Assembly (NCBI GenBank): GCA_948144175.1
Contig: CANXME010000105.1
Span: forward strand, 248,001-312,000
Length of the DNA stretch: 64,000 bases
Source: Closterium sp. NIES-65
Taxonomy: Eukaryota; Streptophyta; Zygnematophyceae; Desmidiales; Closteriaceae
Direction of reading: 5' to 3'
The notes beneath the pieces are model-generated. The model was not told where the DNA came from, ran no database searches, and saw nothing but the letters and a program-made list of their open reading frames with translations. Below are positions 1-64,000 of this stretch, piece by piece (the first letter of the stretch is position 1; each line of letters begins with the position of its first letter). The translations under genes were made by a program, and so were the position numbers.

Positions 1-662
1 GCTTCCGCGCCTCCCCCAGGGCCTCCCACAGCGCCTCCCCCGCCTGCGGTTCCCCCGCGCTTGGAGGTGAGCACCGCGGGGAGGGCCGGGAGCGTGGGGA
101 GACAGGAGTGGCGCGGATCCCAGGAACCCGCCTTGGCGGTTTGAACCTTGTAGCGCACGTCCTTGAACTGAGACGGGGGGGGGGGGGGGGGGGGGGGGGG
201 GAGGGGGAAAAGGGGGGAAGGAGGGATGGGGGATGTGTTGGGAGGGAATAAGGGGGAACGGAACGGAAGTGGCGGGTCCAACGAGCCCGCGTTGGCGGTT
301 TGTACCTTGTAGCGCACGTCCTCGAACTGAAAGGGGGAGCAGAGAGGGGGGAATGGGGGAAGGGGGGGATGTGGGGAGGGGGAATGGGAGGGGGAGGGGG
401 CAAGTTGAGAGGGGGGCGAACAGCGTGGGGAGGCAGAAGTGGCGCGAATCCCAGGAGTCAGCCTTGGCGGTCTGCGCCTTGTAGCGCACGTGTTTGTATC
501 GAATCTCACCTTAACTGTGATTGTATCAGTACCCACACATCGTGTGCCTCTTATCCAACTGTGCTTGTATCGAACCCCTCTTGTATCGAGTCTCACCTTG
601 ACTGTGATTGTATCGGTGATGTTCTTCTTGTTGTATCCGCTCATCGTGTGGCATTTATCCAT
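1..662 (-). CDS. Possible ABCG-type transporter gene, 5' end only (two exons, runs off left edge)
   Basis: On the minus strand an ATG at 662 opens a 22-codon exon (662-597) ending ITVK, followed by a GTGAGA donor. The next exon starts at 167 after a CTCAG acceptor with FKDVRYKVQT and stays open to the window edge. Both junctions are phase 0, so the joined product reads ...ITVKFKDVRYKV. Plant ABCG half-transporters typically begin their ATP-binding half with a similar block (LKFEDVxYKVK), and this resemblance is the only basis for the call. No Walker motif lies inside the window, and the downstream Gly/Ala-rich stretch is not diagnostic. The intron holds partial copies of both exon ends. An upstream exon or a different start is possible. 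The exon structure is more certain than the family. Confidence 0.4.
   Translation of the reverse strand, partial: MDKCHTMSGYNKKNITDTITVKVRLDTRGVRYKHSWIRGTRCVGTDTITVKVRFDTNTCATRRRPPRLTPGIRATSASPRCSPPSQLAPSPSHSPSPHPPLPPFPPLCSPFQFEDVRYKVQTANAGSLDPPLPFRSPLFPPNTSPIPPSPLFPLPPPPPPPPPSQFKDVRYKVQTAKAGSWDPRHSCLPTLPALPAVLTSKRGGTAGGGGAVGGPGGGAE
168..596 (-). repeat. Intron with decoy copies of flanking exon ends and a 27-nt poly-G run
   Basis: Copies of the head of the downstream exon (167 leftward) recur at about 326-264, with its own CAG acceptor, and at about 498-420, with no acceptor. They share the GTGCGCTACAAGG core. A copy of the upstream exon tail with its AAG/GTGAGA donor recurs at about 535-505. 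An uninterrupted G run lies at 175-201, next to the real acceptor. Confidence 0.65.
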
Positions 663-983
663 CACCTTGCTCTTGCGTTGATACACGCCCCCCACTCCTC
701 TCCCTCCTCCTCCCCCTCCTCCTTCACTGCCACAATCTTCCCCTTCTCCCCCCTCCTCCCCCCCATCGCCTCTTCCGCCTCTATCCCTCGCTGAATGCTT
801 CCCGGAAGTCTCTGCTCCATTAATCGACAGTGCGATACCGCTAACGCTACCGTCAACGTCAACCACGACGTGAGAATCTCCGTTTAGCATTCGACTCCCT
901 TCATGACTCTCCGCATGGCCGTTAGCTTGGCCGTTCATGTGATTGGCTGTCGGAGCAAGAAATAAGGTTAGGGACAGGTCGCC
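663..983. other. Intergenic or 5' flank, no gene seen
   Basis: Pyrimidine-rich on the plus strand at 690-790, then mixed sequence. It may hold the promoter or an upstream exon of the minus-strand gene to its left. No motif is certain. Confidence 0.3.
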
Positions 984-1379
984 ATGGGGTTAGCGGAGGA
1001 GACAGGACGCACAGGAGAAGTGAGCCTTGGACTTGAAAATTTCAGCATTGAAAATCCATCTAGTAGTTCATTGAAACTCAAAAGACGAACAGACGATGTA
1101 CCAAAAACTTCGCTCCTTTCTGCAGCCGCGAGCATGTTTCGAGACGCATAGAAAACTGACGAACTAAGGAGCTGCCTGTCTCCAACCGCGAAAGCAGCGC
1201 GGAGTCTGACAGACGTGACTCCCAAGGACTGCGCCTCAGACGACACGTGGGCGACCATCCGCGAAAAAAATACCTTCAAACGGACCGTCTGGATGCAGCC
1301 TCTCGGCCTCGTCGCTCCCGCGATCCCCAGGTTGCTCCTGACGAGCCATGATGAACGGTGCTCGTCGAGCCCTGGGTAA
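984..1379 (+). CDS. Hypothetical exon(s), unrecognised
   Basis: An ATG at 984 opens a frame that, apart from one TAG at 1149-1151, stays open to a TAA at 1377. The composition is protein-like and non-repetitive. The TAG could be removed by a small intron: a GTGAGC donor after codon 12 (about 1020) and an acceptor ending in that same TAG (1151) keep phase 0. The frame ends on a good GTAAGA donor at 1376, followed about 50 bases later by a T-rich acceptor ending near 1425. I do not recognise the product. This may be a small real gene, a pseudogene or chance; a minus-strand open frame covers the same DNA (968-1396). Confidence 0.25.
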
Positions 1380-1429
1380 GAAACGGCGCTCAACAAACGT
1401 AAGCGTCGGATTTCTTTTTTTTGTAGTTC

Positions 1430-2776
1430 GAAGCTCTCAACCAGGTGTACACTACAAACGGTGTGTGCTAGCAGCCTATTCGCAGTACAGCTGATGCGCC
1501 GACAGCCGGTGCGCGTTTACAATCGTCTGTCCGCGAAAGGCGAGAATTAGCGGAAATGACAATCGGTAAACCGTAGTTTAATCCCCACGCGTGTCGGGGT
1601 ATAGAGCGGCTTCGAAGCAGGCACGGCAAGGAGCGAATTGCGAGTAAGAGAAACTTATTCCTATCTTCGAGAAGGGGGGAATACTGAAGCGACGTGGTTC
1701 GAGACCGACTCAAGACTGCCACCGTGAGAAAGCTATTTACCTCGTGACGAGAAAAGAATTCAAGACGTCGCGGGAGGAGCAGCGCAATTAGCGACGGCTG
1801 TTCGGACCCTCGATCGAGCGCACTGATGTTAAGAGCTCAAGCTTGAGAATAATCAAGAATCAGAAAACGAATAGCGGTACGCTCTAGTGCCCGAGCAGCA
1901 CTAACTGAATTCCTAGCCAAAGTTGCTCTCTAGAGACTAGACGCTGGTGCCTAGATATGCTGCAATCAGCTCGACGTACTACAGTGACCAAGCGAACCAC
2001 AGCACACTTTCCCTGACCCTCACTTTCCCTCTGGCCCACCACCACCATCATGTCAAGTTCCCAAGGAATCCAGTCCAGTCCCGAGGCATGTTCACTACAC
2101 AGTAGGTGACAAATGATTTCGTGGGTGAGATGTGCGGCTAAGATGCGTTACGTCAGCAGCTCGGAGGGCGTGTACCCTCTCTGACCATCCGATCACTTCC
2201 ATGCCGATGTCGCACCACCACCATTCATCACCCCATGTGGAAGTTCGGTTACAAAATTAGTACATGCCTACGTGGCGGCTTTTCACTCGGCGTTAGAGAC
2301 GTAACCCCCAGAAGTTTCATGTCAGAAGCGGTGCGCGGGAGGCTTAACGACTTGTCTTGATTGGTCGGCGGAAAGTGCCTCCTCGAGAATGTCAATTCAA
2401 GAGCAGAGCCACGAAGCTTCATATTGAGCCAGCTGACGCAAGCATATTTAGCATAATTGCAGGGTGACAGCTGGTTGTTGATATTGTACTTTAGCATAAC
2501 GGTACTGGCCATAAGATTGATGTACACCCTCTTTCTCGCCATTTGTGAATTCGGTTATAATGGAGTCAAGATGGGAAAAGCACGGTTCACGGTGGTTAAT
2601 TTATGTTTCAGTGAGGTTCAATTTAGCAAATCGAGGATAACAAGGTTTTGCACCTGTTCGGCACAGTTCAGTGTAGCGAGAAACAGGGTGTAATGTTGAA
2701 AACACCAACTGCACTCAGCAGAGTAGAGTACTTCACATATCATACAGTGCAGTTAATTACAAAATAAAACATAAGT
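1430..2776. other. Intergenic, no gene identified
   Basis: Non-repetitive sequence of moderate GC. Only short open frames without recognisable motifs were seen. It includes the 3' flank of the minus-strand gene ending at 2777. Confidence 0.4.
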
Positions 2777-5700
2777 TCACCGCCCTCTGCCTGCAGATGG
2801 CCGCTCTGTTGGCTGTGTTCGTGCTCTGTTAAACACCCTTTCTCCCACATCACCACCACCGCTGCCATCACCACCACCATTACAGTTGCCACTGCCACAA
2901 CCGCCACCACCCAAATGCCCTCCAGCCTTCGCTCCCCCACCACCACCCAACTTCCCTTCCCCCATGCCAACCTGCGCCCTCCTTGCAACCGCAGCCGCTT
3001 TCACGGCAGCAGCAGCCGCCGCGGCAGCAGACGAGCTAGAATTCAAACTGCGCGACTGCGCAAACGCACGAGTAGCAGCAGATGCGCCATGGGAACTGGC
3101 ACCACCAGCAAAGGGACCACCACCACTGCCACCACCAGCACCACCACTGCCACTGCCAGGCTGGCGGGCGGCGGGATGCGTCATGTTCAGCGGACGATCC
3201 TCGCATGTGGAATGGCGGCGGTTCGGCCGAGCCAAAGCTGACGGCATGGAGCGGGACGGGATGTGCAGCGAGCGGCGGCGGCGGATATTACGAGGCGGCG
3301 TGAGCGGCGGGGAGCGAGGGGAGGAGGCGGGGGAGGATCCGAGGGGGGAAAGCGGTGGGGAGCGAGGGGGGGATTCGTAAGAAGGGCCAGGGGCAGACGA
3401 GTAGAGCTGGGAAGCGGATCGTGCAGGAGTGGTATTGGGGTGAGAGACCGAGAGGGAGGATGGGTGGTTTGGTTGGGGCGCGGTGCGCGAAGAAGGGGAG
3501 GGGGGGCGGGAGTCGGGTGAAGGGGAGCGGAGGAGGGGAGGGGGAGGGGGAGAGGAAGGGCGAGGAACGGGGGGAACGCGGGGAGCAGGGGAGGGATCGC
3601 GAGAATAAGTGTGGTGGGGGGGGGCGTGGGGGGAGTTGGCGGGGGAGGGGGAGAGGGGGATTGGGGAGCGGGGTGGGCAGGGGTGGAGGGGGGAGATTGG
3701 GCTAGGAGACTGAGGGCTCGTCTGCATGCTCCTCATAGCAGCAAGAATATCAAACAGATCTTCATCATCCTCATCCTCGTCACAAGCTTCCCTGTTATAA
3801 GCCCCGGCAAACGGATCCACAAGTACTGTAGATGTACCCCCCCGCACAGCTGCGCCCGCCCCAGAAATCGCCCCAGAAATCGACGGTAGGCCCACCATCC
3901 GCGCCTGATCCCCCCCCTGCATTGCCTTGTCAGATGCGGAGCGCCCCAGAGATCTCCCCTCCGCGGAACCCCCTCCGCCGTTCTCTCCGCCAGTCAGCCC
4001 CGCGGAGGCAGCTGCGCTCAAGTCGACGGATAGCCGCGAGGCGGGCTGGTAGCGCGCGGAAGCGGAGCGCCTGACCGCGTTGAGTTGCACTTGCGCCGCC
4101 TCCGCGCCTTCCTGCGCCGTTGCCCCCGCGCGCCTCCCCGCGTGCTCCTTGCCTGAAACCGACCGCCCCTGTACTCCGCGCCTAGAAAGCACGCTCCCGC
4201 CCCCCTTCCCGCTTCCGCCCGTTCCGGTTCCCCCCCCCGACGCTACACACGGACTCGCGTGTCCCGAACCGGAACCCGAACCTGCTTCGCTTGCTTCGTC
4301 GCTCTGCGCCGCCAGATCCAGCAGCATTTTCTGAACGTACAGCTGCCGAGCCGACGAGGTTCGGGACAGGCCTGGCGCCCCTGCGCCTGCCACGGTTCCA
4401 CCCGCGCCACTTGCGCCCGTCCCCTCCTGCGCCTGCGCAAGCAGCGCCCTTTTCGCCAACCCGGGGAGCTCCGGAAGAATGCTCCGCTCATGGGGGAACG
4501 AGGGGGAGCCCCGCGATGCGCCGCCCGCAGCTGCCGAGCTTGCCCTGCCCATGGCGGAGAGCGGCGGCGCGGCGGCGCCTGCGCGCGCTCGCGGGGAATC
4601 CGCGGGAGAAAGAAGCGCGGAGTGCCGCTCCGAGAAACTAACGGTCCTATTACCGCCGCTGCTCCTTTCCCTGCTCCTACTGCTGCCGCACCCGTTACCG
4701 CTACCGCTGCCGCTCCCGCTGCCACTGCTCTCGATAGTGGGGAGGCCTTTAGTGCAGGGGACCAGCTCCTCTAAATGCGGCGCGTTTTGCGGGGGATCTT
4801 GCGTCCGCTGGAACTCCAACGACGCCCACGAACGCCCGCGGACGAGCGAGCGGGGGCCTCCGCTGGTAGTGGCGGCGTGCGGTAACATCCGGTGGGACTG
4901 CGAACCGAACCCGAACAGCTTCCGCGCACCCGCGGACACCGCTCCGCCAGCCGGAGTGTCTGCGTGCCCCGCATTACTTCTTGATCTAGCTTGCGCAGCG
5001 CTCGCCGGCTGCGCCTGAGATCGCGCGCAGCAGGCTCCGCCAGTTCCCCCCGTCGCGCGCGCCCCGTGCCCGGCGGCGGCCGCCACGCCTCCGGCTTGCT
5101 TGACACCCGACTCGTTTCCCAATCCCCGCGCAAGGTCCGAACCACTGAGCCCACTGCAACTGCTTCCGCTACTGCTGACTCCGCTGCCGCCACCGCCGCT
5201 GCCACCGCCGACTCCGCCGCCTATTGCGGTCCTTAGCTGCTGCGCTTGCTGCAGCTGTTTCTTCAGGTGGAGGTTCTGCTTCTCCAGGTTTTGATGCGCA
5301 ATAACCGCCGCAAAGGGTGCCGAAAAAGGCGCCGGCTTACCCCCCCCGGATGGCGCCGTGTAGGAACGTTGCGGAACGTCCGCCGCTTCCTGCGCCCTTA
5401 CCCTCGCATGCGCGTCCCTTGCGGCGCTAGCTCCGCAGCTCGCTCCGCCCTTGCGCAACAACGTCTCCTGTGGCTTGGCCAGCGCCTGCGCCCTCCCCGC
5501 TTGCGCGCGTACTGGCGCTTGGCGCTGCTCCCCCCGCCCCTCCAAACAGCTCGCACTCTTCTGCAGCGCGCGGACGACGGGCCCGCGGAAGGTGGAACCC
5601 GCGGAAGCTGCGGAAGGGGGGGAGGTTACGGGCGACCCCGCAGCGGGGCTGCAGTCGGGGGGAGTAGGGGAACCGGTAATGTGGCAGTAAGCCGCTAAGA

Positions 5701-6985
5701 ACTCCTCGTCCGAAGAATCCAAATCTTCTCGAAAACTTTCCGCTTTTCGGGACGCCGCAAGTGCAGCAGCTAGCGCAGCGGAGGAGGAACGCGGGGATAC
5801 GGAGGGGGAATCGGGGGAAAGAGAGGAAGAGCGGAGTGCCTGCACGGATAGATTACTGCGCGGAGAGCGTGAGGGGAAGGCTTTCTGCTGGCGGTCGCTA
5901 GGACTGAGGGAAGAGCATGCGCCTTGGCGGAGTGATGGCGGGAGCGCGGGGGAGCCTTTTTTGTTCGACAGCGCGACTTTTTCTAACGAAGATTTCGGCA
6001 CGGTTACCAGCAGTGGCGGCACTTCGGAATGGCTTCGCCGGCGCTGCTGCAGAGGCACGGGCGACGAGTGGGCCGAACAGTCCCGGCTCGCGGAACCAGG
6101 AACGTAAACGCCGCCGGTAACGGAGACGGAAACCGTTTCCGAGACTGGGTTTCGGCCGGATCTGGCGACGTCGAACGACCTACGGCTACTAGCTGTTCGT
6201 CGATCTACCTGCTTCGACCGGCCCTCCGCGCAAGCTTGTGCCAACCAGTTAATCTCCTCCCTGCTGCTACCTTCCCTGCTGCTATTTTCCCTAGCGCTTT
6301 CCCTAGTGCCGCCGTCCCTGTAGCTAGCCGTTCTCCGGCTACCTTGCCGGTCGTTACTAATGCTTTGCTCCCACTGCTGACAGCTCTCTAAGCGGCTGCG
6401 ATTCGGATCTTTCTGCGCCGAGGCGCTGAGCTGCGGCGGCACTTGCCCGAGGGTCAACGAATTTCGCTGGCTGTGGTAACCGTCGTGTGTCCGCGTGTGC
6501 GACAACTGCACGTGCTGCTGCTTCTGCTGGTGTAGCACCTGTTTCAGCTGCTGCCGGAGCCGCGAACTAATCACCTCCCAAGGCACGTCCTCCTCGTCAT
6601 CTTCCTCCTCACGCTCACCTCCCGTCTTCCCGTCATTTCCGGGATATCCGTAATCCACGTCATTTTCGTAATCTCCGTTATCCCTGGCGTCGTCTCCGTC
6701 ATCTTCTCCGAAAATAGCCGCCCACTCCTGTTCCAAACCCTGCGCGCCGAGCAAGGACGGCCGCTCCTGGAGGCCGCCTGCCGGCCGGCACGCGGCGGCT
6801 TTGAGCGCTTCGGATCCGCAGCGCGACGAAGGGGACGAGCCGAGCGACGCGGAGAAGCAGTCTGGGGGAGAGAGACGCGCTGCGAGACAGACGGATGGAT
6901 CTGCGAAAGGATGGCTAGGAGCGAAATGATCGGAAGGATGCATCGTGTCTGGAGGGGAGGGTCGAGCAGCAACGCCCACGTTCAT
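2777..6985 (-). CDS. Large disordered Ser/Gly/Ala/Pro-rich protein, 1402 aa, function unknown
   Basis: An uninterrupted 1402-codon frame in GC-rich DNA. Most of it is low complexity: Gly-Ser runs near residues 560-600 and 750-770, a Pro/Ser-rich region near 1090-1200 and a Gly/Ala-rich tail, so it is probably intrinsically disordered. Islands that look constrained are an acidic stretch followed by PWEVISSRLRQQLKQVLHQQ (about 130-155, helical), DSSDEEFLAAY (about 423), RSWASLEFQRTQDPPQNAPH (about 717-740), DEDDEDLFDILAAMRSM (about 1073-1087) and a basic RRRRSLHIPSRSMPS block (about 1210). I cannot name a family. The first Met is at 6985; a second at 6943 is possible. Three 52-bp direct repeats lie immediately upstream. 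The length without a stop in either composition regime supports a real gene, but introns cannot be excluded. Confidence 0.6.
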   Translation of the reverse strand: MNVGVAARPSPPDTMHPSDHFAPSHPFADPSVCLAARLSPPDCFSASLGSSPSSRCGSEALKAAACRPAGGLQERPSLLGAQGLEQEWAAIFGEDDGDDARDNGDYENDVDYGYPGNDGKTGGEREEEDDEEDVPWEVISSRLRQQLKQVLHQQKQQHVQLSHTRTHDGYHSQRNSLTLGQVPPQLSASAQKDPNRSRLESCQQWEQSISNDRQGSRRTASYRDGGTRESARENSSREGSSREEINWLAQACAEGRSKQVDRRTASSRRSFDVARSGRNPVSETVSVSVTGGVYVPGSASRDCSAHSSPVPLQQRRRSHSEVPPLLVTVPKSSLEKVALSNKKGSPALPPSLRQGACSSLSPSDRQQKAFPSRSPRSNLSVQALRSSSLSPDSPSVSPRSSSAALAAALAASRKAESFREDLDSSDEEFLAAYCHITGSPTPPDCSPAAGSPVTSPPSAASAGSTFRGPVVRALQKSASCLEGRGEQRQAPVRAQAGRAQALAKPQETLLRKGGASCGASAARDAHARVRAQEAADVPQRSYTAPSGGGKPAPFSAPFAAVIAHQNLEKQNLHLKKQLQQAQQLRTAIGGGVGGGSGGGGSGVSSSGSSCSGLSGSDLARGLGNESGVKQAGGVAAAAGHGARATGGTGGACCARSQAQPASAAQARSRSNAGHADTPAGGAVSAGARKLFGFGSQSHRMLPHAATTSGGPRSLVRGRSWASLEFQRTQDPPQNAPHLEELVPCTKGLPTIESSGSGSGSGSGNGCGSSRSRERSSGGNRTVSFSERHSALLSPADSPRARAGAAAPPLSAMGRASSAAAGGASRGSPSFPHERSILPELPGLAKRALLAQAQEGTGASGAGGTVAGAGAPGLSRTSSARQLYVQKMLLDLAAQSDEASEAGSGSGSGHASPCVASGGGTGTGGSGKGGGSVLSRRGVQGRSVSGKEHAGRRAGATAQEGAEAAQVQLNAVRRSASARYQPASRLSVDLSAAASAGLTGGENGGGGSAEGRSLGRSASDKAMQGGDQARMVGLPSISGAISGAGAAVRGGTSTVLVDPFAGAYNREACDEDEDDEDLFDILAAMRSMQTSPQSPSPISPLHPCPPRSPIPLSPSPANSPHAPPHHTYSRDPSPAPRVPPVPRPSSPPPPPLLRSPSPDSRPPSPSSRTAPQPNHPSSLSVSHPNTTPARSASQLYSSAPGPSYESPPRSPPLSPLGSSPASSPRSPPLTPPRNIRRRRSLHIPSRSMPSALARPNRRHSTCEDRPLNMTHPAARQPGSGSGGAGGGSGGGPFAGGASSHGASAATRAFAQSRSLNSSSSAAAAAAAAVKAAAVARRAQVGMGEGKLGGGGGAKAGGHLGGGGCGSGNCNGGGDGSGGGDVGERVFNRARTQPTERPSAGRGR

Positions 6986-6994
6986 CTTTATCGG

Positions 6995-7125
6995 CGAGAT
7001 ACTGCTAGCATTCGAATGGGAGTCAAGCGGCTCTAATTTTTCCTTCGAGATACTGCTAGCATTCGAATGGGAGTCAAGCGGCTCTATTTTTTCCTTCGAG
7101 AAACTACTAGCATTCGAATGGGAGG
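6995..7125. promoter_or_regulatory. Three ~52-bp direct repeats with nested palindromes upstream of the 1402-aa gene
   Basis: Repeat starts are at 6995, 7047 and 7098. Each carries the perfect palindrome CATTCGAATG next to TGCTAGCA (TACTAGCA in the third copy), separated by poly-T/A-rich linkers. The array abuts the predicted start codon at 6985, so it lies in the 5' UTR or core promoter. A regulatory role is inference. Confidence 0.45.
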
Positions 7126-9120
7126 AACAGACCGACCGTTGTCGTCACGAAAAATGAGGGGCAAACTTTTATTTTCGGAAACTCTGCTGGCATAGAGTAA
7201 AATGAGCTCGGTTGGTAAGTTGTGAGTGCGATGCTTCTGCGATTCGAGCAGAAAGAGAGGCCGTGACGTGAGCCAAGAACAAGTTGCAAACGACGGTGGA
7301 AGGACAGGAGGAAAGATAAGAGCGGAGAGAGAACCAGCGTGGAAGGACGGTGAGTGGAAAACCGAGGTGAAGGGGAGGGGAGGGGAGTGGGGGTTGGGGG
7401 GATTGTGGGGGAAGAGTGGGGCCGAGTGAGGGGAGGGGAGGGGAGGGGGAGGGGGGAACGGGAGGGGAGGGGAGGGGAGGGGGAGGGGGGAACGGGAGGG
7501 GAGGGGAGGGGACGGGAGGGGAGGGGAGGGAAAGTGAGGGGGAAAGGAATCTTGGTCGCCTCGCCGCCACAAAACATGCAAGCAGCAGCATTCAACATTC
7601 CAACCAAACTCGTTGGAAACGAACCGCCATGCCACAGACCACGGAAATCGGATGGGAACATGGAGGTTCTGGGGTGAGGAATATCGCATCCCAAGAACAG
7701 CCATGAAAGTCCTGGGATTTCCGCCCCAGTGAGGAGGTGATGTGAGGAATACAGTTCTTACATCCCAGCAGAAGCCGTGAAAGCCTTGCGATTTCCGCGC
7801 TCTGCCCTGGTTCAGTTTTCCGTCCCAGGTTCTGGCGCCAGCTTGTGGCAGTCGAATTTTTTCCTGACGTGCGCGCCATTGGGCGGTACTGTACTGCACC
7901 AGGCAGACTTTCAGCAAATCCTCGATTTCCTATGTAGGCTGGGAAAGGGGAGACAGGTTTGGAATGGACACATGGGCTGTTTCGGCATTGAGCTGCTATC
8001 TAGGCGGAGCGCGGGCAAGTAAAGAGGAGCAGCAAACCACTAGAAAATGCTGCCGGAAACTTGGAAATCCCGAAATGTTCCGGGAACAAGGTTCAGAACC
8101 AAATCTCGAACCGTGGATCTTGGTCAAAGGATGTCAAGTGGAGGTTTCAAATTTGACCTGCCTAGTGTTGGGCGGTTTTTACGAATTCAGGAGGCGGCGC
8201 CTTCCTGCCGAAGCTGGCCATTTGTTTGGTTCGGAATTTCGGGCACCCAGCCACTCGCGTTCAAGGTTACACAACCGACCAGCTGTAACGTCCAGCACGG
8301 TCTCACCATTGTCTCCGTTTGCAGCGGGAAGCGGTGGATTTATTGCCACTTAATGATTTTAGTGGTGTTTGATCCGCTTCATGCAGTGCAAGGACGAACG
8401 TGGAAAATCGTGTCATCATTCGAGTCTTGTCACTGTACGGGTAAGAAACAGAACTTGGGAGGTTTTTCTAGTGCCGTTTGTTGGGTTTCGTGAGATTTGT
8501 GGGAACAAAACACTGAATATAACTTTGTATTACAGCCTGCCCAACGGTGGTTAGTGAGGGCAGCGAGTTGGGATCTACAGTAACCGTGAGTGATGGCATG
8601 TGAACTGACCAACCAACGCCTTCCTTTCCGCCAGAGACCGTCAGGCATGAAGAGACACGACAAGATGCATGCATGCACGCGTACACCCAAGAAATCTCCA
8701 TATGATTCACTGCACGAGCCAGCGCGGACGAGGTTAGGTGTGTCGTGTGGCTTGGGGCAGCAGCAGCCCGTGTGAGTTGGAACCGCTGGGGCTCACACGC
8801 TTCTTGCATGGATGGTTTGATCCCAAAAGGCGGTACCCTTATTGTATGTCCTTCACGAGCAACGAGCAGTAACACGCATTGATAATAGCGAGTTTGTGAA
8901 CAGTCGAACTGACAATCAGTTTAGTTGCATATTTAGCCCTCTATTTTACCCAAGGGTTGCCTCAACCTGTAGATATTTCATCTTGCCGTGGGCATATGCT
9001 AATCAGTGGTGAAGGTGGAACATTACACACATGCTGTGAACAATAGGCAGGCTGCTAATGTTTCCCATGTTAAGAATTGTCGAACAAGAGTAAGAAAGCA
9101 ATCCCAACAAAAGAAGACGC
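7126..9120. other. Intergenic region between the 1402-aa gene and EMC5
   Basis: A G-rich minisatellite (GGGGAGGGGA-type) occupies about 7370-7545 and could form quadruplexes. A diverged duplication of about 65-80 bases sits at about 7676-7735 and 7743-7797 (AAAGYCYTGSGATTTCCGC core), with a weaker third copy near 7625-7660. This resembles the exon-end duplications in the introns of neighbouring genes, but I could not assign an exon. Nothing else was recognised. Confidence 0.35.
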
Positions 9121-11400
9121 TCATCGTCGGGCCTTGAAGGCAAAGCGAATAGGGGGTGGAGATATTGCTGCTCTGTGATGGAAGCACATAAAGTCGACTG
9201 GCACTGGTGTTTGCACCACCCTGACAGAGAAAGGCAGCACGAGAAGGATACCATGCACACCATACGCAGAGAAAGTAGATAAACCACAAAGAACACTGAA
9301 TGAAGTACTCTGGTAATGCGGGAAACGGTCAGCAGGCAGGTAAAATTATTTCTGTTGACCGAGACACTGATCTACCCGTTAATGTGACACCAACAAAAAT
9401 ATTAGAAGACTGACTTATCTCGCAACACTGACCTGTTCTCATAAAACTGTGCTGTGACACCGACATGTTATCATACAAACTGTTCCCATGACACCGCCTG
9501 TTCTCATGATATTTGTACAAATGATGCAGACGTGTCTCACGGAAAACTTTTCTCGTGACACAGAGATGTCCTCATGCAAACAGTTTATTCCTGTGACACC
9601 CAGCCAATCAGCCGCTCAACCAATCTCGTGACACAAAAAGTGGAACGGGGTGAAAAAGGTAGCTGTTCACATACTCAGAAAGCTGAATGGCTTTTGAGGC
9701 GCCTCAAAAGTCACCAAGCCAATCAGCCAATCTCATGACACAAAAGGGTGGGGTGAAGGGGGTACCTCGTGAAAGCTGAATGGGCAGGAAGTCTCCCGTT
9801 CTTGTGACACCAACAAGAAATTTGGGTGTCAGACTTATCTCGTGACACAAAAGGTGGGGTGAAGGGGGTACCTGTTCACATCCTCAGACGGCTGAACAGT
9901 TCATGTCTCCTCATGCAAACAGTTCAATTCCATGACACCCATACGATCAGCCAATCTCGTGACACAAAGAGGTGGGGTGAAGGGGGTACCTGTTCACATC
10001 CTCGGACAGCTGAATGGGCAGGAAGGATTCTCCTGGAAGGTTCACAGCTGCCCAGATGGTGAAGAAAAGACCAGCAGCAAGTTCCATAAAAACCTGCAAA
10101 GAGAGGGGGGGGGGGGGGAGAGGAGGGAGGAAGGGTTGGGCGAGTGCGAGCAGGGGAGGAGGGGAAGGGGGTGGGGAAGAAAGGGGGGGAGGGGGGGGAG
10201 GGGGGGGGGGAGGTAGACGAGGGGGAAGAAGAGGGGGTTGAGAAGTAGTCAGAAGGGAGAAGTGGGGCAGGATGAGGGAGAGGACAACGGCATTGTGACG
10301 GACGCGGGAGGAGGCAAGGGAAGGGTTAGCAATGAGAAGCGTGGAGACGAGGGTTGATGAGAGAAGAACGCAGTCGAGAAGGGAAGACAGCGCACAAAAG
10401 ATACGGCAAAGAAAACGAGGGCGGGGCGGAAAGGAAGGAGGGAAAGGCGGTCGCAGAGGGGCAGTGGAAATGCGACAAAGAGGGAACACCGACAATGGAG
10501 GGTAAGGATACGAAAATCCTTGGAGAAGTGATAGGAGAAAAGGGTGAAGCTAGATTGACCCACCCACTGACTTGAATGCTGGGAATCGCACGATGAGAAG
10601 AACAGACAGAAGAGTAGGGGGCATACTGACATGCGTGGGTGGCACACTGACGACCTGTGTGGGCGGCAGGATGAATGGCTCATCAAGGTCCTCCAGTTGT
10701 TTTGAGACGTCTCAAGACAAATTCAATATCACATACTGACATGCGTGGGTGGCACACTGACTGACCTGTGTGGGCGGCAGGATGAATGGCTCATCAAGGT
10801 CCTTCAGTTGTTTTGAGACGTCTCAAGACAAATTCAATATCACATACTGACATGCGTGGGTGGCACACTGACTGACCTGTGTGGGAGGCAGGATGAATGG
10901 CTCATCAAGGTCCTTCAGTTGTTCCCGGTCTGCATAGAGATTGTGAGTACCAACATGAGAGTCAGTCCGATTCTGTCAAGTGCTTGAGACTTAGTCAGTT
11001 GAGATCAGCCGTAGGGAACTTCGCCCGGTAAGATTCAGTAAGATGACAATCATCAGATGGAAATCCATCAATTAAGTTGGTGAAACGAGAATCTGTCAGT
11101 AGGAAAATCAGTCACACATGAGAAGTCACCAGCGTGGATGGACAGAACAACAATCTCGATACAGACACCAGGGACGACGCAGGAGGATTACAGATTAGGG
11201 TTAGCATAGAAGAGTAAAGTGCGCCGTGAAGAACGAGGCGTGGACGAAGAATATGAGTCCCGCCATTGTCGCGAATGACGGCGAAGAATGGCCAGCGAAT
11301 AGGGTTACCGGAAAAACGTACAGTGCGCCGTGAAGAACGCGGCGTGGACGAAGAATATGAATCCCGCCACCGACGCGATGTAAGGCACTGGGACCGCCAT
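9121..11400 (-). CDS. EMC5: ER membrane protein complex subunit 5 (EMC5/MMgT-like), four exons
   Basis: Exons are 11400-11322, 10929-10877, 10093-9990 and 9220-9121 (336 bases, 111 aa). Donors are GTACGT, GTCAGT and GTACCC, all acceptors end in CAG, and phases are 1, 0 and 2. Known members are about 100-130 aa small ER proteins with two transmembrane helices that act in the EMC membrane-protein insertase; they were earlier proposed as Mg2+ transporters. Seen here: TM1 at about residues 6-25 (SVAGFIFFVHAAFFTAHY), the conserved YR-x2-LK...E-x-F...PP linker, TM2 at about 45-64 (VFMELAAGLFFTIWAAVNLP), the PG-x-FL-x-I block, then NRVV...VDFMCFHHR, matching the family's DFMxFNHRG end. The joins fall exactly where the conserved blocks require, which supports the gene model. 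All three introns contain diverged copies of the preceding exon's 3' end. Confidence 0.85.
9640..9911 (-). repeat. Decoy copies of EMC5 exon 3 tail in intron 3
   Basis: The exon 3 end (CTGAGGATGTGAACAG then GTACCCC) recurs at about 9911-9865 with an intact donor. Diverged copies lie at about 9785-9745 (donor kept, coding part scrambled) and about 9700-9640 (GTACC changed to CTACC). The following GTGTCACGAG-type intron sequence is repeated with them, as it is again at about 9400-9620. Confidence 0.7.
9691..9710. repeat. 20-bp perfect palindrome, member of a dispersed palindrome family
   Basis: CTTTTGAGGCGCCTCAAAAG is a perfect palindrome. Related sequences with a TTTTGAG...CTCAAAA plan occur at 10702-10715, 10813-10826, 12261-12282, 12324-12353 and 12587-12602. 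Confidence 0.7.
10098..10245 (+). repeat. G-rich low-complexity tract in EMC5 intron 2
   Basis: A nearly continuous G/A tract with many G runs of five or more lies just upstream (in the minus sense) of the exon 3 acceptor. On the transcribed strand it forms a C/T-rich tract and may double as the polypyrimidine tract. Confidence 0.6.
10622..10933 (-). repeat. Three ~112-bp tandem units containing EMC5 exon 2 and its decoys
   Basis: The real exon 2 (10929-10877) has an acceptor. Two downstream copies (about 10812-10765 and about 10701-10653) keep the exon body but lack the acceptor. The first retains the GTCAGT donor; the second has GTCGTC. Units are offset by 112-113 bases. The two decoy units each also carry the palindrome TTGAGACGTCTCAA. 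Confidence 0.8.
11218..11272 (-). repeat. Decoy copy of EMC5 exon 1 in intron 1
   Basis: About 55 bases nearly identical to the 3' part of exon 1, encoding AGLIFFVHASFFTAH. The donor GTACGT has become TTACTC, so it cannot splice there. Confidence 0.75.
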
Positions 11401-12260
11401 GCGAACAAGTCGCACACGAGCTTAAATCGCACGAAAAGAGTCGCACGATCAGATTCGCACGAACAGTGTCGCGCAATCCGCGTGCACGCGATCAGTGCGG
11501 AGCAGACGGGTTGGAAACAACCAGCTTCGGTAGTCGGATCTGATCGTGCGACTCGTTTCGTGGATCAGGCCACTAGACGTCCGGTCAGGTTCTGAATCGT
11601 GGCGTCTTTAAATCTAGCATGTGTCTCGTTCTTAGGCTACGCGGCTCTGAATTAGCACAGCCAATTGTACCGTGCGATTCCTGCAAGGTTACGCTGCTCT
11701 GGACACGAACAGCCAAGTGCGACGTGATCCCCGATTTCAATCCCAATTCTGTTAGTCTGTGCTTCTGTCTCTGGTTCTGTTTCAATGGTTTATATCTGTC
11801 ACACCAGCAAAGCAAATGCAATCATCTGGTGCATCAATTGACAAAATGAATAACATGCTAGTCTATTGGATTAACTGTCTACATACACCTAAACCAAGCC
11901 AACACCTATTGCAGTAATAGTTTCATGGTACGGTAATGATCCATTCAAAGTTCCTAATAATGGTCCAAATTTAATATTAATCACTTGTACTATTGTACTA
12001 CCCATGCACTGTAGGTATGCATGGGGGGTTCCTCTTGGCCGCCAGGAGCAAGCTCCCAACGTTACACCCAAGCACCGCGGTGAGGTGGGAACCATCGCTT
12101 GGGACCCCGTTGGGGGGGGAGTCAGAACACAAAAGGATACTGGATACTGCCCATGGGCAGGTGAAAATTAATCTCAAATTCAATGTTGCCCGGTTTTGCT
12201 TCCTGACCAGCTGTACAGTTTTTCTTACTGCAAGATTTGCAGTGAGGAACAAGCGATAGC

Positions 12261-12602
<342 letters not shown>

Positions 12603-14023
12603 CCAGCAAACAAGGTCCTCACACCCCACTCTCACTCTCATTCTCACTCTACCCTCACACTGCAGCTTGCCGCAGTTCTCAACACTAGCTGACTCACACT
12701 CAGCCTCACTCTAACTCTCACTCCATCCCCTGACCCTCACGCTGCAATCTGCTGCAATTCTAAGCACTTAGCTCTTCCCTCACTCCTCTTCCATCGCACT
12801 CTGCTGCCCCCCACACTCTCCCTCTCTCTGCCTTCCTCACACTCTGCTTCCCCTGCAACCCCTGTTCCCCGCTAACTGCTCCCCCCTCACTCTGCTTCCC
12901 CCCACTCTCCTCCATCCCCTGATTTGCTGCATCTCCTACATCTCTACTTCATTTCTGCTCCATCTGCATCGTCTGCTTCATCTGCATCATCACTTCACTT
13001 CACAGCACCACCAGCAGCTTATGGGCGGGAGGTAGGAGCGAGGAAGGTAGCAGCTGGCCCTCTCTTCTGCTCCCAGCAGCTGCCTGTCGTCTCCAACTGC
13101 TGCCGCCATCGCTGGTGCAACTTCTATCATACCCTTCTGCTGCCACCGATGGTGTCACTGAGGGCCTTGTCTTCTGCTGCTCCCACTGCTTCTGCCACAG
13201 CTGGTGTCACCAATGGCCTTTTCTTCTGCTGCTGCCTCTCCTTTTGTTGCTGGCCGTCTCCTTTGCTCCTCCACTCCTCCTATCACTTCATACCACCAGC
13301 AGCAGCACACAGGAGGGAGGAAGGAGCGAGGGAGGTAGCACTTGTAGCTGCTGCTGTCTTCTGGTATTGCTGATAGTCCCACTGCTGCCACTGCTACTGC
13401 CATAACAGCAGCACCTCTCCACCTCCACCAAAGCAGCTTCCATCCCATCACTTTGTAGCACCTTTAGCTGCTACCCCACTGCAGGGACTCCCACTTCCAT
13501 GCAGCTACTGTCGTCCCGTGTTTCCATAGCACCAGCAGTAGCACAGGGGATAGAACAGGAGCGCATGAGGTAGCAGCTGCAGTCCCATCACATTGTAGCA
13601 CCAGCATTAGCACAGGCGAGAGAGGCGGGAGAGAGGGAGGTAGCACAAGGCAGCAGCAGCAGGTAGCAACAGCTCAAACTTGCTCATGTCAATGCTGGTA
13701 CCTTCACTTCGCTCCTCCATGTGGCCAGTGCAGCTGTGCTCTCCGATGCTCTCCTCCCCTCCGCCAACTCCTCTGCTCCTCTCCTGTGTTTCCCCCAAAC
13801 TCTACTCCCCCACCACTCTGCAACCTGTGTTCCCCTGCTTCCATCTGCGTAATCTCCTTCCCATCTGCGTCATCTCCTTCACAGCTGCATGATCTACTTC
13901 ACAGCTTCTTCATCCCCTTCACAGCTGCTTCATTCGCTTCACAACTCCTTGGCAGCAAAAGGTAGCTAAAGGTGATGGCAGCTGATGGCCCACTGGCCCG
14001 CTGATGGCAGTCCAGCCGCCATG

Positions 14024-14380
14024 TAGCAGCCGTCTGCTCTGCTCGCCTATAGCAGCGGTCTCATCTGCTCGCCTATAGCAGCCGTTTCCTCTACTCGCCT
14101 GTAGCAGCCGTCTCCTCTGCTCGCCTCTAGCAGCCGTCTCCTTTGCTCACCTGTAGCAGCCGTCTCCTCTGCTCGCCTGTAGCAGCCGTCTTCTCTGCTC
14201 GCCTGTAGCAGCCGTCTCCTCTGCTCGCCTGTAGCAGCCGTCTCCTCTGCTCGCCTGTAGTAGCCGTCTCCTCTGCTTGCATGTAGTAGCCATCTCCTCT
14301 GCTCGCCTGTAGCAGCCGTCTGCTCTGCTCGCCTGTAGCAGCCGTCTGCTCTGCTCGCCTGTAGCAGCCGTCTCCTCTAC
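14024..14380. repeat. 26-bp minisatellite, about 13-14 copies
   Basis: The unit reads AGCAGCCGTCTCCTCTGCTC plus GCCTGT, with scattered substitutions. Because 26 is not a multiple of three, the minus strand shows a 26-residue peptide repeat over three units. That open frame is best read as a by-product of the repeat. Confidence 0.85.
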
Positions 14381-15149
14381 ATCTCCACTGCTGATCCGTC
14401 TCGTCTACTGCTCCCTCGCCTCTGCGTCCTTCTGTGGAATGGGAGGAGAATGACTCAGGGACGATGAGTGTAAGGCACTCCCTGCACCCACTGACAGGGG
14501 GGCCAAGCCAGACCAGGGTGCCAAGACAGAATTCAGAGCAAATGCAAAACCAAGGCAACGACATTTGAAGAAACAAAACAACTCAAGTGAAAAAGAGAAT
14601 CACCATTGGCAGTGAATAGTAATCCACCACCGTGCTCCTTAGCTCTTTGCACTTCAATGCAGCACCACTCCCCCTCCAGTGCAGCACCACTGCTGCTGCC
14701 ACTGCTGGTGTCACTGCTGGCCTTCTCTTTCTCCTACTGCCACTGGTAGTGTCACCGCATGCCTCTCCCCTACTCCCACCGCTGGTGTCACTACGGGTGC
14801 CACCTCCAAAGCAGCAGCAACAGAACCACCTCCCAACGCAGCAGCAGCACCACTCCACCACTTCACAGCACCAGCAGCAGCACATGCGAGAGAGGTTGCA
14901 GCGAGGCAGCACAAGGAAGCTAAAGGTAGGTACAGCTCGCACCTTGCTGCTGCCAACTCTCGCCCCTACTCTGCTCCTCTCCTCTATTCACCTGCTCATC
15001 ACCTCTCTTGCAGTGGCCTTCTCTTCTGCACACGGGAGGGAGGCAGCATCATTTTCTCCCTCTGCTGCTCCTCTGCTGCTCTGCAGTGGCCTTCTCTCCT
15101 GCTGACATTGCTGCTGCCACTGTAGCATCATTTTCTCCCTCTACTCTAA

Positions 15150-15965
15150 AGTGGTCTTCTCATTATTTGCGAGCGCCGATAATCGATGATGCTTGCAACC
15201 CTCCCACGCCCTTGCTGGCTTGGCAATAGGACCAGACAAGTGCAACCACGTGACCCGACGGAAAACAAACGCTCGGAACGAGTGCTTCCACCCCCAAAAC
15301 GCGGAAGGAGCCGCACATGTGCAGGAAGTGCAGCGAGCGCTCTTCATTCGCGAGCGCTGATGACCGATGATGCTTGCAACCCTCCCACGCCCATGCCGGC
15401 ATGGGAATATGACCAGAAAAGCGCAGCCACGTGACCCACCGGAAAACAAACACTCGGAACGAGCGCTTACACCCCCAAAACGTGGAAGGATCCGCACATG
15501 TGCAGGAACTGCAGCGGTCGCACTTCATTCGCGAGCGCCGATGACCGATGATGCTTGCAACCCTCCCACGCCCTTGCTGGCTTGGAAATAGGACCAGACA
15601 AGCGCAGCCACATGACCCGGCGGAACAAAAGCGCTCGAAACGAGCGCTTCCACCCCCAAAACATGGAAGGACCCGCACATGTGCATGAAGTGCAGCAGGC
15701 GCTCTTCATTTACGATCGCTGATGACCGATGATGCTTGCGACCCTCCCACGCCCTTGCTAGCTTGGTAATAGGACCAGACAAGCGCAGCCACGTGACCTG
15801 GGGAAAGAAAAACGCTCCGAACGAGCGCTTCCACCCCCAAAACGCGGAAGGATCCGCACATGTGCTGGTAGTGCAGCGAGCGCTCTTCATTTGCGAGGCG
15901 CCGATCCCGATGATGCTTGTAACCCTCCCACAACCTTGCTGGCTTGGTAATTGGACCAGGCAAGC
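15150..15965. repeat. 181-bp satellite array, segment 1 (about 4.5 units)
   Basis: Units contain GATGATGCTTGCAACCCTCC, GCAGCCACGTGACCC, the hairpin AACGCTCGGAACGAGCGCTT, the palindrome GCACATGTGC and GCGCTCTTCATTCGCGAGCG. The segment ends exactly at the AAGC target duplication of the gypsy element. Confidence 0.95.
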
Positions 15966-16364
15966 TGTCGTGAATCTTCCTCTGTCCACCCTCATTCCCT
16001 TTCTCCCCTGTGTATCCTGCTGACTTCTCCTTCTCTCCTTCCTTCCCTGCCACCCGTACTGCTGATCAGGTTCATCCCTTCTTCCTCCTGGCGTATGTAA
16101 TCACTCTGTCCTGCACTCCTCCTGGTACCTCAGGCTTCCCACCAATTCACAGGCTGGAATTGAATTCGTCTCCACCAACCTCCTTGAATTCGCCTCCCAC
16201 TAACCACCTCAAATTCCCCAGCTACTCGGCTCTGCAGTACAGTACAATACACTCCAAGCACACAAATGAAATTAGAGTACAAAAGCGGTAAACTATAGTA
16301 CACCCTCACCTTGGCTGCTATGATATTCACACTTAGTTGCCAGCTAAGTGTTAATAACGCGACA
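15966..16364 (-). repeat. 3' LTR of the gypsy element, chimeric
   Basis: 16144-16364 matches the outer 221 bases of the right LTR. 15966-16143 matches the element's own internal 3' end (about 16365-16543), including the last codons of pol. The two terminal repeats therefore agree only in part. Confidence 0.75.
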
Positions 16365-16472
16365 GCTGTTGAGAATATTCCTCTGTCCACCCTCATTCCC
16401 TTTCTCCCGTGTGTATCCTGCTGACTTCTCCTTCTCTCCTTCCTTCACTGCCACCCGTACTGCTGATCAGGT

Positions 16473-19400
16473 TCATCCCTTCTTCCTCCTGGCATATGTA
16501 ATCACTCTGTCCTGCACTCCTCCTGGTACCTCAGGCTTCCCTGCCCCCTCCCGTGTCTCAGCGCCCATCTTTGCCGCTTGAGTCACGGGACCCAATGCCT
16601 GAGGCTTCCCTTGTCCCTCCCTGGTCACGTTGGTGATGTGTTCCTTGATGATTCCCCCTCGAATATCTTCCAGCACTAACACTCCCGAGCCTCGTATCTC
16701 TTTCACCTTCCATCGCTCCGATCCCACCGCTAAGTCCAGCGTGTCGCGCTTAGCTTTGCGAAGGTATACCTCCTGCCCTGCCTCCACCTTATCACCCTTT
16801 CCCCCTATCCCTGATGCTTTACGTTGCTGGTATCGTCTTGCGTCACGCAGCTGCGCCACATGTAGGTTATCCAGAGCTGCCGGAGTCAGCTCCTTCAAAT
16901 ACTTTGCTCTCCTCTGGGCTAACTCCGCCCACAGGTTTGGCTCATCTGCCTCAATAACCGCAGAAAGCAGCTTCGGAGCATCGACCGGCAGCACAGGATC
17001 CCGCCCGAACAGTAAGTGGTATGGGGATAGGTTTCTTAGAGCCGCCTGCTTTGCGAACCTGTACCCCGCCAGCACCCACCAGAGATCTCGGTCCCAACTC
17101 CTTTTGTGGGACTCACTGTAGGCCCGTAGTCCTTTCTTCAAGGTCTGTATGAGCCTCTCGGCCAGTCCGTCTGATTGAGGATGGTACCTAGAGGTGACCC
17201 TGTGCGTGATACCCATCTCTTCCAGCAGCTCGTCGAAGCTCCCTTGAAATTCCGTCCCTTGATCAGTGAGTACCTCCCCGCATGCCCCATACCTGGTGAG
17301 CACCAGCTCCTCAAAAGCGTCAGCTATCAGTGCGCTGTTCTTGCTTGGTAACGCTCGCGCCTCCACCCATTTACTCGTGTACTCAACCATCACCAGAATG
17401 TACTGCTTCCCTCCTTTTGATAGTGGCAGCTCTCCCGCGAGGTCCAACGACCACCTGTAGCCCAACCCGCGAATTGGTAAAGAATGCACCTCATCTCTCT
17501 CTTTCTCTAGCCTTGCTTTATTCCTCTGACATGCCTCGCAGCTCGCCACTAATCCTGCCACATCCTTTCCCATGCTCACCCACCAGTACATGGTGCTCAG
17601 CAGCTGCCGTGTTCTGGTTATGCCGAAGTGCCCCAGCTTCGCGTGCACATTCCCCATAATCTTGGCTCTCTCCTGTGGTTGTGGCACCACCTTCCACCCT
17701 TCGTTGGTTCTCAGCTGCAGCTGTTCCTGAAACCACCTGAAATGCTGCCCTCGGGCCCTGGCTCTCTTGCTCACTCCTTCCTCTTCTAGTGGCTCCCCTT
17801 TGATCCAGCTCAGGGTCTCCTCATCCTCCCATATATCCCCTAACCGCTTCTTTCCTTTCTCCTGCCCCCAGGGTATCGCTGCTACTTGAGCCAGGGCTGC
17901 CAGCTGCGCTACCGGCTGCATTGGTGGCGGATTCCTTGATAACCCATCTGCGTGCTGCAGCGTTTTCCCAGGCCGGTGTCGGATCTCAAAGTCGAATCCC
18001 AGCAGCTTAATGGCCCAGCGAGCGTTTCTTCCCGTCAGCTCCTGATGAGTCATCAACCATAGCAACGGCTGGTGATCAGTCACAAGTGTGAAGCGCCGAC
18101 CCTGCAGGTACACCTTGAAGTGAGTGATCCCCCATACAGCTGTCAGACCCTCCCCCTCGTAAGAGCAGTAGTTAGCCTCGGATGGGCTGCAGCTGCGGCT
18201 GGCGAAGGCTACCACTCTCTCCTCTCCTTCTATCTCTTGGCAGAGCACTGTCCCCATTCCTGTACTGCTCCAGTCGGTGTATAAGATGAAAGGGGCATCT
18301 GCCCTCGGTATCTGCAGCAGCGTTCCCGTTTGTACTGCTTCTAACAGGTCCTGCCTTGCCGTTTCCTCCAGCTCTCCCCACTGCCAGCTCCTCCCTTCCT
18401 TCAGCAGCGGATTCAGTATGTAGGCTCGGCGGCTGAAGCTCGGTACAAACTTCCTGTAATAATTCAGGAAGCCGAGTAACGCCCGTAGCCTGGTCTTATC
18501 CTTTGGTGCTGCCAGGTTCTCCAGCACCTTAAATTTTGCTTCCTGTATCGCCAGCCGGCCCCCTTTCACTTCAAAGCCCAGGTAAGCCACGGTCTGCCTT
18601 GCTATCTTGCACTTGTCTGGATGGCACGTCAGACCCGCAGCTGCTATAGCCTCTAGCGTCTGCTTCAGATCTTGCACGTGCTGCTCTTCACTGCTGCTGA
18701 AAATCAGTATATCATCTATGTAGCAGGCTGCTGCTGGAATCCCCTTCAGCACCTGATCCATGGCCCGCTGGAAACCTGCAGGGGCGTTGCGTATCCCGAA
18801 GGGCATCACATTGTACTCATACAGCCCATCCACCCCGTGAAACGCCGTTTTCCGTTTGTCTTCCTCCCTGATGGCTATCTGGTTGAACCCCTGTCGCAGG
18901 TCCAAGGTGGTGAAGATGATGGCGCCTTCTAAGCGATCAAAGATGTCATCTTCTGTTGGCATGGGGTACCTGTCCGGGCTGGTAATCTTGTTCAGCTCCC
19001 GAAAATCTCCACACATCCTTTTCGCCAGCACTTTACCCGTGATATCCTTCCTGGCAGCTACCACTACGGCTGCTGCGTAGCTTGACTCGGACGGGCGGAT
19101 AATCCCTGCTGCTAGCAGCTCCTCACAGTTCTCCTTGTAGATAGCCGCATCCTCTGCATTCATTCTCCTTCTTCGTTGGTAAGTGGGTATCTCTGTGGTA
19201 AGGTTTAGCTCCAGCTCTCTTCCCTTGTACCTCCCCAATTCCTGCAGGTTATAGGCGAAAGTGCTCTTGTGCTGGTGCAGCACCTCTCTGATTGCTTCTG
19301 CCGTCTGCTCCTTGATGTCCGTACCTAGCTTCCATTCCTTACCCTGCTCAGCTTCTTTGCCCCCTGCTAGTGCCGCAACATTCTCCTTTCCTCCCGTGCC

Positions 19401-21860
19401 CTGCTCAACAGCTGCATACGCCGCCTGCTTCTCTCCTTGTCCTTGCCTTTTTCCTGTCTCTCCTCCTTTATCAGCTGCCCCCTTCCTCATCTCTTTGATT
19501 AACCATCTCAGCGAGTGCTGGTCTATGGCTCTTCCTAAAGCTGCTCTGCGCATCCCTTCCTCTACCCCTTCTGCTGCGGTTGCTCCTGGCAGGTATCCCA
19601 TGGCTAACTCCCGCTCCAAAGCCGTCGGTTCCTCCCACTTCTTCTTCCGGTGATCGTACACCATCCCTGGTCCTGGTATTCCGTCCACCTCGATGAAACC
19701 TTGTGCCCTGGTGTATGCCACTAATGTAGGCCATGCCCTGCGAGCTTCCCCCACCCGGTTGCACTGGTACTGCCGCGGATGATCTGGTTTTACCACTAGG
19801 GCCGCCACCCTCCCTGGTTCTAAAATATCCTCTACTATCCTGCTTTCGTCCCTCTCCACTCTTGCTAGTCTTGCCCTCAGTTCCCCGTCTGGTAAGACGT
19901 TTTGCCAGTACTGCCGCACCCTATGACAGCGTGCCCCCAAGTGAGCCCCATCACAGCTCACTCCTCTCCCCAGTTCTGCCTCCACCAGCTCCCTTACTGC
20001 CCTGACCGGCTCGCGTACGTCATTCCTCATATCCACATGCTCCAGGAGATAAACATATTCTCCATTCACTTCACTCATCCACTTCATTATGGTGAGTAGC
20101 TTGGTCACCATCCCCGTGCGCTCGTCCTGTAAGCTTTTCCCCTTTCCGGCCCTAGAAGTACCCTGACACTCCCATCCCGCCACTAACAAATCCACTTTAC
20201 CCCAGCTGCTCACGTCTTCTTTCGTGAGCTGCCCCACGTCCCATTTCTTGTTCTGCATGGCCTCCCGTAGTACTTCTTTCATGAGCTGCGCGGGGTACTG
20301 CTGCTGTAACATTTGAGCATGCTTCCATGCCATTCTCCTCACCTCTGGGTCCAATTCTACGTATACCCACTTCTTCACCCTCAGGCCTGCTTCCAAGGCT
20401 GCTGCCAAGCCTGCTCCTATTCCCCCGAACAGCTCCACTAGTGTAATGCTATACTGATCCAGGTGAGCGCTGCCGTTGCTCTTCCCCACACTTCCTCCCC
20501 TCCTACTGTTCTTCCTCAGTCCTTCTGCTCTCCCCGCCTTCTTGGGTTCTGTCTTAACAAACCGTACTGGTAGTTCACTCAGCTCCTTCCCTTCCTCCCA
20601 AAAGTCCGAACGGTAGAGCACCTGCTCCTGCCAGGTACAGATAGTGGTGCCTATCTTGAATAGCAGCTCCATTCCTAGTAGGATATCATAGTCTTCTGAT
20701 TCTGTCAACCCACACTGCACTCTGATAGTGGTCTCCCCCTTCTCTCTCGGCTGTAAGGTTATCTCTATCAGGTCCCGTGTGCATGGCATCCACTTGGGGG
20801 CCCCTCCTTCTGCTGTCATGATCAGTATGCCCTTGCTTACAGTCTCTAGGTTCCCTTGCGCTCGCAGTTGTGCCGTCAGCTTCTTCCCGATTAGGACGCT
20901 CTGTGCTCCTGTATCCACTACCGCGTTTTCTACCAAGATTCCTCTGACCGCCACGGCTTTCGGTTCCACCACTAAGGCTGTGGGCTGACAGACTAGCCTT
21001 TCCTCGGGGTGACGCCGTGCGGTGCTGACTTTCCCTTGATTCTCCTGCCGCCTGGAAATTCTTCGCTCTTGTAATTTCTGCTCCGCTCTGCCATCTGCCC
21101 CTCCGCTGCGCAGCCCCAGGTCTCCCCTCTCCCTTGGCGGCATAGCCATGGTCCCGTATTCTGGTTCCCCTTCCTCAGAATCTTCCCCTTTGTCATCCCC
21201 CCAAGCCAGCAGAGCTTTCTCGGGGTCTTCATTGATCCCTGATTTCTCCATCTGAGCTTTCAGTTTCGCCAACTCTCGTTCTAACTGCAGCTCCCTTGCA
21301 GTTTTCCCTTTTGCCCTGTCTCCCTTGCTGTAGCATCTAGCTTCGGTATGGCCTTTCTTCCCACACCCCATGCAGGTCGGCGCCTTGGGGCAGTCACGCC
21401 TGAAATGTCCCTTTGCTCTACAGGTGTCGCAGATTATTCCCACCGTACAATCCCTCCGAAGATGTCCTTGCTCTCCACATTTATGGCAGCGTCTCGGGTC
21501 TTCCGATGGCCTCTCTTTCCGCTCTTCCTCTCCCCTTCTTCCTTCCATAGCTGCCCAGGCCGGCCGTTTCCGCTCGTTCGGTCGGCTGGAACTCGACCCC
21601 TGCGTGCCATCATAAAATCTCTTCCCTTCCTCCACTTCTTTCGCCACCTTGTAGACTTGCCGCAGCGTGGCGCGTACTCCCAGGACGTACAGCTGACTCC
21701 TCATGTCGCCTATCAGGTCCTTGTCCAGACCGTTGACAAATTTCGTCACCAAGAGGCGCTCCTCCATACACCCCATGTCCTCTGCCAGCTCCAGCAGCCT
21801 GTTGTAATAGGCTAGCAGCGACTCCGAAGTGGCACGCATGAAGTTCTGAAATTCCGCCAT
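16473..21860 (-). CDS. Gag-Pro-MTase-RT-RH-IN polyprotein of the gypsy element (1795 aa)
   Basis: Numbered from Met at 21860. Rest of the gag domain 1-100. Three CCHC zinc knuckles at about 123-178. Aspartic protease VDTGAQSVLIG with Asp316. Methyltransferase-like domain about 468-790. Reverse transcriptase about 870-1100, with motif A FTTLDLRQGF and YIDD (Tyr1047, Asp1049, Asp1050). RNase H with LYTDWSS and TDHQPLL. Integrase with an HHCC finger (HAKLGHFGI...CEACQRNK) and D1473, D1533, E1568, the normal D,D-35-E spacing. The C-terminus has a GPY/F-like part without a recognisable chromodomain. All polymerase and integrase catalytic residues are present. Apart from the upstream gag nonsense codon it looks competent. 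Polyprotein cleavage sites cannot be read. Confidence 0.95.
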   Translation of the reverse strand: MAEFQNFMRATSESLLAYYNRLLELAEDMGCMEERLLVTKFVNGLDKDLIGDMRSQLYVLGVRATLRQVYKVAKEVEEGKRFYDGTQGSSSSRPNERKRPAWAAMEGRRGEEERKERPSEDPRRCHKCGEQGHLRRDCTVGIICDTCRAKGHFRRDCPKAPTCMGCGKKGHTEARCYSKGDRAKGKTARELQLERELAKLKAQMEKSGINEDPEKALLAWGDDKGEDSEEGEPEYGTMAMPPRERGDLGLRSGGADGRAEQKLQERRISRRQENQGKVSTARRHPEERLVCQPTALVVEPKAVAVRGILVENAVVDTGAQSVLIGKKLTAQLRAQGNLETVSKGILIMTAEGGAPKWMPCTRDLIEITLQPREKGETTIRVQCGLTESEDYDILLGMELLFKIGTTICTWQEQVLYRSDFWEEGKELSELPVRFVKTEPKKAGRAEGLRKNSRRGGSVGKSNGSAHLDQYSITLVELFGGIGAGLAAALEAGLRVKKWVYVELDPEVRRMAWKHAQMLQQQYPAQLMKEVLREAMQNKKWDVGQLTKEDVSSWGKVDLLVAGWECQGTSRAGKGKSLQDERTGMVTKLLTIMKWMSEVNGEYVYLLEHVDMRNDVREPVRAVRELVEAELGRGVSCDGAHLGARCHRVRQYWQNVLPDGELRARLARVERDESRIVEDILEPGRVAALVVKPDHPRQYQCNRVGEARRAWPTLVAYTRAQGFIEVDGIPGPGMVYDHRKKKWEEPTALERELAMGYLPGATAAEGVEEGMRRAALGRAIDQHSLRWLIKEMRKGAADKGGETGKRQGQGEKQAAYAAVEQGTGGKENVAALAGGKEAEQGKEWKLGTDIKEQTAEAIREVLHQHKSTFAYNLQELGRYKGRELELNLTTEIPTYQRRRRMNAEDAAIYKENCEELLAAGIIRPSESSYAAAVVVAARKDITGKVLAKRMCGDFRELNKITSPDRYPMPTEDDIFDRLEGAIIFTTLDLRQGFNQIAIREEDKRKTAFHGVDGLYEYNVMPFGIRNAPAGFQRAMDQVLKGIPAAACYIDDILIFSSSEEQHVQDLKQTLEAIAAAGLTCHPDKCKIARQTVAYLGFEVKGGRLAIQEAKFKVLENLAAPKDKTRLRALLGFLNYYRKFVPSFSRRAYILNPLLKEGRSWQWGELEETARQDLLEAVQTGTLLQIPRADAPFILYTDWSSTGMGTVLCQEIEGEERVVAFASRSCSPSEANYCSYEGEGLTAVWGITHFKVYLQGRRFTLVTDHQPLLWLMTHQELTGRNARWAIKLLGFDFEIRHRPGKTLQHADGLSRNPPPMQPVAQLAALAQVAAIPWGQEKGKKRLGDIWEDEETLSWIKGEPLEEEGVSKRARARGQHFRWFQEQLQLRTNEGWKVVPQPQERAKIMGNVHAKLGHFGITRTRQLLSTMYWWVSMGKDVAGLVASCEACQRNKARLEKERDEVHSLPIRGLGYRWSLDLAGELPLSKGGKQYILVMVEYTSKWVEARALPSKNSALIADAFEELVLTRYGACGEVLTDQGTEFQGSFDELLEEMGITHRVTSRYHPQSDGLAERLIQTLKKGLRAYSESHKRSWDRDLWWVLAGYRFAKQAALRNLSPYHLLFGRDPVLPVDAPKLLSAVIEADEPNLWAELAQRRAKYLKELTPAALDNLHVAQLRDARRYQQRKASGIGGKGDKVEAGQEVYLRKAKRDTLDLAVGSERWKVKEIRGSGVLVLEDIRGGIIKEHITNVTREGQGKPQALGPVTQAAKMGAETREGAGKPEVPGGVQDRVITYARRKKG
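19490..20460 (-). other. C5-cytosine DNA methyltransferase-like domain within the gypsy polyprotein
   Basis: Residues about 468-790. Motif I is ELFGGIGAGLAAALEAG (from Glu476; AdoMet-binding FxGxG). The next strand is YVELDPEVRRMAW. The motif IV region is DLLVAGWECQGTSRAGKGKS, where the usual PCQ is ECQ and the catalytic Cys565 is kept. Motif VI is EHV (usual ENV; Glu607). Motif VIII is HRVRQYW (Arg647/Arg649), close to the HRARYFW form of DNMT3-type enzymes. A variable target-recognition stretch follows, then a motif X-like LGRAIDQHSLRWLI. Motif order is the non-permuted DNMT3/bacterial order, not the DRM permutation. Being in frame and uninterrupted between protease and RT, it should be made as part of Gag-Pol. 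Activity is inferred; the ECQ change could reduce it. Confidence 0.88.
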
Positions 21861-21893
21861 CCGTTCCGCCGAGTGCCCCGGGAATTGCTCCTG

Positions 21894-22646
21894 CTAACTC
21901 TCCAGAAATCGGTCCGTTATCATTGCTGGTGAGAAATCGCCTCTCTTGCACTGCATCAACAGCCCCTGCCTTTCCACGCGGTAGTGAGTCAGGGCCTCAC
22001 CTTTCAGAGTCCGTCCCAAACCTCTAAAGAACTCGATAGGGTCTAAGCCCTCCCTCTCCCAAAGGTAACGCAGGTCGTCTATCATCATCAAGTAATTCCA
22101 GAGCGTGGGCTCCTCCCCTGGTGTCCCCGAGAAACGGTCCGGCACTTCAATTTTCGGTAGAGCTGCGTTCATCGTGCGGCCCGTCCCCCAGCTCGTGTTC
22201 CCTCTATCCCCGCTGTCCACCGGCCGACCACCTTGCATAGCTTCAGTAGCCTTGTATCCACCCGCCGCAAAGCTGTGGTACGCTTCTCCTCCTCTCTGAC
22301 GGCGTCTTTCTTCGTGATGTTCATCTTCCCCGCGCTGACTGTGCCGTTCTTCCCGAAACTCTTCTCTTTCTTGAGCAGGATTATCCCCTCGAGATCCACT
22401 CCTCACATGGCCGATTCCACTCCCGCCAGTGACTGATCCACCGGTAGCGCTAGGCGGCGGCTCCCCTTGTCGGTCGCCCTCCCTCTCTCGATCTGATCCC
22501 TGACCCCCGCGCGCGTTAGCATCGCCCTCTTCAGCACGGAATCCAGGTGTCCTGATGGGTAGTCCTTGTCCCTCCATCATCCTTGCAGGGAAACGGAGTC
22601 CCGAGCGCAGCTGATGAGTGTACAGTTCCTGATCGTGCCTACTCAT
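21894..22646 (-). CDS. Gag N-terminal part of the gypsy element
   Basis: 250 codons from ATG 22646 to a TAG at 21896-21894. The first ~150 residues are hydrophilic. The retrotransposon gag domain then starts at about residue 165 (FSGTPGEEPTLWNYLMMIDD) and is cut by the TAG within GDFSPAMITDRFLES. The frame continues in phase after the stop (QEQFPGHSAER, then Met at 21860), so this is a single nonsense codon within one gag domain and not a natural gag/pol boundary. The TAG is followed by CAGGAG, which is not a classic readthrough context. Confidence 0.85.
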   Translation of the reverse strand: MSRHDQELYTHQLRSGLRFPARMMEGQGLPIRTPGFRAEEGDANARGGQGSDREREGDRQGEPPPSATGGSVTGGSGIGHVRSGSRGDNPAQEREEFREERHSQRGEDEHHEERRRQRGGEAYHSFAAGGYKATEAMQGGRPVDSGDRGNTSWGTGRTMNAALPKIEVPDRFSGTPGEEPTLWNYLMMIDDLRYLWEREGLDPIEFFRGLGRTLKGEALTHYRVERQGLLMQCKRGDFSPAMITDRFLES

Positions 22647-23073
22647 TCCTCACGGCGCATCACCGTGAGCGACTCGAGGCTACTAGCTTATCTCCTGTAC
22701 TTAAGATAGTCAACAACCTTTTTGCTTGTATATAGCAAGCGTAACACTCCCCCTCAGGGGCTCCGTCAAAGTGCTTATAGCTTCTCCTACTGCTAGTTCC
22801 CTCTGGATTAGGAAAACAAATTGCAATAAAAAGCAAGAAGCCCGAGTGCTACTCCTGCCTACATCTATTCCCACCCCCTGCCTAGGTTGCTTCCTCCACA
22901 AGCAAGCTCCTGTGCACCAAGCGAGTCAGCCGGGCTGCTCGCGAGGTCTCCAAGGTGCTAGCTGTGTTCACACTGGGCCCACTAGGCATGCACTGCCTTC
23001 CAGCCTGGTGACTTCGAATTCAATTCCCAGGCTGGCATTGAATTCGCCTTCCAGCCTTGTGACTTCGAAATTG
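22647..23073. other. Gypsy 5' untranslated region and probable inner LTR
   Basis: Between the gag start and the recognisable LTR end. It contains an imperfect triple repeat of CCAGCCTxGTGACTTCGAA near 23000-23090 and the inverted repeat CCCCCTCAGGGG at about 22749. No ORF. Confidence 0.5.
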
Positions 23074-23294
23074 AATTCACAGGCTGGAATTGAATTTGTC
23101 TCCACCAACCTCCTTGAATTCGCCTCCCACTAACCACCTCAAATTCCCCAGCTACTCGGCTCTGCAGTACAGTACAATACACTCCAACCACACAAATGAA
23201 ACTAGAGTACAAAAGCGGTAAACAAAAGTACACCCTCACCTTGGCTGCTGTGATATTCACACTTAGTTGCCAGCTAAGAGTTAATAACGCGACA
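23074..23294 (-). repeat. 5' LTR of the gypsy element (shared outer part)
   Basis: 221 bases shared with 16144-16364, ending TTAATAACGCGACA. The LTR probably continues leftward, perhaps to near 22730 where CCCCCTCAGGGG lies, but its inner end is not determined. Confidence 0.7.
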
Positions 23295-24068
23295 AAGCGC
23301 AGCCACGTGACCCGGTGGAAGAAAAACGCTAGTAACGAGCCCATCCACCCATAAAACGCGGAAGGATATGCACATCTGCAGAAGTGCAGTGAGCGCTCTT
23401 CATTTGCGAGCGCCGATCACCGATGATGCTTGCAACCCTCCCACGCCATTGCCGGCTGGGTAGTAGGACCAGACAAGCAGAGCCACGTGACCTGGCGTAA
23501 GAAAAACGCTCCGAACAAGCGCTTCCACCCCCAAAACGTGGAAGGAGCCACACTGTGCATGAAGTGCAGCGGGAGCTCTTCACTCGTGAGCGCTGATGAC
23601 CGATGAAGCTTGCAACACTCCCACGCCCTAGCTGGCTTGGTAATAGGACTAGACAAGCGCAGCCACGTGACCCAGCAGAAGAAAAACGCTCGGAAGGAGC
23701 GCTTCCACCCCTGAAACGCGGAAGGACCCGCACATGTGCAGGAAGTGCAGCGGGTGCTCTTCATTCTCGAGCGCCGATGACGGATGATGCTTGCGACCCT
23801 CCCACGCCCATGCTGGCTTGGTAATAGGACCAGAAAAGCGCAGCCACGGGACCCAGCGGAAAACAAATGCTCGGAACAAGCGTTTCCACCCCCAAAACGC
23901 AGAAGGATCCGCACATGTGCAGGAAGTGCAGCCGTCGCTCTTCATTTGCGAGCGCCGATGACCGATGATGCTTGCAACAAGCCCACGCCCTTGATGGATT
24001 GGTAATAGGACTAGACCAGCGCAGCCACGTGACTTGGCAAAAGCAAAACGCTCGGAACAAGCGTTTTC
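23295..24068. repeat. 181-bp satellite array, segment 2 (about 4.3 units)
   Basis: Continues segment 1 in register after the gypsy insertion. It ends in TTTTC, the left target duplication of copia A. Confidence 0.95.
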
Positions 24069-24410
24069 TGTGAAGCAAGGAAAACAGGAATGGAATGACT
24101 AAGTCAGAGTTGGGTACAAATACTACCCTAGAAAGCTGTACCCCATATGTGCTACCCCACTATAGCCTACAAACATGCATCAGTTATAATAATCCGACAC
24201 ACCCCCATAGGCAAAGTGGGGGAGAACAAGGGGTCACAAGACCAGTCAAGCAAAGCAAAGCAAAGCAAGCTCAGGGTGGATCACAACGTCACCACACAGT
24301 CCGAGCACAAGAGCAGGGCCAGAGGCCAGTTCACATGCAGGAGTACAGACATATATATAAAACTAGACAAGCAAGAGCAGGTATATATATATGTCACAGT
24401 ACAAGTGAAG

Positions 24411-27400
24411 TCAAGAGGAGAGCAAGTGAGGCAAGACAGGCACAAGACCCAGCTGGGTGCAAAAGCGCTGATGGTCACAAGGCGCGAGTGCCTTGGTGAA
24501 CACATCAGCAGTGTTGGCCTCAGAGGCCACGTACGCAAGTCGCAACTGACCACGCTGCTGCAGCTCACGAGCAAGGAAGTAGCGGAGAGCAATGTGCTTC
24601 GTTCTGTGCTCCAAGCGCTGCTCTCGACACAAGGCCAGCATGGCCTTGTTGTCTACGTACAGCACTGGAGGAGAACGAGGCGGCTCTCCAAGGTCAGTCA
24701 GCAGGTAGGTGAGCCAGCGAAGCTCCTGTGCAGCCATGGCCCCGGCGTAGATCTCAGCCTCACAACTGGAGCCGAGAACCGAAGACGAGCGAGTAGACCG
24801 CCACGAGACAGAGCCGGAACCAAGGCTGAAGGTGTAACCCTGTGACGACCGCTGCGTAGCCTGGTCGTCAGCCCAAGAAGCGTCCGCGTGGCCGGTAAGG
24901 ACCACTGGACTCCGCCCTCCAAGCACTAGCCCCATGCTCGACGTACTGCACAAGTAGCGCAACACCCTCTTCGCTGCAGCCATGTGCTCCGGTCTGTGTC
25001 TCCCAGGAGCAACATAGCGTGCAAGAATGCTCAGAGGGTATGCAAGGTCAGGTCGTGTGCAGGTCATCAGGTACATGAGGCAGCCAACAAGCTCTGCATA
25101 CGGACCACTCGACTCTACGGACTCATCCGAAGGCAGAGCTGAGAGTGAGTGACGAGTAGGCAGAGGAGTGGCCTGAGGCGAGGAGTACGTGAAGCCGAAG
25201 CGCTGAAGGACCTGCTGCACCATGTGTGACTGAGTCAAGGTAATGGTGCGGCGTGCTCTGTCCCGAGTGATCTGCAAGCCAAGGTAGCTGCGCAGTTCAC
25301 CCAGGTCTGTGCACGTGTGTCTCTTCAGCAGCTCGGACTTCACGTAGGCGAGTCCAGCAGTGTCCGCTGTGGCAAAGACCAAGTCGTCGACGTACACGAG
25401 GATGTAAAACGGCGGCAGGGAAGTGTCGGTGCGAAGAAATAGCGACGGGTCAGCAGTAGAAGGAGCAAACCCAAGAGCCGCAAGCGTAGTCCTCAGTGTG
25501 TCGTGCCACTCACGCGGTGCCTGGCGGAGACCGTAGACTGGCCGTCGGAGGCTCCACTGGGTGCCAGGAGGGAAAGTCCCAGTGAAGCCAGGTGGACGGC
25601 GAAGCCAGATCTCCTCGTGCAGGCTACCCTGCAAGAACGCAGTGCTGAAGTGGAGAGAGTGAAGCTCGTAGTCGCGCTGAGCGGCTATGTGCAGCAGCAC
25701 CCGAAGAGTAGTCATCTTCGGGGTGGGAGAGAAGGTCTGAAAGTAGTCAACTCCCTGCCGCCGACTGAAGCCACGAGCAACGTACCGTGCCTTGAAGACA
25801 GGTGGAGAGCCCGGCGGCCGCTTCACCCTGAAGATCCACATGCCACTGACGATGTTCGCCCCAGGAGGGGGAACCGCGTCAACGTAGGTGCCTGTGGACT
25901 TCCAGGAAGCCACCTCTGCATCCATAGCTGCCTGCCACTGAGAGGAGTAGGGACCCTCTACGGCCTCCGCGTAAGAACGCGGAGTCGGGATGTCTAGTGC
26001 ATCCGGGTCTCCCTCAGGGGCAAGCAGTACAGACGCGAGATGAGGTGAAGCAGCCGCTAGACACTGTAACTCCTCCTGCCTGTCCTCTAGGACGTCCGTG
26101 CCAAGAGCACACTCACCCCCGACGGACGGAGGACAGACAGACGCAGACTCAGCAACAAGACTAGCAGCGTAGTCGAGATGATAGCGAGCAGCAAAGTCGA
26201 CGAGCTCAGCGACTAGAGCAGACGCATCAGTGGACTCAAAAGAGGGGTCAGTGACGACAGTAGCAAGCAGACGCGTGACAGTAGGACTGGCAGCACGAAG
26301 AGAGTCCGACTCAGGGTCGGCAAGCGCAGGAAGAGAGGACTCAGGAGGAGAAGGTAAAGGGGCACGCAGAGGAGCAGTGGACGAACGCAAAGACATCCGG
26401 TGCGTGCCAGGGACAGGAGGAGGACGCTGACGCGAACTGCGACCACTAGCGCGAGCAGCACGAACAGGCGACGTGGGACGAGACGCAGGCTCACGACGCT
26501 CAGCAAGACCTCCAGTAGGACCAGTGTAAGGAGAGGGAGCAGGCAGTGGAGAGGAAGGCTCCAGTAGGGACTGCGACTGGACAGGCGGTGGACCCTCTAC
26601 TAGAGGAGAAAGACCAAGAACCTGCTGCAGGAGCGGAACGAAGTACGGCCGAGGCCGCGCGGCAGCTCCAGACTCAGCAGGGACAGCACCAGCACCCTCA
26701 GCGACAGCACCAGCGCCACCCACACCTCCAGCGGCAGGACCAACAGCAGTAGGCTCAGCACCAACGCCCTCAGCAGCTCCAGCTCCAGGAGGACCCGCAG
26801 GTCCAGCAGCTCCGGGACCGGCAGCACCCGCACCCTCGACGGTCGAAGAAGCTCCAGCTCCAGCTCCAGCAGCACCTCCAGACTCCGCAGCACGCCTCCA
26901 GCGGCGAGCAAACCACTCGCGCAACTCCTGTGGAGAGAGGGGCTCCCGGCGAGACGCAGCAGCAGGAGAAACCCCAGGGTCAGCAGCTCCAGACGCAGCA
27001 TCCCCAGGCTCAGCAGCTCCCAGCTCAGCACCCCCAGGCTCAGCAGCTCCCGACCCAGCACCCCCAGACCCAGCACCTCCAGGCACAGCACCCCCCGACT
27101 CAGCACCCCCAGGCTCCGCACCCTCCGCAGAAGCACCCTCAGGCCCAGCACCCCCAGGGTCAGCACCCCCAGGCTCAGCACCCGCAGCAGCACTAGAGTC
27201 ACCAGTAACCTCGACCGGGTCAACGGCGTCTACCTGGGACACACCTGAGGGGGCAGGAACCTGAGGGGGGAGGGGGTCTACCGGGGGGGGAACCGGCACA
27301 AGGAAGTCCGGGGGAGGGGGGAGGGAAGGAGTGCGGTAGGGGAAGAGACGGTAGAAGGGGACTGACTCGTCGAACGTGACGTCCTGGGAGGACAGAACAC

Positions 27401-30272
27401 GACGAGAGGAGGGGTGGTAAAACTGCCACCCTGGGGCGTCAGTGGGGAAGCCAAGGAAGACACAGGGAGCAGCACGAGGGGACAGCTTGTCCGCAGACAA
27501 GTCGCGGACAAACGCCCGAGATCCCCAGACACGGAACACAGACGCATCGCCAACCTTCCCCGTCCACAGCAAGGCTGGGGACATCGCAGGCCGAGAGACC
27601 CGGGGGTGAAGGTTGAGCTGATGCGCCGCGTACCTCACCGCAAACGGCCACAGAAAATGGGGGGCAGCCGCATGCATCATGGACGTACGAGCGACATCCA
27701 TGACCATGCCAATGCGGCGCTCAGCAATCCCATTTTGCTGTGGTGAGTCCGGAAGCGTGAAGGTCTGGCGAATCCCCCGTGCACGACAGTAGTCCCGCAG
27801 AAGGCGAGAAGAGAACTCTCCGCCTCTGTCCGAGTGCAGACGCTGAACAGGAAAGTCCGAGCCGAAGCTCTTCCTGAGCTGGAGACGAGCCTCGCGGATC
27901 CAGTCGATCAGCACCTCAGTGACCGCACCCTTGCTGCGCAAGGGGAGGACTGTGGTGTAACGCGAGTAGTCGTCAACCACCAACAGGAAGTAGCGCTCGT
28001 AACCCTGCCCACGGTCGGGGGCTGGGCCCCACACATCCATGTGAAGCGTCTGCAGGGGAGCCTCTGTCGGGGGGAAGTGGGAGGAGTGAGGAGTAGCCCG
28101 GAGGCGACCCTCGACACAGGGGACACAGGAAGGTCCTGGCCCGGAGGGGAGAGGAGGGAGAGACTGGGGAAGACCAGAGACAAGGACACGGGAAGCCATG
28201 CTCCGAAGACGGGGCAAGGAGGGGTGGCCAAGACGGTGGTGCCACAGGAGAGTCTCGTGAGACAGGAGGCGACAAGAACAGGGGGCAGACTCAGGACCTG
28301 ACCGGGACGCAGCAGCAAGCACCTGACCTGACGCAGCCACCTGACCAGACGCAGGGACAGGAGGAGACTCAACTGTCAGGGTGTAGAGACTCGACCCAGG
28401 CCGACGCGAGAACGTGGCCAGGTGGCGGCCTGTGCGTGCCTCCGTGCAGTGGGTCACCCGCTGACTCGCAGGAGTGAACTGGTGAACCCCCACATCCTGC
28501 AGGTCTGCTCCGCTCACCAAGTTCGTAGAGAACGAGGGAAGGTACAGACCAGACAGGGTGCCCGAAGGGGCAGCCGGACACGGGAGGACAGTGGAGAAGT
28601 GAGACAGGACAGGACCCCCAGAGGGGTCAGCAAGGGAGACCGCAACCGGCCGGCCGAGCGGCGTAAGGGTAGTGCGGTCCCGAAAGAAGGAGCGAGAAGC
28701 CCCGGAGTCAAGTGTGAAAGTGAGGGAGGACGAGGACGACGCAGTACCTGAGAGCGCAGTCTCACCAGTACCTGAGAGCACAGACGCACTGGCACCTAGA
28801 GCAGCAGCCTCACAAGCACCTAGCGCAGCAGCACCAATGCCCGGGTCGGGCTGGAAACACCGGTAACCCTCATTCTCCTCACTATAATCCACAGCATACA
28901 TAGCAGCAAGGATAGCATCAAAATCAAGATCAAAGATCGCTACACCAGCCCTAAGAAGCTCATCCCAGCGAGGGATCTCACTAGCCCCAGGGAACTGCCG
29001 ACGCCAAGCGTCCGTCAGGCGGCCAAAGCAGCGCTGGGTGGCGTGGGCACCCCCACACTGCTCACCCGCGCGGTCGCCGGAACGAAGAACGTAGGTGCAG
29101 GGACCAGTACCCCCACCCCTCTGACGCCCAGCGTACCACTCACGAAGCTGCTGAGGCGGAGGGATGTCCCGCGAGCGCTGCTGCTGCTGCCGCTGCGAGC
29201 GCTGGCCACCACCACCGCCGCTACGCTGCTGGGTACCACCCCGACCAGCTCCACCTCCTCCACCACCACCGCCTCCTCCGCTGCCGCCTCCACCGCCTCC
29301 ACCTCCGCCGCCTCCACCTCCGCCGCTGCCACCACCACCACCGCTGGCACCACCACCACCGTCTCCGCCGCTGCTGCCACCACCTCCACCACCACCCCCG
29401 CCACTAGTCCCGCCACCACCCCCACTCCCTCCGCCGCCACCGCCGCCACCGCCACCGCCCCCTCCAGCTCCACCCGCGCCCTTGCCCCCCTTGCCCTTGC
29501 TAGAGCGACGTCTCCCACTAGGGGTAGACGCCGCGCCGACCGACTCAAGACCAAGCAGGTCGGCAGCAGGAGCAGAGGCAACAGAGGGCAGCAAGGGGGA
29601 AGGAGAGCACCCCTCAAAGATGGGGGTGCGAGGGTCACCACGAGAAGCACCTACAGCGACTATGCTCTTCTCCGCTGCGAGGAGGGCCTTCTCGAGGAGG
29701 TCGACGGTGAGGGTGGTGGGACAGACAGCGAGAAAGTGGTCCCTGACGACGCGAAGGGAGTCAGGGAGGCGCGCAACTACGTAGTAGAGAGCGATGTACA
29801 TGGGGGGGGGGTTCTTAGCGCAGAACTCAGCAGGAAGGGCGGCGCGGTAGCGAGTGTCACTAGTGCGGAGGTGCGTAATGAGGTCAGCAACAGTGGGAAA
29901 GGCAGAGAGGTCAGGAAAGAGGTAGGGAAGCATGAGACGGCTCAGTGCAGCAGTGGCAGGGGAGGAGTAGCGCGCAACTACAGCGTCGTACAAGGTCTGA
30001 GCACTCTTGTACTGGCTAAAGTGCGCACGCTCAGAGGTAGGGAGGTGGCGACGCACAGCAAGACGTGCAGCAGCATCGCGGGTGGCCCACTGAGAGCGGA
30101 CAGAGGGATCAGCATCAGCAGCAGGAGCAGGAGAGGCGCCAGAGGTGAGGTCAAAGAGAGAAAGGTCGTCAGCCCTGTCGCACTGTAAGAACAGCTGCAG
30201 GTCGTCTAACCAGACCTCAAAATCAATGGCGCGACCCTCAGCGTCGAAAGCTAGGACACTAGGGGTAGCCAT
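24411..30272 (-). CDS. Copia A Gag-Pol polyprotein (about 1953 aa)
   Basis: I chose the Met at 30272 because copies B and C begin with the same MAxPxVLxFDAEGR block; another Met lies 24 bases upstream. Gag (UBN2-like) occupies residues 1-250, followed by a Gly-rich stretch (about 265-360) and an atypical CxnCx3Hx4C segment instead of a standard knuckle. Protease DSGA is at about 522. Integrase: HHRLGH at about 674, DDE near 745, 816 and 850 (LHMDVWGP, LHSDRGGEF, GIAERRIGM). RT about 1490-1700 with YVDD (Asp1629/Asp1630). RNase H from about 1796 with SSCEAEIYA and DNKAM. Oddity: RT motif A reads SLHFSTAFLQG, the first catalytic Asp being replaced by His1541 (codon 25650-25652, GAC to CAC). Copies B and C keep Asp there. 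The frame is otherwise uninterrupted, but the RT is probably dead. Confidence 0.95.
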   Translation of the reverse strand: MATPSVLAFDAEGRAIDFEVWLDDLQLFLQCDRADDLSLFDLTSGASPAPAADADPSVRSQWATRDAAARLAVRRHLPTSERAHFSQYKSAQTLYDAVVARYSSPATAALSRLMLPYLFPDLSAFPTVADLITHLRTSDTRYRAALPAEFCAKNPPPMYIALYYVVARLPDSLRVVRDHFLAVCPTTLTVDLLEKALLAAEKSIVAVGASRGDPRTPIFEGCSPSPLLPSVASAPAADLLGLESVGAASTPSGRRRSSKGKGGKGAGGAGGGGGGGGGGGGGSGGGGGTSGGGGGGGGGSSGGDGGGGASGGGGGSGGGGGGGGGGGGGGSGGGGGGGGGGAGRGGTQQRSGGGGGQRSQRQQQQRSRDIPPPQQLREWYAGRQRGGGTGPCTYVLRSGDRAGEQCGGAHATQRCFGRLTDAWRRQFPGASEIPRWDELLRAGVAIFDLDFDAILAAMYAVDYSEENEGYRCFQPDPGIGAAALGACEAAALGASASVLSGTGETALSGTASSSSSLTFTLDSGASRSFFRDRTTLTPLGRPVAVSLADPSGGPVLSHFSTVLPCPAAPSGTLSGLYLPSFSTNLVSGADLQDVGVHQFTPASQRVTHCTEARTGRHLATFSRRPGSSLYTLTVESPPVPASGQVAASGQVLAAASRSGPESAPCSCRLLSHETLLWHHRLGHPSLPRLRSMASRVLVSGLPQSLPPLPSGPGPSCVPCVEGRLRATPHSSHFPPTEAPLQTLHMDVWGPAPDRGQGYERYFLLVVDDYSRYTTVLPLRSKGAVTEVLIDWIREARLQLRKSFGSDFPVQRLHSDRGGEFSSRLLRDYCRARGIRQTFTLPDSPQQNGIAERRIGMVMDVARTSMMHAAAPHFLWPFAVRYAAHQLNLHPRVSRPAMSPALLWTGKVGDASVFRVWGSRAFVRDLSADKLSPRAAPCVFLGFPTDAPGWQFYHPSSRRVLSSQDVTFDESVPFYRLFPYRTPSLPPPPDFLVPVPPPVDPLPPQVPAPSGVSQVDAVDPVEVTGDSSAAAGAEPGGADPGGAGPEGASAEGAEPGGAESGGAVPGGAGSGGAGSGAAEPGGAELGAAEPGDAASGAADPGVSPAAASRREPLSPQELREWFARRWRRAAESGGAAGAGAGASSTVEGAGAAGPGAAGPAGPPGAGAAEGVGAEPTAVGPAAGGVGGAGAVAEGAGAVPAESGAAARPRPYFVPLLQQVLGLSPLVEGPPPVQSQSLLEPSSPLPAPSPYTGPTGGLAERREPASRPTSPVRAARASGRSSRQRPPPVPGTHRMSLRSSTAPLRAPLPSPPESSLPALADPESDSLRAASPTVTRLLATVVTDPSFESTDASALVAELVDFAARYHLDYAASLVAESASVCPPSVGGECALGTDVLEDRQEELQCLAAASPHLASVLLAPEGDPDALDIPTPRSYAEAVEGPYSSQWQAAMDAEVASWKSTGTYVDAVPPPGANIVSGMWIFRVKRPPGSPPVFKARYVARGFSRRQGVDYFQTFSPTPKMTTLRVLLHIAAQRDYELHSLHFSTAFLQGSLHEEIWLRRPPGFTGTFPPGTQWSLRRPVYGLRQAPREWHDTLRTTLAALGFAPSTADPSLFLRTDTSLPPFYILVYVDDLVFATADTAGLAYVKSELLKRHTCTDLGELRSYLGLQITRDRARRTITLTQSHMVQQVLQRFGFTYSSPQATPLPTRHSLSALPSDESVESSGPYAELVGCLMYLMTCTRPDLAYPLSILARYVAPGRHRPEHMAAAKRVLRYLCSTSSMGLVLGGRSPVVLTGHADASWADDQATQRSSQGYTFSLGSGSVSWRSTRSSSVLGSSCEAEIYAGAMAAQELRWLTYLLTDLGEPPRSPPVLYVDNKAMLALCREQRLEHRTKHIALRYFLARELQQRGQLRLAYVASEANTADVFTKALAPCDHQRFCTQLGLVPVLPHLLSS

Positions 30273-30296
30273 GGCGACGACAGCGACGCAGTGCAA

Positions 30297-31394
30297 GCAG
30301 TAGGGAAAGAGCTCGCAGTGTCAGTGGGACTGTGCTCACCAGGCACGGCAGGTCGTGCAGCTCTGCAGAAAGGCGGCTCAGCGACCGGGCAGCTCGGGTG
30401 CACAGCGGCTCGGCTCCCGGGCGGCTCGGTGGCTGGGCGGCTGGGGATCCCGGACGGCTCGGCGGCTGGGCGGCTCGGGTGCAGGGCGGCTCGGCTCCCG
30501 GGCGGCTCGGCGGTAGGGCGGCTCGGGTCCCGGGCGGCTCGGCGTTGGGCGGCTCGGCTCCCGGGCGGTTCGGCTGCTGGGGCGGCTCGGCCGGGAGATG
30601 CAGGGGCGGGGCCGTCAGGTGCAGCGGCGGGTCGACCGGTGCAGTGGCGGGCCGGCAGGTGCAGCGGCGGGCCGGCAGGTGCAGCGGCGGGCCGGCAGGT
30701 GCAGCGGCGGGCCGGCAGGTGCAGGCGGCGGGCCGTAGGGTGCAGCGGCGGGCCGGCAGGTGCAGCGGCGGGGCCGTCAGGTGAAGCGGCGGGCCGCTGG
30801 GTGCAGCGGCGGGCCGGCAGGTGCAGCGGCGGGCCGGCAGGAGCAGCGGCGGGCCGGCAGGAGCAGCGGCGGGGCCGTCAGGTGAGGCGGCGGGCCGGCA
30901 GGAGCAGCGGCGGGCCGTAGGGTGCAGCGGCGGGGCCGTCAGAGGCGACGGGCCGCTGGGTGCAGCGGCGGGCCGGCAGGTGCAGCGGCGGGCCGGCAGT
31001 AGCAGCGGCGGGGCCGTCAGGTGAGGCAGCGGGCCGGCAGGAGCAGCGGCGGGCCGTAGGGTGCAGCGGCGGGGCCGTCAGAGGGTGCAGCGGCGGGGCC
31101 GTCAGAAGCGGCGGCGGGGCCGCGGCAGTAGAGGCGGGGCCGCGTCAGGGGAGGCGGCGGGGCCGCGTCAGGGGAGGCGGCGGGGCCGCGTCAGGGGAGG
31201 CGGCGGGGCCGCGTCAGGGGAGGCGGCGGGGCCGCGTCAAGCAGGCGGCGGGGCCGCGATCAGGAGAGGTGGCGGGGCCGCGTCTGAGGGACAGCGGGGC
31301 CGCGAGGGAAAAGGCGACCCGAGGGGTCGCTAAAAAAAAGGCGCGCCTCGGGGCGCGCTTCGGTGGGCCCTAAAAAAACGGTCCTAAGGCAGGA
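30297..31394 (-). repeat. GC-rich leader minisatellites of copia A
   Basis: A 20-bp unit (GCGGCGGGCCGGCAGGTGCA) recurs with variants across about 30640-31080. A ~21-bp GGAGGCGGCGGGGCCGCGTCA unit follows at about 31140-31260. Near 30400-30600 are GGGCGGCTCGGC words. Long open frames here are compositional. Confidence 0.8.
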
Positions 31395-31408
31395 CCCGCT
31401 CTATACCA
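31395..31408 (-). other. Primer binding site of copia A
   Basis: TGGTATAGAGCGGG directly follows the 5' LTR on the minus strand. The first six bases match the complement of an initiator tRNA-Met 3' end. Confidence 0.75.
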
Positions 31409-31539
31409 TGTGAAGCAAGGAAAACAGGAATGGAATGACTAAGTCAGAGTTGGGTACAAATACTACCCTAGAAAGCTGTACCCCATATGTGCTACCCCAC
31501 TATAGCCTACAAACATGCATCAGTTATAATAATCCGACA

Positions 31540-34500
31540 TTTTCACCACCAAAACGCGGAAGGATCCGCACATGTGCAGGAAGTGCAGCGGGCGCTCTTC
31601 ATTCGCGAGCGCCGATGACTGATGATGCTTGAAACCCTCCCACGCCCTTGCTGGCTTGATAGCAGGACCAAACAAGCGCAGCCAAGTGACCCGACGGAAA
31701 AAAAACGCTCGAAATGAGCGCTTGCACCCCCAAAACAAGGAAGGACCCGTACATGTGCAAGAAGTGTAGCTGGCGCTCTTCATTCGCGAGCGCCGATGAC
31801 CGATGATGCTTGCAACCCTCCCACGCTCTTGCTGGCTTGGTAATAGGACCAGAGAAGCGCAGCCACGTGACCCGGCGGAAGAAAAATGCTCGAAACGAGC
31901 GCTTCAACCCCGAAAACGTGGAAAAATCCGCACATGTGCAGGAAGTGCAGCGGGCGCTCTTCATCCGCAAGCGCCGATGACCGATGATGCTTGCAACCCT
32001 CACAAACGCGCAACCACGTAACTCGGCGGAAAACAAACGCACAGAACGAGCGCTTCCACCCCCAAAACGCAGAAGGATCCGCACATGTGCAGGAAGTGCA
32101 GCGAGTGCTCTTCATTTGCGAGCACTGATGAGCGATGACACTTGCAACCGTCTCACGCCCTTCCTGGCTTGGTAATAGGACTAGACAAGCGCAGTCAAGT
32201 GACTCGGCAGAAGAAAAACACTCGGAACAAGCGCTTCCACCCCCAAAACGAGGAAGGACCTCGAATATGTGCAAGAAGTGCAACAGGCGCACTTCATTTG
32301 CGAGTACCGATGACCGATGATGCTTGCAACCCTCCCATGCCCTTGCTGGCTTGGTAATAGGACGAGACAAGCGCAGCCATGTGACCCAGTGGAAAACAAA
32401 AGCTGGGAATGAGCGCTTCCACCACCAAAACGCGGAAGTACCCGGACATGTGCAGGAAGTGCAGCGGGCGGTCTTCATTCGTGAGCGCCGATGACCCATG
32501 ATGCTTGCAACCCTCCCACGCCCGTGCTGGCTTGGTAATAGGACAAGACAAGCGCAACCAGGTGACCCGGCGGAAGAAAAACACTCGGAACGAGCACTTG
32601 CACCCCCAAAACGCGGAAGGATCCGCACATGTGCAGGAAGTGCAGCGGACGCTCTTCATTCGGGAGGGCCAATGACCGATGATGCTTGAGACCCTTCCAC
32701 GCCCTTGCTGTCTTGGTAATAAGACCAGACGAGCACAGCCACATGACCTGACGGACGAAAAACGCTCCGAACGAGTGTTTCCACCCGCAAAACGCGGAAG
32801 GATCCACACATTTGCAGGAAGTGTAGCAGGCGCTCTTCATTCGCGAGCGCCGATCACCGATGATGCTTGCGACCCTTCCACGCCCTTGTTTGCTTGATAA
32901 TTGGACCAGGGAAGCGCAGCCACGTGACCCGGCAGAAGCAAAACGCTCGGAACGAGTGCTTCCACCCCCAAAACGCGGAAGGATCCGAACATGTGCAGGA
33001 AGTTCAGCAGGCGCTCTTCATTCGCGAGCGCGGATGACCAATGATACTTGCAACCCTCCAACGCCGGTGCTGCCTTGGTAATAGGACAAGACAAGCGCAG
33101 CCACTTGACAAGGCGGAAGGAAAACGCTCGGAACGAGCGCCTTCATTTCCAATTCATGGAAATCAGCACATGTGCAGAAAGTGCAGCGGGCGCTCTCATT
33201 CGTGAGCGTCGATGACCGATGATGCTTTCGACCTTCCCACGCCCTTGGTTGCTTGGTAATAGGATCAGAAAAGCGCAACCACGAGACCCAGCGGAAGGAA
33301 AACGCTCGTAACGAGCGCTTCCACCCCAAAACGTGGAAGGATCAGCATTTGTGTAGGATGTGCAGCGGGAGCTGTTCATCCGCGAGCGTCGATGACGGAT
33401 GATGCTTGCAACCCTCCCACGCCCATGCTGGCTTGGTAGCAGGACAAGACAAGCGCAGCCACGTAACTCGGCGGAAGAAAAACGCTGCGAACGAGCGCTT
33501 CCACCACCAAAACGCGGAAGGATCCGCACATGTGCAGGAAGTGCAGCGGGTGCTCTTCAGTCGCGAGCGCATATCAGCGATGATGCTTGCAGCCCTCCCA
33601 CGCCCTTGTTGGCTTGGAAATAAGACCAGAGAAGCGCAGCCACGTGACCCGGCAGAAGAAAAACGCTAGGAACGAGCGCTTTCACCCCCAAAACGCGGTT
33701 GGACCCGCACATGTGCAGGAAGTGGAGCGGGCGCTCTTCATTCGCGAGCGCCAATGACTGATGATACTTGCAACTCTCCCACGCCCTTGTGGGCTTGGAA
33801 ATAGGACCAGACAAGTGCAGCCACTTGACCCAGCGGAAAACAAACGCTCGGAACGAGCGCTTCCACCCCCAAAACGCGGAAGTAGCCGCACATGTGCAGA
33901 AATTGGAGCGGGCGCTCTTCATTCGCGAGCGCCGATGACTGATGATACTTGCAACTCTCCCACGCCCTTGTGGGCTTGGAAATAGGACCAGACAAGTGCA
34001 GCCACGTGACCCAGCGGAAAACAAACGGTCGGAACGAGCGCTTCCACCCCCAAAACGCGGAAGTAGCCGCACATGTGCAGACAGTCCAGCGGGCGCTCTT
34101 CATTCACGAGCGCCGATGACTGATGATGCTTGCAACCCTCCCACACCTGTGCTGGCTTGCAGATAGGACCTAAAAAGCGGAGCCACGTAACGCGGTGGAA
34201 AACAAATGCTCGGAACGAGGGCTTCCACCCCCAAAACGCGAAAGGATCCGCACATGTGCGGGAAGTGCAGCAAGCGCTCTTTATTTGCGAGCACTGATGA
34301 CCGATGATGCTTGCAACCCTCCCATGCCATTGCTAGCTTGGCAATTGGTCCATACAAGCGCAGCGCGGTGACCCGGCAGAAGAAAAACGCTCGGAACAAG
34401 CGCTTACACCCCCGGAACGAGGAAGGACCCGCACATGTGCAAGAAGTGCAGCCAGCTCACTTCATTTGCGAGCGCCGATGACCGATGATGCTTGCAACCA

Positions 34501-37500
34501 TCCCACGCTCTTGCTGGCTTGGTAATAGGACCAGACAAGCGCAGCAACCTGACCCGGTAGAAGAAAAACGCTCGGAACGAGCGCTTCCACCCCCAAAATG
34601 CGGAAGGATCCGCACATGTGTAGGAAGTGCAGTGGAGCTCTTCATTCGCGAGCGCGCATGACTGATGATGCTTGCAACCCTGCCACGCCCTTGCTGACTT
34701 GGTAATAGGACCAGACAAGCGCAGCCACGTGACCCGTCAAAAGAAAAATGCTCGGAAGGAGTTTTTTTACCCTTAAAACATGTATGGATCCGCACATGTG
34801 CAGGAAGTGCAGCGGGCGCTCTTCATTCGCGAGCTGCGATGACCGATGATGCTTGAAACCCTCTCTCGCCCTTGTTGGCTTGGTAAGAGGACCTGATAAG
34901 CGCAACTCCGTGACCCGGCGGAGGAAAAACGCTCAGAACGAGCGCTTCGACCCCCAATCCGCACATGTGCAGGAAGTGCAGTGGGCGCTCTTCATTTGCG
35001 AACAACGATGATCGATGATGCTTGCAACCCTCCCACGCCCTTGCTCGCTTGGCAATTGGACCAGACAAGAGCAGCCACGTGACCCAGCGGAATAAAAATG
35101 CTCGGAACGAGCGCTTCTACCCCCTTAACGTGAAAGGATCCGCACATGTGCAGGAAGTGCTATGAGCACTCTTCATTCGCGAGCGCCGATAACCGATGAT
35201 GCTTGCAACCCTCCCACGCCCTTGCTGGCTTGGTAATAGGACCAGGCAAGCGCAACCACGTGACCCGGCGGAAAAAGAACGCTCCGAGCGAGCGCTTCCA
35301 CCCCCAAAACGCGGAAGGATCCGCACATGTGTAGGAAGTGCAGCGAGCGCTCTTCATTCGCAAGCGCCGATGATCGATGATGCTTGCAACCCTCCCACGC
35401 CCTTGCTCGCTTGGCAATTGGACCAGGCAAGAGCAGCCATGTGACCCAGCGGAAGAAAAATGCTCGGAACGAGCGCTTCTACCCCCAAAACGTGAAAGGA
35501 TCCGCACATGTGCAGGAAGTGCTATGAGCGCCCTTCATTCGCGAGCCCCGATAACCGATGATGCTTGCAACCCTCCCACGCCCTTGCTGGCTTGGTAATA
35601 GGACCAGGCAAGCGCAGCCACGTGACCGGGCGGAAAAAGAACGCTCCGAGCGAGCGCTTCCACCCCCAAAACGCGGAAGGATCCGCACATGTGTAGGAAG
35701 TGCAGCGAGCGCTCTTCATTCGCAAGCACCGATGACCGATGATGCTTGCAACCCTCCCACGCCCTTGCTGGCTTGGTAACAGGACAAGTCAAGTGCAGCC
35801 ATGCGACCCGGGGAAGAGGAACGCTCGAAACGAGCGCTTCCACCCCCCAAAACGAAGGATCCGCACATGTGCAGGATGTGCAGCGGGTGCTCTTCATTCG
35901 CGAGCGCCGATGATCGATGATGCTTAAAACCCTCCCACGCCCTTGCTAGCTTTGTAATAGGACTAGAGAAGCGCAGCTACGTGACCCGACGGAAGAAATA
36001 TGCTCCGAACGAGCGCTTCCACCCCCAAAACGCGGATGGATCCGCACATGTGCAGGAAGTGCAGCGGGCGCTCTTCATTCGCGAGCGTCGATGATCGATT
36101 ATGCTTGCAACCCTTCCATGCCCTTGCTAGCTTGGTTATAGGACCAGGCAAGCGTAGCCCCATGACCCAGCGGAAGAAAAATGCCCCGAACGAGCGCTTC
36201 CACCCCCAAAACGCGGAAGGATCTACACTTGTGCAGGAAGTGCAGCAGTCGCTCTTCATTCGCGATCGCCGATAACCGATGATGCTTGCAACCCTCCCAT
36301 GCCCTTGCTGGCTTGGTAAATAGGACCAGAAAAGCGCAGCCATGTGACTCGGCAGAAGAAAAACGCTCGAAACGAGCGCTTCCTCCTCAAAAACGGGGAA
36401 GGATCCGTACATGTGCACGAAGAGCAGCGGGCGCTCTTCATTCGCGAGCGCCGATCACCGATGATGCTTGCAACCCTCCCAAGCTCGTGCTAGCTTGGTA
36501 ATAGGACTAGACAAGTGTAGCCACGTGACCCGGCGGAGGAAAAACGCTCGGATCGAGCGCTTCCACCCCCAAAACGCGGAAGGATCCGCACATGTGCAGG
36601 AAGTGCAGCGGGCGCTCTTCATTCGTGAGCGCCGATGTCCGATGATGCTTGCAACCCTCCGGCGCCATTGCTAGCTTGGTAATAGGACAAGACAAACGCA
36701 TCCACGTGACCTGGCGGATGAAAAACGCTCTGAACGAACGCTTCCACCCCCAAAACGCGGAAGGATCCGCATATGTGCAGGAAGTGCAGCGGGCGCTCTT
36801 CATTCGGGAGCATCGATGACCGATGATGCTTGCAACCCTCCCACACCCTTGCTAGCTTAGTAATAGAACCAGACAAGCACAGGCCCGTGACCCGGCGGAA
36901 GAATAACGCTCGGAACGAGCACTTCCACCACCTAAACGCGAAAGGATCCGCACATGTGCAGGAAGTGCAGCGTCCACTCTTCATTCGCGAGCTCCGATGA
37001 CCGATGATGCTTGCAACCCTCCCATGCTCTTGCTGGCTTGGTATTAGGACCAGAAAAAGTAGACCAGGTGATGCGGCGGAAGAAAAACGCTCCGAACGAA
37101 CGCTTCCATCCCCAAAACGCGGAAGGATCCGCACATGTGCACGAAGTGCAGGGGGCGCTCTTCAATCCCGAGCGCCGATGAACGATGATGCTTGCAACCC
37201 TCTTGCGCCCTTGCTTGCTTGGTAATAGGACCAGACAAGCGCAGCCCCATGACCCGGCGGAAGAAAAACGCTCGGAACAAGCGCTTCCACCCCTAAAATG
37301 CGGAAGGATCCACACATGTGCAGGAAGTGCAACGGATGCTCTTCATTCGCGAGCGCCGATGACCGATGATGCTTGCAACCCTCCCACGCTCTTGCTGGCT
37401 TGGTAATAGGACTAGACAAGCGCAGCCATGTGACGCAACAGAAGAATACAGTACAGAACGAGGGCTTGTACCCCAAAAACGAGGAGGGATCCGTACATGT

Positions 37501-37597
37501 GTAGGAAGTGCAGCGAGCGCTCTTCATTCGTGAGCACCAATGAATGATGATGCTTGCAACCCTCCCACACCCTTGCTAGCTTTGTAATAGGACCATA
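31540..37597. repeat. 181-bp satellite array, segment 3 (about 33 units)
   Basis: Continues the array after the copia A insertion. Units diverge by point changes and small indels, but several neighbours (about 35200-35740 and 33740-34090) are nearly identical, showing local homogenisation. A 60-70-base deletion shortens the unit at about 32000. It ends abruptly within a unit at TAATAGGACCATATTT, where the second satellite begins. Confidence 0.96.
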
Positions 37598-39084
37598 TTT
37601 GACCAGTCGTGCATGGTACCTGCACTACCGGCTCGCATATCGATCAAACTTACCAGCGTATTTTTCATGTTTGTAGAGATGTAGTTAGTACCATTTTCTT
37701 GCAGTCCACTAGATTAGGCCATCTTATTTGACAACGCTATGTTCTAACCTTTTAAATCCACATATTTTGGGAGCTTTCAAAGCTCCAGCTCCGCCCTGTA
37801 CCTGCAGACAAGCGTGCATACAGATCGAACCAACACACGCATAATCTTCTCTGTATGAATACAGTATATCATATCTATTTCGGTTTTCCTTTTTTATATC
37901 ACCATTCCCCACCCCCCTGGCAGGCTCTAACCTTTTGGATCTATGCATTTCGCCAAATTTAGGCACTCCAATCGTGCATAGTACTTGCACTACAGGCGCG
38001 CATACCGACCAAACTGACCAGCGCAATATTTATGTTTTTAGAGATGCAATTAGTACCAGTTTCTTGCCGCTTCACTAGATTAGGCCATCTATTTGAACAA
38101 CTCTAGGTTCTAACCCTTTAGATCCAAAAAATTGGAAGATTTTAGAGCTCCAACTCCGCCTTGTACCTGCACACAAGCGAGCATACCGACCGAACCGACC
38201 AACGCATAATTTTCTCTGTATAAATACAGTGAATACCGTATATTTTTTCCCCTTACTTTAGATTATACCATTCCCCACCCTCCAACCAGGTTCTAACCTT
38301 TTGGATCTATGTAATTCGTCAAATATAGGCATTCCATTCGTGCATGGTACTTGCACTACAGGCGCCCATATCGACCAAACTGACCATCGCATTACTCATG
38401 TATGTAGAGATGCAGCTAGTACCATTTTCTTGCTAGTCCACTAGATTAGGCCATCTACTTGAACAACATTAGGTTCTAACCTTTTAGATCCACATAATTT
38501 GGGAGATTTCATAGCTCCAGCTCTGCCTTGTACCTGCACACAAGCGTGCATATTGACCGAACTGACCCACACATCATTTTCTCCGTATAAATACAGTTGA
38601 TATCATATATTGTTTTTCTCTTTTCCTCTAGATTATGCCATTCCCCACCCCCCTGACACGTTCTAACCTTTTGGATCTATGTATTTTGCCAAAAATATGC
38701 ATTCCAGTCGTGCATGGTACTTACACTACATGCGCGCATACCGACCAAACTGACCAGCGTATTACTTAAGTTTGTAGGGATGCAATTAGTACCAATTTCT
38801 TGGCAGTTCACTAGATTAGGCCATCTATTTGAACAACACTAGGTTCTAACCCTTTAGATCCACATAATTTGGAAGATTTCAGAGCTCCAACTCCGCCTTG
38901 TACCTGCACACAAGCGTGCATACTGACCGAACCGACCCACACATCATTTTCCATGTATAAATACAGTTAATATCATATATTGTTTTTCGCTTTTCCATAA
39001 AATTATACCATTCCTCACCCCCCTACCATGTTCTAACATTTTGAATCTATATATTTCGCAAAAATTATGCATTCCAGTCGTGCA
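37598..39084. repeat. 368-bp dimeric satellite, segment 1 (about 4 dimers)
   Basis: Type-1 halves carry GGTTCTAACCTTTTAGATCC at about 37738, 38104, 38471 and 38840. Type-2 halves carry GGTTCTAACCTTTTGGATCT at about 37928, 38290, 38660 and 39020. Each half continues with a related GTACCTGCAC...GCATACCGACC block, so the 368-bp unit is a dimer of ~184-bp monomers. It is AT-richer than the 181-bp satellite. Confidence 0.93.
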
Positions 39085-39424
39085 TGTCAAAATGAAAAAG
39101 TGTGTATGCAGTAGGAAAGGGGTGGGTACAAGCAGGAAAACCTAAAACTGTTGTACCCTATAGGAACTACCCCACTACAGCCTAAACAGACTATAGCATA
39201 CAAGTTTGACACACCCCCATAGGCAAAGTGGGGGAGAGCAAGGGGTCACAAGACTAGTCAAGAAAAGCAAAGCAAGCCCACGGTGGATCACAACGTCACC
39301 ACGCATTCTGAGCACAAGCAGATGGCCACAAGGCCAGTTCACATGCAGATTTATACAACAGTGATCAAAACCTAGCAAGTGAGAGCATGCAGGTATAGAT
39401 ATATAGATCACACTACAAGCAAAG

Positions 39425-42400
39425 TCAAGAAGTGAGCAAGTGAGGCAAGATAGGCACAAGGCCTAGAACAGTACAGATTCGCTGATGATCACAAGGCGGA
39501 AGTGCCTTGGTGAAGATATCAGCAGTGTTGGCCCGAGAGGCCACGTAAGCAAGACAAAGCTGACCGCACTGCTGTAACTCTCGAGCAAGAAAGTAGCGAA
39601 GGGAAATGTGCTTCGTTCTACGCTCCAGTCTGTGCTCCTGACACAAGGCCAGCATGGCCTTGTTGTCGACGTACAGAACTGGACGAGAACCAGGCGCCTC
39701 TCCCAAGCCGGTCAGCAGGTAGGTGAGCCAGCGTAACTCCTGTGCAGCCATGGCCCCTGCGTAGATCTCAGCCTCACAGCTGGAGCTGAGAACAGAAGAC
39801 GAGCGGGTAGACCGCCACGGAACAGAACCGGAGCCAAGGCTGAAGGTGCAACCCTGTGACGACCGCTGCGTAGCCAAGTCCTCAACCCAAGAAGCGTCTA
39901 CGTGACCAGTGAGAACAACTCGAGCCCGTCCTCCACGCACTAGCCCCATGCCCGACGTACTGCACAAGTAGCGCAACACCCTCTTCGCTGCAGCCATGTG
40001 CTCTGGTCGGTGTCTCCCAGGAGCAACATAGCATGCCAAGATGCTAAGAGGGTATGCAAAGTCAGGTCGAGTGCAGGTCATCAGGTACATGAGGCAGCCA
40101 ACAAGCTCTAGGTACGGGCCACTCGGCTCGACGGACTCATCCGAAGGCAGAGCTGAGAGTGAGTGGCCAGTAGACAGAGGAGTGGCCTGAGGCGAGGAGT
40201 ACGTGAAGTTGAAGCGCTGAAGGACCTGCTGCACCATGTGTGACTAAGTCAAGGTAATGGTGCGGCGTGCTCTATCCCGGGTGATCTGCAAGCCAAGATA
40301 GCTGCGCAGTTCACCCAGGTCTGTGCACGTGTGTCTCTTCTACAGCTCGGACTTAACGTGAGTGAGTCCAGCAGTGTCAACAGTGGCAAAGACCAAGTCG
40401 TCGACGTACACGAGGATGTAGAACGGTAGCAGCAAAGTGTCGGTGTGCAGAAACAGCGACGGGTCAGCAGTAGAAGGAGCAAACCCAAGAGCCGCAAGCG
40501 AAGTCCTCAGTGTGTCGTGCCACTCGCGGGGCGCCTGGCGGAGACCGTAGATTGGCCGCCGGAGGCTCCACTGGGTACCAGGAGGAAACGACCCAGTGAA
40601 GCCAGGTGGGCGGCGCAGCCAGATCTCGTCGTGCAGGCTGCCCTGCAGGAAAGCTGTGCTGAAGTCAAGAGAGTGGAGCTCGTAGTCACACTGAGCAGCG
40701 ACGTGCAGGAGAACCCAAAGAGTGGTCATCTTCGGGGTCGGGGAGAAGGTCTGGAAGAAGTCAACTCCCTGTCGCTGACTGAAGCCTCGAGCAACGTAAC
40801 GCGCCTTGAAGACAAGCGGAGAACCCGGCGGCCGCTTCACCCTGAAAATCCACATGCCACTGACGATGTTCGCCCTAGGAGGGGGAACCTTGTCGACGTA
40901 GGTGCCTATGGACTTCCCGGATGCCATCTCTGCATCTATGGCTGACAGCCACTGAGAGGAGTAGGGACCCTCTATCGCCTTTGCGTAAGAGCGCGGGGTC
41001 GGGATGTCTGGTGCATCAGGGTCCCCCTCAGGTGCAATCAGCATGGACACGAGATGAGGTACAGTGGCTGCAAAACACTCAATGTCCTCCTGCCTGTCTT
41101 CAAGGACGTCCGTGCCAAGAGCACACTCACCCCCGACGGACGGAGGACAGACAGACTCAGACTCAGCAACAAGACTCGCGGCGTAGTGTAGACGACAATG
41201 AGCAGCAAAGTCGACAAGCTCAGCAACTAAGGCAGACGCAACAATGGACTCAAAGGAAGGGTCAGTGACAACAGTGGCCAGGAGACGCGTGACAGTAGGA
41301 CTAGCAGTACAAAGAGAGTCAGACTCAGGGTCCGGGCCGTCAGCAAGGGCAGGAGGAGAGGACGCAGGAGGAGACGGTAGAGGGACACGCTGTGGAGCAG
41401 TGGACGGACAGAGTGCCATCTGGTGCGTGCTGGGGACAGGAGGAGGACGCGGACGCGGAACACGACGACTAGCGCGAGCAGTGCGAACGGGCGACGCAGG
41501 ACAAGATGCAGGCTCACGACGCTAAGCGGGACCTCCTGTCGGACCAGTGTAAGGAGAAGGAGCACGCAGTGGGGAGGCGGGCTGTATCTGCAACTGTGTC
41601 AGGACAGGCGGCAGACACTCTAAGGGAGGAGCAGGACCAGCAGGAGGCGGGAGACTAAGAACCTGCTGAAGGAGCGGAACAAAGTACGGCCGCGGCCGTG
41701 CAGCGCCTCTAGAACCAGCAGAGACAGTACCAGCACCCCCAGCGTCAGCTCCAACTCCTGCAGCACCACCAGCTCTAGCAGCGCCAACTCTAGTACCCCC
41801 AGGAGCACCAGCTCCAGCAGCACCGTCAGCGCCATCACCTCCAGCTCCAGCCCCTGCAGTACCACTAGCTCTAGCACCAGTAGCACCTCCAGTTGCTCCC
41901 GCTCCGGTAGCACCCGCACCTCCAGTAGCTCCAGCAGCACCTCCAGTCCCAGCAACTCCAGTACCGCCAGTACGAGCACCTCCAAGACTAGTGGCTCCAG
42001 CACCTCCAGCGCCAACCCCAGGGTCGGCAGCCACACCAGCACCAGTAGCTCCAGCGCCCTCAACTCCAGCTCCAGTAGTACCCCCAGCTCCTACAGCACC
42101 ACGGCGTCGGTGGCAGTACCGAGAGTACCACTCACGCAGCTGCTGGGAAGAGAGAGTGCCCCCAGACGCAGCACGGTTAGACGCAGCACCCCCACGCTCA
42201 GCACCCCCAGGCTCAGCACCCCCAGTCACAGCACCTCCAGGCTCAGCACCCCCAGGCTCAGTACCCCCAGTCTTAGTACCCCCAGTCAGAGCACCCCCAG
42301 GCTCAGCAGCCCCAGTCACAGCACCTCCAGGCTCAGCACCCCCAGTCTCAGCACCCCCAGTCTCAGTACCCCCAGTCTCAGCACCTCCAGGCTCAGCACG

Positions 42401-45400
42401 CTCAGGCTCAATACCAGGCGCAGGACCAGAGTCGACAGCTACCTTGACACGCTCGACCGGGTCTACCTGGGAAACACCTGAAGGAGCAGGACCCTGGGGA
42501 GGTAGGGGGTCTACCAAAGCAGCACCTGGCGTGAGGAAGAGCGGCGGAGGGGGATCGGGGCAGTGCGGTAGGGGAAGAGACGGTAGAAGGGAACCGACTC
42601 GTCAAACGTGACGTCCTGAGAGGGGAAGACACGGCGCGAGGTGGGGTGGTAAAACTGCCAGCCAGGCGCGTCGGGGACAAAGCCAAGGAAGACACAAGGA
42701 ACGGCGCGGGAGGAGAGCTTGCCCGCTGACGTATCGCGGACCAAGGCATGAGAACCCCAGACCCGGAACACCGACGCATCGCCAGCCTCTCCCGTCCAAC
42801 GCAGTGTCGGTGAGGTCTCCGGAACGGAGACACAGGGCCAGAGGTTGAGCTGATGCGCGGCGTACCGGACTGCAAACGGCCACAGAAAATGGGGGGCAGC
42901 CGCATGGATCAAGGAGGTACGAGCGACCTCCATGACCAAGCCAATGCGGCGCTCAGCAACCCCATTCTGCTACAGAGAGGCCGGAAGCGTGAATGTCTGC
43001 TCAATGCCCTCCCCCTGACATAAGGCTCTCAAGAGGCTGGAGGAAAACTCACCACCTCTATTAGAGTGCAGTCGTAGGACGGGAAGGTCCGTGCGAAAGC
43101 GCCTCTCCAGCTGGAGACGGGTAGTGCGGATCCAAGGAATCAAGACATCAGGGACCTCACCCTTGGTGCGCAAGGGGAAGACCGTGGTGTAACGCGTGTA
43201 GTCGTCAACTACCAGCAAAAAGTAGCGCTCTCTGCCCTATCCACGGACGCGGGCTGGGCCCCACACGTCCATGTGAAGGAACTGCAGAGGAGCCTCCGTC
43301 GAGGGGAACTCAGGGAAGTGAGGGGCGGCGCGCTGCCGCCCCTCGACACATGGAAGGCAGGGAGGGGCAGGGGACGGTGGCAGGGGAGGCAGTGACCTGG
43401 GGAGACCAGAGACAAGGTAACGGGAGTGCATGCTACGAAGGCGCTGCATCAAAGGTTGACCAAGGCGGTGGTGCCAGAGGACCATCCGGTGCGACAAGGT
43501 GCGACACGAGCAGGGGGCGGACAACTGACCTGACGCAGACGCAGACGCAGCTACCTGAGGGGACTCAGTGGTCAGTGTGTACAGGTCCGACCCCGGCTGC
43601 CGAGTGAAGGTAGTCAGGTGACGACCCGTCTGAGCACACGTGCAGTGTGTCACACGCTCATAGGCAGGGGTGAACTGGTGAACACCCGCGTCCTGGAGCG
43701 CGGAACCCGCCACCAAGTTCGTAGAGAACGAGGGGAGGTAAAGACCTAACAGTGTGCCGGACGGGACAGCAGGACAAGGGAGTGCAGTGGTGGAGGTTGC
43801 AAGGACCGGACCCCCGGAGGGGTCAGCCTGGGAGACAGCAACAGGCCTAGGGAGCTGTGCTAGGGCAGTGCGGTTGCGAAAGAAACACCGGGAAGCACTA
43901 GAGTCCAGTGTGAAGGTGTGCAGTGCCTCAGTAGACGAAGTACCTGAAGGCGTAGACTCACGAGCACCTAAAGCAGCAGGCTCACAAGCACCTAGAGCAG
44001 TAGCCTCACTAGGACCTGGGGCAGCAGACGCACTAGCACCTAGAGCGGCAGCCTCACTGGTCTCAATGCCCGGGTCGGGCGGGGCACACAGGTAACTGTC
44101 ACCCTCAACACTAATAGTCAATGCATACATGGCACTAAGGATAACATCAAAGTCAAGAGCAAAGATATCAATGTTCTTTTTAAGCAGATCAGCCCAGCGG
44201 GGCAGCTCGGAGGCGTCATGGAACTGTGCACGCCAGGCGTCGTCGAGACGGGAGAAGCAGCGCTGCTGCGTGTGGGGCCTCCCACACGTCTGACCCGCGC
44301 GGTCACTTGTGCGGATGACATACGGGCAGGTACCTCCACCCCCAGACCCCCCATGCTGAGAGTACCACTCACGAAGCTGCTGGGGCGACGGGGTCTCTCC
44401 GAGACGCTGCTGCTGGCGCTGGACACCACCGGAACCTCCACGCTGCGCCGGCCCACCCCGACCACCACCCCCGCCACCGCCACCACGCCCACTGCTGCCA
44501 CCACCACCGCCCCCACCCCGGCCACCTCCACCATCACTGCCGCCACCACCCCCGCCGCCGCCACTGGCTCCCCCAGCCCCGCCACCACCCCCACCACCGC
44601 CACCGCCCCCACCGCCGCCACCGCCTCCACCACCGCCTCCCCCGCCGTCACCCCCACCACCCTTGCCCCCCTTGCCCTTGCCGCCCTTGTGCCTCCCACT
44701 AGAAGCGGACGCAGCCCCGACTTCCTCAGCTCCAAGGTAGTCGGCGGCAGCAGCAGAGGCGAATGAGGGGAAAAGGGGGGAAGGGGAACACCCTTCGAAG
44801 AAGGGCGTGCGAGGGTCACCGCGAGAGGCACCTACAGCGACTATGCTAGCCTCAACTGCAAGCGGTGCTTCTCGAGCAGGTCAACGGTAAGCTCAGTAGG
44901 GCAGAGGGCGAGAAAGTGGTCCCTGACTGCGCGAAGAGAGTCAGGGAGACGGGTAACAAGGTGGTAGAGAGTGAGGTACATCGGCAGGGGGTTCTTGGTG
45001 AGAAATTCAGCAAGAAGGGCGGCACGGTAGCGAGTGTCACTAGTGCGGAGGTGGGTGATGAGGTCAGCGACGGTGGGAAAGGCGGACAGATCGGGGAAAA
45101 GATAGGGCAGTGAGAGACGGCCGATCGTGGCAGAGGCGGGTGAGGAGTAGCGCGCGACTACAGCATCGTACAGTCCCTTAGCCGTCTTGTGCTGGCCAAA
45201 ATGCACGCGCTCATCTAACGGCAGGTGGCTGCGAATGGCTAGGCGAGCGTGAGCGTCACGAGTCTGCCACTGAGAATGAGTTGTACTGTTAGCAGTCTCA
45301 GCATGTGCTAGAGCGGTTGCGGGCGCCTGATCATACAGCGAGATGTCGTCCTTAGCAGTGATCTGTAGGAACAGGTGCAGTTCATCGAGCCAAGCATCAA

Positions 45401-45452
45401 ACTGAATCGGACGGCCCTCAGCATCAAAAGAGAGAACGGTGGGACTAGCCAT
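39425..45452 (-). pseudogene. Copia B gag-pol, disrupted
   Basis: Same domain order as copia A, starting MASPTVLSFDAEGR near 45452. I see a frameshift after the gag domain (about 44850), a return to frame by about 44130, and a shift near 42515. Nonsense codons interrupt the integrase (about 43235 and 42965), the linker (about 41522), the RT (about 40340) and the RT/RNase H junction (about 40245). RT motif A (LDFSTAFLQG) and YVDD are conserved. It cannot make a full polyprotein. Confidence 0.93.
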
Positions 45453-45539
45453 AGGGGCAGCAGTAGCAGTAGCAGTAGTAGCAGTAGGAACAGTAGGAGC
45501 AGCAAGAACAGGAGTAGCAGCAGGAACAGGAGCAGCAGT

Positions 45540-46080
45540 TGCTGCAGGTGGGGCACAGTAGGGCAGCGCGGCTCGGTCAGGGCGGCGCGACTTGGGCAGG
45601 ACGGCGCGGCGCGGCTCGGGCAGGCAGGGCGGCGTGACGGCGTGCCTGCGCACGGTTTGCGGCTGTGCAAGGCGGCGGCCTACGTGCGGGCGGCGGCCTA
45701 CGTGGGAGCGGCGGCCTACGTGCGGGCGGCGGCCTACGAGCACGAGGCGGCGGCGCGCGGGACGGCTAGCAGGGCCGGTCGACGAGCAGTTCGCGGGCTG
45801 CGCTAGGGGCCGCGCGAGGCCGGTGCACGCTGCGCGCGGGCGGCGCTGACTGCGCGTGCGGCTAGCGGGTGGCTAGCGGGCTGCGCGCGGGCGCCTAGTA
45901 AGCCGCGCGCGGGCATCTAGCAAGCTGCGCGCGCGCGGTTCGAGGGACGGGGCGCGCGAGGGCGCACTAGCAGAGAGAGGCACACGAGGGCGCAAATAAG
46001 GCAAGGCGCACGAGGGCGCTTCTAGCGGAACGATGGGCCCATAGTAGGAAGCGGTCCTAGGTGGCTAACCTAGGCTTGTA
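45540..46080 (-). repeat. GC-rich leader of copia B
   Basis: Includes an ~18-bp unit GTGCGGGCGGCGGCCTAC repeated at about 45680-45740 and GCGCGCGGGC words. It sits between the primer site and gag, as in the related elements. Confidence 0.65.
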
Positions 46081-46212
46081 ATACCATGTCAAAATGAACA
46101 AGTGTGTATGTAGTAGGAAACGGGTGGGTACAAGTAGGAAAATTAAAACTGTTGTACCCTATAGGAACTACCCCACTACAGCCTAAACAGACTATAGCAT
46201 ATAAGTTTGACA

Positions 46213-47080
46213 GTGCATGGTACTTGCACCACAAGCGCGCATACTGGCCAAACTGACCAGCGGACTTATGTTTAAGGAGATGCAATTAATACCACTTTCT
46301 TACCAGTACATTAGATTAGGCCATCTACTTGAACAACACCAGGTTCTAACCTTTTAGATCCACATAATTTGGGAGATTTCAAAGCTCCGGCTCTGCCTTG
46401 CACCCACACATAAGCGTGCATACTGACCGAACCGACTAACGCATCATTTTCTTTGTATAAATACAGTGACTACCATATAATGCTTTTAAATTTTCCTTTA
46501 ACTTATACCATTCCCCACCCCCCTGCTAGATTCTAACCTTTTGGATCTATGTATTTCGCTAAATATAAGCATTCCAGCCGTGCATGGTACCTGCATTACA
46601 GGCGCGCATACCGACCAAAGTGACCTGCGCATTACTTATTTTTGTAGAGATGCGATTAGTGTCATTTCTTGCCAGTCCAGTAGATTAGGCCATCTACTTT
46701 AACAACACTAGGTTCCAGCCTTTTAGATCCACATAATTTTGGAGATTTCAGGGATCCAGCTCCGCCTTGTACCTACACACGACCGTGCATACTGACCGAA
46801 CCAACCAACGCATCATTTTCTCGATATAAATACAGTGAATACCATGTATTTTTTTGCATTTCCATTAAAATGTACCATTCTCCACCCCCTTCCCAGGCTC
46901 TAACCTTTTGGATCTATGTAATTTGACAAATATAGGCATTCAAGTCGTACATGGTACCTGCACTACAGGCGCGCATAGCGACCAAACTGACCAGCGTATT
47001 ACTTATATTTGTAGAGATGGAGTTAGTACCATTTTCTTGCCAGTCCGCTAAATTAGGCCATCTAATTTAACAACACTAGG
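46213..47080. repeat. 368-bp dimeric satellite, segment 2
   Basis: Resumes in register at TGGTACTTGCACCAC after copia B and ends in CTAGG, the target duplication of element D. Confidence 0.92.
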
Positions 47081-48713
47081 TGACAAAATTAGAAGAAAGA
47101 AGAGGATTGAACTAGCAGAAATGGGGATACAAATAGCAAACCCTAGAAGGGTTGTACTCGCTATAGAGCACCCCACTACAGGCTAGAACATAAGATAACA
47201 TTCTGACACACCCCCATAGCCAAAGTGGGGTGTAATCAGCAGAGCAGGCAAAGCAGTACAAGCTCAGGGTGGATCACAATGTCACCACACATTCTGAGCA
47301 CAAGTTCAAGAAGAAATAGTTTAGAGTGCACAATTATGAGGAAAGCTAGTGGTAGTCACAACGGGCAAGTAAGGAGGAGGAGAGAGAGTGAGAGGAGAGG
47401 AGATAGAAGGCGGCGGCTGAAGCTGCAGACACACGGGCAACAAGAGTGGCGAGCACAGTGGCTACCGGACTAAGCGCCCGGACTACAGGAGCAACAGGCC
47501 CCGCGGCTTAAGCAGCGGCAGACGGGCAACGGACCCACAGGCGACTGGCGCAGCGACAAGCTCACTGGGCTACCGGGATAACGCCCCGGACTACAGGTGC
47601 TGCGGACAACAAGCTGGCAGCCTCCACTCAACCTCCCGCAGACAGTCCCACCCCCCTGATACACACCCACTGCTACACCGCTAGCTCCACTCCCACGCAC
47701 CCCCCTTAAACCCTAAACCCAGTCTCCCACACATTCACCCCCCTCAGCGACAGCTGCAGCAGTGGGAGACGAAGGAGGAGGAGGAGCAAAGGGAGGAATG
47801 CACACCTGCCACCCCCATACCCGCCACGGGCGACGGGAAAAGGGGGGGAGGGGGGGGGGGGGGGGGGGTGGGCGGGGCCGCGATGATGGGGCGGCGGGGC
47901 CGCGACAGGTCGGTGGCGTGGCCGCGATGGTGGGGCGGCGGGGCCGCGTCAGGTCGGTGGCGGGGCCGCGATGGTGAGGGCGGCGGGTGGGCCGCAAAGG
48001 TAGGGCGGCGGGTGGCCGCGAAGGTAAGGCGGCGGGTGGGCCGCGAAGGTAGGGCGGCGGGTGGCCGCGACGGTAGGGCGGCGGGTGGCCGCGAAGGTAG
48101 GGCGGCGGGTGGCCGCGAAGGTAGGGCGGCGGGTGGCCGCGAAGGTAGGGCGGCGGGTGGCCGCGACGGTAGGGCGGCGGGTGGGCGCGAAGGTAGGGCG
48201 GCGGGTGGCCGCGAAGGTAGGGCGGCGGGTGGCCGCGAAGGTAGGGCGGCGGGTGGCCGCGAAGGTAGGGCGGCGGGTGGCCGCGAAGGTAGGGCAGCGG
48301 GGCTGCGACGGGTCCCCGTCGCCCGTCGCGGCGCCTCCAGAAGGCGACGCGACGAACGACGGGGCAGACGCCCGCCGCGCGCCTCGGGGCGCACAGCGGG
48401 CAGAGAACCGCCGCGCGCCTCGGGGCGCACGGCGGGCAGAAAACCGCCGCGCGCCTCGGGGCGCACGGCGGGCAGAAAACCGCCGCGCGCCTCGGGGCGC
48501 ACGGCGGGAAGGAAAAGTAGCAGCGGAAGCGAGGTGGTAACCCACCCACAGGATCGATCCAAGGGGATCGACCTGCTCTGATAGCATGAAAAAATTAGAA
48601 GAAAGAAGAGGATTGAACTAGCAGAAATGGGGATACAAATAGCAACCCTAGAAGGGTTGTACTCGCTATAGAGCACCCCACTACAGGCTAGAACATAAGA
48701 TAACATTCTGACA
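47081..48713 (-). mobile_element. Non-autonomous copia-related LTR element D (1.6 kb)
   Basis: LTRs at 47081-47208 (128 bp) and 48587-48713 (127 bp) differ by one substitution and one indel. Target duplication is CTAGG (47076-47080 and 48714-48718). The primer site TGCTATCAGAGCAGG directly follows the 5' LTR. The interior has no gag or pol. It keeps the 3' untranslated block shared with copies A-C (CACCCCCATAGxCAAAGTGG, then CTCAGGGTGGATCACAA) and a GC-rich leader. The LTR core resembles the autonomous copies, which could supply its proteins in trans. Confidence 0.9.
47840..48520. repeat. Leader minisatellites of element D
   Basis: A ~24-bp unit GGCGGCGGGTGGCCGCGAAG plus GTAG is repeated about 12 times at 47990-48300. 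It is followed by four ~42-bp units with CCGCGCGCCTCGGGGCGCAC at 48370-48510. A long G run lies near 47845-47870. Reading frames through it (RRPTFAAT... or GRREGRAAG...) are artefacts of the repeat. Confidence 0.85.
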
Positions 48714-49873
48714 CTAGGTTCTAACCTTTTAGATCAACATAATTTGAGAGCTTTCAGAGCTCCAACTTCGCCTTGTACCCACACACAAGCGTGCATACTG
48801 ACCGAACCAACCCACGCATAATTTTCTCTGTATAAATACAATGAATACCATATATTTTTCGCCTTTCCTTTTTTTATACCATTCCTCACCCCCCTGGTAG
48901 GTTCTAAGCTTTTGGATCTATGCATTTTGCCAAATATAGGCATTCTAGTCGTGCATGGTACCTGCACTACAGGCGCGCATACCGACCAAACTGACCAGCG
49001 CATTACTTGTGTTTGTATCCATTTAGTGCCATTTCTTGGTAGTCCACCTGATTAGGCCACTTACTTTAACAACACTAGGTTCTAACCTTTTAGATCCACC
49101 TAATTTGGGAGATTTCAGAGCTCCATATCTGCCGTGTACCTGCACACAAGCGTGCATACTGACCGAACCGACCCACGCATCATATTCTCTGTACATATTC
49201 AGTGAACACTATACATTTTTCGCCTTTTCTTTGGATTATACCATTCCCCACCCCCTTGCTAGGCTCTAACCTTTTGGATCTATGTAATTCACCAAATATT
49301 GGTATTCTAGTTGTGCATGGTTCCTGCACTACAGGCGCGCAATATCGACCAAACTAACCCGCGCATTATCTATGTTTGTAGAGATGCAACTTGTACCATT
49401 TTCTTGCCAGTCCACTAGATTAGCCATCTACTTTAACAACACTAGGTTCTAACCTTTTAGATCCACATAATTTGGGAGATTTCAGAGCTGTGGCTCCGCC
49501 TTGTACCTGCACACAAACGTGCATACTGACCAAACCAACCCTCGCATCATCTTCTCTATATAAATACAGTGAATGTCATATATTGTCCGCTTTTCCTTTT
49601 AACTATACCATTCTCCACCCCCCTACTAGGTTCTAACCATTTGGATCTATGTAATTTGCCGAATGCATTTCGGTCGTGCATGCTACCTGCACTACAGGCG
49701 CGCATACCTACCAAACTGACCAGCGCATACCTACATATGTTTGTAGAGATGCACTTAGTACCATTTTCTTGTCATTCCACTAGATTAGGCCACTTGAACA
49801 ACACTAGGTTCTAACCTTTTAGATCCACATATTTTGGGAGATTTCAGAGCTCTAACTCCGCCTTGTACCTGCA
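48714..49873. repeat. 368-bp dimeric satellite, segment 3
   Basis: Resumes after element D and ends within a unit at CTTGTACCTGCA. Confidence 0.92.
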
Positions 49874-50342
49874 AGGAATGGCTTCTGTGAGTCCCCGCCG
49901 TCTTGCAGCTATCGAATTCACCTACCAGCCTTCGTATCTCTCCGTAACTCTCTTTCCTGCTGTGGCTCCCTCACATCCACCTTTCCACACTCCTTTACCT
50001 CACCTCCTTCTCACACTTGCACTTGCTTTCGATACCTTCCTCCCATTCTTCCCTCCTTTACTTTTCTTCCATACATCTCTACCACACCTCTCTCGTGCAC
50101 CCCTCTCCTGTATGGGTGCCTTGACAAAACAACAAAGGCATGGTTCTGGTGGGACTCGCGGGCTCGTCTGGCACCACAGTCTTTAGCACCAAAGTATGGC
50201 CACGCGCCATTCTGCGGTCCTGAAACCCCGTGCACGCCTCGGGATTCCCCGGGTAAGCAGGGATGTACGATAGCACGTCATAGCTGGAAATCACCGCTAG
50301 AGCGCTGGCAAAGCAGGTACGATAGATCAATGTTGTGCGACT
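49874..50342. other. Unique spacer between satellite and copia C
   Basis: Pyrimidine-rich at 49920-50090. No gene or repeat was recognised. It ends in CGACT, the left target duplication of copia C. Confidence 0.5.
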
Positions 50343-50675
50343 TGAGGAACCAAACGAGAATGAAAATGACTAAGTGAAAGTTGGGTACAAGTGCAAACCC
50401 TAGAAATCTGTACCCCATATGTGTTACCCCACTATAGCCTACAGTAACTATGTCATATAAATCTGACACACCCCCATAGGCAAAGTGGGGGAGAACAAGG
50501 GGTCACAAGACCAGTCAAGCAAAGCAAAGCAAGCTCAGGGTGGATCACAAAGTCACCACACATTCCGAGCACAAGTTCAAGGCCACAAAGCTAGTTCACA
50601 TGCAGGATTACATGTATATATAAGGCTAGACAAGCAAGGGCATGTGTATATATGTATGCAACAGTACAAACAAGG

Positions 50676-53600
50676 TCAAGGGGTGAGCAAGTGAGGCAAG
50701 GTAGGCACAAGACCCAGCGCAGTATAGAAGCGCTGATGATCACAAGGCGCAAGTGCCTTGGTGAAGATATCAGTAGTGTTGGCCTCAGAGGCCACGTACG
50801 CAAGGCGCAGCTGACCACGCTGCTGTAGCTCACGAGCAAGGAAGTAGCGGAGAGCAATGTGCTTCGTTCTGTGCTCCAGTCTCTGCTCACGACACAAGGC
50901 CAGCATGGCCTTGTTGTCTACGTACAACACTGGAGGAGAACGAGGCGGCTCTCCGAGGTCAGTCAGCAGGTAGGTGAGCCAGCGAAGCTCCTGTGCAGCC
51001 TTGGCCCCGGCGTAGATCTCAGCCTCACAACTGGAGCCGAGAACAGAAGACGGGCGAGTAGCCCGCCACGAAACAGAGCCGGAACCAAGGCTGAAGGTGT
51101 AACCCTGTGACGACCGCTGCGTAGCCTGGTCGTTAGCCCAAGAAGCGTCTTCGTGCCCAGTGAGGACCACTGGACTCTGCCCTCCAAGCACAAGCCCCAT
51201 GCCCGACGTACTGCACAAGTAGCGCAACACCCTCTTCGCTGCAGCCATGTGCTCCGGTCTGTGTCTCCCAGGAGCAACATAGCGTGCGAGAATGCTAAGA
51301 GGGTATACAAGGTCAGGTCGTGTGCAGGTCATCAAGTACATGAGGCAACCAACAAGCTCTGGGTACGGGCCACTCGACTCTACGGACTCATCCGAAGGCA
51401 GATCTGGGAGCGAGTGGCAAGTAGGCAGAGGAGTGGCCTGAGGCGAGGAGTACGTGAAGCCGAAGCGCTGAAGGACCTGCTGCACCATGTGTGACTAAGT
51501 CAGGGTAATGGTGCGGCGTGCTCTGTCCCGGGTGATCTGCAAGCCAAGGTAACTGCGCAGTTCACCCTGGTCTGTGCACATGTGTCTCCTCTGCAGCTCG
51601 GACTTCACGTGGGCGAGTCCAGCAGTGTCAGCTGTGGCAAAGACCAAGTCGTCGACGTACACGAGGATGTAGAACGGCGGCAAAGAAGTGTCGGTGCGTA
51701 GAAACAGCGACGGGTCGGCAGTAGAGGGAGCAAACCCAAGAGCCGCAAGTGTAGTCCTCAGTGTGTCGTGCCACTCACGCGGTGCCTGGCGGAGACCGTA
51801 GACTGGCCGCGGGAGGCTCCACTGGGTGCCAAGAGGAAAAGACCCAGTGAAGTCAGGTGGGCGACGCAGCCAGATCTCCTCGTGAAGGCTGCCCTGCAAG
51901 AAAGTAGTGCTGAAGTCAAGATAGTGCAGCTCGTAGTCGCGGTGAGCAGCTATGTGCAGCAGTACCCGAAGAGTGGTCATCTTCGGGGTGGGAGAGAAGG
52001 TCTGAAAGTAGTCAACTCCCTGCCGCTGACTGAAGCCACGAGCCACGTAACGCGCCTTGAAGACAGGCGGAGAACCCGGCGGCCGCTTCACCCTGAAAAT
52101 CCACATGCCACTGACGATGTTCGCCCCAGGCGGGGGAACCTCGTCAACGTAGGTGCCTGTGGACTTCCAGGAAGCCATCTTTGTGTCCATAGCTGCCTGC
52201 CACTGAGAGGAGTACGGACCCTCTATCGCCTCCGCGTAAGAGCGCGGAGTCGGGATGTCTAGTGCATCCGGGTCTCCCTCAGGGGTGAGCAGTACGGACA
52301 CGAGATGAGGTGAAGCAGCAGCTAAACACAGGAACTCCTCCTGCCTGTCCTCAAGGACGTCCGTGCCAAGGGCACTCTCACCCCCGACGGACGGAGGACA
52401 GACAGACTCAGACTCAGCAACAAGACTAGCAGCGTAGTCTAGACGACAGCGAGCAGCGAAGTCGACGAGCTCAGCAACTAGGGCAGACGCAGCAGTGGAC
52501 TCAAAGGAAGGGTCGGTGACGACAGTAGCAAGGAGACGCGTGACAGTAGGACTGACAGCACGAAGAGAGTCCGACTCTAGGTGGGCAAGAGCAGGAAGCG
52601 AGGACTCAGGAGGAGAAGGCAAAGGGGCACGCAGAGGAGCAGTGGACGGACGTAGAGACATCCGGTGCATGCCAAGGACAGGAGGAGGACGCTGACGCGA
52701 ACCACGACCACTAGTGCGAGCAGGACGGACAAGCGACGCAGCACGAGACGCAGGCTCACGACGCTCAGCAAGACCTCCAGTAGGACCAGTGTAGGGAGAA
52801 GGAGCAGGCAGTGGGGAGGCCGGCTGTAACTGTAACTGTGACGGGATAGAAGGCGGGAGACCAAGAACCTGCTGAAGGAGCGGAACGAAGTACGGCCGAG
52901 GCCGCGCGGCGACTCCAGACACAACAGGGACAGCACCAATATCCCCAGCGGCAGCACCAGCGCCAGCAGCACCTCCAGCTCCACTACCTCCAGCAGCACC
53001 AGTAGCACCCCCAGCAGGACCTCCTCCAGGACCGACAGCTGTAGCCTCAGCGCCAACACCCTCAGCAGCTCCAGCTCCAGTCGTACCCGCAGGCCCAGCA
53101 GCTCCAGGAATCCCAGTACGAGCACCTCCGGGACCCGCGGCACCAGTACCCTCAGCAGCCGAAGAACCTCCAGCTCCAGCAGCACGCCTCCAGCGCCGGG
53201 CAAACCACTCGCGCAGCTCCTGTGGAGAGAGTGGCTCCCGCCGAGACGAAGCACCCGGAGAACCTCCAGGCCCAGCACCGCGAGACGGAGTACCCCGAGG
53301 CTCAACACCCCCAAGCGTAGCACCCCCAGGCCCAGCACCCCCAGGCTCAGCACCCTCAGTGGTAGCACCCCCAGGCTCAGCACCCTCAGGCTCAGCACTC
53401 CCAGTAGTAGCACCCGCAGGCTAAGGACCCCCAGGCGTAGCACCCACACGCTCAACACCACGAGAGTCAGCACCCCCAGGCTCAGCACCCTCAGCAGCAC
53501 CAGAGTCACCAGTAGCCTCGACAGGTTCGACTGCGTCTACCTGGGACACACCTGAAAGGGCAGGACCCTGAGGGGGGAGGGGGTCTACCGGGGGGGGACC

Positions 53601-55504
53601 TGGCACAAGGAAGAGCGGTGGCGGGGGGAGGGACGGAGTGCGGTAGGGGAAGAGGCGGTAGTAGGGGACCAACTCGTCAAACGTGACGTCCTGGGAGGAC
53701 AGAACACGCCGAGAGGTGGGGTGGTAGAACTGCCACCCTGGCGCGTAAGGGGGGAAGCCATAGAAGACGCAAGGAGCAGCACGAGGGGACAGCTTGTCCG
53801 CAGACAAGTCGCGGACAAACGCCCGAGATCCCCAGACACGGAACGCAGACGCATCGCCAACCTTCCCCGTCCACAGCAAAGCTGGGGAGGTCTCCGGCAT
53901 GGAGACCCTGGGGTGAAGGTTGATCTGATGAGCCGCGTACCGAACCGCAAACGGCCACAGAAAATGGGGGGCAGCCGCATGCATCATGGACGTACGGGCG
54001 ACGTCCATGACCATGCCAATGCGGCGCTCAGCAATCCCATTTTGCTGTGGAGAGTCCGGAAGCGTGAAGGTCTGGCGGATGCCTCGCGCATGACAGTAGG
54101 CTCGCAGAAGGCCAGAGGAGAACTCTCCGCCTCTGTCAGAGTGCAGACGTAGAACAGGAAAGTCCAAGCCGAAGTTCTGCCTGAGCTGGAGACGAGCTGC
54201 GCGGATCCAGTCGATCAACACCGTACTGACATCACCCTTGCTGCGCAAGGGGAAGACTGTGGTGTAACGTGAGTAGTCCTCAACCACCACCAGGAATTAG
54301 CGCTCGTGACCCTGTCCACGGACGTGGGCCGGGCCCCACACGTCCATGTGAAGCGTCTGCAGCGGGGCCTCTGTCGGAGGAAACTGGGAGGAGTGAGGGG
54401 CAGCCCGCTTGCGCCCCTCGACACAGGGGACGCAGGTAGGGCCAGGCCCCGGAGGAAGGGGAGGGAGGGACCGGGGAAGACCAGAGACAAGGACACGGGA
54501 GGCCATGCCTCGGAGACGAAGCAGGGAGGGGTGACCAAGGCGGTGGTGCCAGAGGAGAGTCTCGTGAGACAGGAGGCGACACGAGCAGGGGGCAGACTCA
54601 GGACCAGACCTGGACGCTGCAGCAAACACCTGACCCGACGCAGCTACCTGACCAGACGCAGTGACTGGAGGAGACGCAGTGGTCAGTGTGTACAGGCTCG
54701 ACCCCGGCCGACGTGTAAACGTGGCCAGGTGTCGGCCTGTCCGAGCGTCCGTGCAGTGGGTCACCCGCTGACTCGCAGGAGTGAACTGGTGAGCCCCCGC
54801 ATCCTGTAGGTCAGCACCGGTCACCAAGTTCGTAGAGAACGAGGAAAGGTAAAGACCAGACAGGGTGCCAGAGGGGGCAGCCGCACACGGGAGGACAGTG
54901 GAGAAGTGAGCAAGGACAGGACCCCGAGAGGGGTCTGCCAGAGAGACTGCAACTTGCCGGCCAAGCGGCGTGAGTGTGGTGCAGTCTCGAAAGAAGGAGC
55001 GAGAAGCCCCCGAGTCAAGGGTGAAGGTGTGGGAGGCCGAAGCCGACGCAGTACCTGCGAGAGCAGACTCACCAGCACCTGAGGGAGCAGACGCACGAGC
55101 ACCTAGAGCAGCAGCCTCGCTAGCACCTAGAGCAGCAGCCTCACCAGTACCTAGAGCAGCAGTCTCATTGCCCGGGTCGGGTGGAAAACACCGGTAACAG
55201 TCACCCTCATCACTAATAGTCACAGCATACATGGCAGCAAGAATAGCATCAAAGTCAAGGTCAAAGACAGCTACTCCCGCCCTAAAAAGCTCACCCAAGC
55301 GGGGGATCTCAGTGGCCTCAGAGAACTGGTGACGCCAAGCGTCCGTCAGGCGGCCAAAGCAGCGTGGGTGGAGTGCGCACCCCCGCACTGCTCACCCGCG
55401 CGGTCGCCGGTGCGCAGGACGTAGGTGCACGGACCAGTACCCCCACCCGCTGGCGTGCAGCGTACCACTCACAGAGCTGCTGAGGGTGGGGGATATCACG
55501 AGTG

Positions 55505-55539
<35 letters not shown>

Positions 55540-56573
55540 CTGACCACTACCGGAGCCGACCCTCTGCGCAGCGCCACCCCGACCAGCTCCACCTCCTCCG
55601 CCGCCGCCTCCTCCACCGCCGCCACCTCCGCCACCTCCGTTCCCACCGCCACCGCCGCCGCCGCCTCCGCCTCCACTGTCGCCACCGACACCTCCACCCC
55701 CGCCACCACTCCCACCACCACCCCCACCCCCTCCACTGCCTCTACCGCCACCTCCGCCACCCCGGCCAGCCCCTCCAGCACCCTTGCCCCCCTTGCCCTT
55801 GTCGGTGCGGCGTCTCCCGCTCGGGGCAGACGCAGCGCCGACCGACTCGAAACCAACGAGGTCGGCCGCAGCAGCAGAGGCAACAGAGGGCAAAAGGGGG
55901 GAGGGGGAACACCCCTCAAAGACGGGGGTGCGAGGGTCACCACGAGAGGCTCCTACAGCGACTATGCTCTTCTCTGCTGCTAGGAGGGCCTTCTCAAGGA
56001 GGTCAACGGTGAGAGTGGTGGGGCAAACTGAGAGGAAGTGGTCCCTGACTACGCGAAGGGAGTCAGGGAGCCGGGTGACTATGTAGTAGAGGGTGATGTA
56101 CATGGGGGGGGTTTCTTGGCGCAGAACTCAGCAAGAAGCGCAGCGCGGTAGCGAGTGTCACTAGTGCGGAGGTGCGTAATGAGGTCAGCGACTGTGGGAA
56201 AGGCAGCAAGGTCAGGGAAGAGGTACGATAGCATGAGGTGGCTCAATGCAGCAGTGGCAGGGGAGGAGTAGCGCGCAACTACAGCGTCGTACAAGGTCTG
56301 AGCACTCTTGTACTGGCTAAAGTGCGCACGCTCAGAGGTAGGCAGGTGGCGACGCACAGAAAGACGTGCAGCAGCATCGCGTGTGGCCCACTGTGAGCGA
56401 ACAGTGGCGTCGGCATCAGCAGCAGGGGCAGGAGAGGCACCAGAGGTGAGGTCAAAGAGGGAGAGACCGTCGGCCCTATCGCACTGTAGGAAAAGCTGCA
56501 GGTCATCTATCCAGACGCCAAAGTCAATGGCCCGACCCTCAGCGTCAAAAGCGAGGACACTAGGGGTAGCCAT
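50676..56573 (-). pseudogene. Copia C gag-pol, disrupted
   Basis: Starts MATPSVLAFDAEGR at 56573. A frameshift lies in the poly-G at about 56103-56110 and at least one more in the 55330-55460 region after the Gly-rich and CAG-repeat stretch. Nonsense codons are at about 54297 (integrase, HER-stop-FLVVV), about 53421 (Gly/Ala/Pro linker) and about 51492 (TLT-stop-SHMVQQ, RT end). RT motif A Asp and YVDD are retained. A CAG/CTG run encodes poly-Gln near 55510-55540. Confidence 0.93.
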
Positions 56574-56639
56574 GACAGCAGTAGACTAGCAGCGTGAACA
56601 GTAGGGTAAGGGCAGTGCAGTGACAGAGGCGCTGCTCTT

Positions 56640-57730
56640 ACCGGACAGGGCGGCTCGGGTGGCTCGGCGGCTCGGCGGCTCGGCAACTCGGCGGCTCGGC
56701 AACTCGGCGGCTCGGGCGGCTCGGGCGGTTCGGCGGCTCGGCAACTCGGCGGCTCGGGCGGCTCGGGCGGCTCGGCGGTACGGCGGCTCGGCAGCAACTG
56801 CGGCTCGACGACTCGGCGGCTCGGGGGGCTCGGGCGGCTCGGCGGTACAGCGGCTCGGCAGCAACTGCAGCTCGGCGGCTCGGCGACCCGGCGGCCCGGG
56901 CGGCTCGGGTGGATCGGGCGGCTCGGCAGCAACTGCAGCTCGGCGGCTCGGCGACCCGGCGGCTCGGGCGGCTCGGGTGGATCGGGCGGCTCGGCAGCAG
57001 CTCGGCGGCGCAGGTGGCTCGGTGGTGACGGTGGGGCCGCGTGGGGACGGCGGCGGGGCCGGGTGGAGCGGCGGCGGGGCCGGGTGGAGCGGCGTCGGGG
57101 CCGGGTGGAGCGGCGGCGGAGCCGGGCGGAGCGGCGTCGGGGCCGGGTGGAGCGGCGTCGGGGCCGGGTGGAGTGGCGTCGGGGCCGGGTGGAGCGGCAG
57201 CGAGGCCGGGTGGAGCGGCGTCGGGGCCGGGTGGAGCGGCGTCGGGGCCAGTAGAGGCGGCGCCGGGGCCGGGAAGGGCAGCTCCGGGGCCGCAGGGGTA
57301 GGCGACGGGGCCAGCAGAGGCGGCGCCGAGGCAGGGAAGGGCGGCGCCGGGGACGCAGGGGCAGGCGACGGGGCCAGCAGAGGCGGCGCCGAGGCAGGGA
57401 AGGGCGGCGCCGGGGCCGCAGGGGTAGGTGACGGGGCCGCAGGGGTAGGCGACGGGGCCGCTAGGGCGTCTAGGAGGGGGGGGTCGCGATGGCGGCGCGA
57501 CGCGACCGAGCCGCGAGGGCCGCGGATTGGGGCCGCGAGGGCGGCGTGACGCGGCCGCTAGGGCGGCGCGACGTGAAGGGGCCGCGAGGGCGACGCGACG
57601 GGGCCGCAAGCGCGACGCGACAGGGTCGAAAGGGCGGCTCGACGGGGCCGTGAGAGGGGAGCGCGACTCCGGCAGTGTAGAGCGCGCTCCGGGCAGGAAA
57701 AAAAAAGGTGGTGGGCCCTAGGAACAGTTC
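56640..57730 (-). repeat. GC-rich leader minisatellites of copia C
   Basis: GGCTCGGCGGCTCGG words at 56640-57000, a 21-bp GTGGAGCGGCGTCGGGGCCGG unit at about 57050-57250, then ~60-bp units with GGGGCCAGCAGAGGCGGCGC at 57300-57420. It lies between the primer site and gag. Confidence 0.8.
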
Positions 57731-57886
57731 CCACAGGGGAACCTGCTCGATACCATGAGGAACTGAACGAGAATGAAAATGACTAAATGAAAGTTGGGTA
57801 CAAGTGCAAACCCTAGAAATCTGTACCCCATATGTGTTACCCCACTATAGCCTACAGTAAGTATGTCATATAAATCTGACACGACT

Positions 57887-58612
57887 GACACGTGTATGAC
57901 GTCTCCTGACGGTGCAATGAAAAGAAGTTTGGCTTATGGGTAGCTGTGCCCTTGCTTGCTTGCACTATTGGTTGTGCCTGATCATCCGATGGTTTTGGGT
58001 TCCTCCTTGTACCCCTTATTGTCTACTCCAAGTTCTTGAATTCATTCGTGGCATCACAGTGACATTTATGGATAACTCCAACAGGTAACCCGTAGGGCGG
58101 GTCGCGTCATTGGCAGCGATTTCAAGGGTAACGGGTGTTGATCACAGTTGCAGTCTACATATGTACTTCGCTAGGCGCCAACGATACGTCTCCTGGTGAA
58201 GTTCTAGCAGCGCCGTATGTTGATCGCCTGCTGTTCGCGTTCTACATGATCTAATTTAAATCTCTGGCTGAAACAGCCTACTAGTTGACTTGCTCGTTTT
58301 CTGGTTCTGGTTTGAGCGGTCCTTTGCAACAAAGTTATTATGTGTGTATACATATGCTTGCGCAATGCACATGTTTATGTGCCCTTGCACGGTTCTTGTG
58401 CATGTGTGCGCATGTTTATGCATGTGCACATGCCTTTGTGGATGTATGTATGCTTGTGGATGAATGCATTGGCATATATGGTATGTGCAAACTAAGCCAT
58501 GCTTGTTGAATATAGTATTGGTAGTTTTTGTCTTGAGTGCTTGAAGAGGAGGGTTTGTCCACTCTGATTGTACATTATGCCCAGTGTGTGTTTTGATTCC
58601 TTAGGTATTGTT
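57887..58612. other. Intergenic spacer right of copia C
   Basis: AT-richer unique sequence with alternating TG/CA-rich DNA near 58340-58450 (ATGTGCATGTGTGCGCATG type). No gene was recognised. Confidence 0.5.
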
Positions 58613-58935
58613 TGTCTGAATCCCAGCCACTAACTTGTGGGATAAAATGGCTTGATTGTGTAACGGGTGAGTGCGCCCATAACCCCCGAAGCCAACGTGC
58701 ATGTAACCCTTCCTTAGGATCATTCGGGAATCTCAAGTGCACCTCTGACACCCCCCCGCACTGTGATGCCCGAAGTGCAAACATGTCTGAAACCTTTGCT
58801 TTGATACCATGTCAGAATCCTAGCCACTAACCACTGGACTTGTTTGTGTAGTGGGTGAGTGCGCCCATAAATCAACGTGCCTGTAACCATTCCCAAGGAT
58901 CAATCAGGAATCTCAAGTGCACCTCTGATCTGACA
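58613..58935 (-). mobile_element. TRIM-like miniature LTR element (about 323 bp)
   Basis: Two direct repeats, 58613-58750 and 58810-58935, begin TGTCxGAATCC and end TGACA. Only 59 bases separate them. On the minus strand those 59 bases start with TGGTATCAAAGCAAAGG, a tRNA-Met-type primer site directly after the LTR, and end in GGGGGGG, a polypurine tract directly before the other LTR. Flanks TTGTT and GTGTT match at four of five bases. No coding capacity. Confidence 0.75.
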
Positions 58936-59422
58936 GTGTTGATTTAAAAGTTGCCGGGTACCGACTCTACCATTTGTTATTACTGATATCTCACTGATCG
59001 TGCGAATGCTGCACAACAATGCACGCAAATGCTGTTTGAGATATGTATTAGTGGAGGCTTGTTTCCAGTGCACTTGTTGAGAAAATATGCTGGTACAATG
59101 AGTGACAAGCAACTAATCCTCGATATTGGCTGGTCTGTGAACTTGGAAACCTTGGGAAATCGTATGCTTCTCGAAAATCGGGATGGCACTGGGCTGTTGG
59201 TCTGTCAGCTACTCTCAGCGTCAGCGTGAAGCTTCATTGTTTTTCTTTCATCATTGAACGCATTGTTCGTCACATTCAGGTGATTCTGTGTCATCATTTG
59301 TGTCTGACCATTCTAAATCCCAAGTCGAGATTGTCCGGGTTATGAAGCAGCTTAGAGTGGTACTTGTAGACTTGATCGATATGACCAGTTATGTACTCAG
59401 GAATTTGAGGTAGCTTTCGGCG
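58936..59422. other. 5' flank of the SRS2-like gene
   Basis: Unique sequence, presumably promoter and 5' UTR. No core element can be fixed. Confidence 0.35.
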
Positions 59423-62400
59423 ATGGATGGATTTGGTCATGATCGATCGAAGGAGAGATGCTCTGCGGGAAGATGGCCGATGCGTCCGTGTAATGCGGGA
59501 CGACAGCCAGTTGCGGACAGGAGTAGGGAGCAGGATGGACGACAAGAGGACCAGAGAAGTAGTAGATTCTGCAATCTCGTAACGACCCGAAATCCGTCCG
59601 ACGGGTGCCTAGAGACTCCATCCCCTCGCAATAATTATAATCATGATTATCCGTTACGGGACGACGGAACCAAGCAGGAGGACGAGAAACGTTTCTCCTT
59701 ACCGCACGGATTTTTTTCGCTTCCACTACGCGACGCGATTCCTAGCGGTTTCGACGCGAATCCCAGCAGTTTCCGTGGAAATTCCTCGCTTCCGCTACGC
59801 GACGCGACTCCCAGCGGTTTCGACGGCGCCGAACGCGGAAACGTCCGTCCAGATTGTCGCCGTGTCTCACGCGAGTCGGAGGAGCCGCGTCGCCCAAATA
59901 GTCCTTTCGGCGCTTCGGATGCATCCTCTCGCTCATTGCGCTACGTCGATGATGGATTCTGTGCTTCGCCGATCTGTGTAGACATTGCTACGAGGACTGA
60001 CGGCCGAATCCATAGCAGCACGCATCAGAATCCCCAGCAGCAGCACAAGCAGCAGCAGCAGCAGCAGCAGAGCCAGAAGAGACGGCTAGGAGCTTTCAAA
60101 AGAGGACGCGTCTCGCTTCAGATGCTCGACACGTGGCTTGCTGAGCCTGAATCTCCGCCGTTGAAGCAGGCTCGTTCCGCGTCCCCTTCCCCCACCATCC
60201 GCTCCCCGTGTGGGTCACCTGGCAAAACGCCCGGAGCTCTGAAATCGCCAGGAGACCTAAAGTCGTTTGACGATTTGAAATCCGTCGAAAATGTCGGATT
60301 GAATGCTGCTGACGCTTCAGGAACAGATGGTGGGATGCAATGCGGATTCAGGTCGCATGGAGGTACTCATTTGCCAAGAAACGCCGATTCTATGAGCAGT
60401 AATCTTGATAAGCCAAAGTCTGAAGATGCTACTACTGCTGCTGGAGGAATCCTGCTCCCTGGAGAGGCGTCGGAGTATGTTGATGAGTCAGCACGAACGG
60501 ATAAGGTTGATGCTGCTGACTCATCAGAAGCAGACGAGATCGATGCTGAATGGATGGAGGCAGCGGAGCAAGCGTTAGCTGCAGCAGAAGCTGCTGCGAG
60601 CGCTGCTGGTGCTGCTGCTGGCCACACTGCTGTCACTGGTGGGAATGAAGGTGTTTCTGCTTCTGCTGGTGTGTTTGCTGCTCCTTCCGTTGTGGCTGCT
60701 GTGAGTTGTGCTGCCGTATTTGTGGGCGCTGCGAAATTGCAGCAAGGAAGGGAGGATGGAGAAGGGACGAGCAGAGAAGCCATGCCTCCTCCTCCCATCG
60801 TTCCACTCCCTAAGTCCATGCCACCTCCCAACAGCGCATCTCCCAGACGTCCATTCAGCAAGTCTAACACGTCAGCAGCCGAACCGTTTCCAGCCACGTC
60901 AGCACACGGAGCTGACATGTCATCGCATAAACACGACATGTCATCAGCACATGGCATGTCCCCGCATACTCCTGCGGTGCCTGCCTTTGGTCCGATCACA
61001 TCACGCCACATGTCACCAGTGACCCCTCCATCGATGTACGTTCCATCACCAACCACTACCATCCAGCACATGCCGCCTGCCCCTTCACACCGCCACTTTG
61101 CCCCATCAGTTGCCCCCAGATTCACCACTCCTGTGAGTGACAGTACACCTACACATGCATTACATGCAGCAGCCCCTCCAGAGCAGGAATGTCTCAGGCA
61201 AGCTGGGATACCGCAGAAGCACGTAGCCACACGTTCTCCTCAACGAGAACAGGCAACAACTGCTGTTGGTCTTCAGCGTTCCACACCAGCCACACCAACC
61301 CCTATTCGCCCCTTTCCTCCCAACGTGGCACCTGCATCCTCGGTACAAGCAGCTCCAGTACCAGCCGGATCAGCGGCAGCAAGTTCAGTGTGCGGTTCAT
61401 ATACAAGTGGAGGTTACGTTGCAGGAAGTAGAGGCTTGTTGGATGCCAGAAGCGCATGCCCTGATGCTTCTGCTGCCGGCATCTCTTTGGAGGGGCAGGG
61501 TGCTTGGGCCTTGAGGCGGCATCTGGGCTCTGACTTAGGCCCAGGATGCCGTCTGTTTGAAACACCTGAAAAAGAACCTGGGGGGAGTTGGGCGTACAGC
61601 ACGAGCAGAGCAGAGATTGCGGCAGGTGATGATGGGGAGGGGCAAGTAGGGAATTGCACAGGGATATGTCCAAGCGTGCAACCAGTGCAGGCGGAAGGCA
61701 TGGCAGAGGTGGCAGCAGCAGCAGCATTGGCAGCACCAGAAGAGGCAACAGCGGCAGCAGAAACAACAGCAGCTAGAGAGGCGGCAACAGAAGCAGCTGC
61801 AACAGAATCTGCACTGGGTTCTCTAGGGTGGAGAGTGGTGAAGCCAAGGCTTGACTCGGATGGGCGCACTGGGGTGGGAGAAACGAGCATGCGGGAATAT
61901 GGTGAGGCAATGGGGCATGTGAAAGTAGGTAGCGAGTGGGGTGAAGGGAAGGGATGTCTAGATAGAGATTCTGAAGACGTAGGAGGAGGCGAGGGTGGAG
62001 GAGCAGCAGGCAATGTGGTAGTTGCAGAAGCAGGAGCAGCAGAAGAAGTTGGAGATGCAGGAAAAGTAGCTGCAGAAGTGGAAGAAACAGAAGCTGCACC
62101 AGCAGCAATAGCAGCAAGAGAAGTGGAGGCAGTGGCACAAGTTGTAGCAGAAGTAGCAGAAGCAGGAGCGTGTGTAAGCAAGGAGGAGCCTTACTTGGCG
62201 CGGTTGAATGCAGAGCAGAGGGCAGCAGCAGCAGCAGATGTGGACCGACCACTGCTGGTGCTCGCAGGACCAGGAAGCGGCAAGGTTAGTCCTGTGTGGT
62301 GTGGTATGGTGTGGTTTGGCGTGGTGTGGTGTGGTGTAGTATGGTGCAGTGTGGCCCTGCAGCAGCAGCAGATGTGGACCGACCACTCCTGGTGCTCGCA

Positions 62401-64000
62401 GGGCTGAGAAGCGGCAAGGATAGTCCTGTGTGGTTTGGTGTGGTGCCTCGCATTCCTATCCCCCCTCTTCTCCCTCTCCCTCCCCCTCCCTCCACCAGAC
62501 CTCAACCATAGTCGCTCGCATCCTGCATCTGCACCATGCGGGTGTGCTGCTATCAGCAGGCACCTCAAAACTCCGTCCACTCTCCTCTCTCCTCTCCCAC
62601 CTGTTCTCCCTCTCCCTCCCCCTTAGTCGCTCCATCGCCCCTTCCCCCCATTCCCCCTTGCTTTTTCGCCCCCTCCACCAGACCTCGACCATGGTAGCTC
62701 GCATCCTGCATCTGCACCATGTGGGTGTGTCGTTATCAGCAGGCACCTCAAAACTCCTTCCACTTCCTCTCTCTCTTCCCCTCCTCCACCTCCTCTCTCC
62801 CTTTCCCCCCTTTCTCGCTCATTCCCCCCTTCCTCCAGACCTCGACCATGGTAGCTCGAATTCTTCATCTCCTCCACGTGGGTGTGCCAGCCAATCGCAT
62901 CCTCGCAATGACCTTCACCACAGCAGCAGCCAATGAGATGCGTGAACGCGTGCTGGCCAGCCAAGGGAGGCGGTCGGCAGGCAAGAAGACTGGGGCAACT
63001 GGGAAAGGAAGGAGAGAAAACAAGGGAGGGGCGAGAAGTATGGTTGACAAGGAAGGAAAGGAGGATGAGGAAGAGAACGGAGGGAAGGAAGGGAAGGAAG
63101 GGAAGGAGGAGGAGGGAGAGGAGGGAGTGACAGGGGAAGTGGCAGTGAGCACTTTCCATTCGCTGTGCCTGCAGCTGTGCAGGAGCCATGCTGACAAGTG
63201 AGTTCTGTTCTTTGCTTTAAGGTTGAGGCGTGTTCGAAAAAGGGTGCGGTGCAATATGGTCGGGGACGGTGAGCGCGAGAGGTTGAATTCCTCAACTCCC
63301 TGTGCTTGCATCTGTTCAAAACCATCACAGGAAAGTGAGTTCTGAGGTAAAGGTGTCTTGCTTCCGCCCACCATCAACCCCCTCTTCACACCCACTCCCC
63401 TCTCAGGTTTGGGCGCACAGCGGATTTTCTTGTGCTTGGGCACAAGCAGCAGAGGAAGCCATCTCTCCTCAGTAGCCCACCTATTGTCTCTGCCTTTCCC
63501 GCCCTCTCCTCCTGTCTGCACCCACTAACCAACCCCCTCTGCTCACTCATGTTCTCCCAGGTTTGGGCGCACAGTGGATTTCCTTGTGTTTGGGCACAAG
63601 CAGCAGCGGAGAGCCATCACTCACTTATCCACCTGCTGCCCACGCATTTCCTGCCCTCTCCTCCTGTCCCAGGTTTGGGCGCACGGCGGATTTCCTTGTG
63701 TTTGGGCACAAGCAGCAGCGGAGAGCCATTACAGAGGCTGTTCGACTGGCGCTGGGGGATGGGGGGGATAGCGTCGGGATAGGGGAGAAGGGCGAGAAAG
63801 GGGAGAAAGGGGAGAAGAGGGAGGGAGAAGCGAGCAGGGGAGAGGGGGGTGTGTGGAAGCAGCGGAGAGAGGACAGGCAAGTTGGTCGAGACTGTAATGG
63901 AAGGGCATTTGCAGCAGCTGGAGGTGCAGGGACAGCGGGCGTGGGAGGGTCAGGCAGGTGGGCAGAGAAGGGGAATAAGGAGAATGAAGAAGGGAAGGGA
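59423..64000 (+). CDS. SRS2: SRS2-like ATP-dependent DNA helicase (UvrD/PcrA superfamily 1A), 5' part
   Basis: Exons are 59423-62284, 62839-63197 and 63673 to the edge (phases 0, then 2). Exon 1 encodes ~900 residues of low-complexity, probably disordered sequence (poly-Gln near residue 205, Ala-rich near 390 and 780-920), then the helicase start LNAEQRAAAA...PLLVLAGPGSGK. Exon 2 continues the Walker A loop with TSTMVARI, motif Ia MTFTTAAANEMRERV, a Lys/Glu-rich insert of about 60 residues, then VSTFHSLCLQLCR (motif Ib region). Exon 3 has FGRTADFLVFGHKQQRRAIT, a stretch typical of the plant SRS2-like helicases. These act in recombination control by clearing recombinase from DNA, as known for the yeast family. 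The rest lies outside the window. Both introns hold decoy copies of exon ends. The N-terminal start is the first Met of the long frame; upstream exons are possible. Confidence 0.88.
62285..62838 (+). repeat. SRS2 intron 1 with exon-end decoys
   Basis: A copy of the exon 1 tail (about 62356-62430) has Walker A GPGSGK changed to GLRSGK and donor GTTAGT changed to GATAGT. Copies of the exon 2 head start at 62499 and 62682, each directly after an AG acceptor (ACCTCRACCATRGT...). They diverge after about 35 codons' worth of exon and flank. Copy-to-copy spacing is 183 and 157 bases. The third, at 62839, continues into the conserved exon. Confidence 0.88.
63198..63672 (+). repeat. SRS2 intron 2 with exon-end decoys
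   Basis: A diverged copy of the exon 2 tail ends AAGTGAGTTCTG at about 63347. Copies of the exon 3 head start at 63407 and 63561, each after an intact CAG acceptor (GTTTGGGCGCACRG...). The real exon 3 starts at 63673. Spacing is 154 and 112 bases. The copies stay close to the real exon for about 60-70 bases, then diverge. Confidence 0.88.

What the first reader, a model, noticed from the sequence alone, without database searches (positions are those of the whole stretch)
19490..20460. Gypsy retrotransposon carrying its own DNA cytosine methyltransferase-like domain
Seen: between Asp316 of the protease and the RT of one continuous polyprotein lie, in the right order and spacing, motif I (ELFGGIGAG), a catalytic-loop analogue (GWECQGTSRAGKG, Cys565), EHV (for ENV), HRVRQYW (for QxRxR) and a motif X-like end. 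Known: such motifs define C5-cytosine methyltransferases; from memory, DNMT-bearing retrotransposons have been described in dinoflagellates and charophytes. Inferred: the element could methylate its own DNA or its satellite target, and the HRxRxxW form points to a DNMT3-like source. The PCQ to ECQ and ENV to EHV changes are unusual and bear directly on whether it is active.
Basis: partly seen in the sequence, partly recalled or inferred. Interest (0 to 1): 0.92.

Follow-up and report, generated by a model that had tools for sequence, protein, structure and literature searches.

The report
Algal jumping gene with DNA methyltransferase
A green-alga (Closterium) Gypsy retrotransposon carries a DNMT3-type DNA methyltransferase inside its polyprotein; the kind was reported in 2018 in another alga, but this branch has a repeatedly changed, otherwise conserved catalytic motif, so it can test why mobile elements carry such an enzyme.

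Summary
A 7,329-bp Ty3/Gypsy element (15966-23294, minus strand) lies in a 181-bp satellite array, flanked by a 4-bp target duplication. It encodes a DNMT3-type C5-methyltransferase (19494-20450) between protease and RT. AlphaFold gives the methyltransferase fold (pLDDT 92.5); the best PDB matches are DNMT3A/B. Relatives occur in Closterium, Klebsormidium nitens, Marchantia and unnamed samples; the Klebsormidium ones are probably the published KnitGypsy-Dnmt3 (2018), so the kind is known. DNMT and RT distances correlate (r 0.85, 17 elements). ECQ for PCQ is not decay of one copy: of 72 ungapped family rows 24 have E, one D, 47 P; the state changes at least 3 times on the tree, and all 24 E rows keep catalytic Cys and motif VI Glu. 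EHV occurs in six Closterium rows. The element has DIRS-like split repeats (A-coding-B-A-B) yet integrase-type ends. This copy has a stop in gag. Activity, substrate and benefit are inferred; dN/dS could not be computed. Most likely the enzyme methylates the element's own cDNA; a catalytically dead regulatory role is the main rival.

The parts
15966..23294 (-). Whole element, 7,329 bp, termini TGTCG...CGACA
   Evidence: Flank alignment and empty-site test
15962..15965 (.). 4-bp target-site duplication AAGC, left copy
   Evidence: Joining the flanks with one AAGC removed gives 37 of 40 spanning satellite hits ungapped; with nothing removed 0 of 40, with two bases removed 0 of 40
23295..23298 (.). 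4-bp target-site duplication AAGC, right copy
   Evidence: Same test
23074..23294 (-). Repeat A1 (5' end of the element)
   Evidence: 7 differences of 221 to A2
16367..16541 (-). Repeat B1 (end of the ORF and start of the 3' untranslated part), 6 differences of 175 to B2
16365..16366 (-). GC dinucleotide between B1 (ending CA) and A2 (starting TG)
16144..16364 (-). Repeat A2
15966..16140 (-). Repeat B2 (3' end of the element)
21894..22649 (-). Upstream gag ORF, ends at an in-frame TAG (21894-21896); in P0006 and P0019 the homologous two parts lie next to each other in one protein
16473..21893 (-). Rest of gag plus pol ORF, 1806 codons
21444..21491 (-). CCHC zinc knuckle (residues 135-150)
   Evidence: Pfam PF00098, E 1.8e-6
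20604..20996 (-). Retropepsin-like protease region (residues 300-430)
   Evidence: PF13975 E 0.003, below cut-off; homology to relatives
19494..20450 (-). DNMT3-type C5-methyltransferase domain (residues 482-800)
20163..20171 (-). Motif IV E575-C576-Q577 (ECQ for PCQ)
20034..20042 (-). Motif VI E618-H619-V620 (EHV for ENV)
19914..19922 (-). Motif VIII Arg658 and Arg660
18567..19019 (-). Reverse transcriptase
   Evidence: PF00078 E 7.9e-32
17994..18299 (-). RNase H
   Evidence: PF17917 E 4.5e-30
17178..17681 (-). Integrase: H2C2 zinc binding and rve core
   Evidence: PF17921 E 5.7e-17, PF00665 E 3.3e-12

Best explanation
A Ty3/Gypsy retrotransposon of the KnitGypsy-Dnmt3 kind. Its Pol polyprotein carries a DNMT3-type cytosine-5 methyltransferase, inherited with the RT. 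Shown: domain, predicted fold, kept catalytic residues, parallel divergence with RT, integrase-type insertion. Inferred: in intact relatives Pol is packaged, the enzyme flips cytosine, attacks C6 with Cys576 (assisted by Glu618 and the motif VIII arginines) and methylates the newly made double-stranded cDNA before or at integration, so that new copies arrive already methylated. The P-to-acidic change in motif IV tunes this reaction rather than abolishing it. This particular copy is probably not autonomous (stop in gag).
For: Fold and DNMT3 affinity. Of 76 family rows Cys is kept in 70 of 72 ungapped, motif VI Glu in 75 of 75, motif VIII Arg658 and Arg660 in 70 of 72 each; split by state, the 24 E rows keep Cys 24 of 24, Gln 24 of 24, Glu 24 of 24 and both Arg 20 of 20 ungapped, and the losses seen at Cys and at Arg (two rows at each site) are all in P rows. 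DNMT and RT distances correlate, r 0.85, 0 of 2000 permutations as high, 17 elements. DNMT identity to P0012 (42%) is higher than protease (34%) and gag (27%), lower than RT (55%). Published: Ka/Ks < 0.2 among K. nitens copies and CG methylation in yeast by SymbioDIRS-Dnmt3 (PMC5890265, sections 9-11 read).
Against: No activity evidence for any ECQ enzyme. The KnitGypsy domain gave no methylation in yeast, which its authors call inconclusive. CpG o/e of the element is 0.62 against 0.69-0.72 in three nearby Copia stretches and 1.02 in the satellite: only slightly lower than the Copia stretches. 3 of 13 repeat differences are CpG transitions: weak. Two family rows have Gly for Cys and Thr for the Asn of ENV (P0088, P0094), so some members look dead.
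Confidence: 0.55

Rival explanations
1. The acidic (ECQ) domains have lost methyl transfer and are kept as DNA-binding or regulatory subunits, as DNMT3L or DRM3 are among host enzymes (DNMT3L recalled; DRM3 as 'catalytically mutated paralog' in the title of PMC2965745, listing).
For: The motif IV proline is replaced in 25 of 72 ungapped rows, and the Asn of ENV, which ties motif VI to the carbonyl of that proline, is His in six Closterium rows; Asn-to-Ala there cut the Dnmt3a rate tenfold (PMC4802922, passages). The isolated KnitGypsy domain was silent in yeast, though that one is the PCQ kind as far as K. nitens P0070 shows.
Against: E rows keep Cys, Gln, Glu (24 of 24 each) and both Arg (20 of 20 ungapped); the rows that lost Cys or an Arg are P rows. 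Motif VI variation without known loss of function exists: fungal Masc1/RID enzymes have EQT or EET (PMC6709928, passages).
Confidence: 0.22
2. The enzyme methylates RNA: the element's own genomic RNA or a tRNA.
For: An RNA role was proposed for the LINE form by de Mendoza et al.; the acidic residue could suit another substrate (inference).
Against: Nearest PDB sequences are DNMT3 (E 2.1e-22); DNMT2 scores E 2.3e-6.
Confidence: 0.1
3. The domain is a passenger that decays neutrally and has no function for the element.
For: This copy has a gag stop and its repeats differ by about 3%; codon-level selection was not tested here. The relatives are predicted proteins, so an open frame in them is no evidence.
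Against: 27 invariant columns among 16 family rows at 33-51% identity to this copy; distances parallel to RT; an 1806-codon open frame through the domain in this copy.
Confidence: 0.06
4. A separate, recent capture of a host methyltransferase in Closterium, unrelated to KnitGypsy-Dnmt3.
For: Only one DNMT3 reference (human, in segments) was in the tree; host algal DNMT3 were not reached by the searches.
Against: The 76 family rows, with Closterium, Klebsormidium and Marchantia among them, form one clade against human DNMT3A and 9 bacterial-type rows (support 92/92, just under the tool's star), and protease-DNMT order is shared by Closterium, rows of the Klebsormidium clade (P0024, P0063, P0071) and Marchantia (P0041, P0045).
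Confidence: 0.05

Closest known systems
KnitGypsy-Dnmt3 of Klebsormidium nitens (de Mendoza et al. 2018, PMC5890265)
   Same: Gypsy polyprotein with a DNMT3-type domain; repeats laid out as in DIRS elements (figure 4 legend); K. nitens proteins P0070 and P0076 fall in the same clade.
   Different: P0070 has PCQ after AGI, Closterium rows ECQ after AGW; the motif is missing from the P0076 gene model. Ends and target duplication are shown here. The paper's own copies were not compared directly.
SymbioDIRS-Dnmt3 (same paper)
   Same: DNMT3 in Pol, A-coding-B-A-B repeats (figure legend)
   Different: Tyrosine recombinase instead of rve integrase; dinoflagellate; active in yeast.
PAT and Ngaro elements
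   Same: Split direct repeats A1-B1-A2-B2 (PMC4157794, passages)
   Different: Those use a tyrosine recombinase and make no target duplication; this has an rve integrase and a 4-bp duplication.
DNMT3A/3B
   Same: Fold, motif order, HRxRxxW-type motif VIII
   Different: About 20% identity; ECQ/EHV; no PWWP or ADD domain among the Pfam matches; about 320 residues against 285-residue DNMT3 chains.

Membership tests
C5-cytosine methyltransferase | AdoMet-binding Rossmann core | tested here: met
C5-cytosine methyltransferase | Motif IV Pro-Cys | tested here: not met
   Cys present, Pro is Glu; family is P or acidic; 10 of 10 reference rows have P
C5-cytosine methyltransferase | Motif VI Glu and motif VIII Arg | tested here: met
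   E618, R658, R660; the Asn of ENV is His here
C5-cytosine methyltransferase | Methyl transfer to cytosine | not testable with these tools
   needs an assay
DNMT3 class | Closer to DNMT3 than to DRM, DNMT1, DNMT2 or bacterial enzymes | tested here: met
DRM | Rearranged motif order | tested here: not met
   Order I-IV-VI-VIII-X
Ty3/Gypsy | PR-RT-RH-IN order with rve integrase | tested here: met
   with DNMT between PR and RT
Ty3/Gypsy | Two identical full LTRs at the ends | tested here: not met
   A-coding-B-A-B split repeats instead
Ty3/Gypsy | TG...CA ends and short target duplication | tested here: met
   AAGC, 4 bp
KnitGypsy-Dnmt3 | DNMT3-type domain in Gypsy Pol, DIRS-like repeats, same clade as K. 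nitens rows | tested here: met
   repeat layout of KnitGypsy taken from its legend
KnitGypsy-Dnmt3 | Purifying selection on the domain (Ka/Ks < 0.2) | not tested
   no DNA of other copies reachable; the genome search did not complete
DIRS/PAT | Tyrosine recombinase, no target duplication | tested here: not met
   rve integrase, 4-bp duplication

The most novel reading that the evidence does not exclude
In this retroelement family the otherwise conserved Pro of the Pro-Cys catalytic motif toggles repeatedly to an acidic residue with no other column changing in step, giving a second, functional class of cytosine methyltransferase whose chemistry or substrate (for instance cDNA during reverse transcription) differs from every characterised enzyme; and the element replicates with DIRS-like split repeats but integrates with a DDE integrase.
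Probability: 0.3. Interest if true: 0.82.

Novelty: new variant of a known kind. Interest (0 to 1): 0.6.

Why it matters
Why retrotransposons carry the enzyme class that hosts use to silence them was left open by the 2018 paper (discussion read). The searches here place DNMT-carrying relatives in Klebsormidium, Closterium and the laboratory plant Marchantia, so the question becomes testable in a genetic model. The recurrent P/E switch gives natural pairs of enzymes for biochemistry, and the split-repeat layout with integrase ends bears on how LTR-type and DIRS-type replication relate.

Tried and rejected
Decay of one copy as the cause of ECQ: rejected, 24 family rows share it and these keep the other catalytic residues. 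A compensating residue: none found; comparing 5 E with 3 P rows of the PHD clade and 19 E with 42 P rows elsewhere, only column 575 separates both. DRM origin: rejected by motif order. CpG depletion as a footprint of self-methylation: inconclusive. Satellite targeting: one insertion, not testable. Relatives in viral contigs: none for P0001; with profile A3, 13 loci at 26-34% identity over parts of the domain, not examined further. Genome contigs with A3: 5 loci, one a whole element (L014) and four from Streptomyces and Saccharothrix at 28-39% over parts of the domain. dN/dS: not possible. L014 cannot show the repeat layout, because repeats collapse in assembly (inference; no further repeats found). 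The three protein searches scored only the 7,992-7,996 candidates sharing most words, so the family list is a lower bound.

Papers: nine searches listed, as far as titles and starts of abstracts show, no report of Closterium or Marchantia DNMT-Gypsy elements; one search listed 20 of 3,025. 'ECQ' had 0 occurrences in the 20 papers listed of 23. Most subscription papers are not held. What was read: PMC5890265 outline, sections 9-11 and passages; passages only of PMC12344493, PMC4157794, PMC6709928, PMC4802922, PMC2927531; the others as listings. [quoted passage not shown]

Tree caveats: the DNMT3 reference is three joined segments of one human chain on a long branch; the tool warns of long branches that meet, P0051 with P0052 among them, which bears on the P/E count. 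That count is 3 on the tree with the motif IV columns and 5 without them; for the latter starred branches force at least 3 and bootstrap trees give 4-5; changes may include reversals. 7 of 86 rows were not used for it (4 gaps, one D, two without Cys). In one search, 37 of 52 proteins passed the length filter. Rows include ENA, JGI and LGN proteins of unnamed organisms and Closterium gene models that may be mis-spliced (several lack motif IV or VIII).

Full report
What is there. The minus-strand ORF 16473-21893 (1806 codons) is a Gypsy polyprotein: zinc knuckle, protease region, methyltransferase-like domain, RT, RNase H, integrase. An upstream ORF (21894-22649) is the start of gag, cut by an in-frame TAG; in relatives P0006 and P0019 both parts align next to each other in one protein, so this copy's gag is probably broken by a nonsense change, unless the stop is read through by the ribosome. 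Homologues place the DNA in or near Closterium: the closest proteins are from NIES-53 and NIES-54 at 87-88% identity over 56% and 43% of the query.

Element ends and repeats. On the coding strand the repeats lie as A1 (23074-23294), coding region, B1 (16367-16541), GC, A2 (16144-16364), three bases, B2 (15966-16140). A1/A2 differ at 7 of 221 and B1/B2 at 6 of 175 positions, so both pairs seem equally old, as if renewed in the same round of replication (inference). The element starts TGTCG and ends CGACA, and is flanked by AAGC on both sides; joining the satellite flanks with exactly one AAGC removed gives 37 of 40 spanning matches without a gap, against 0 of 40 with nothing and 0 of 40 with two bases removed. 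That is an integrase-type insertion. The layout is the split direct repeat of PAT and Ngaro elements (PMC4157794, passages), which use a tyrosine recombinase and make no duplication. The legend of figure 4 in PMC5890265 says that the repeats of KnitGypsy-Dnmt3 have the structure of a DIRS element, and the SymbioDIRS legend spells that as A-coding region-B-A (cut off there). My reading, inferred: a transcript that starts inside A1 and ends inside B2 loses both outer ends, and the internal B1-GC-A2 block holds complete copies of both; its CA-GC-TG junction looks like that of a circle.

The family. Three searches gave 117 proteins with E up to 0.001 (P0002-P0118), of which P0110-P0118 stand apart at E 4e-8 and weaker and serve as outgroup. 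In the tree of 86 rows the 76 family rows form one clade against human DNMT3A and the 9 outgroup rows (92/92); the 18 Closterium rows are one clade (100/99). Two domain orders occur: protease-DNMT, with RT after it where the protein is long enough, in most; RNase H-DNMT-integrase in P0020-P0023, P0051 and P0052, with P0050 showing RT-RH-DNMT. P0020, P0021 and L014 carry a PHD finger after the integrase. L014, a 9,285-bp contig in a cyanobacterial metagenome bin with 127-bp overlapping ends, holds a whole such element, with PCQ, and is probably a eukaryotic contaminant. Among 17 elements with both domains DNMT and RT distances correlate (r 0.85; 0 of 2000 permutations as high), which fits co-inheritance.

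The odd motifs. Among 76 family rows the residue before the catalytic Cys is P in 47, E in 24, D in 1 and a gap in 4; Cys is kept in 70 of 72 ungapped rows (Gly in P0088 and P0094), Gln in 70 of 73, motif VI Glu in 75 of 75, each motif VIII Arg in 70 of 72; His for the Asn of ENV is in six rows, all Closterium, Thr in two. Split by state, the 24 E rows keep Cys, Gln and Glu in 24 of 24 and both Arg in 20 of 20 ungapped; the two losses of Cys and the four departures at the Arg sites are in P rows. All 10 reference rows have P. On the tree built without the motif IV columns the P/E state needs 5 changes, 4-5 in bootstrap trees, at least 3 forced by well supported branches; with those columns, 3. 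No other column separates E from P rows in both clades. In M.HhaI the Asn of ENV bonds to the carbonyl of the motif IV Pro; its loss in Dnmt3a costs a tenfold drop in rate without killing the enzyme (PMC4802922, passages). Fungal Masc1/RID enzymes have EQT or EET in motif VI (PMC6709928, passages). So the change persists in long-lived lineages and is not decay of one copy; whether it changes the chemistry is unknown.

Function. Published work shows that SymbioDIRS-Dnmt3 methylates CG in yeast, that the KnitGypsy domain did not (inconclusive), and that KnitGypsy copies are under purifying selection (PMC5890265, sections 9-11). I could not repeat the last test for Closterium: the genome search gave no answer in 11 tries. 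CpG o/e is 0.62 in the element, 0.69-0.72 in three Copia stretches and 1.02 in the satellite, too small a difference from the Copia stretches to argue from. I hold self-methylation of cDNA as the likeliest role, a dead regulatory domain as the main rival.

Verdict. Real, and of a kind published in 2018. New here, as far as the nine paper searches go, are the Closterium and Marchantia members, the recurrent P/E switch, the two domain orders in this Gypsy family, and the demonstration of an integrase-type insertion of a split-repeat Gypsy element. The library holds only open-licence papers, so prior mention elsewhere is possible.

Noticed in passing
24411-30320 (-), 39425-45872 (-), 50676-56127 (-): Three Copia-type elements or remnants in the same orientation. 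The first has RVT_2, rve and gag_pre-integrase in a 1969-codon ORF with a glycine-rich stretch; part of the third has rve; the second is judged only by likeness of its ORFs.
   Followed up: partly
15165-15965, 23295-24063, 31544-37595: 181-bp satellite arrays, the first two being one array split by the element.
   Followed up: partly
37603-39086 and 48711-49873: Further tandem arrays with units of about 370 bp.
   Followed up: no
12368-12473: Perfect (AG)53 run.
   Followed up: no
59414-62407 (+): Long ORF whose end holds NAEQRAAAAADVDRPLLVLAGPGSGK, like the start of a UvrD-type helicase (recalled); no Pfam match in the ORF.
   Followed up: partly
L014:1-9285: A whole DNMT-Gypsy element sits as a contig in a cyanobacterial metagenome bin, probably eukaryotic contamination; the overlapping ends could also reflect an extrachromosomal circle.
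   Followed up: partly
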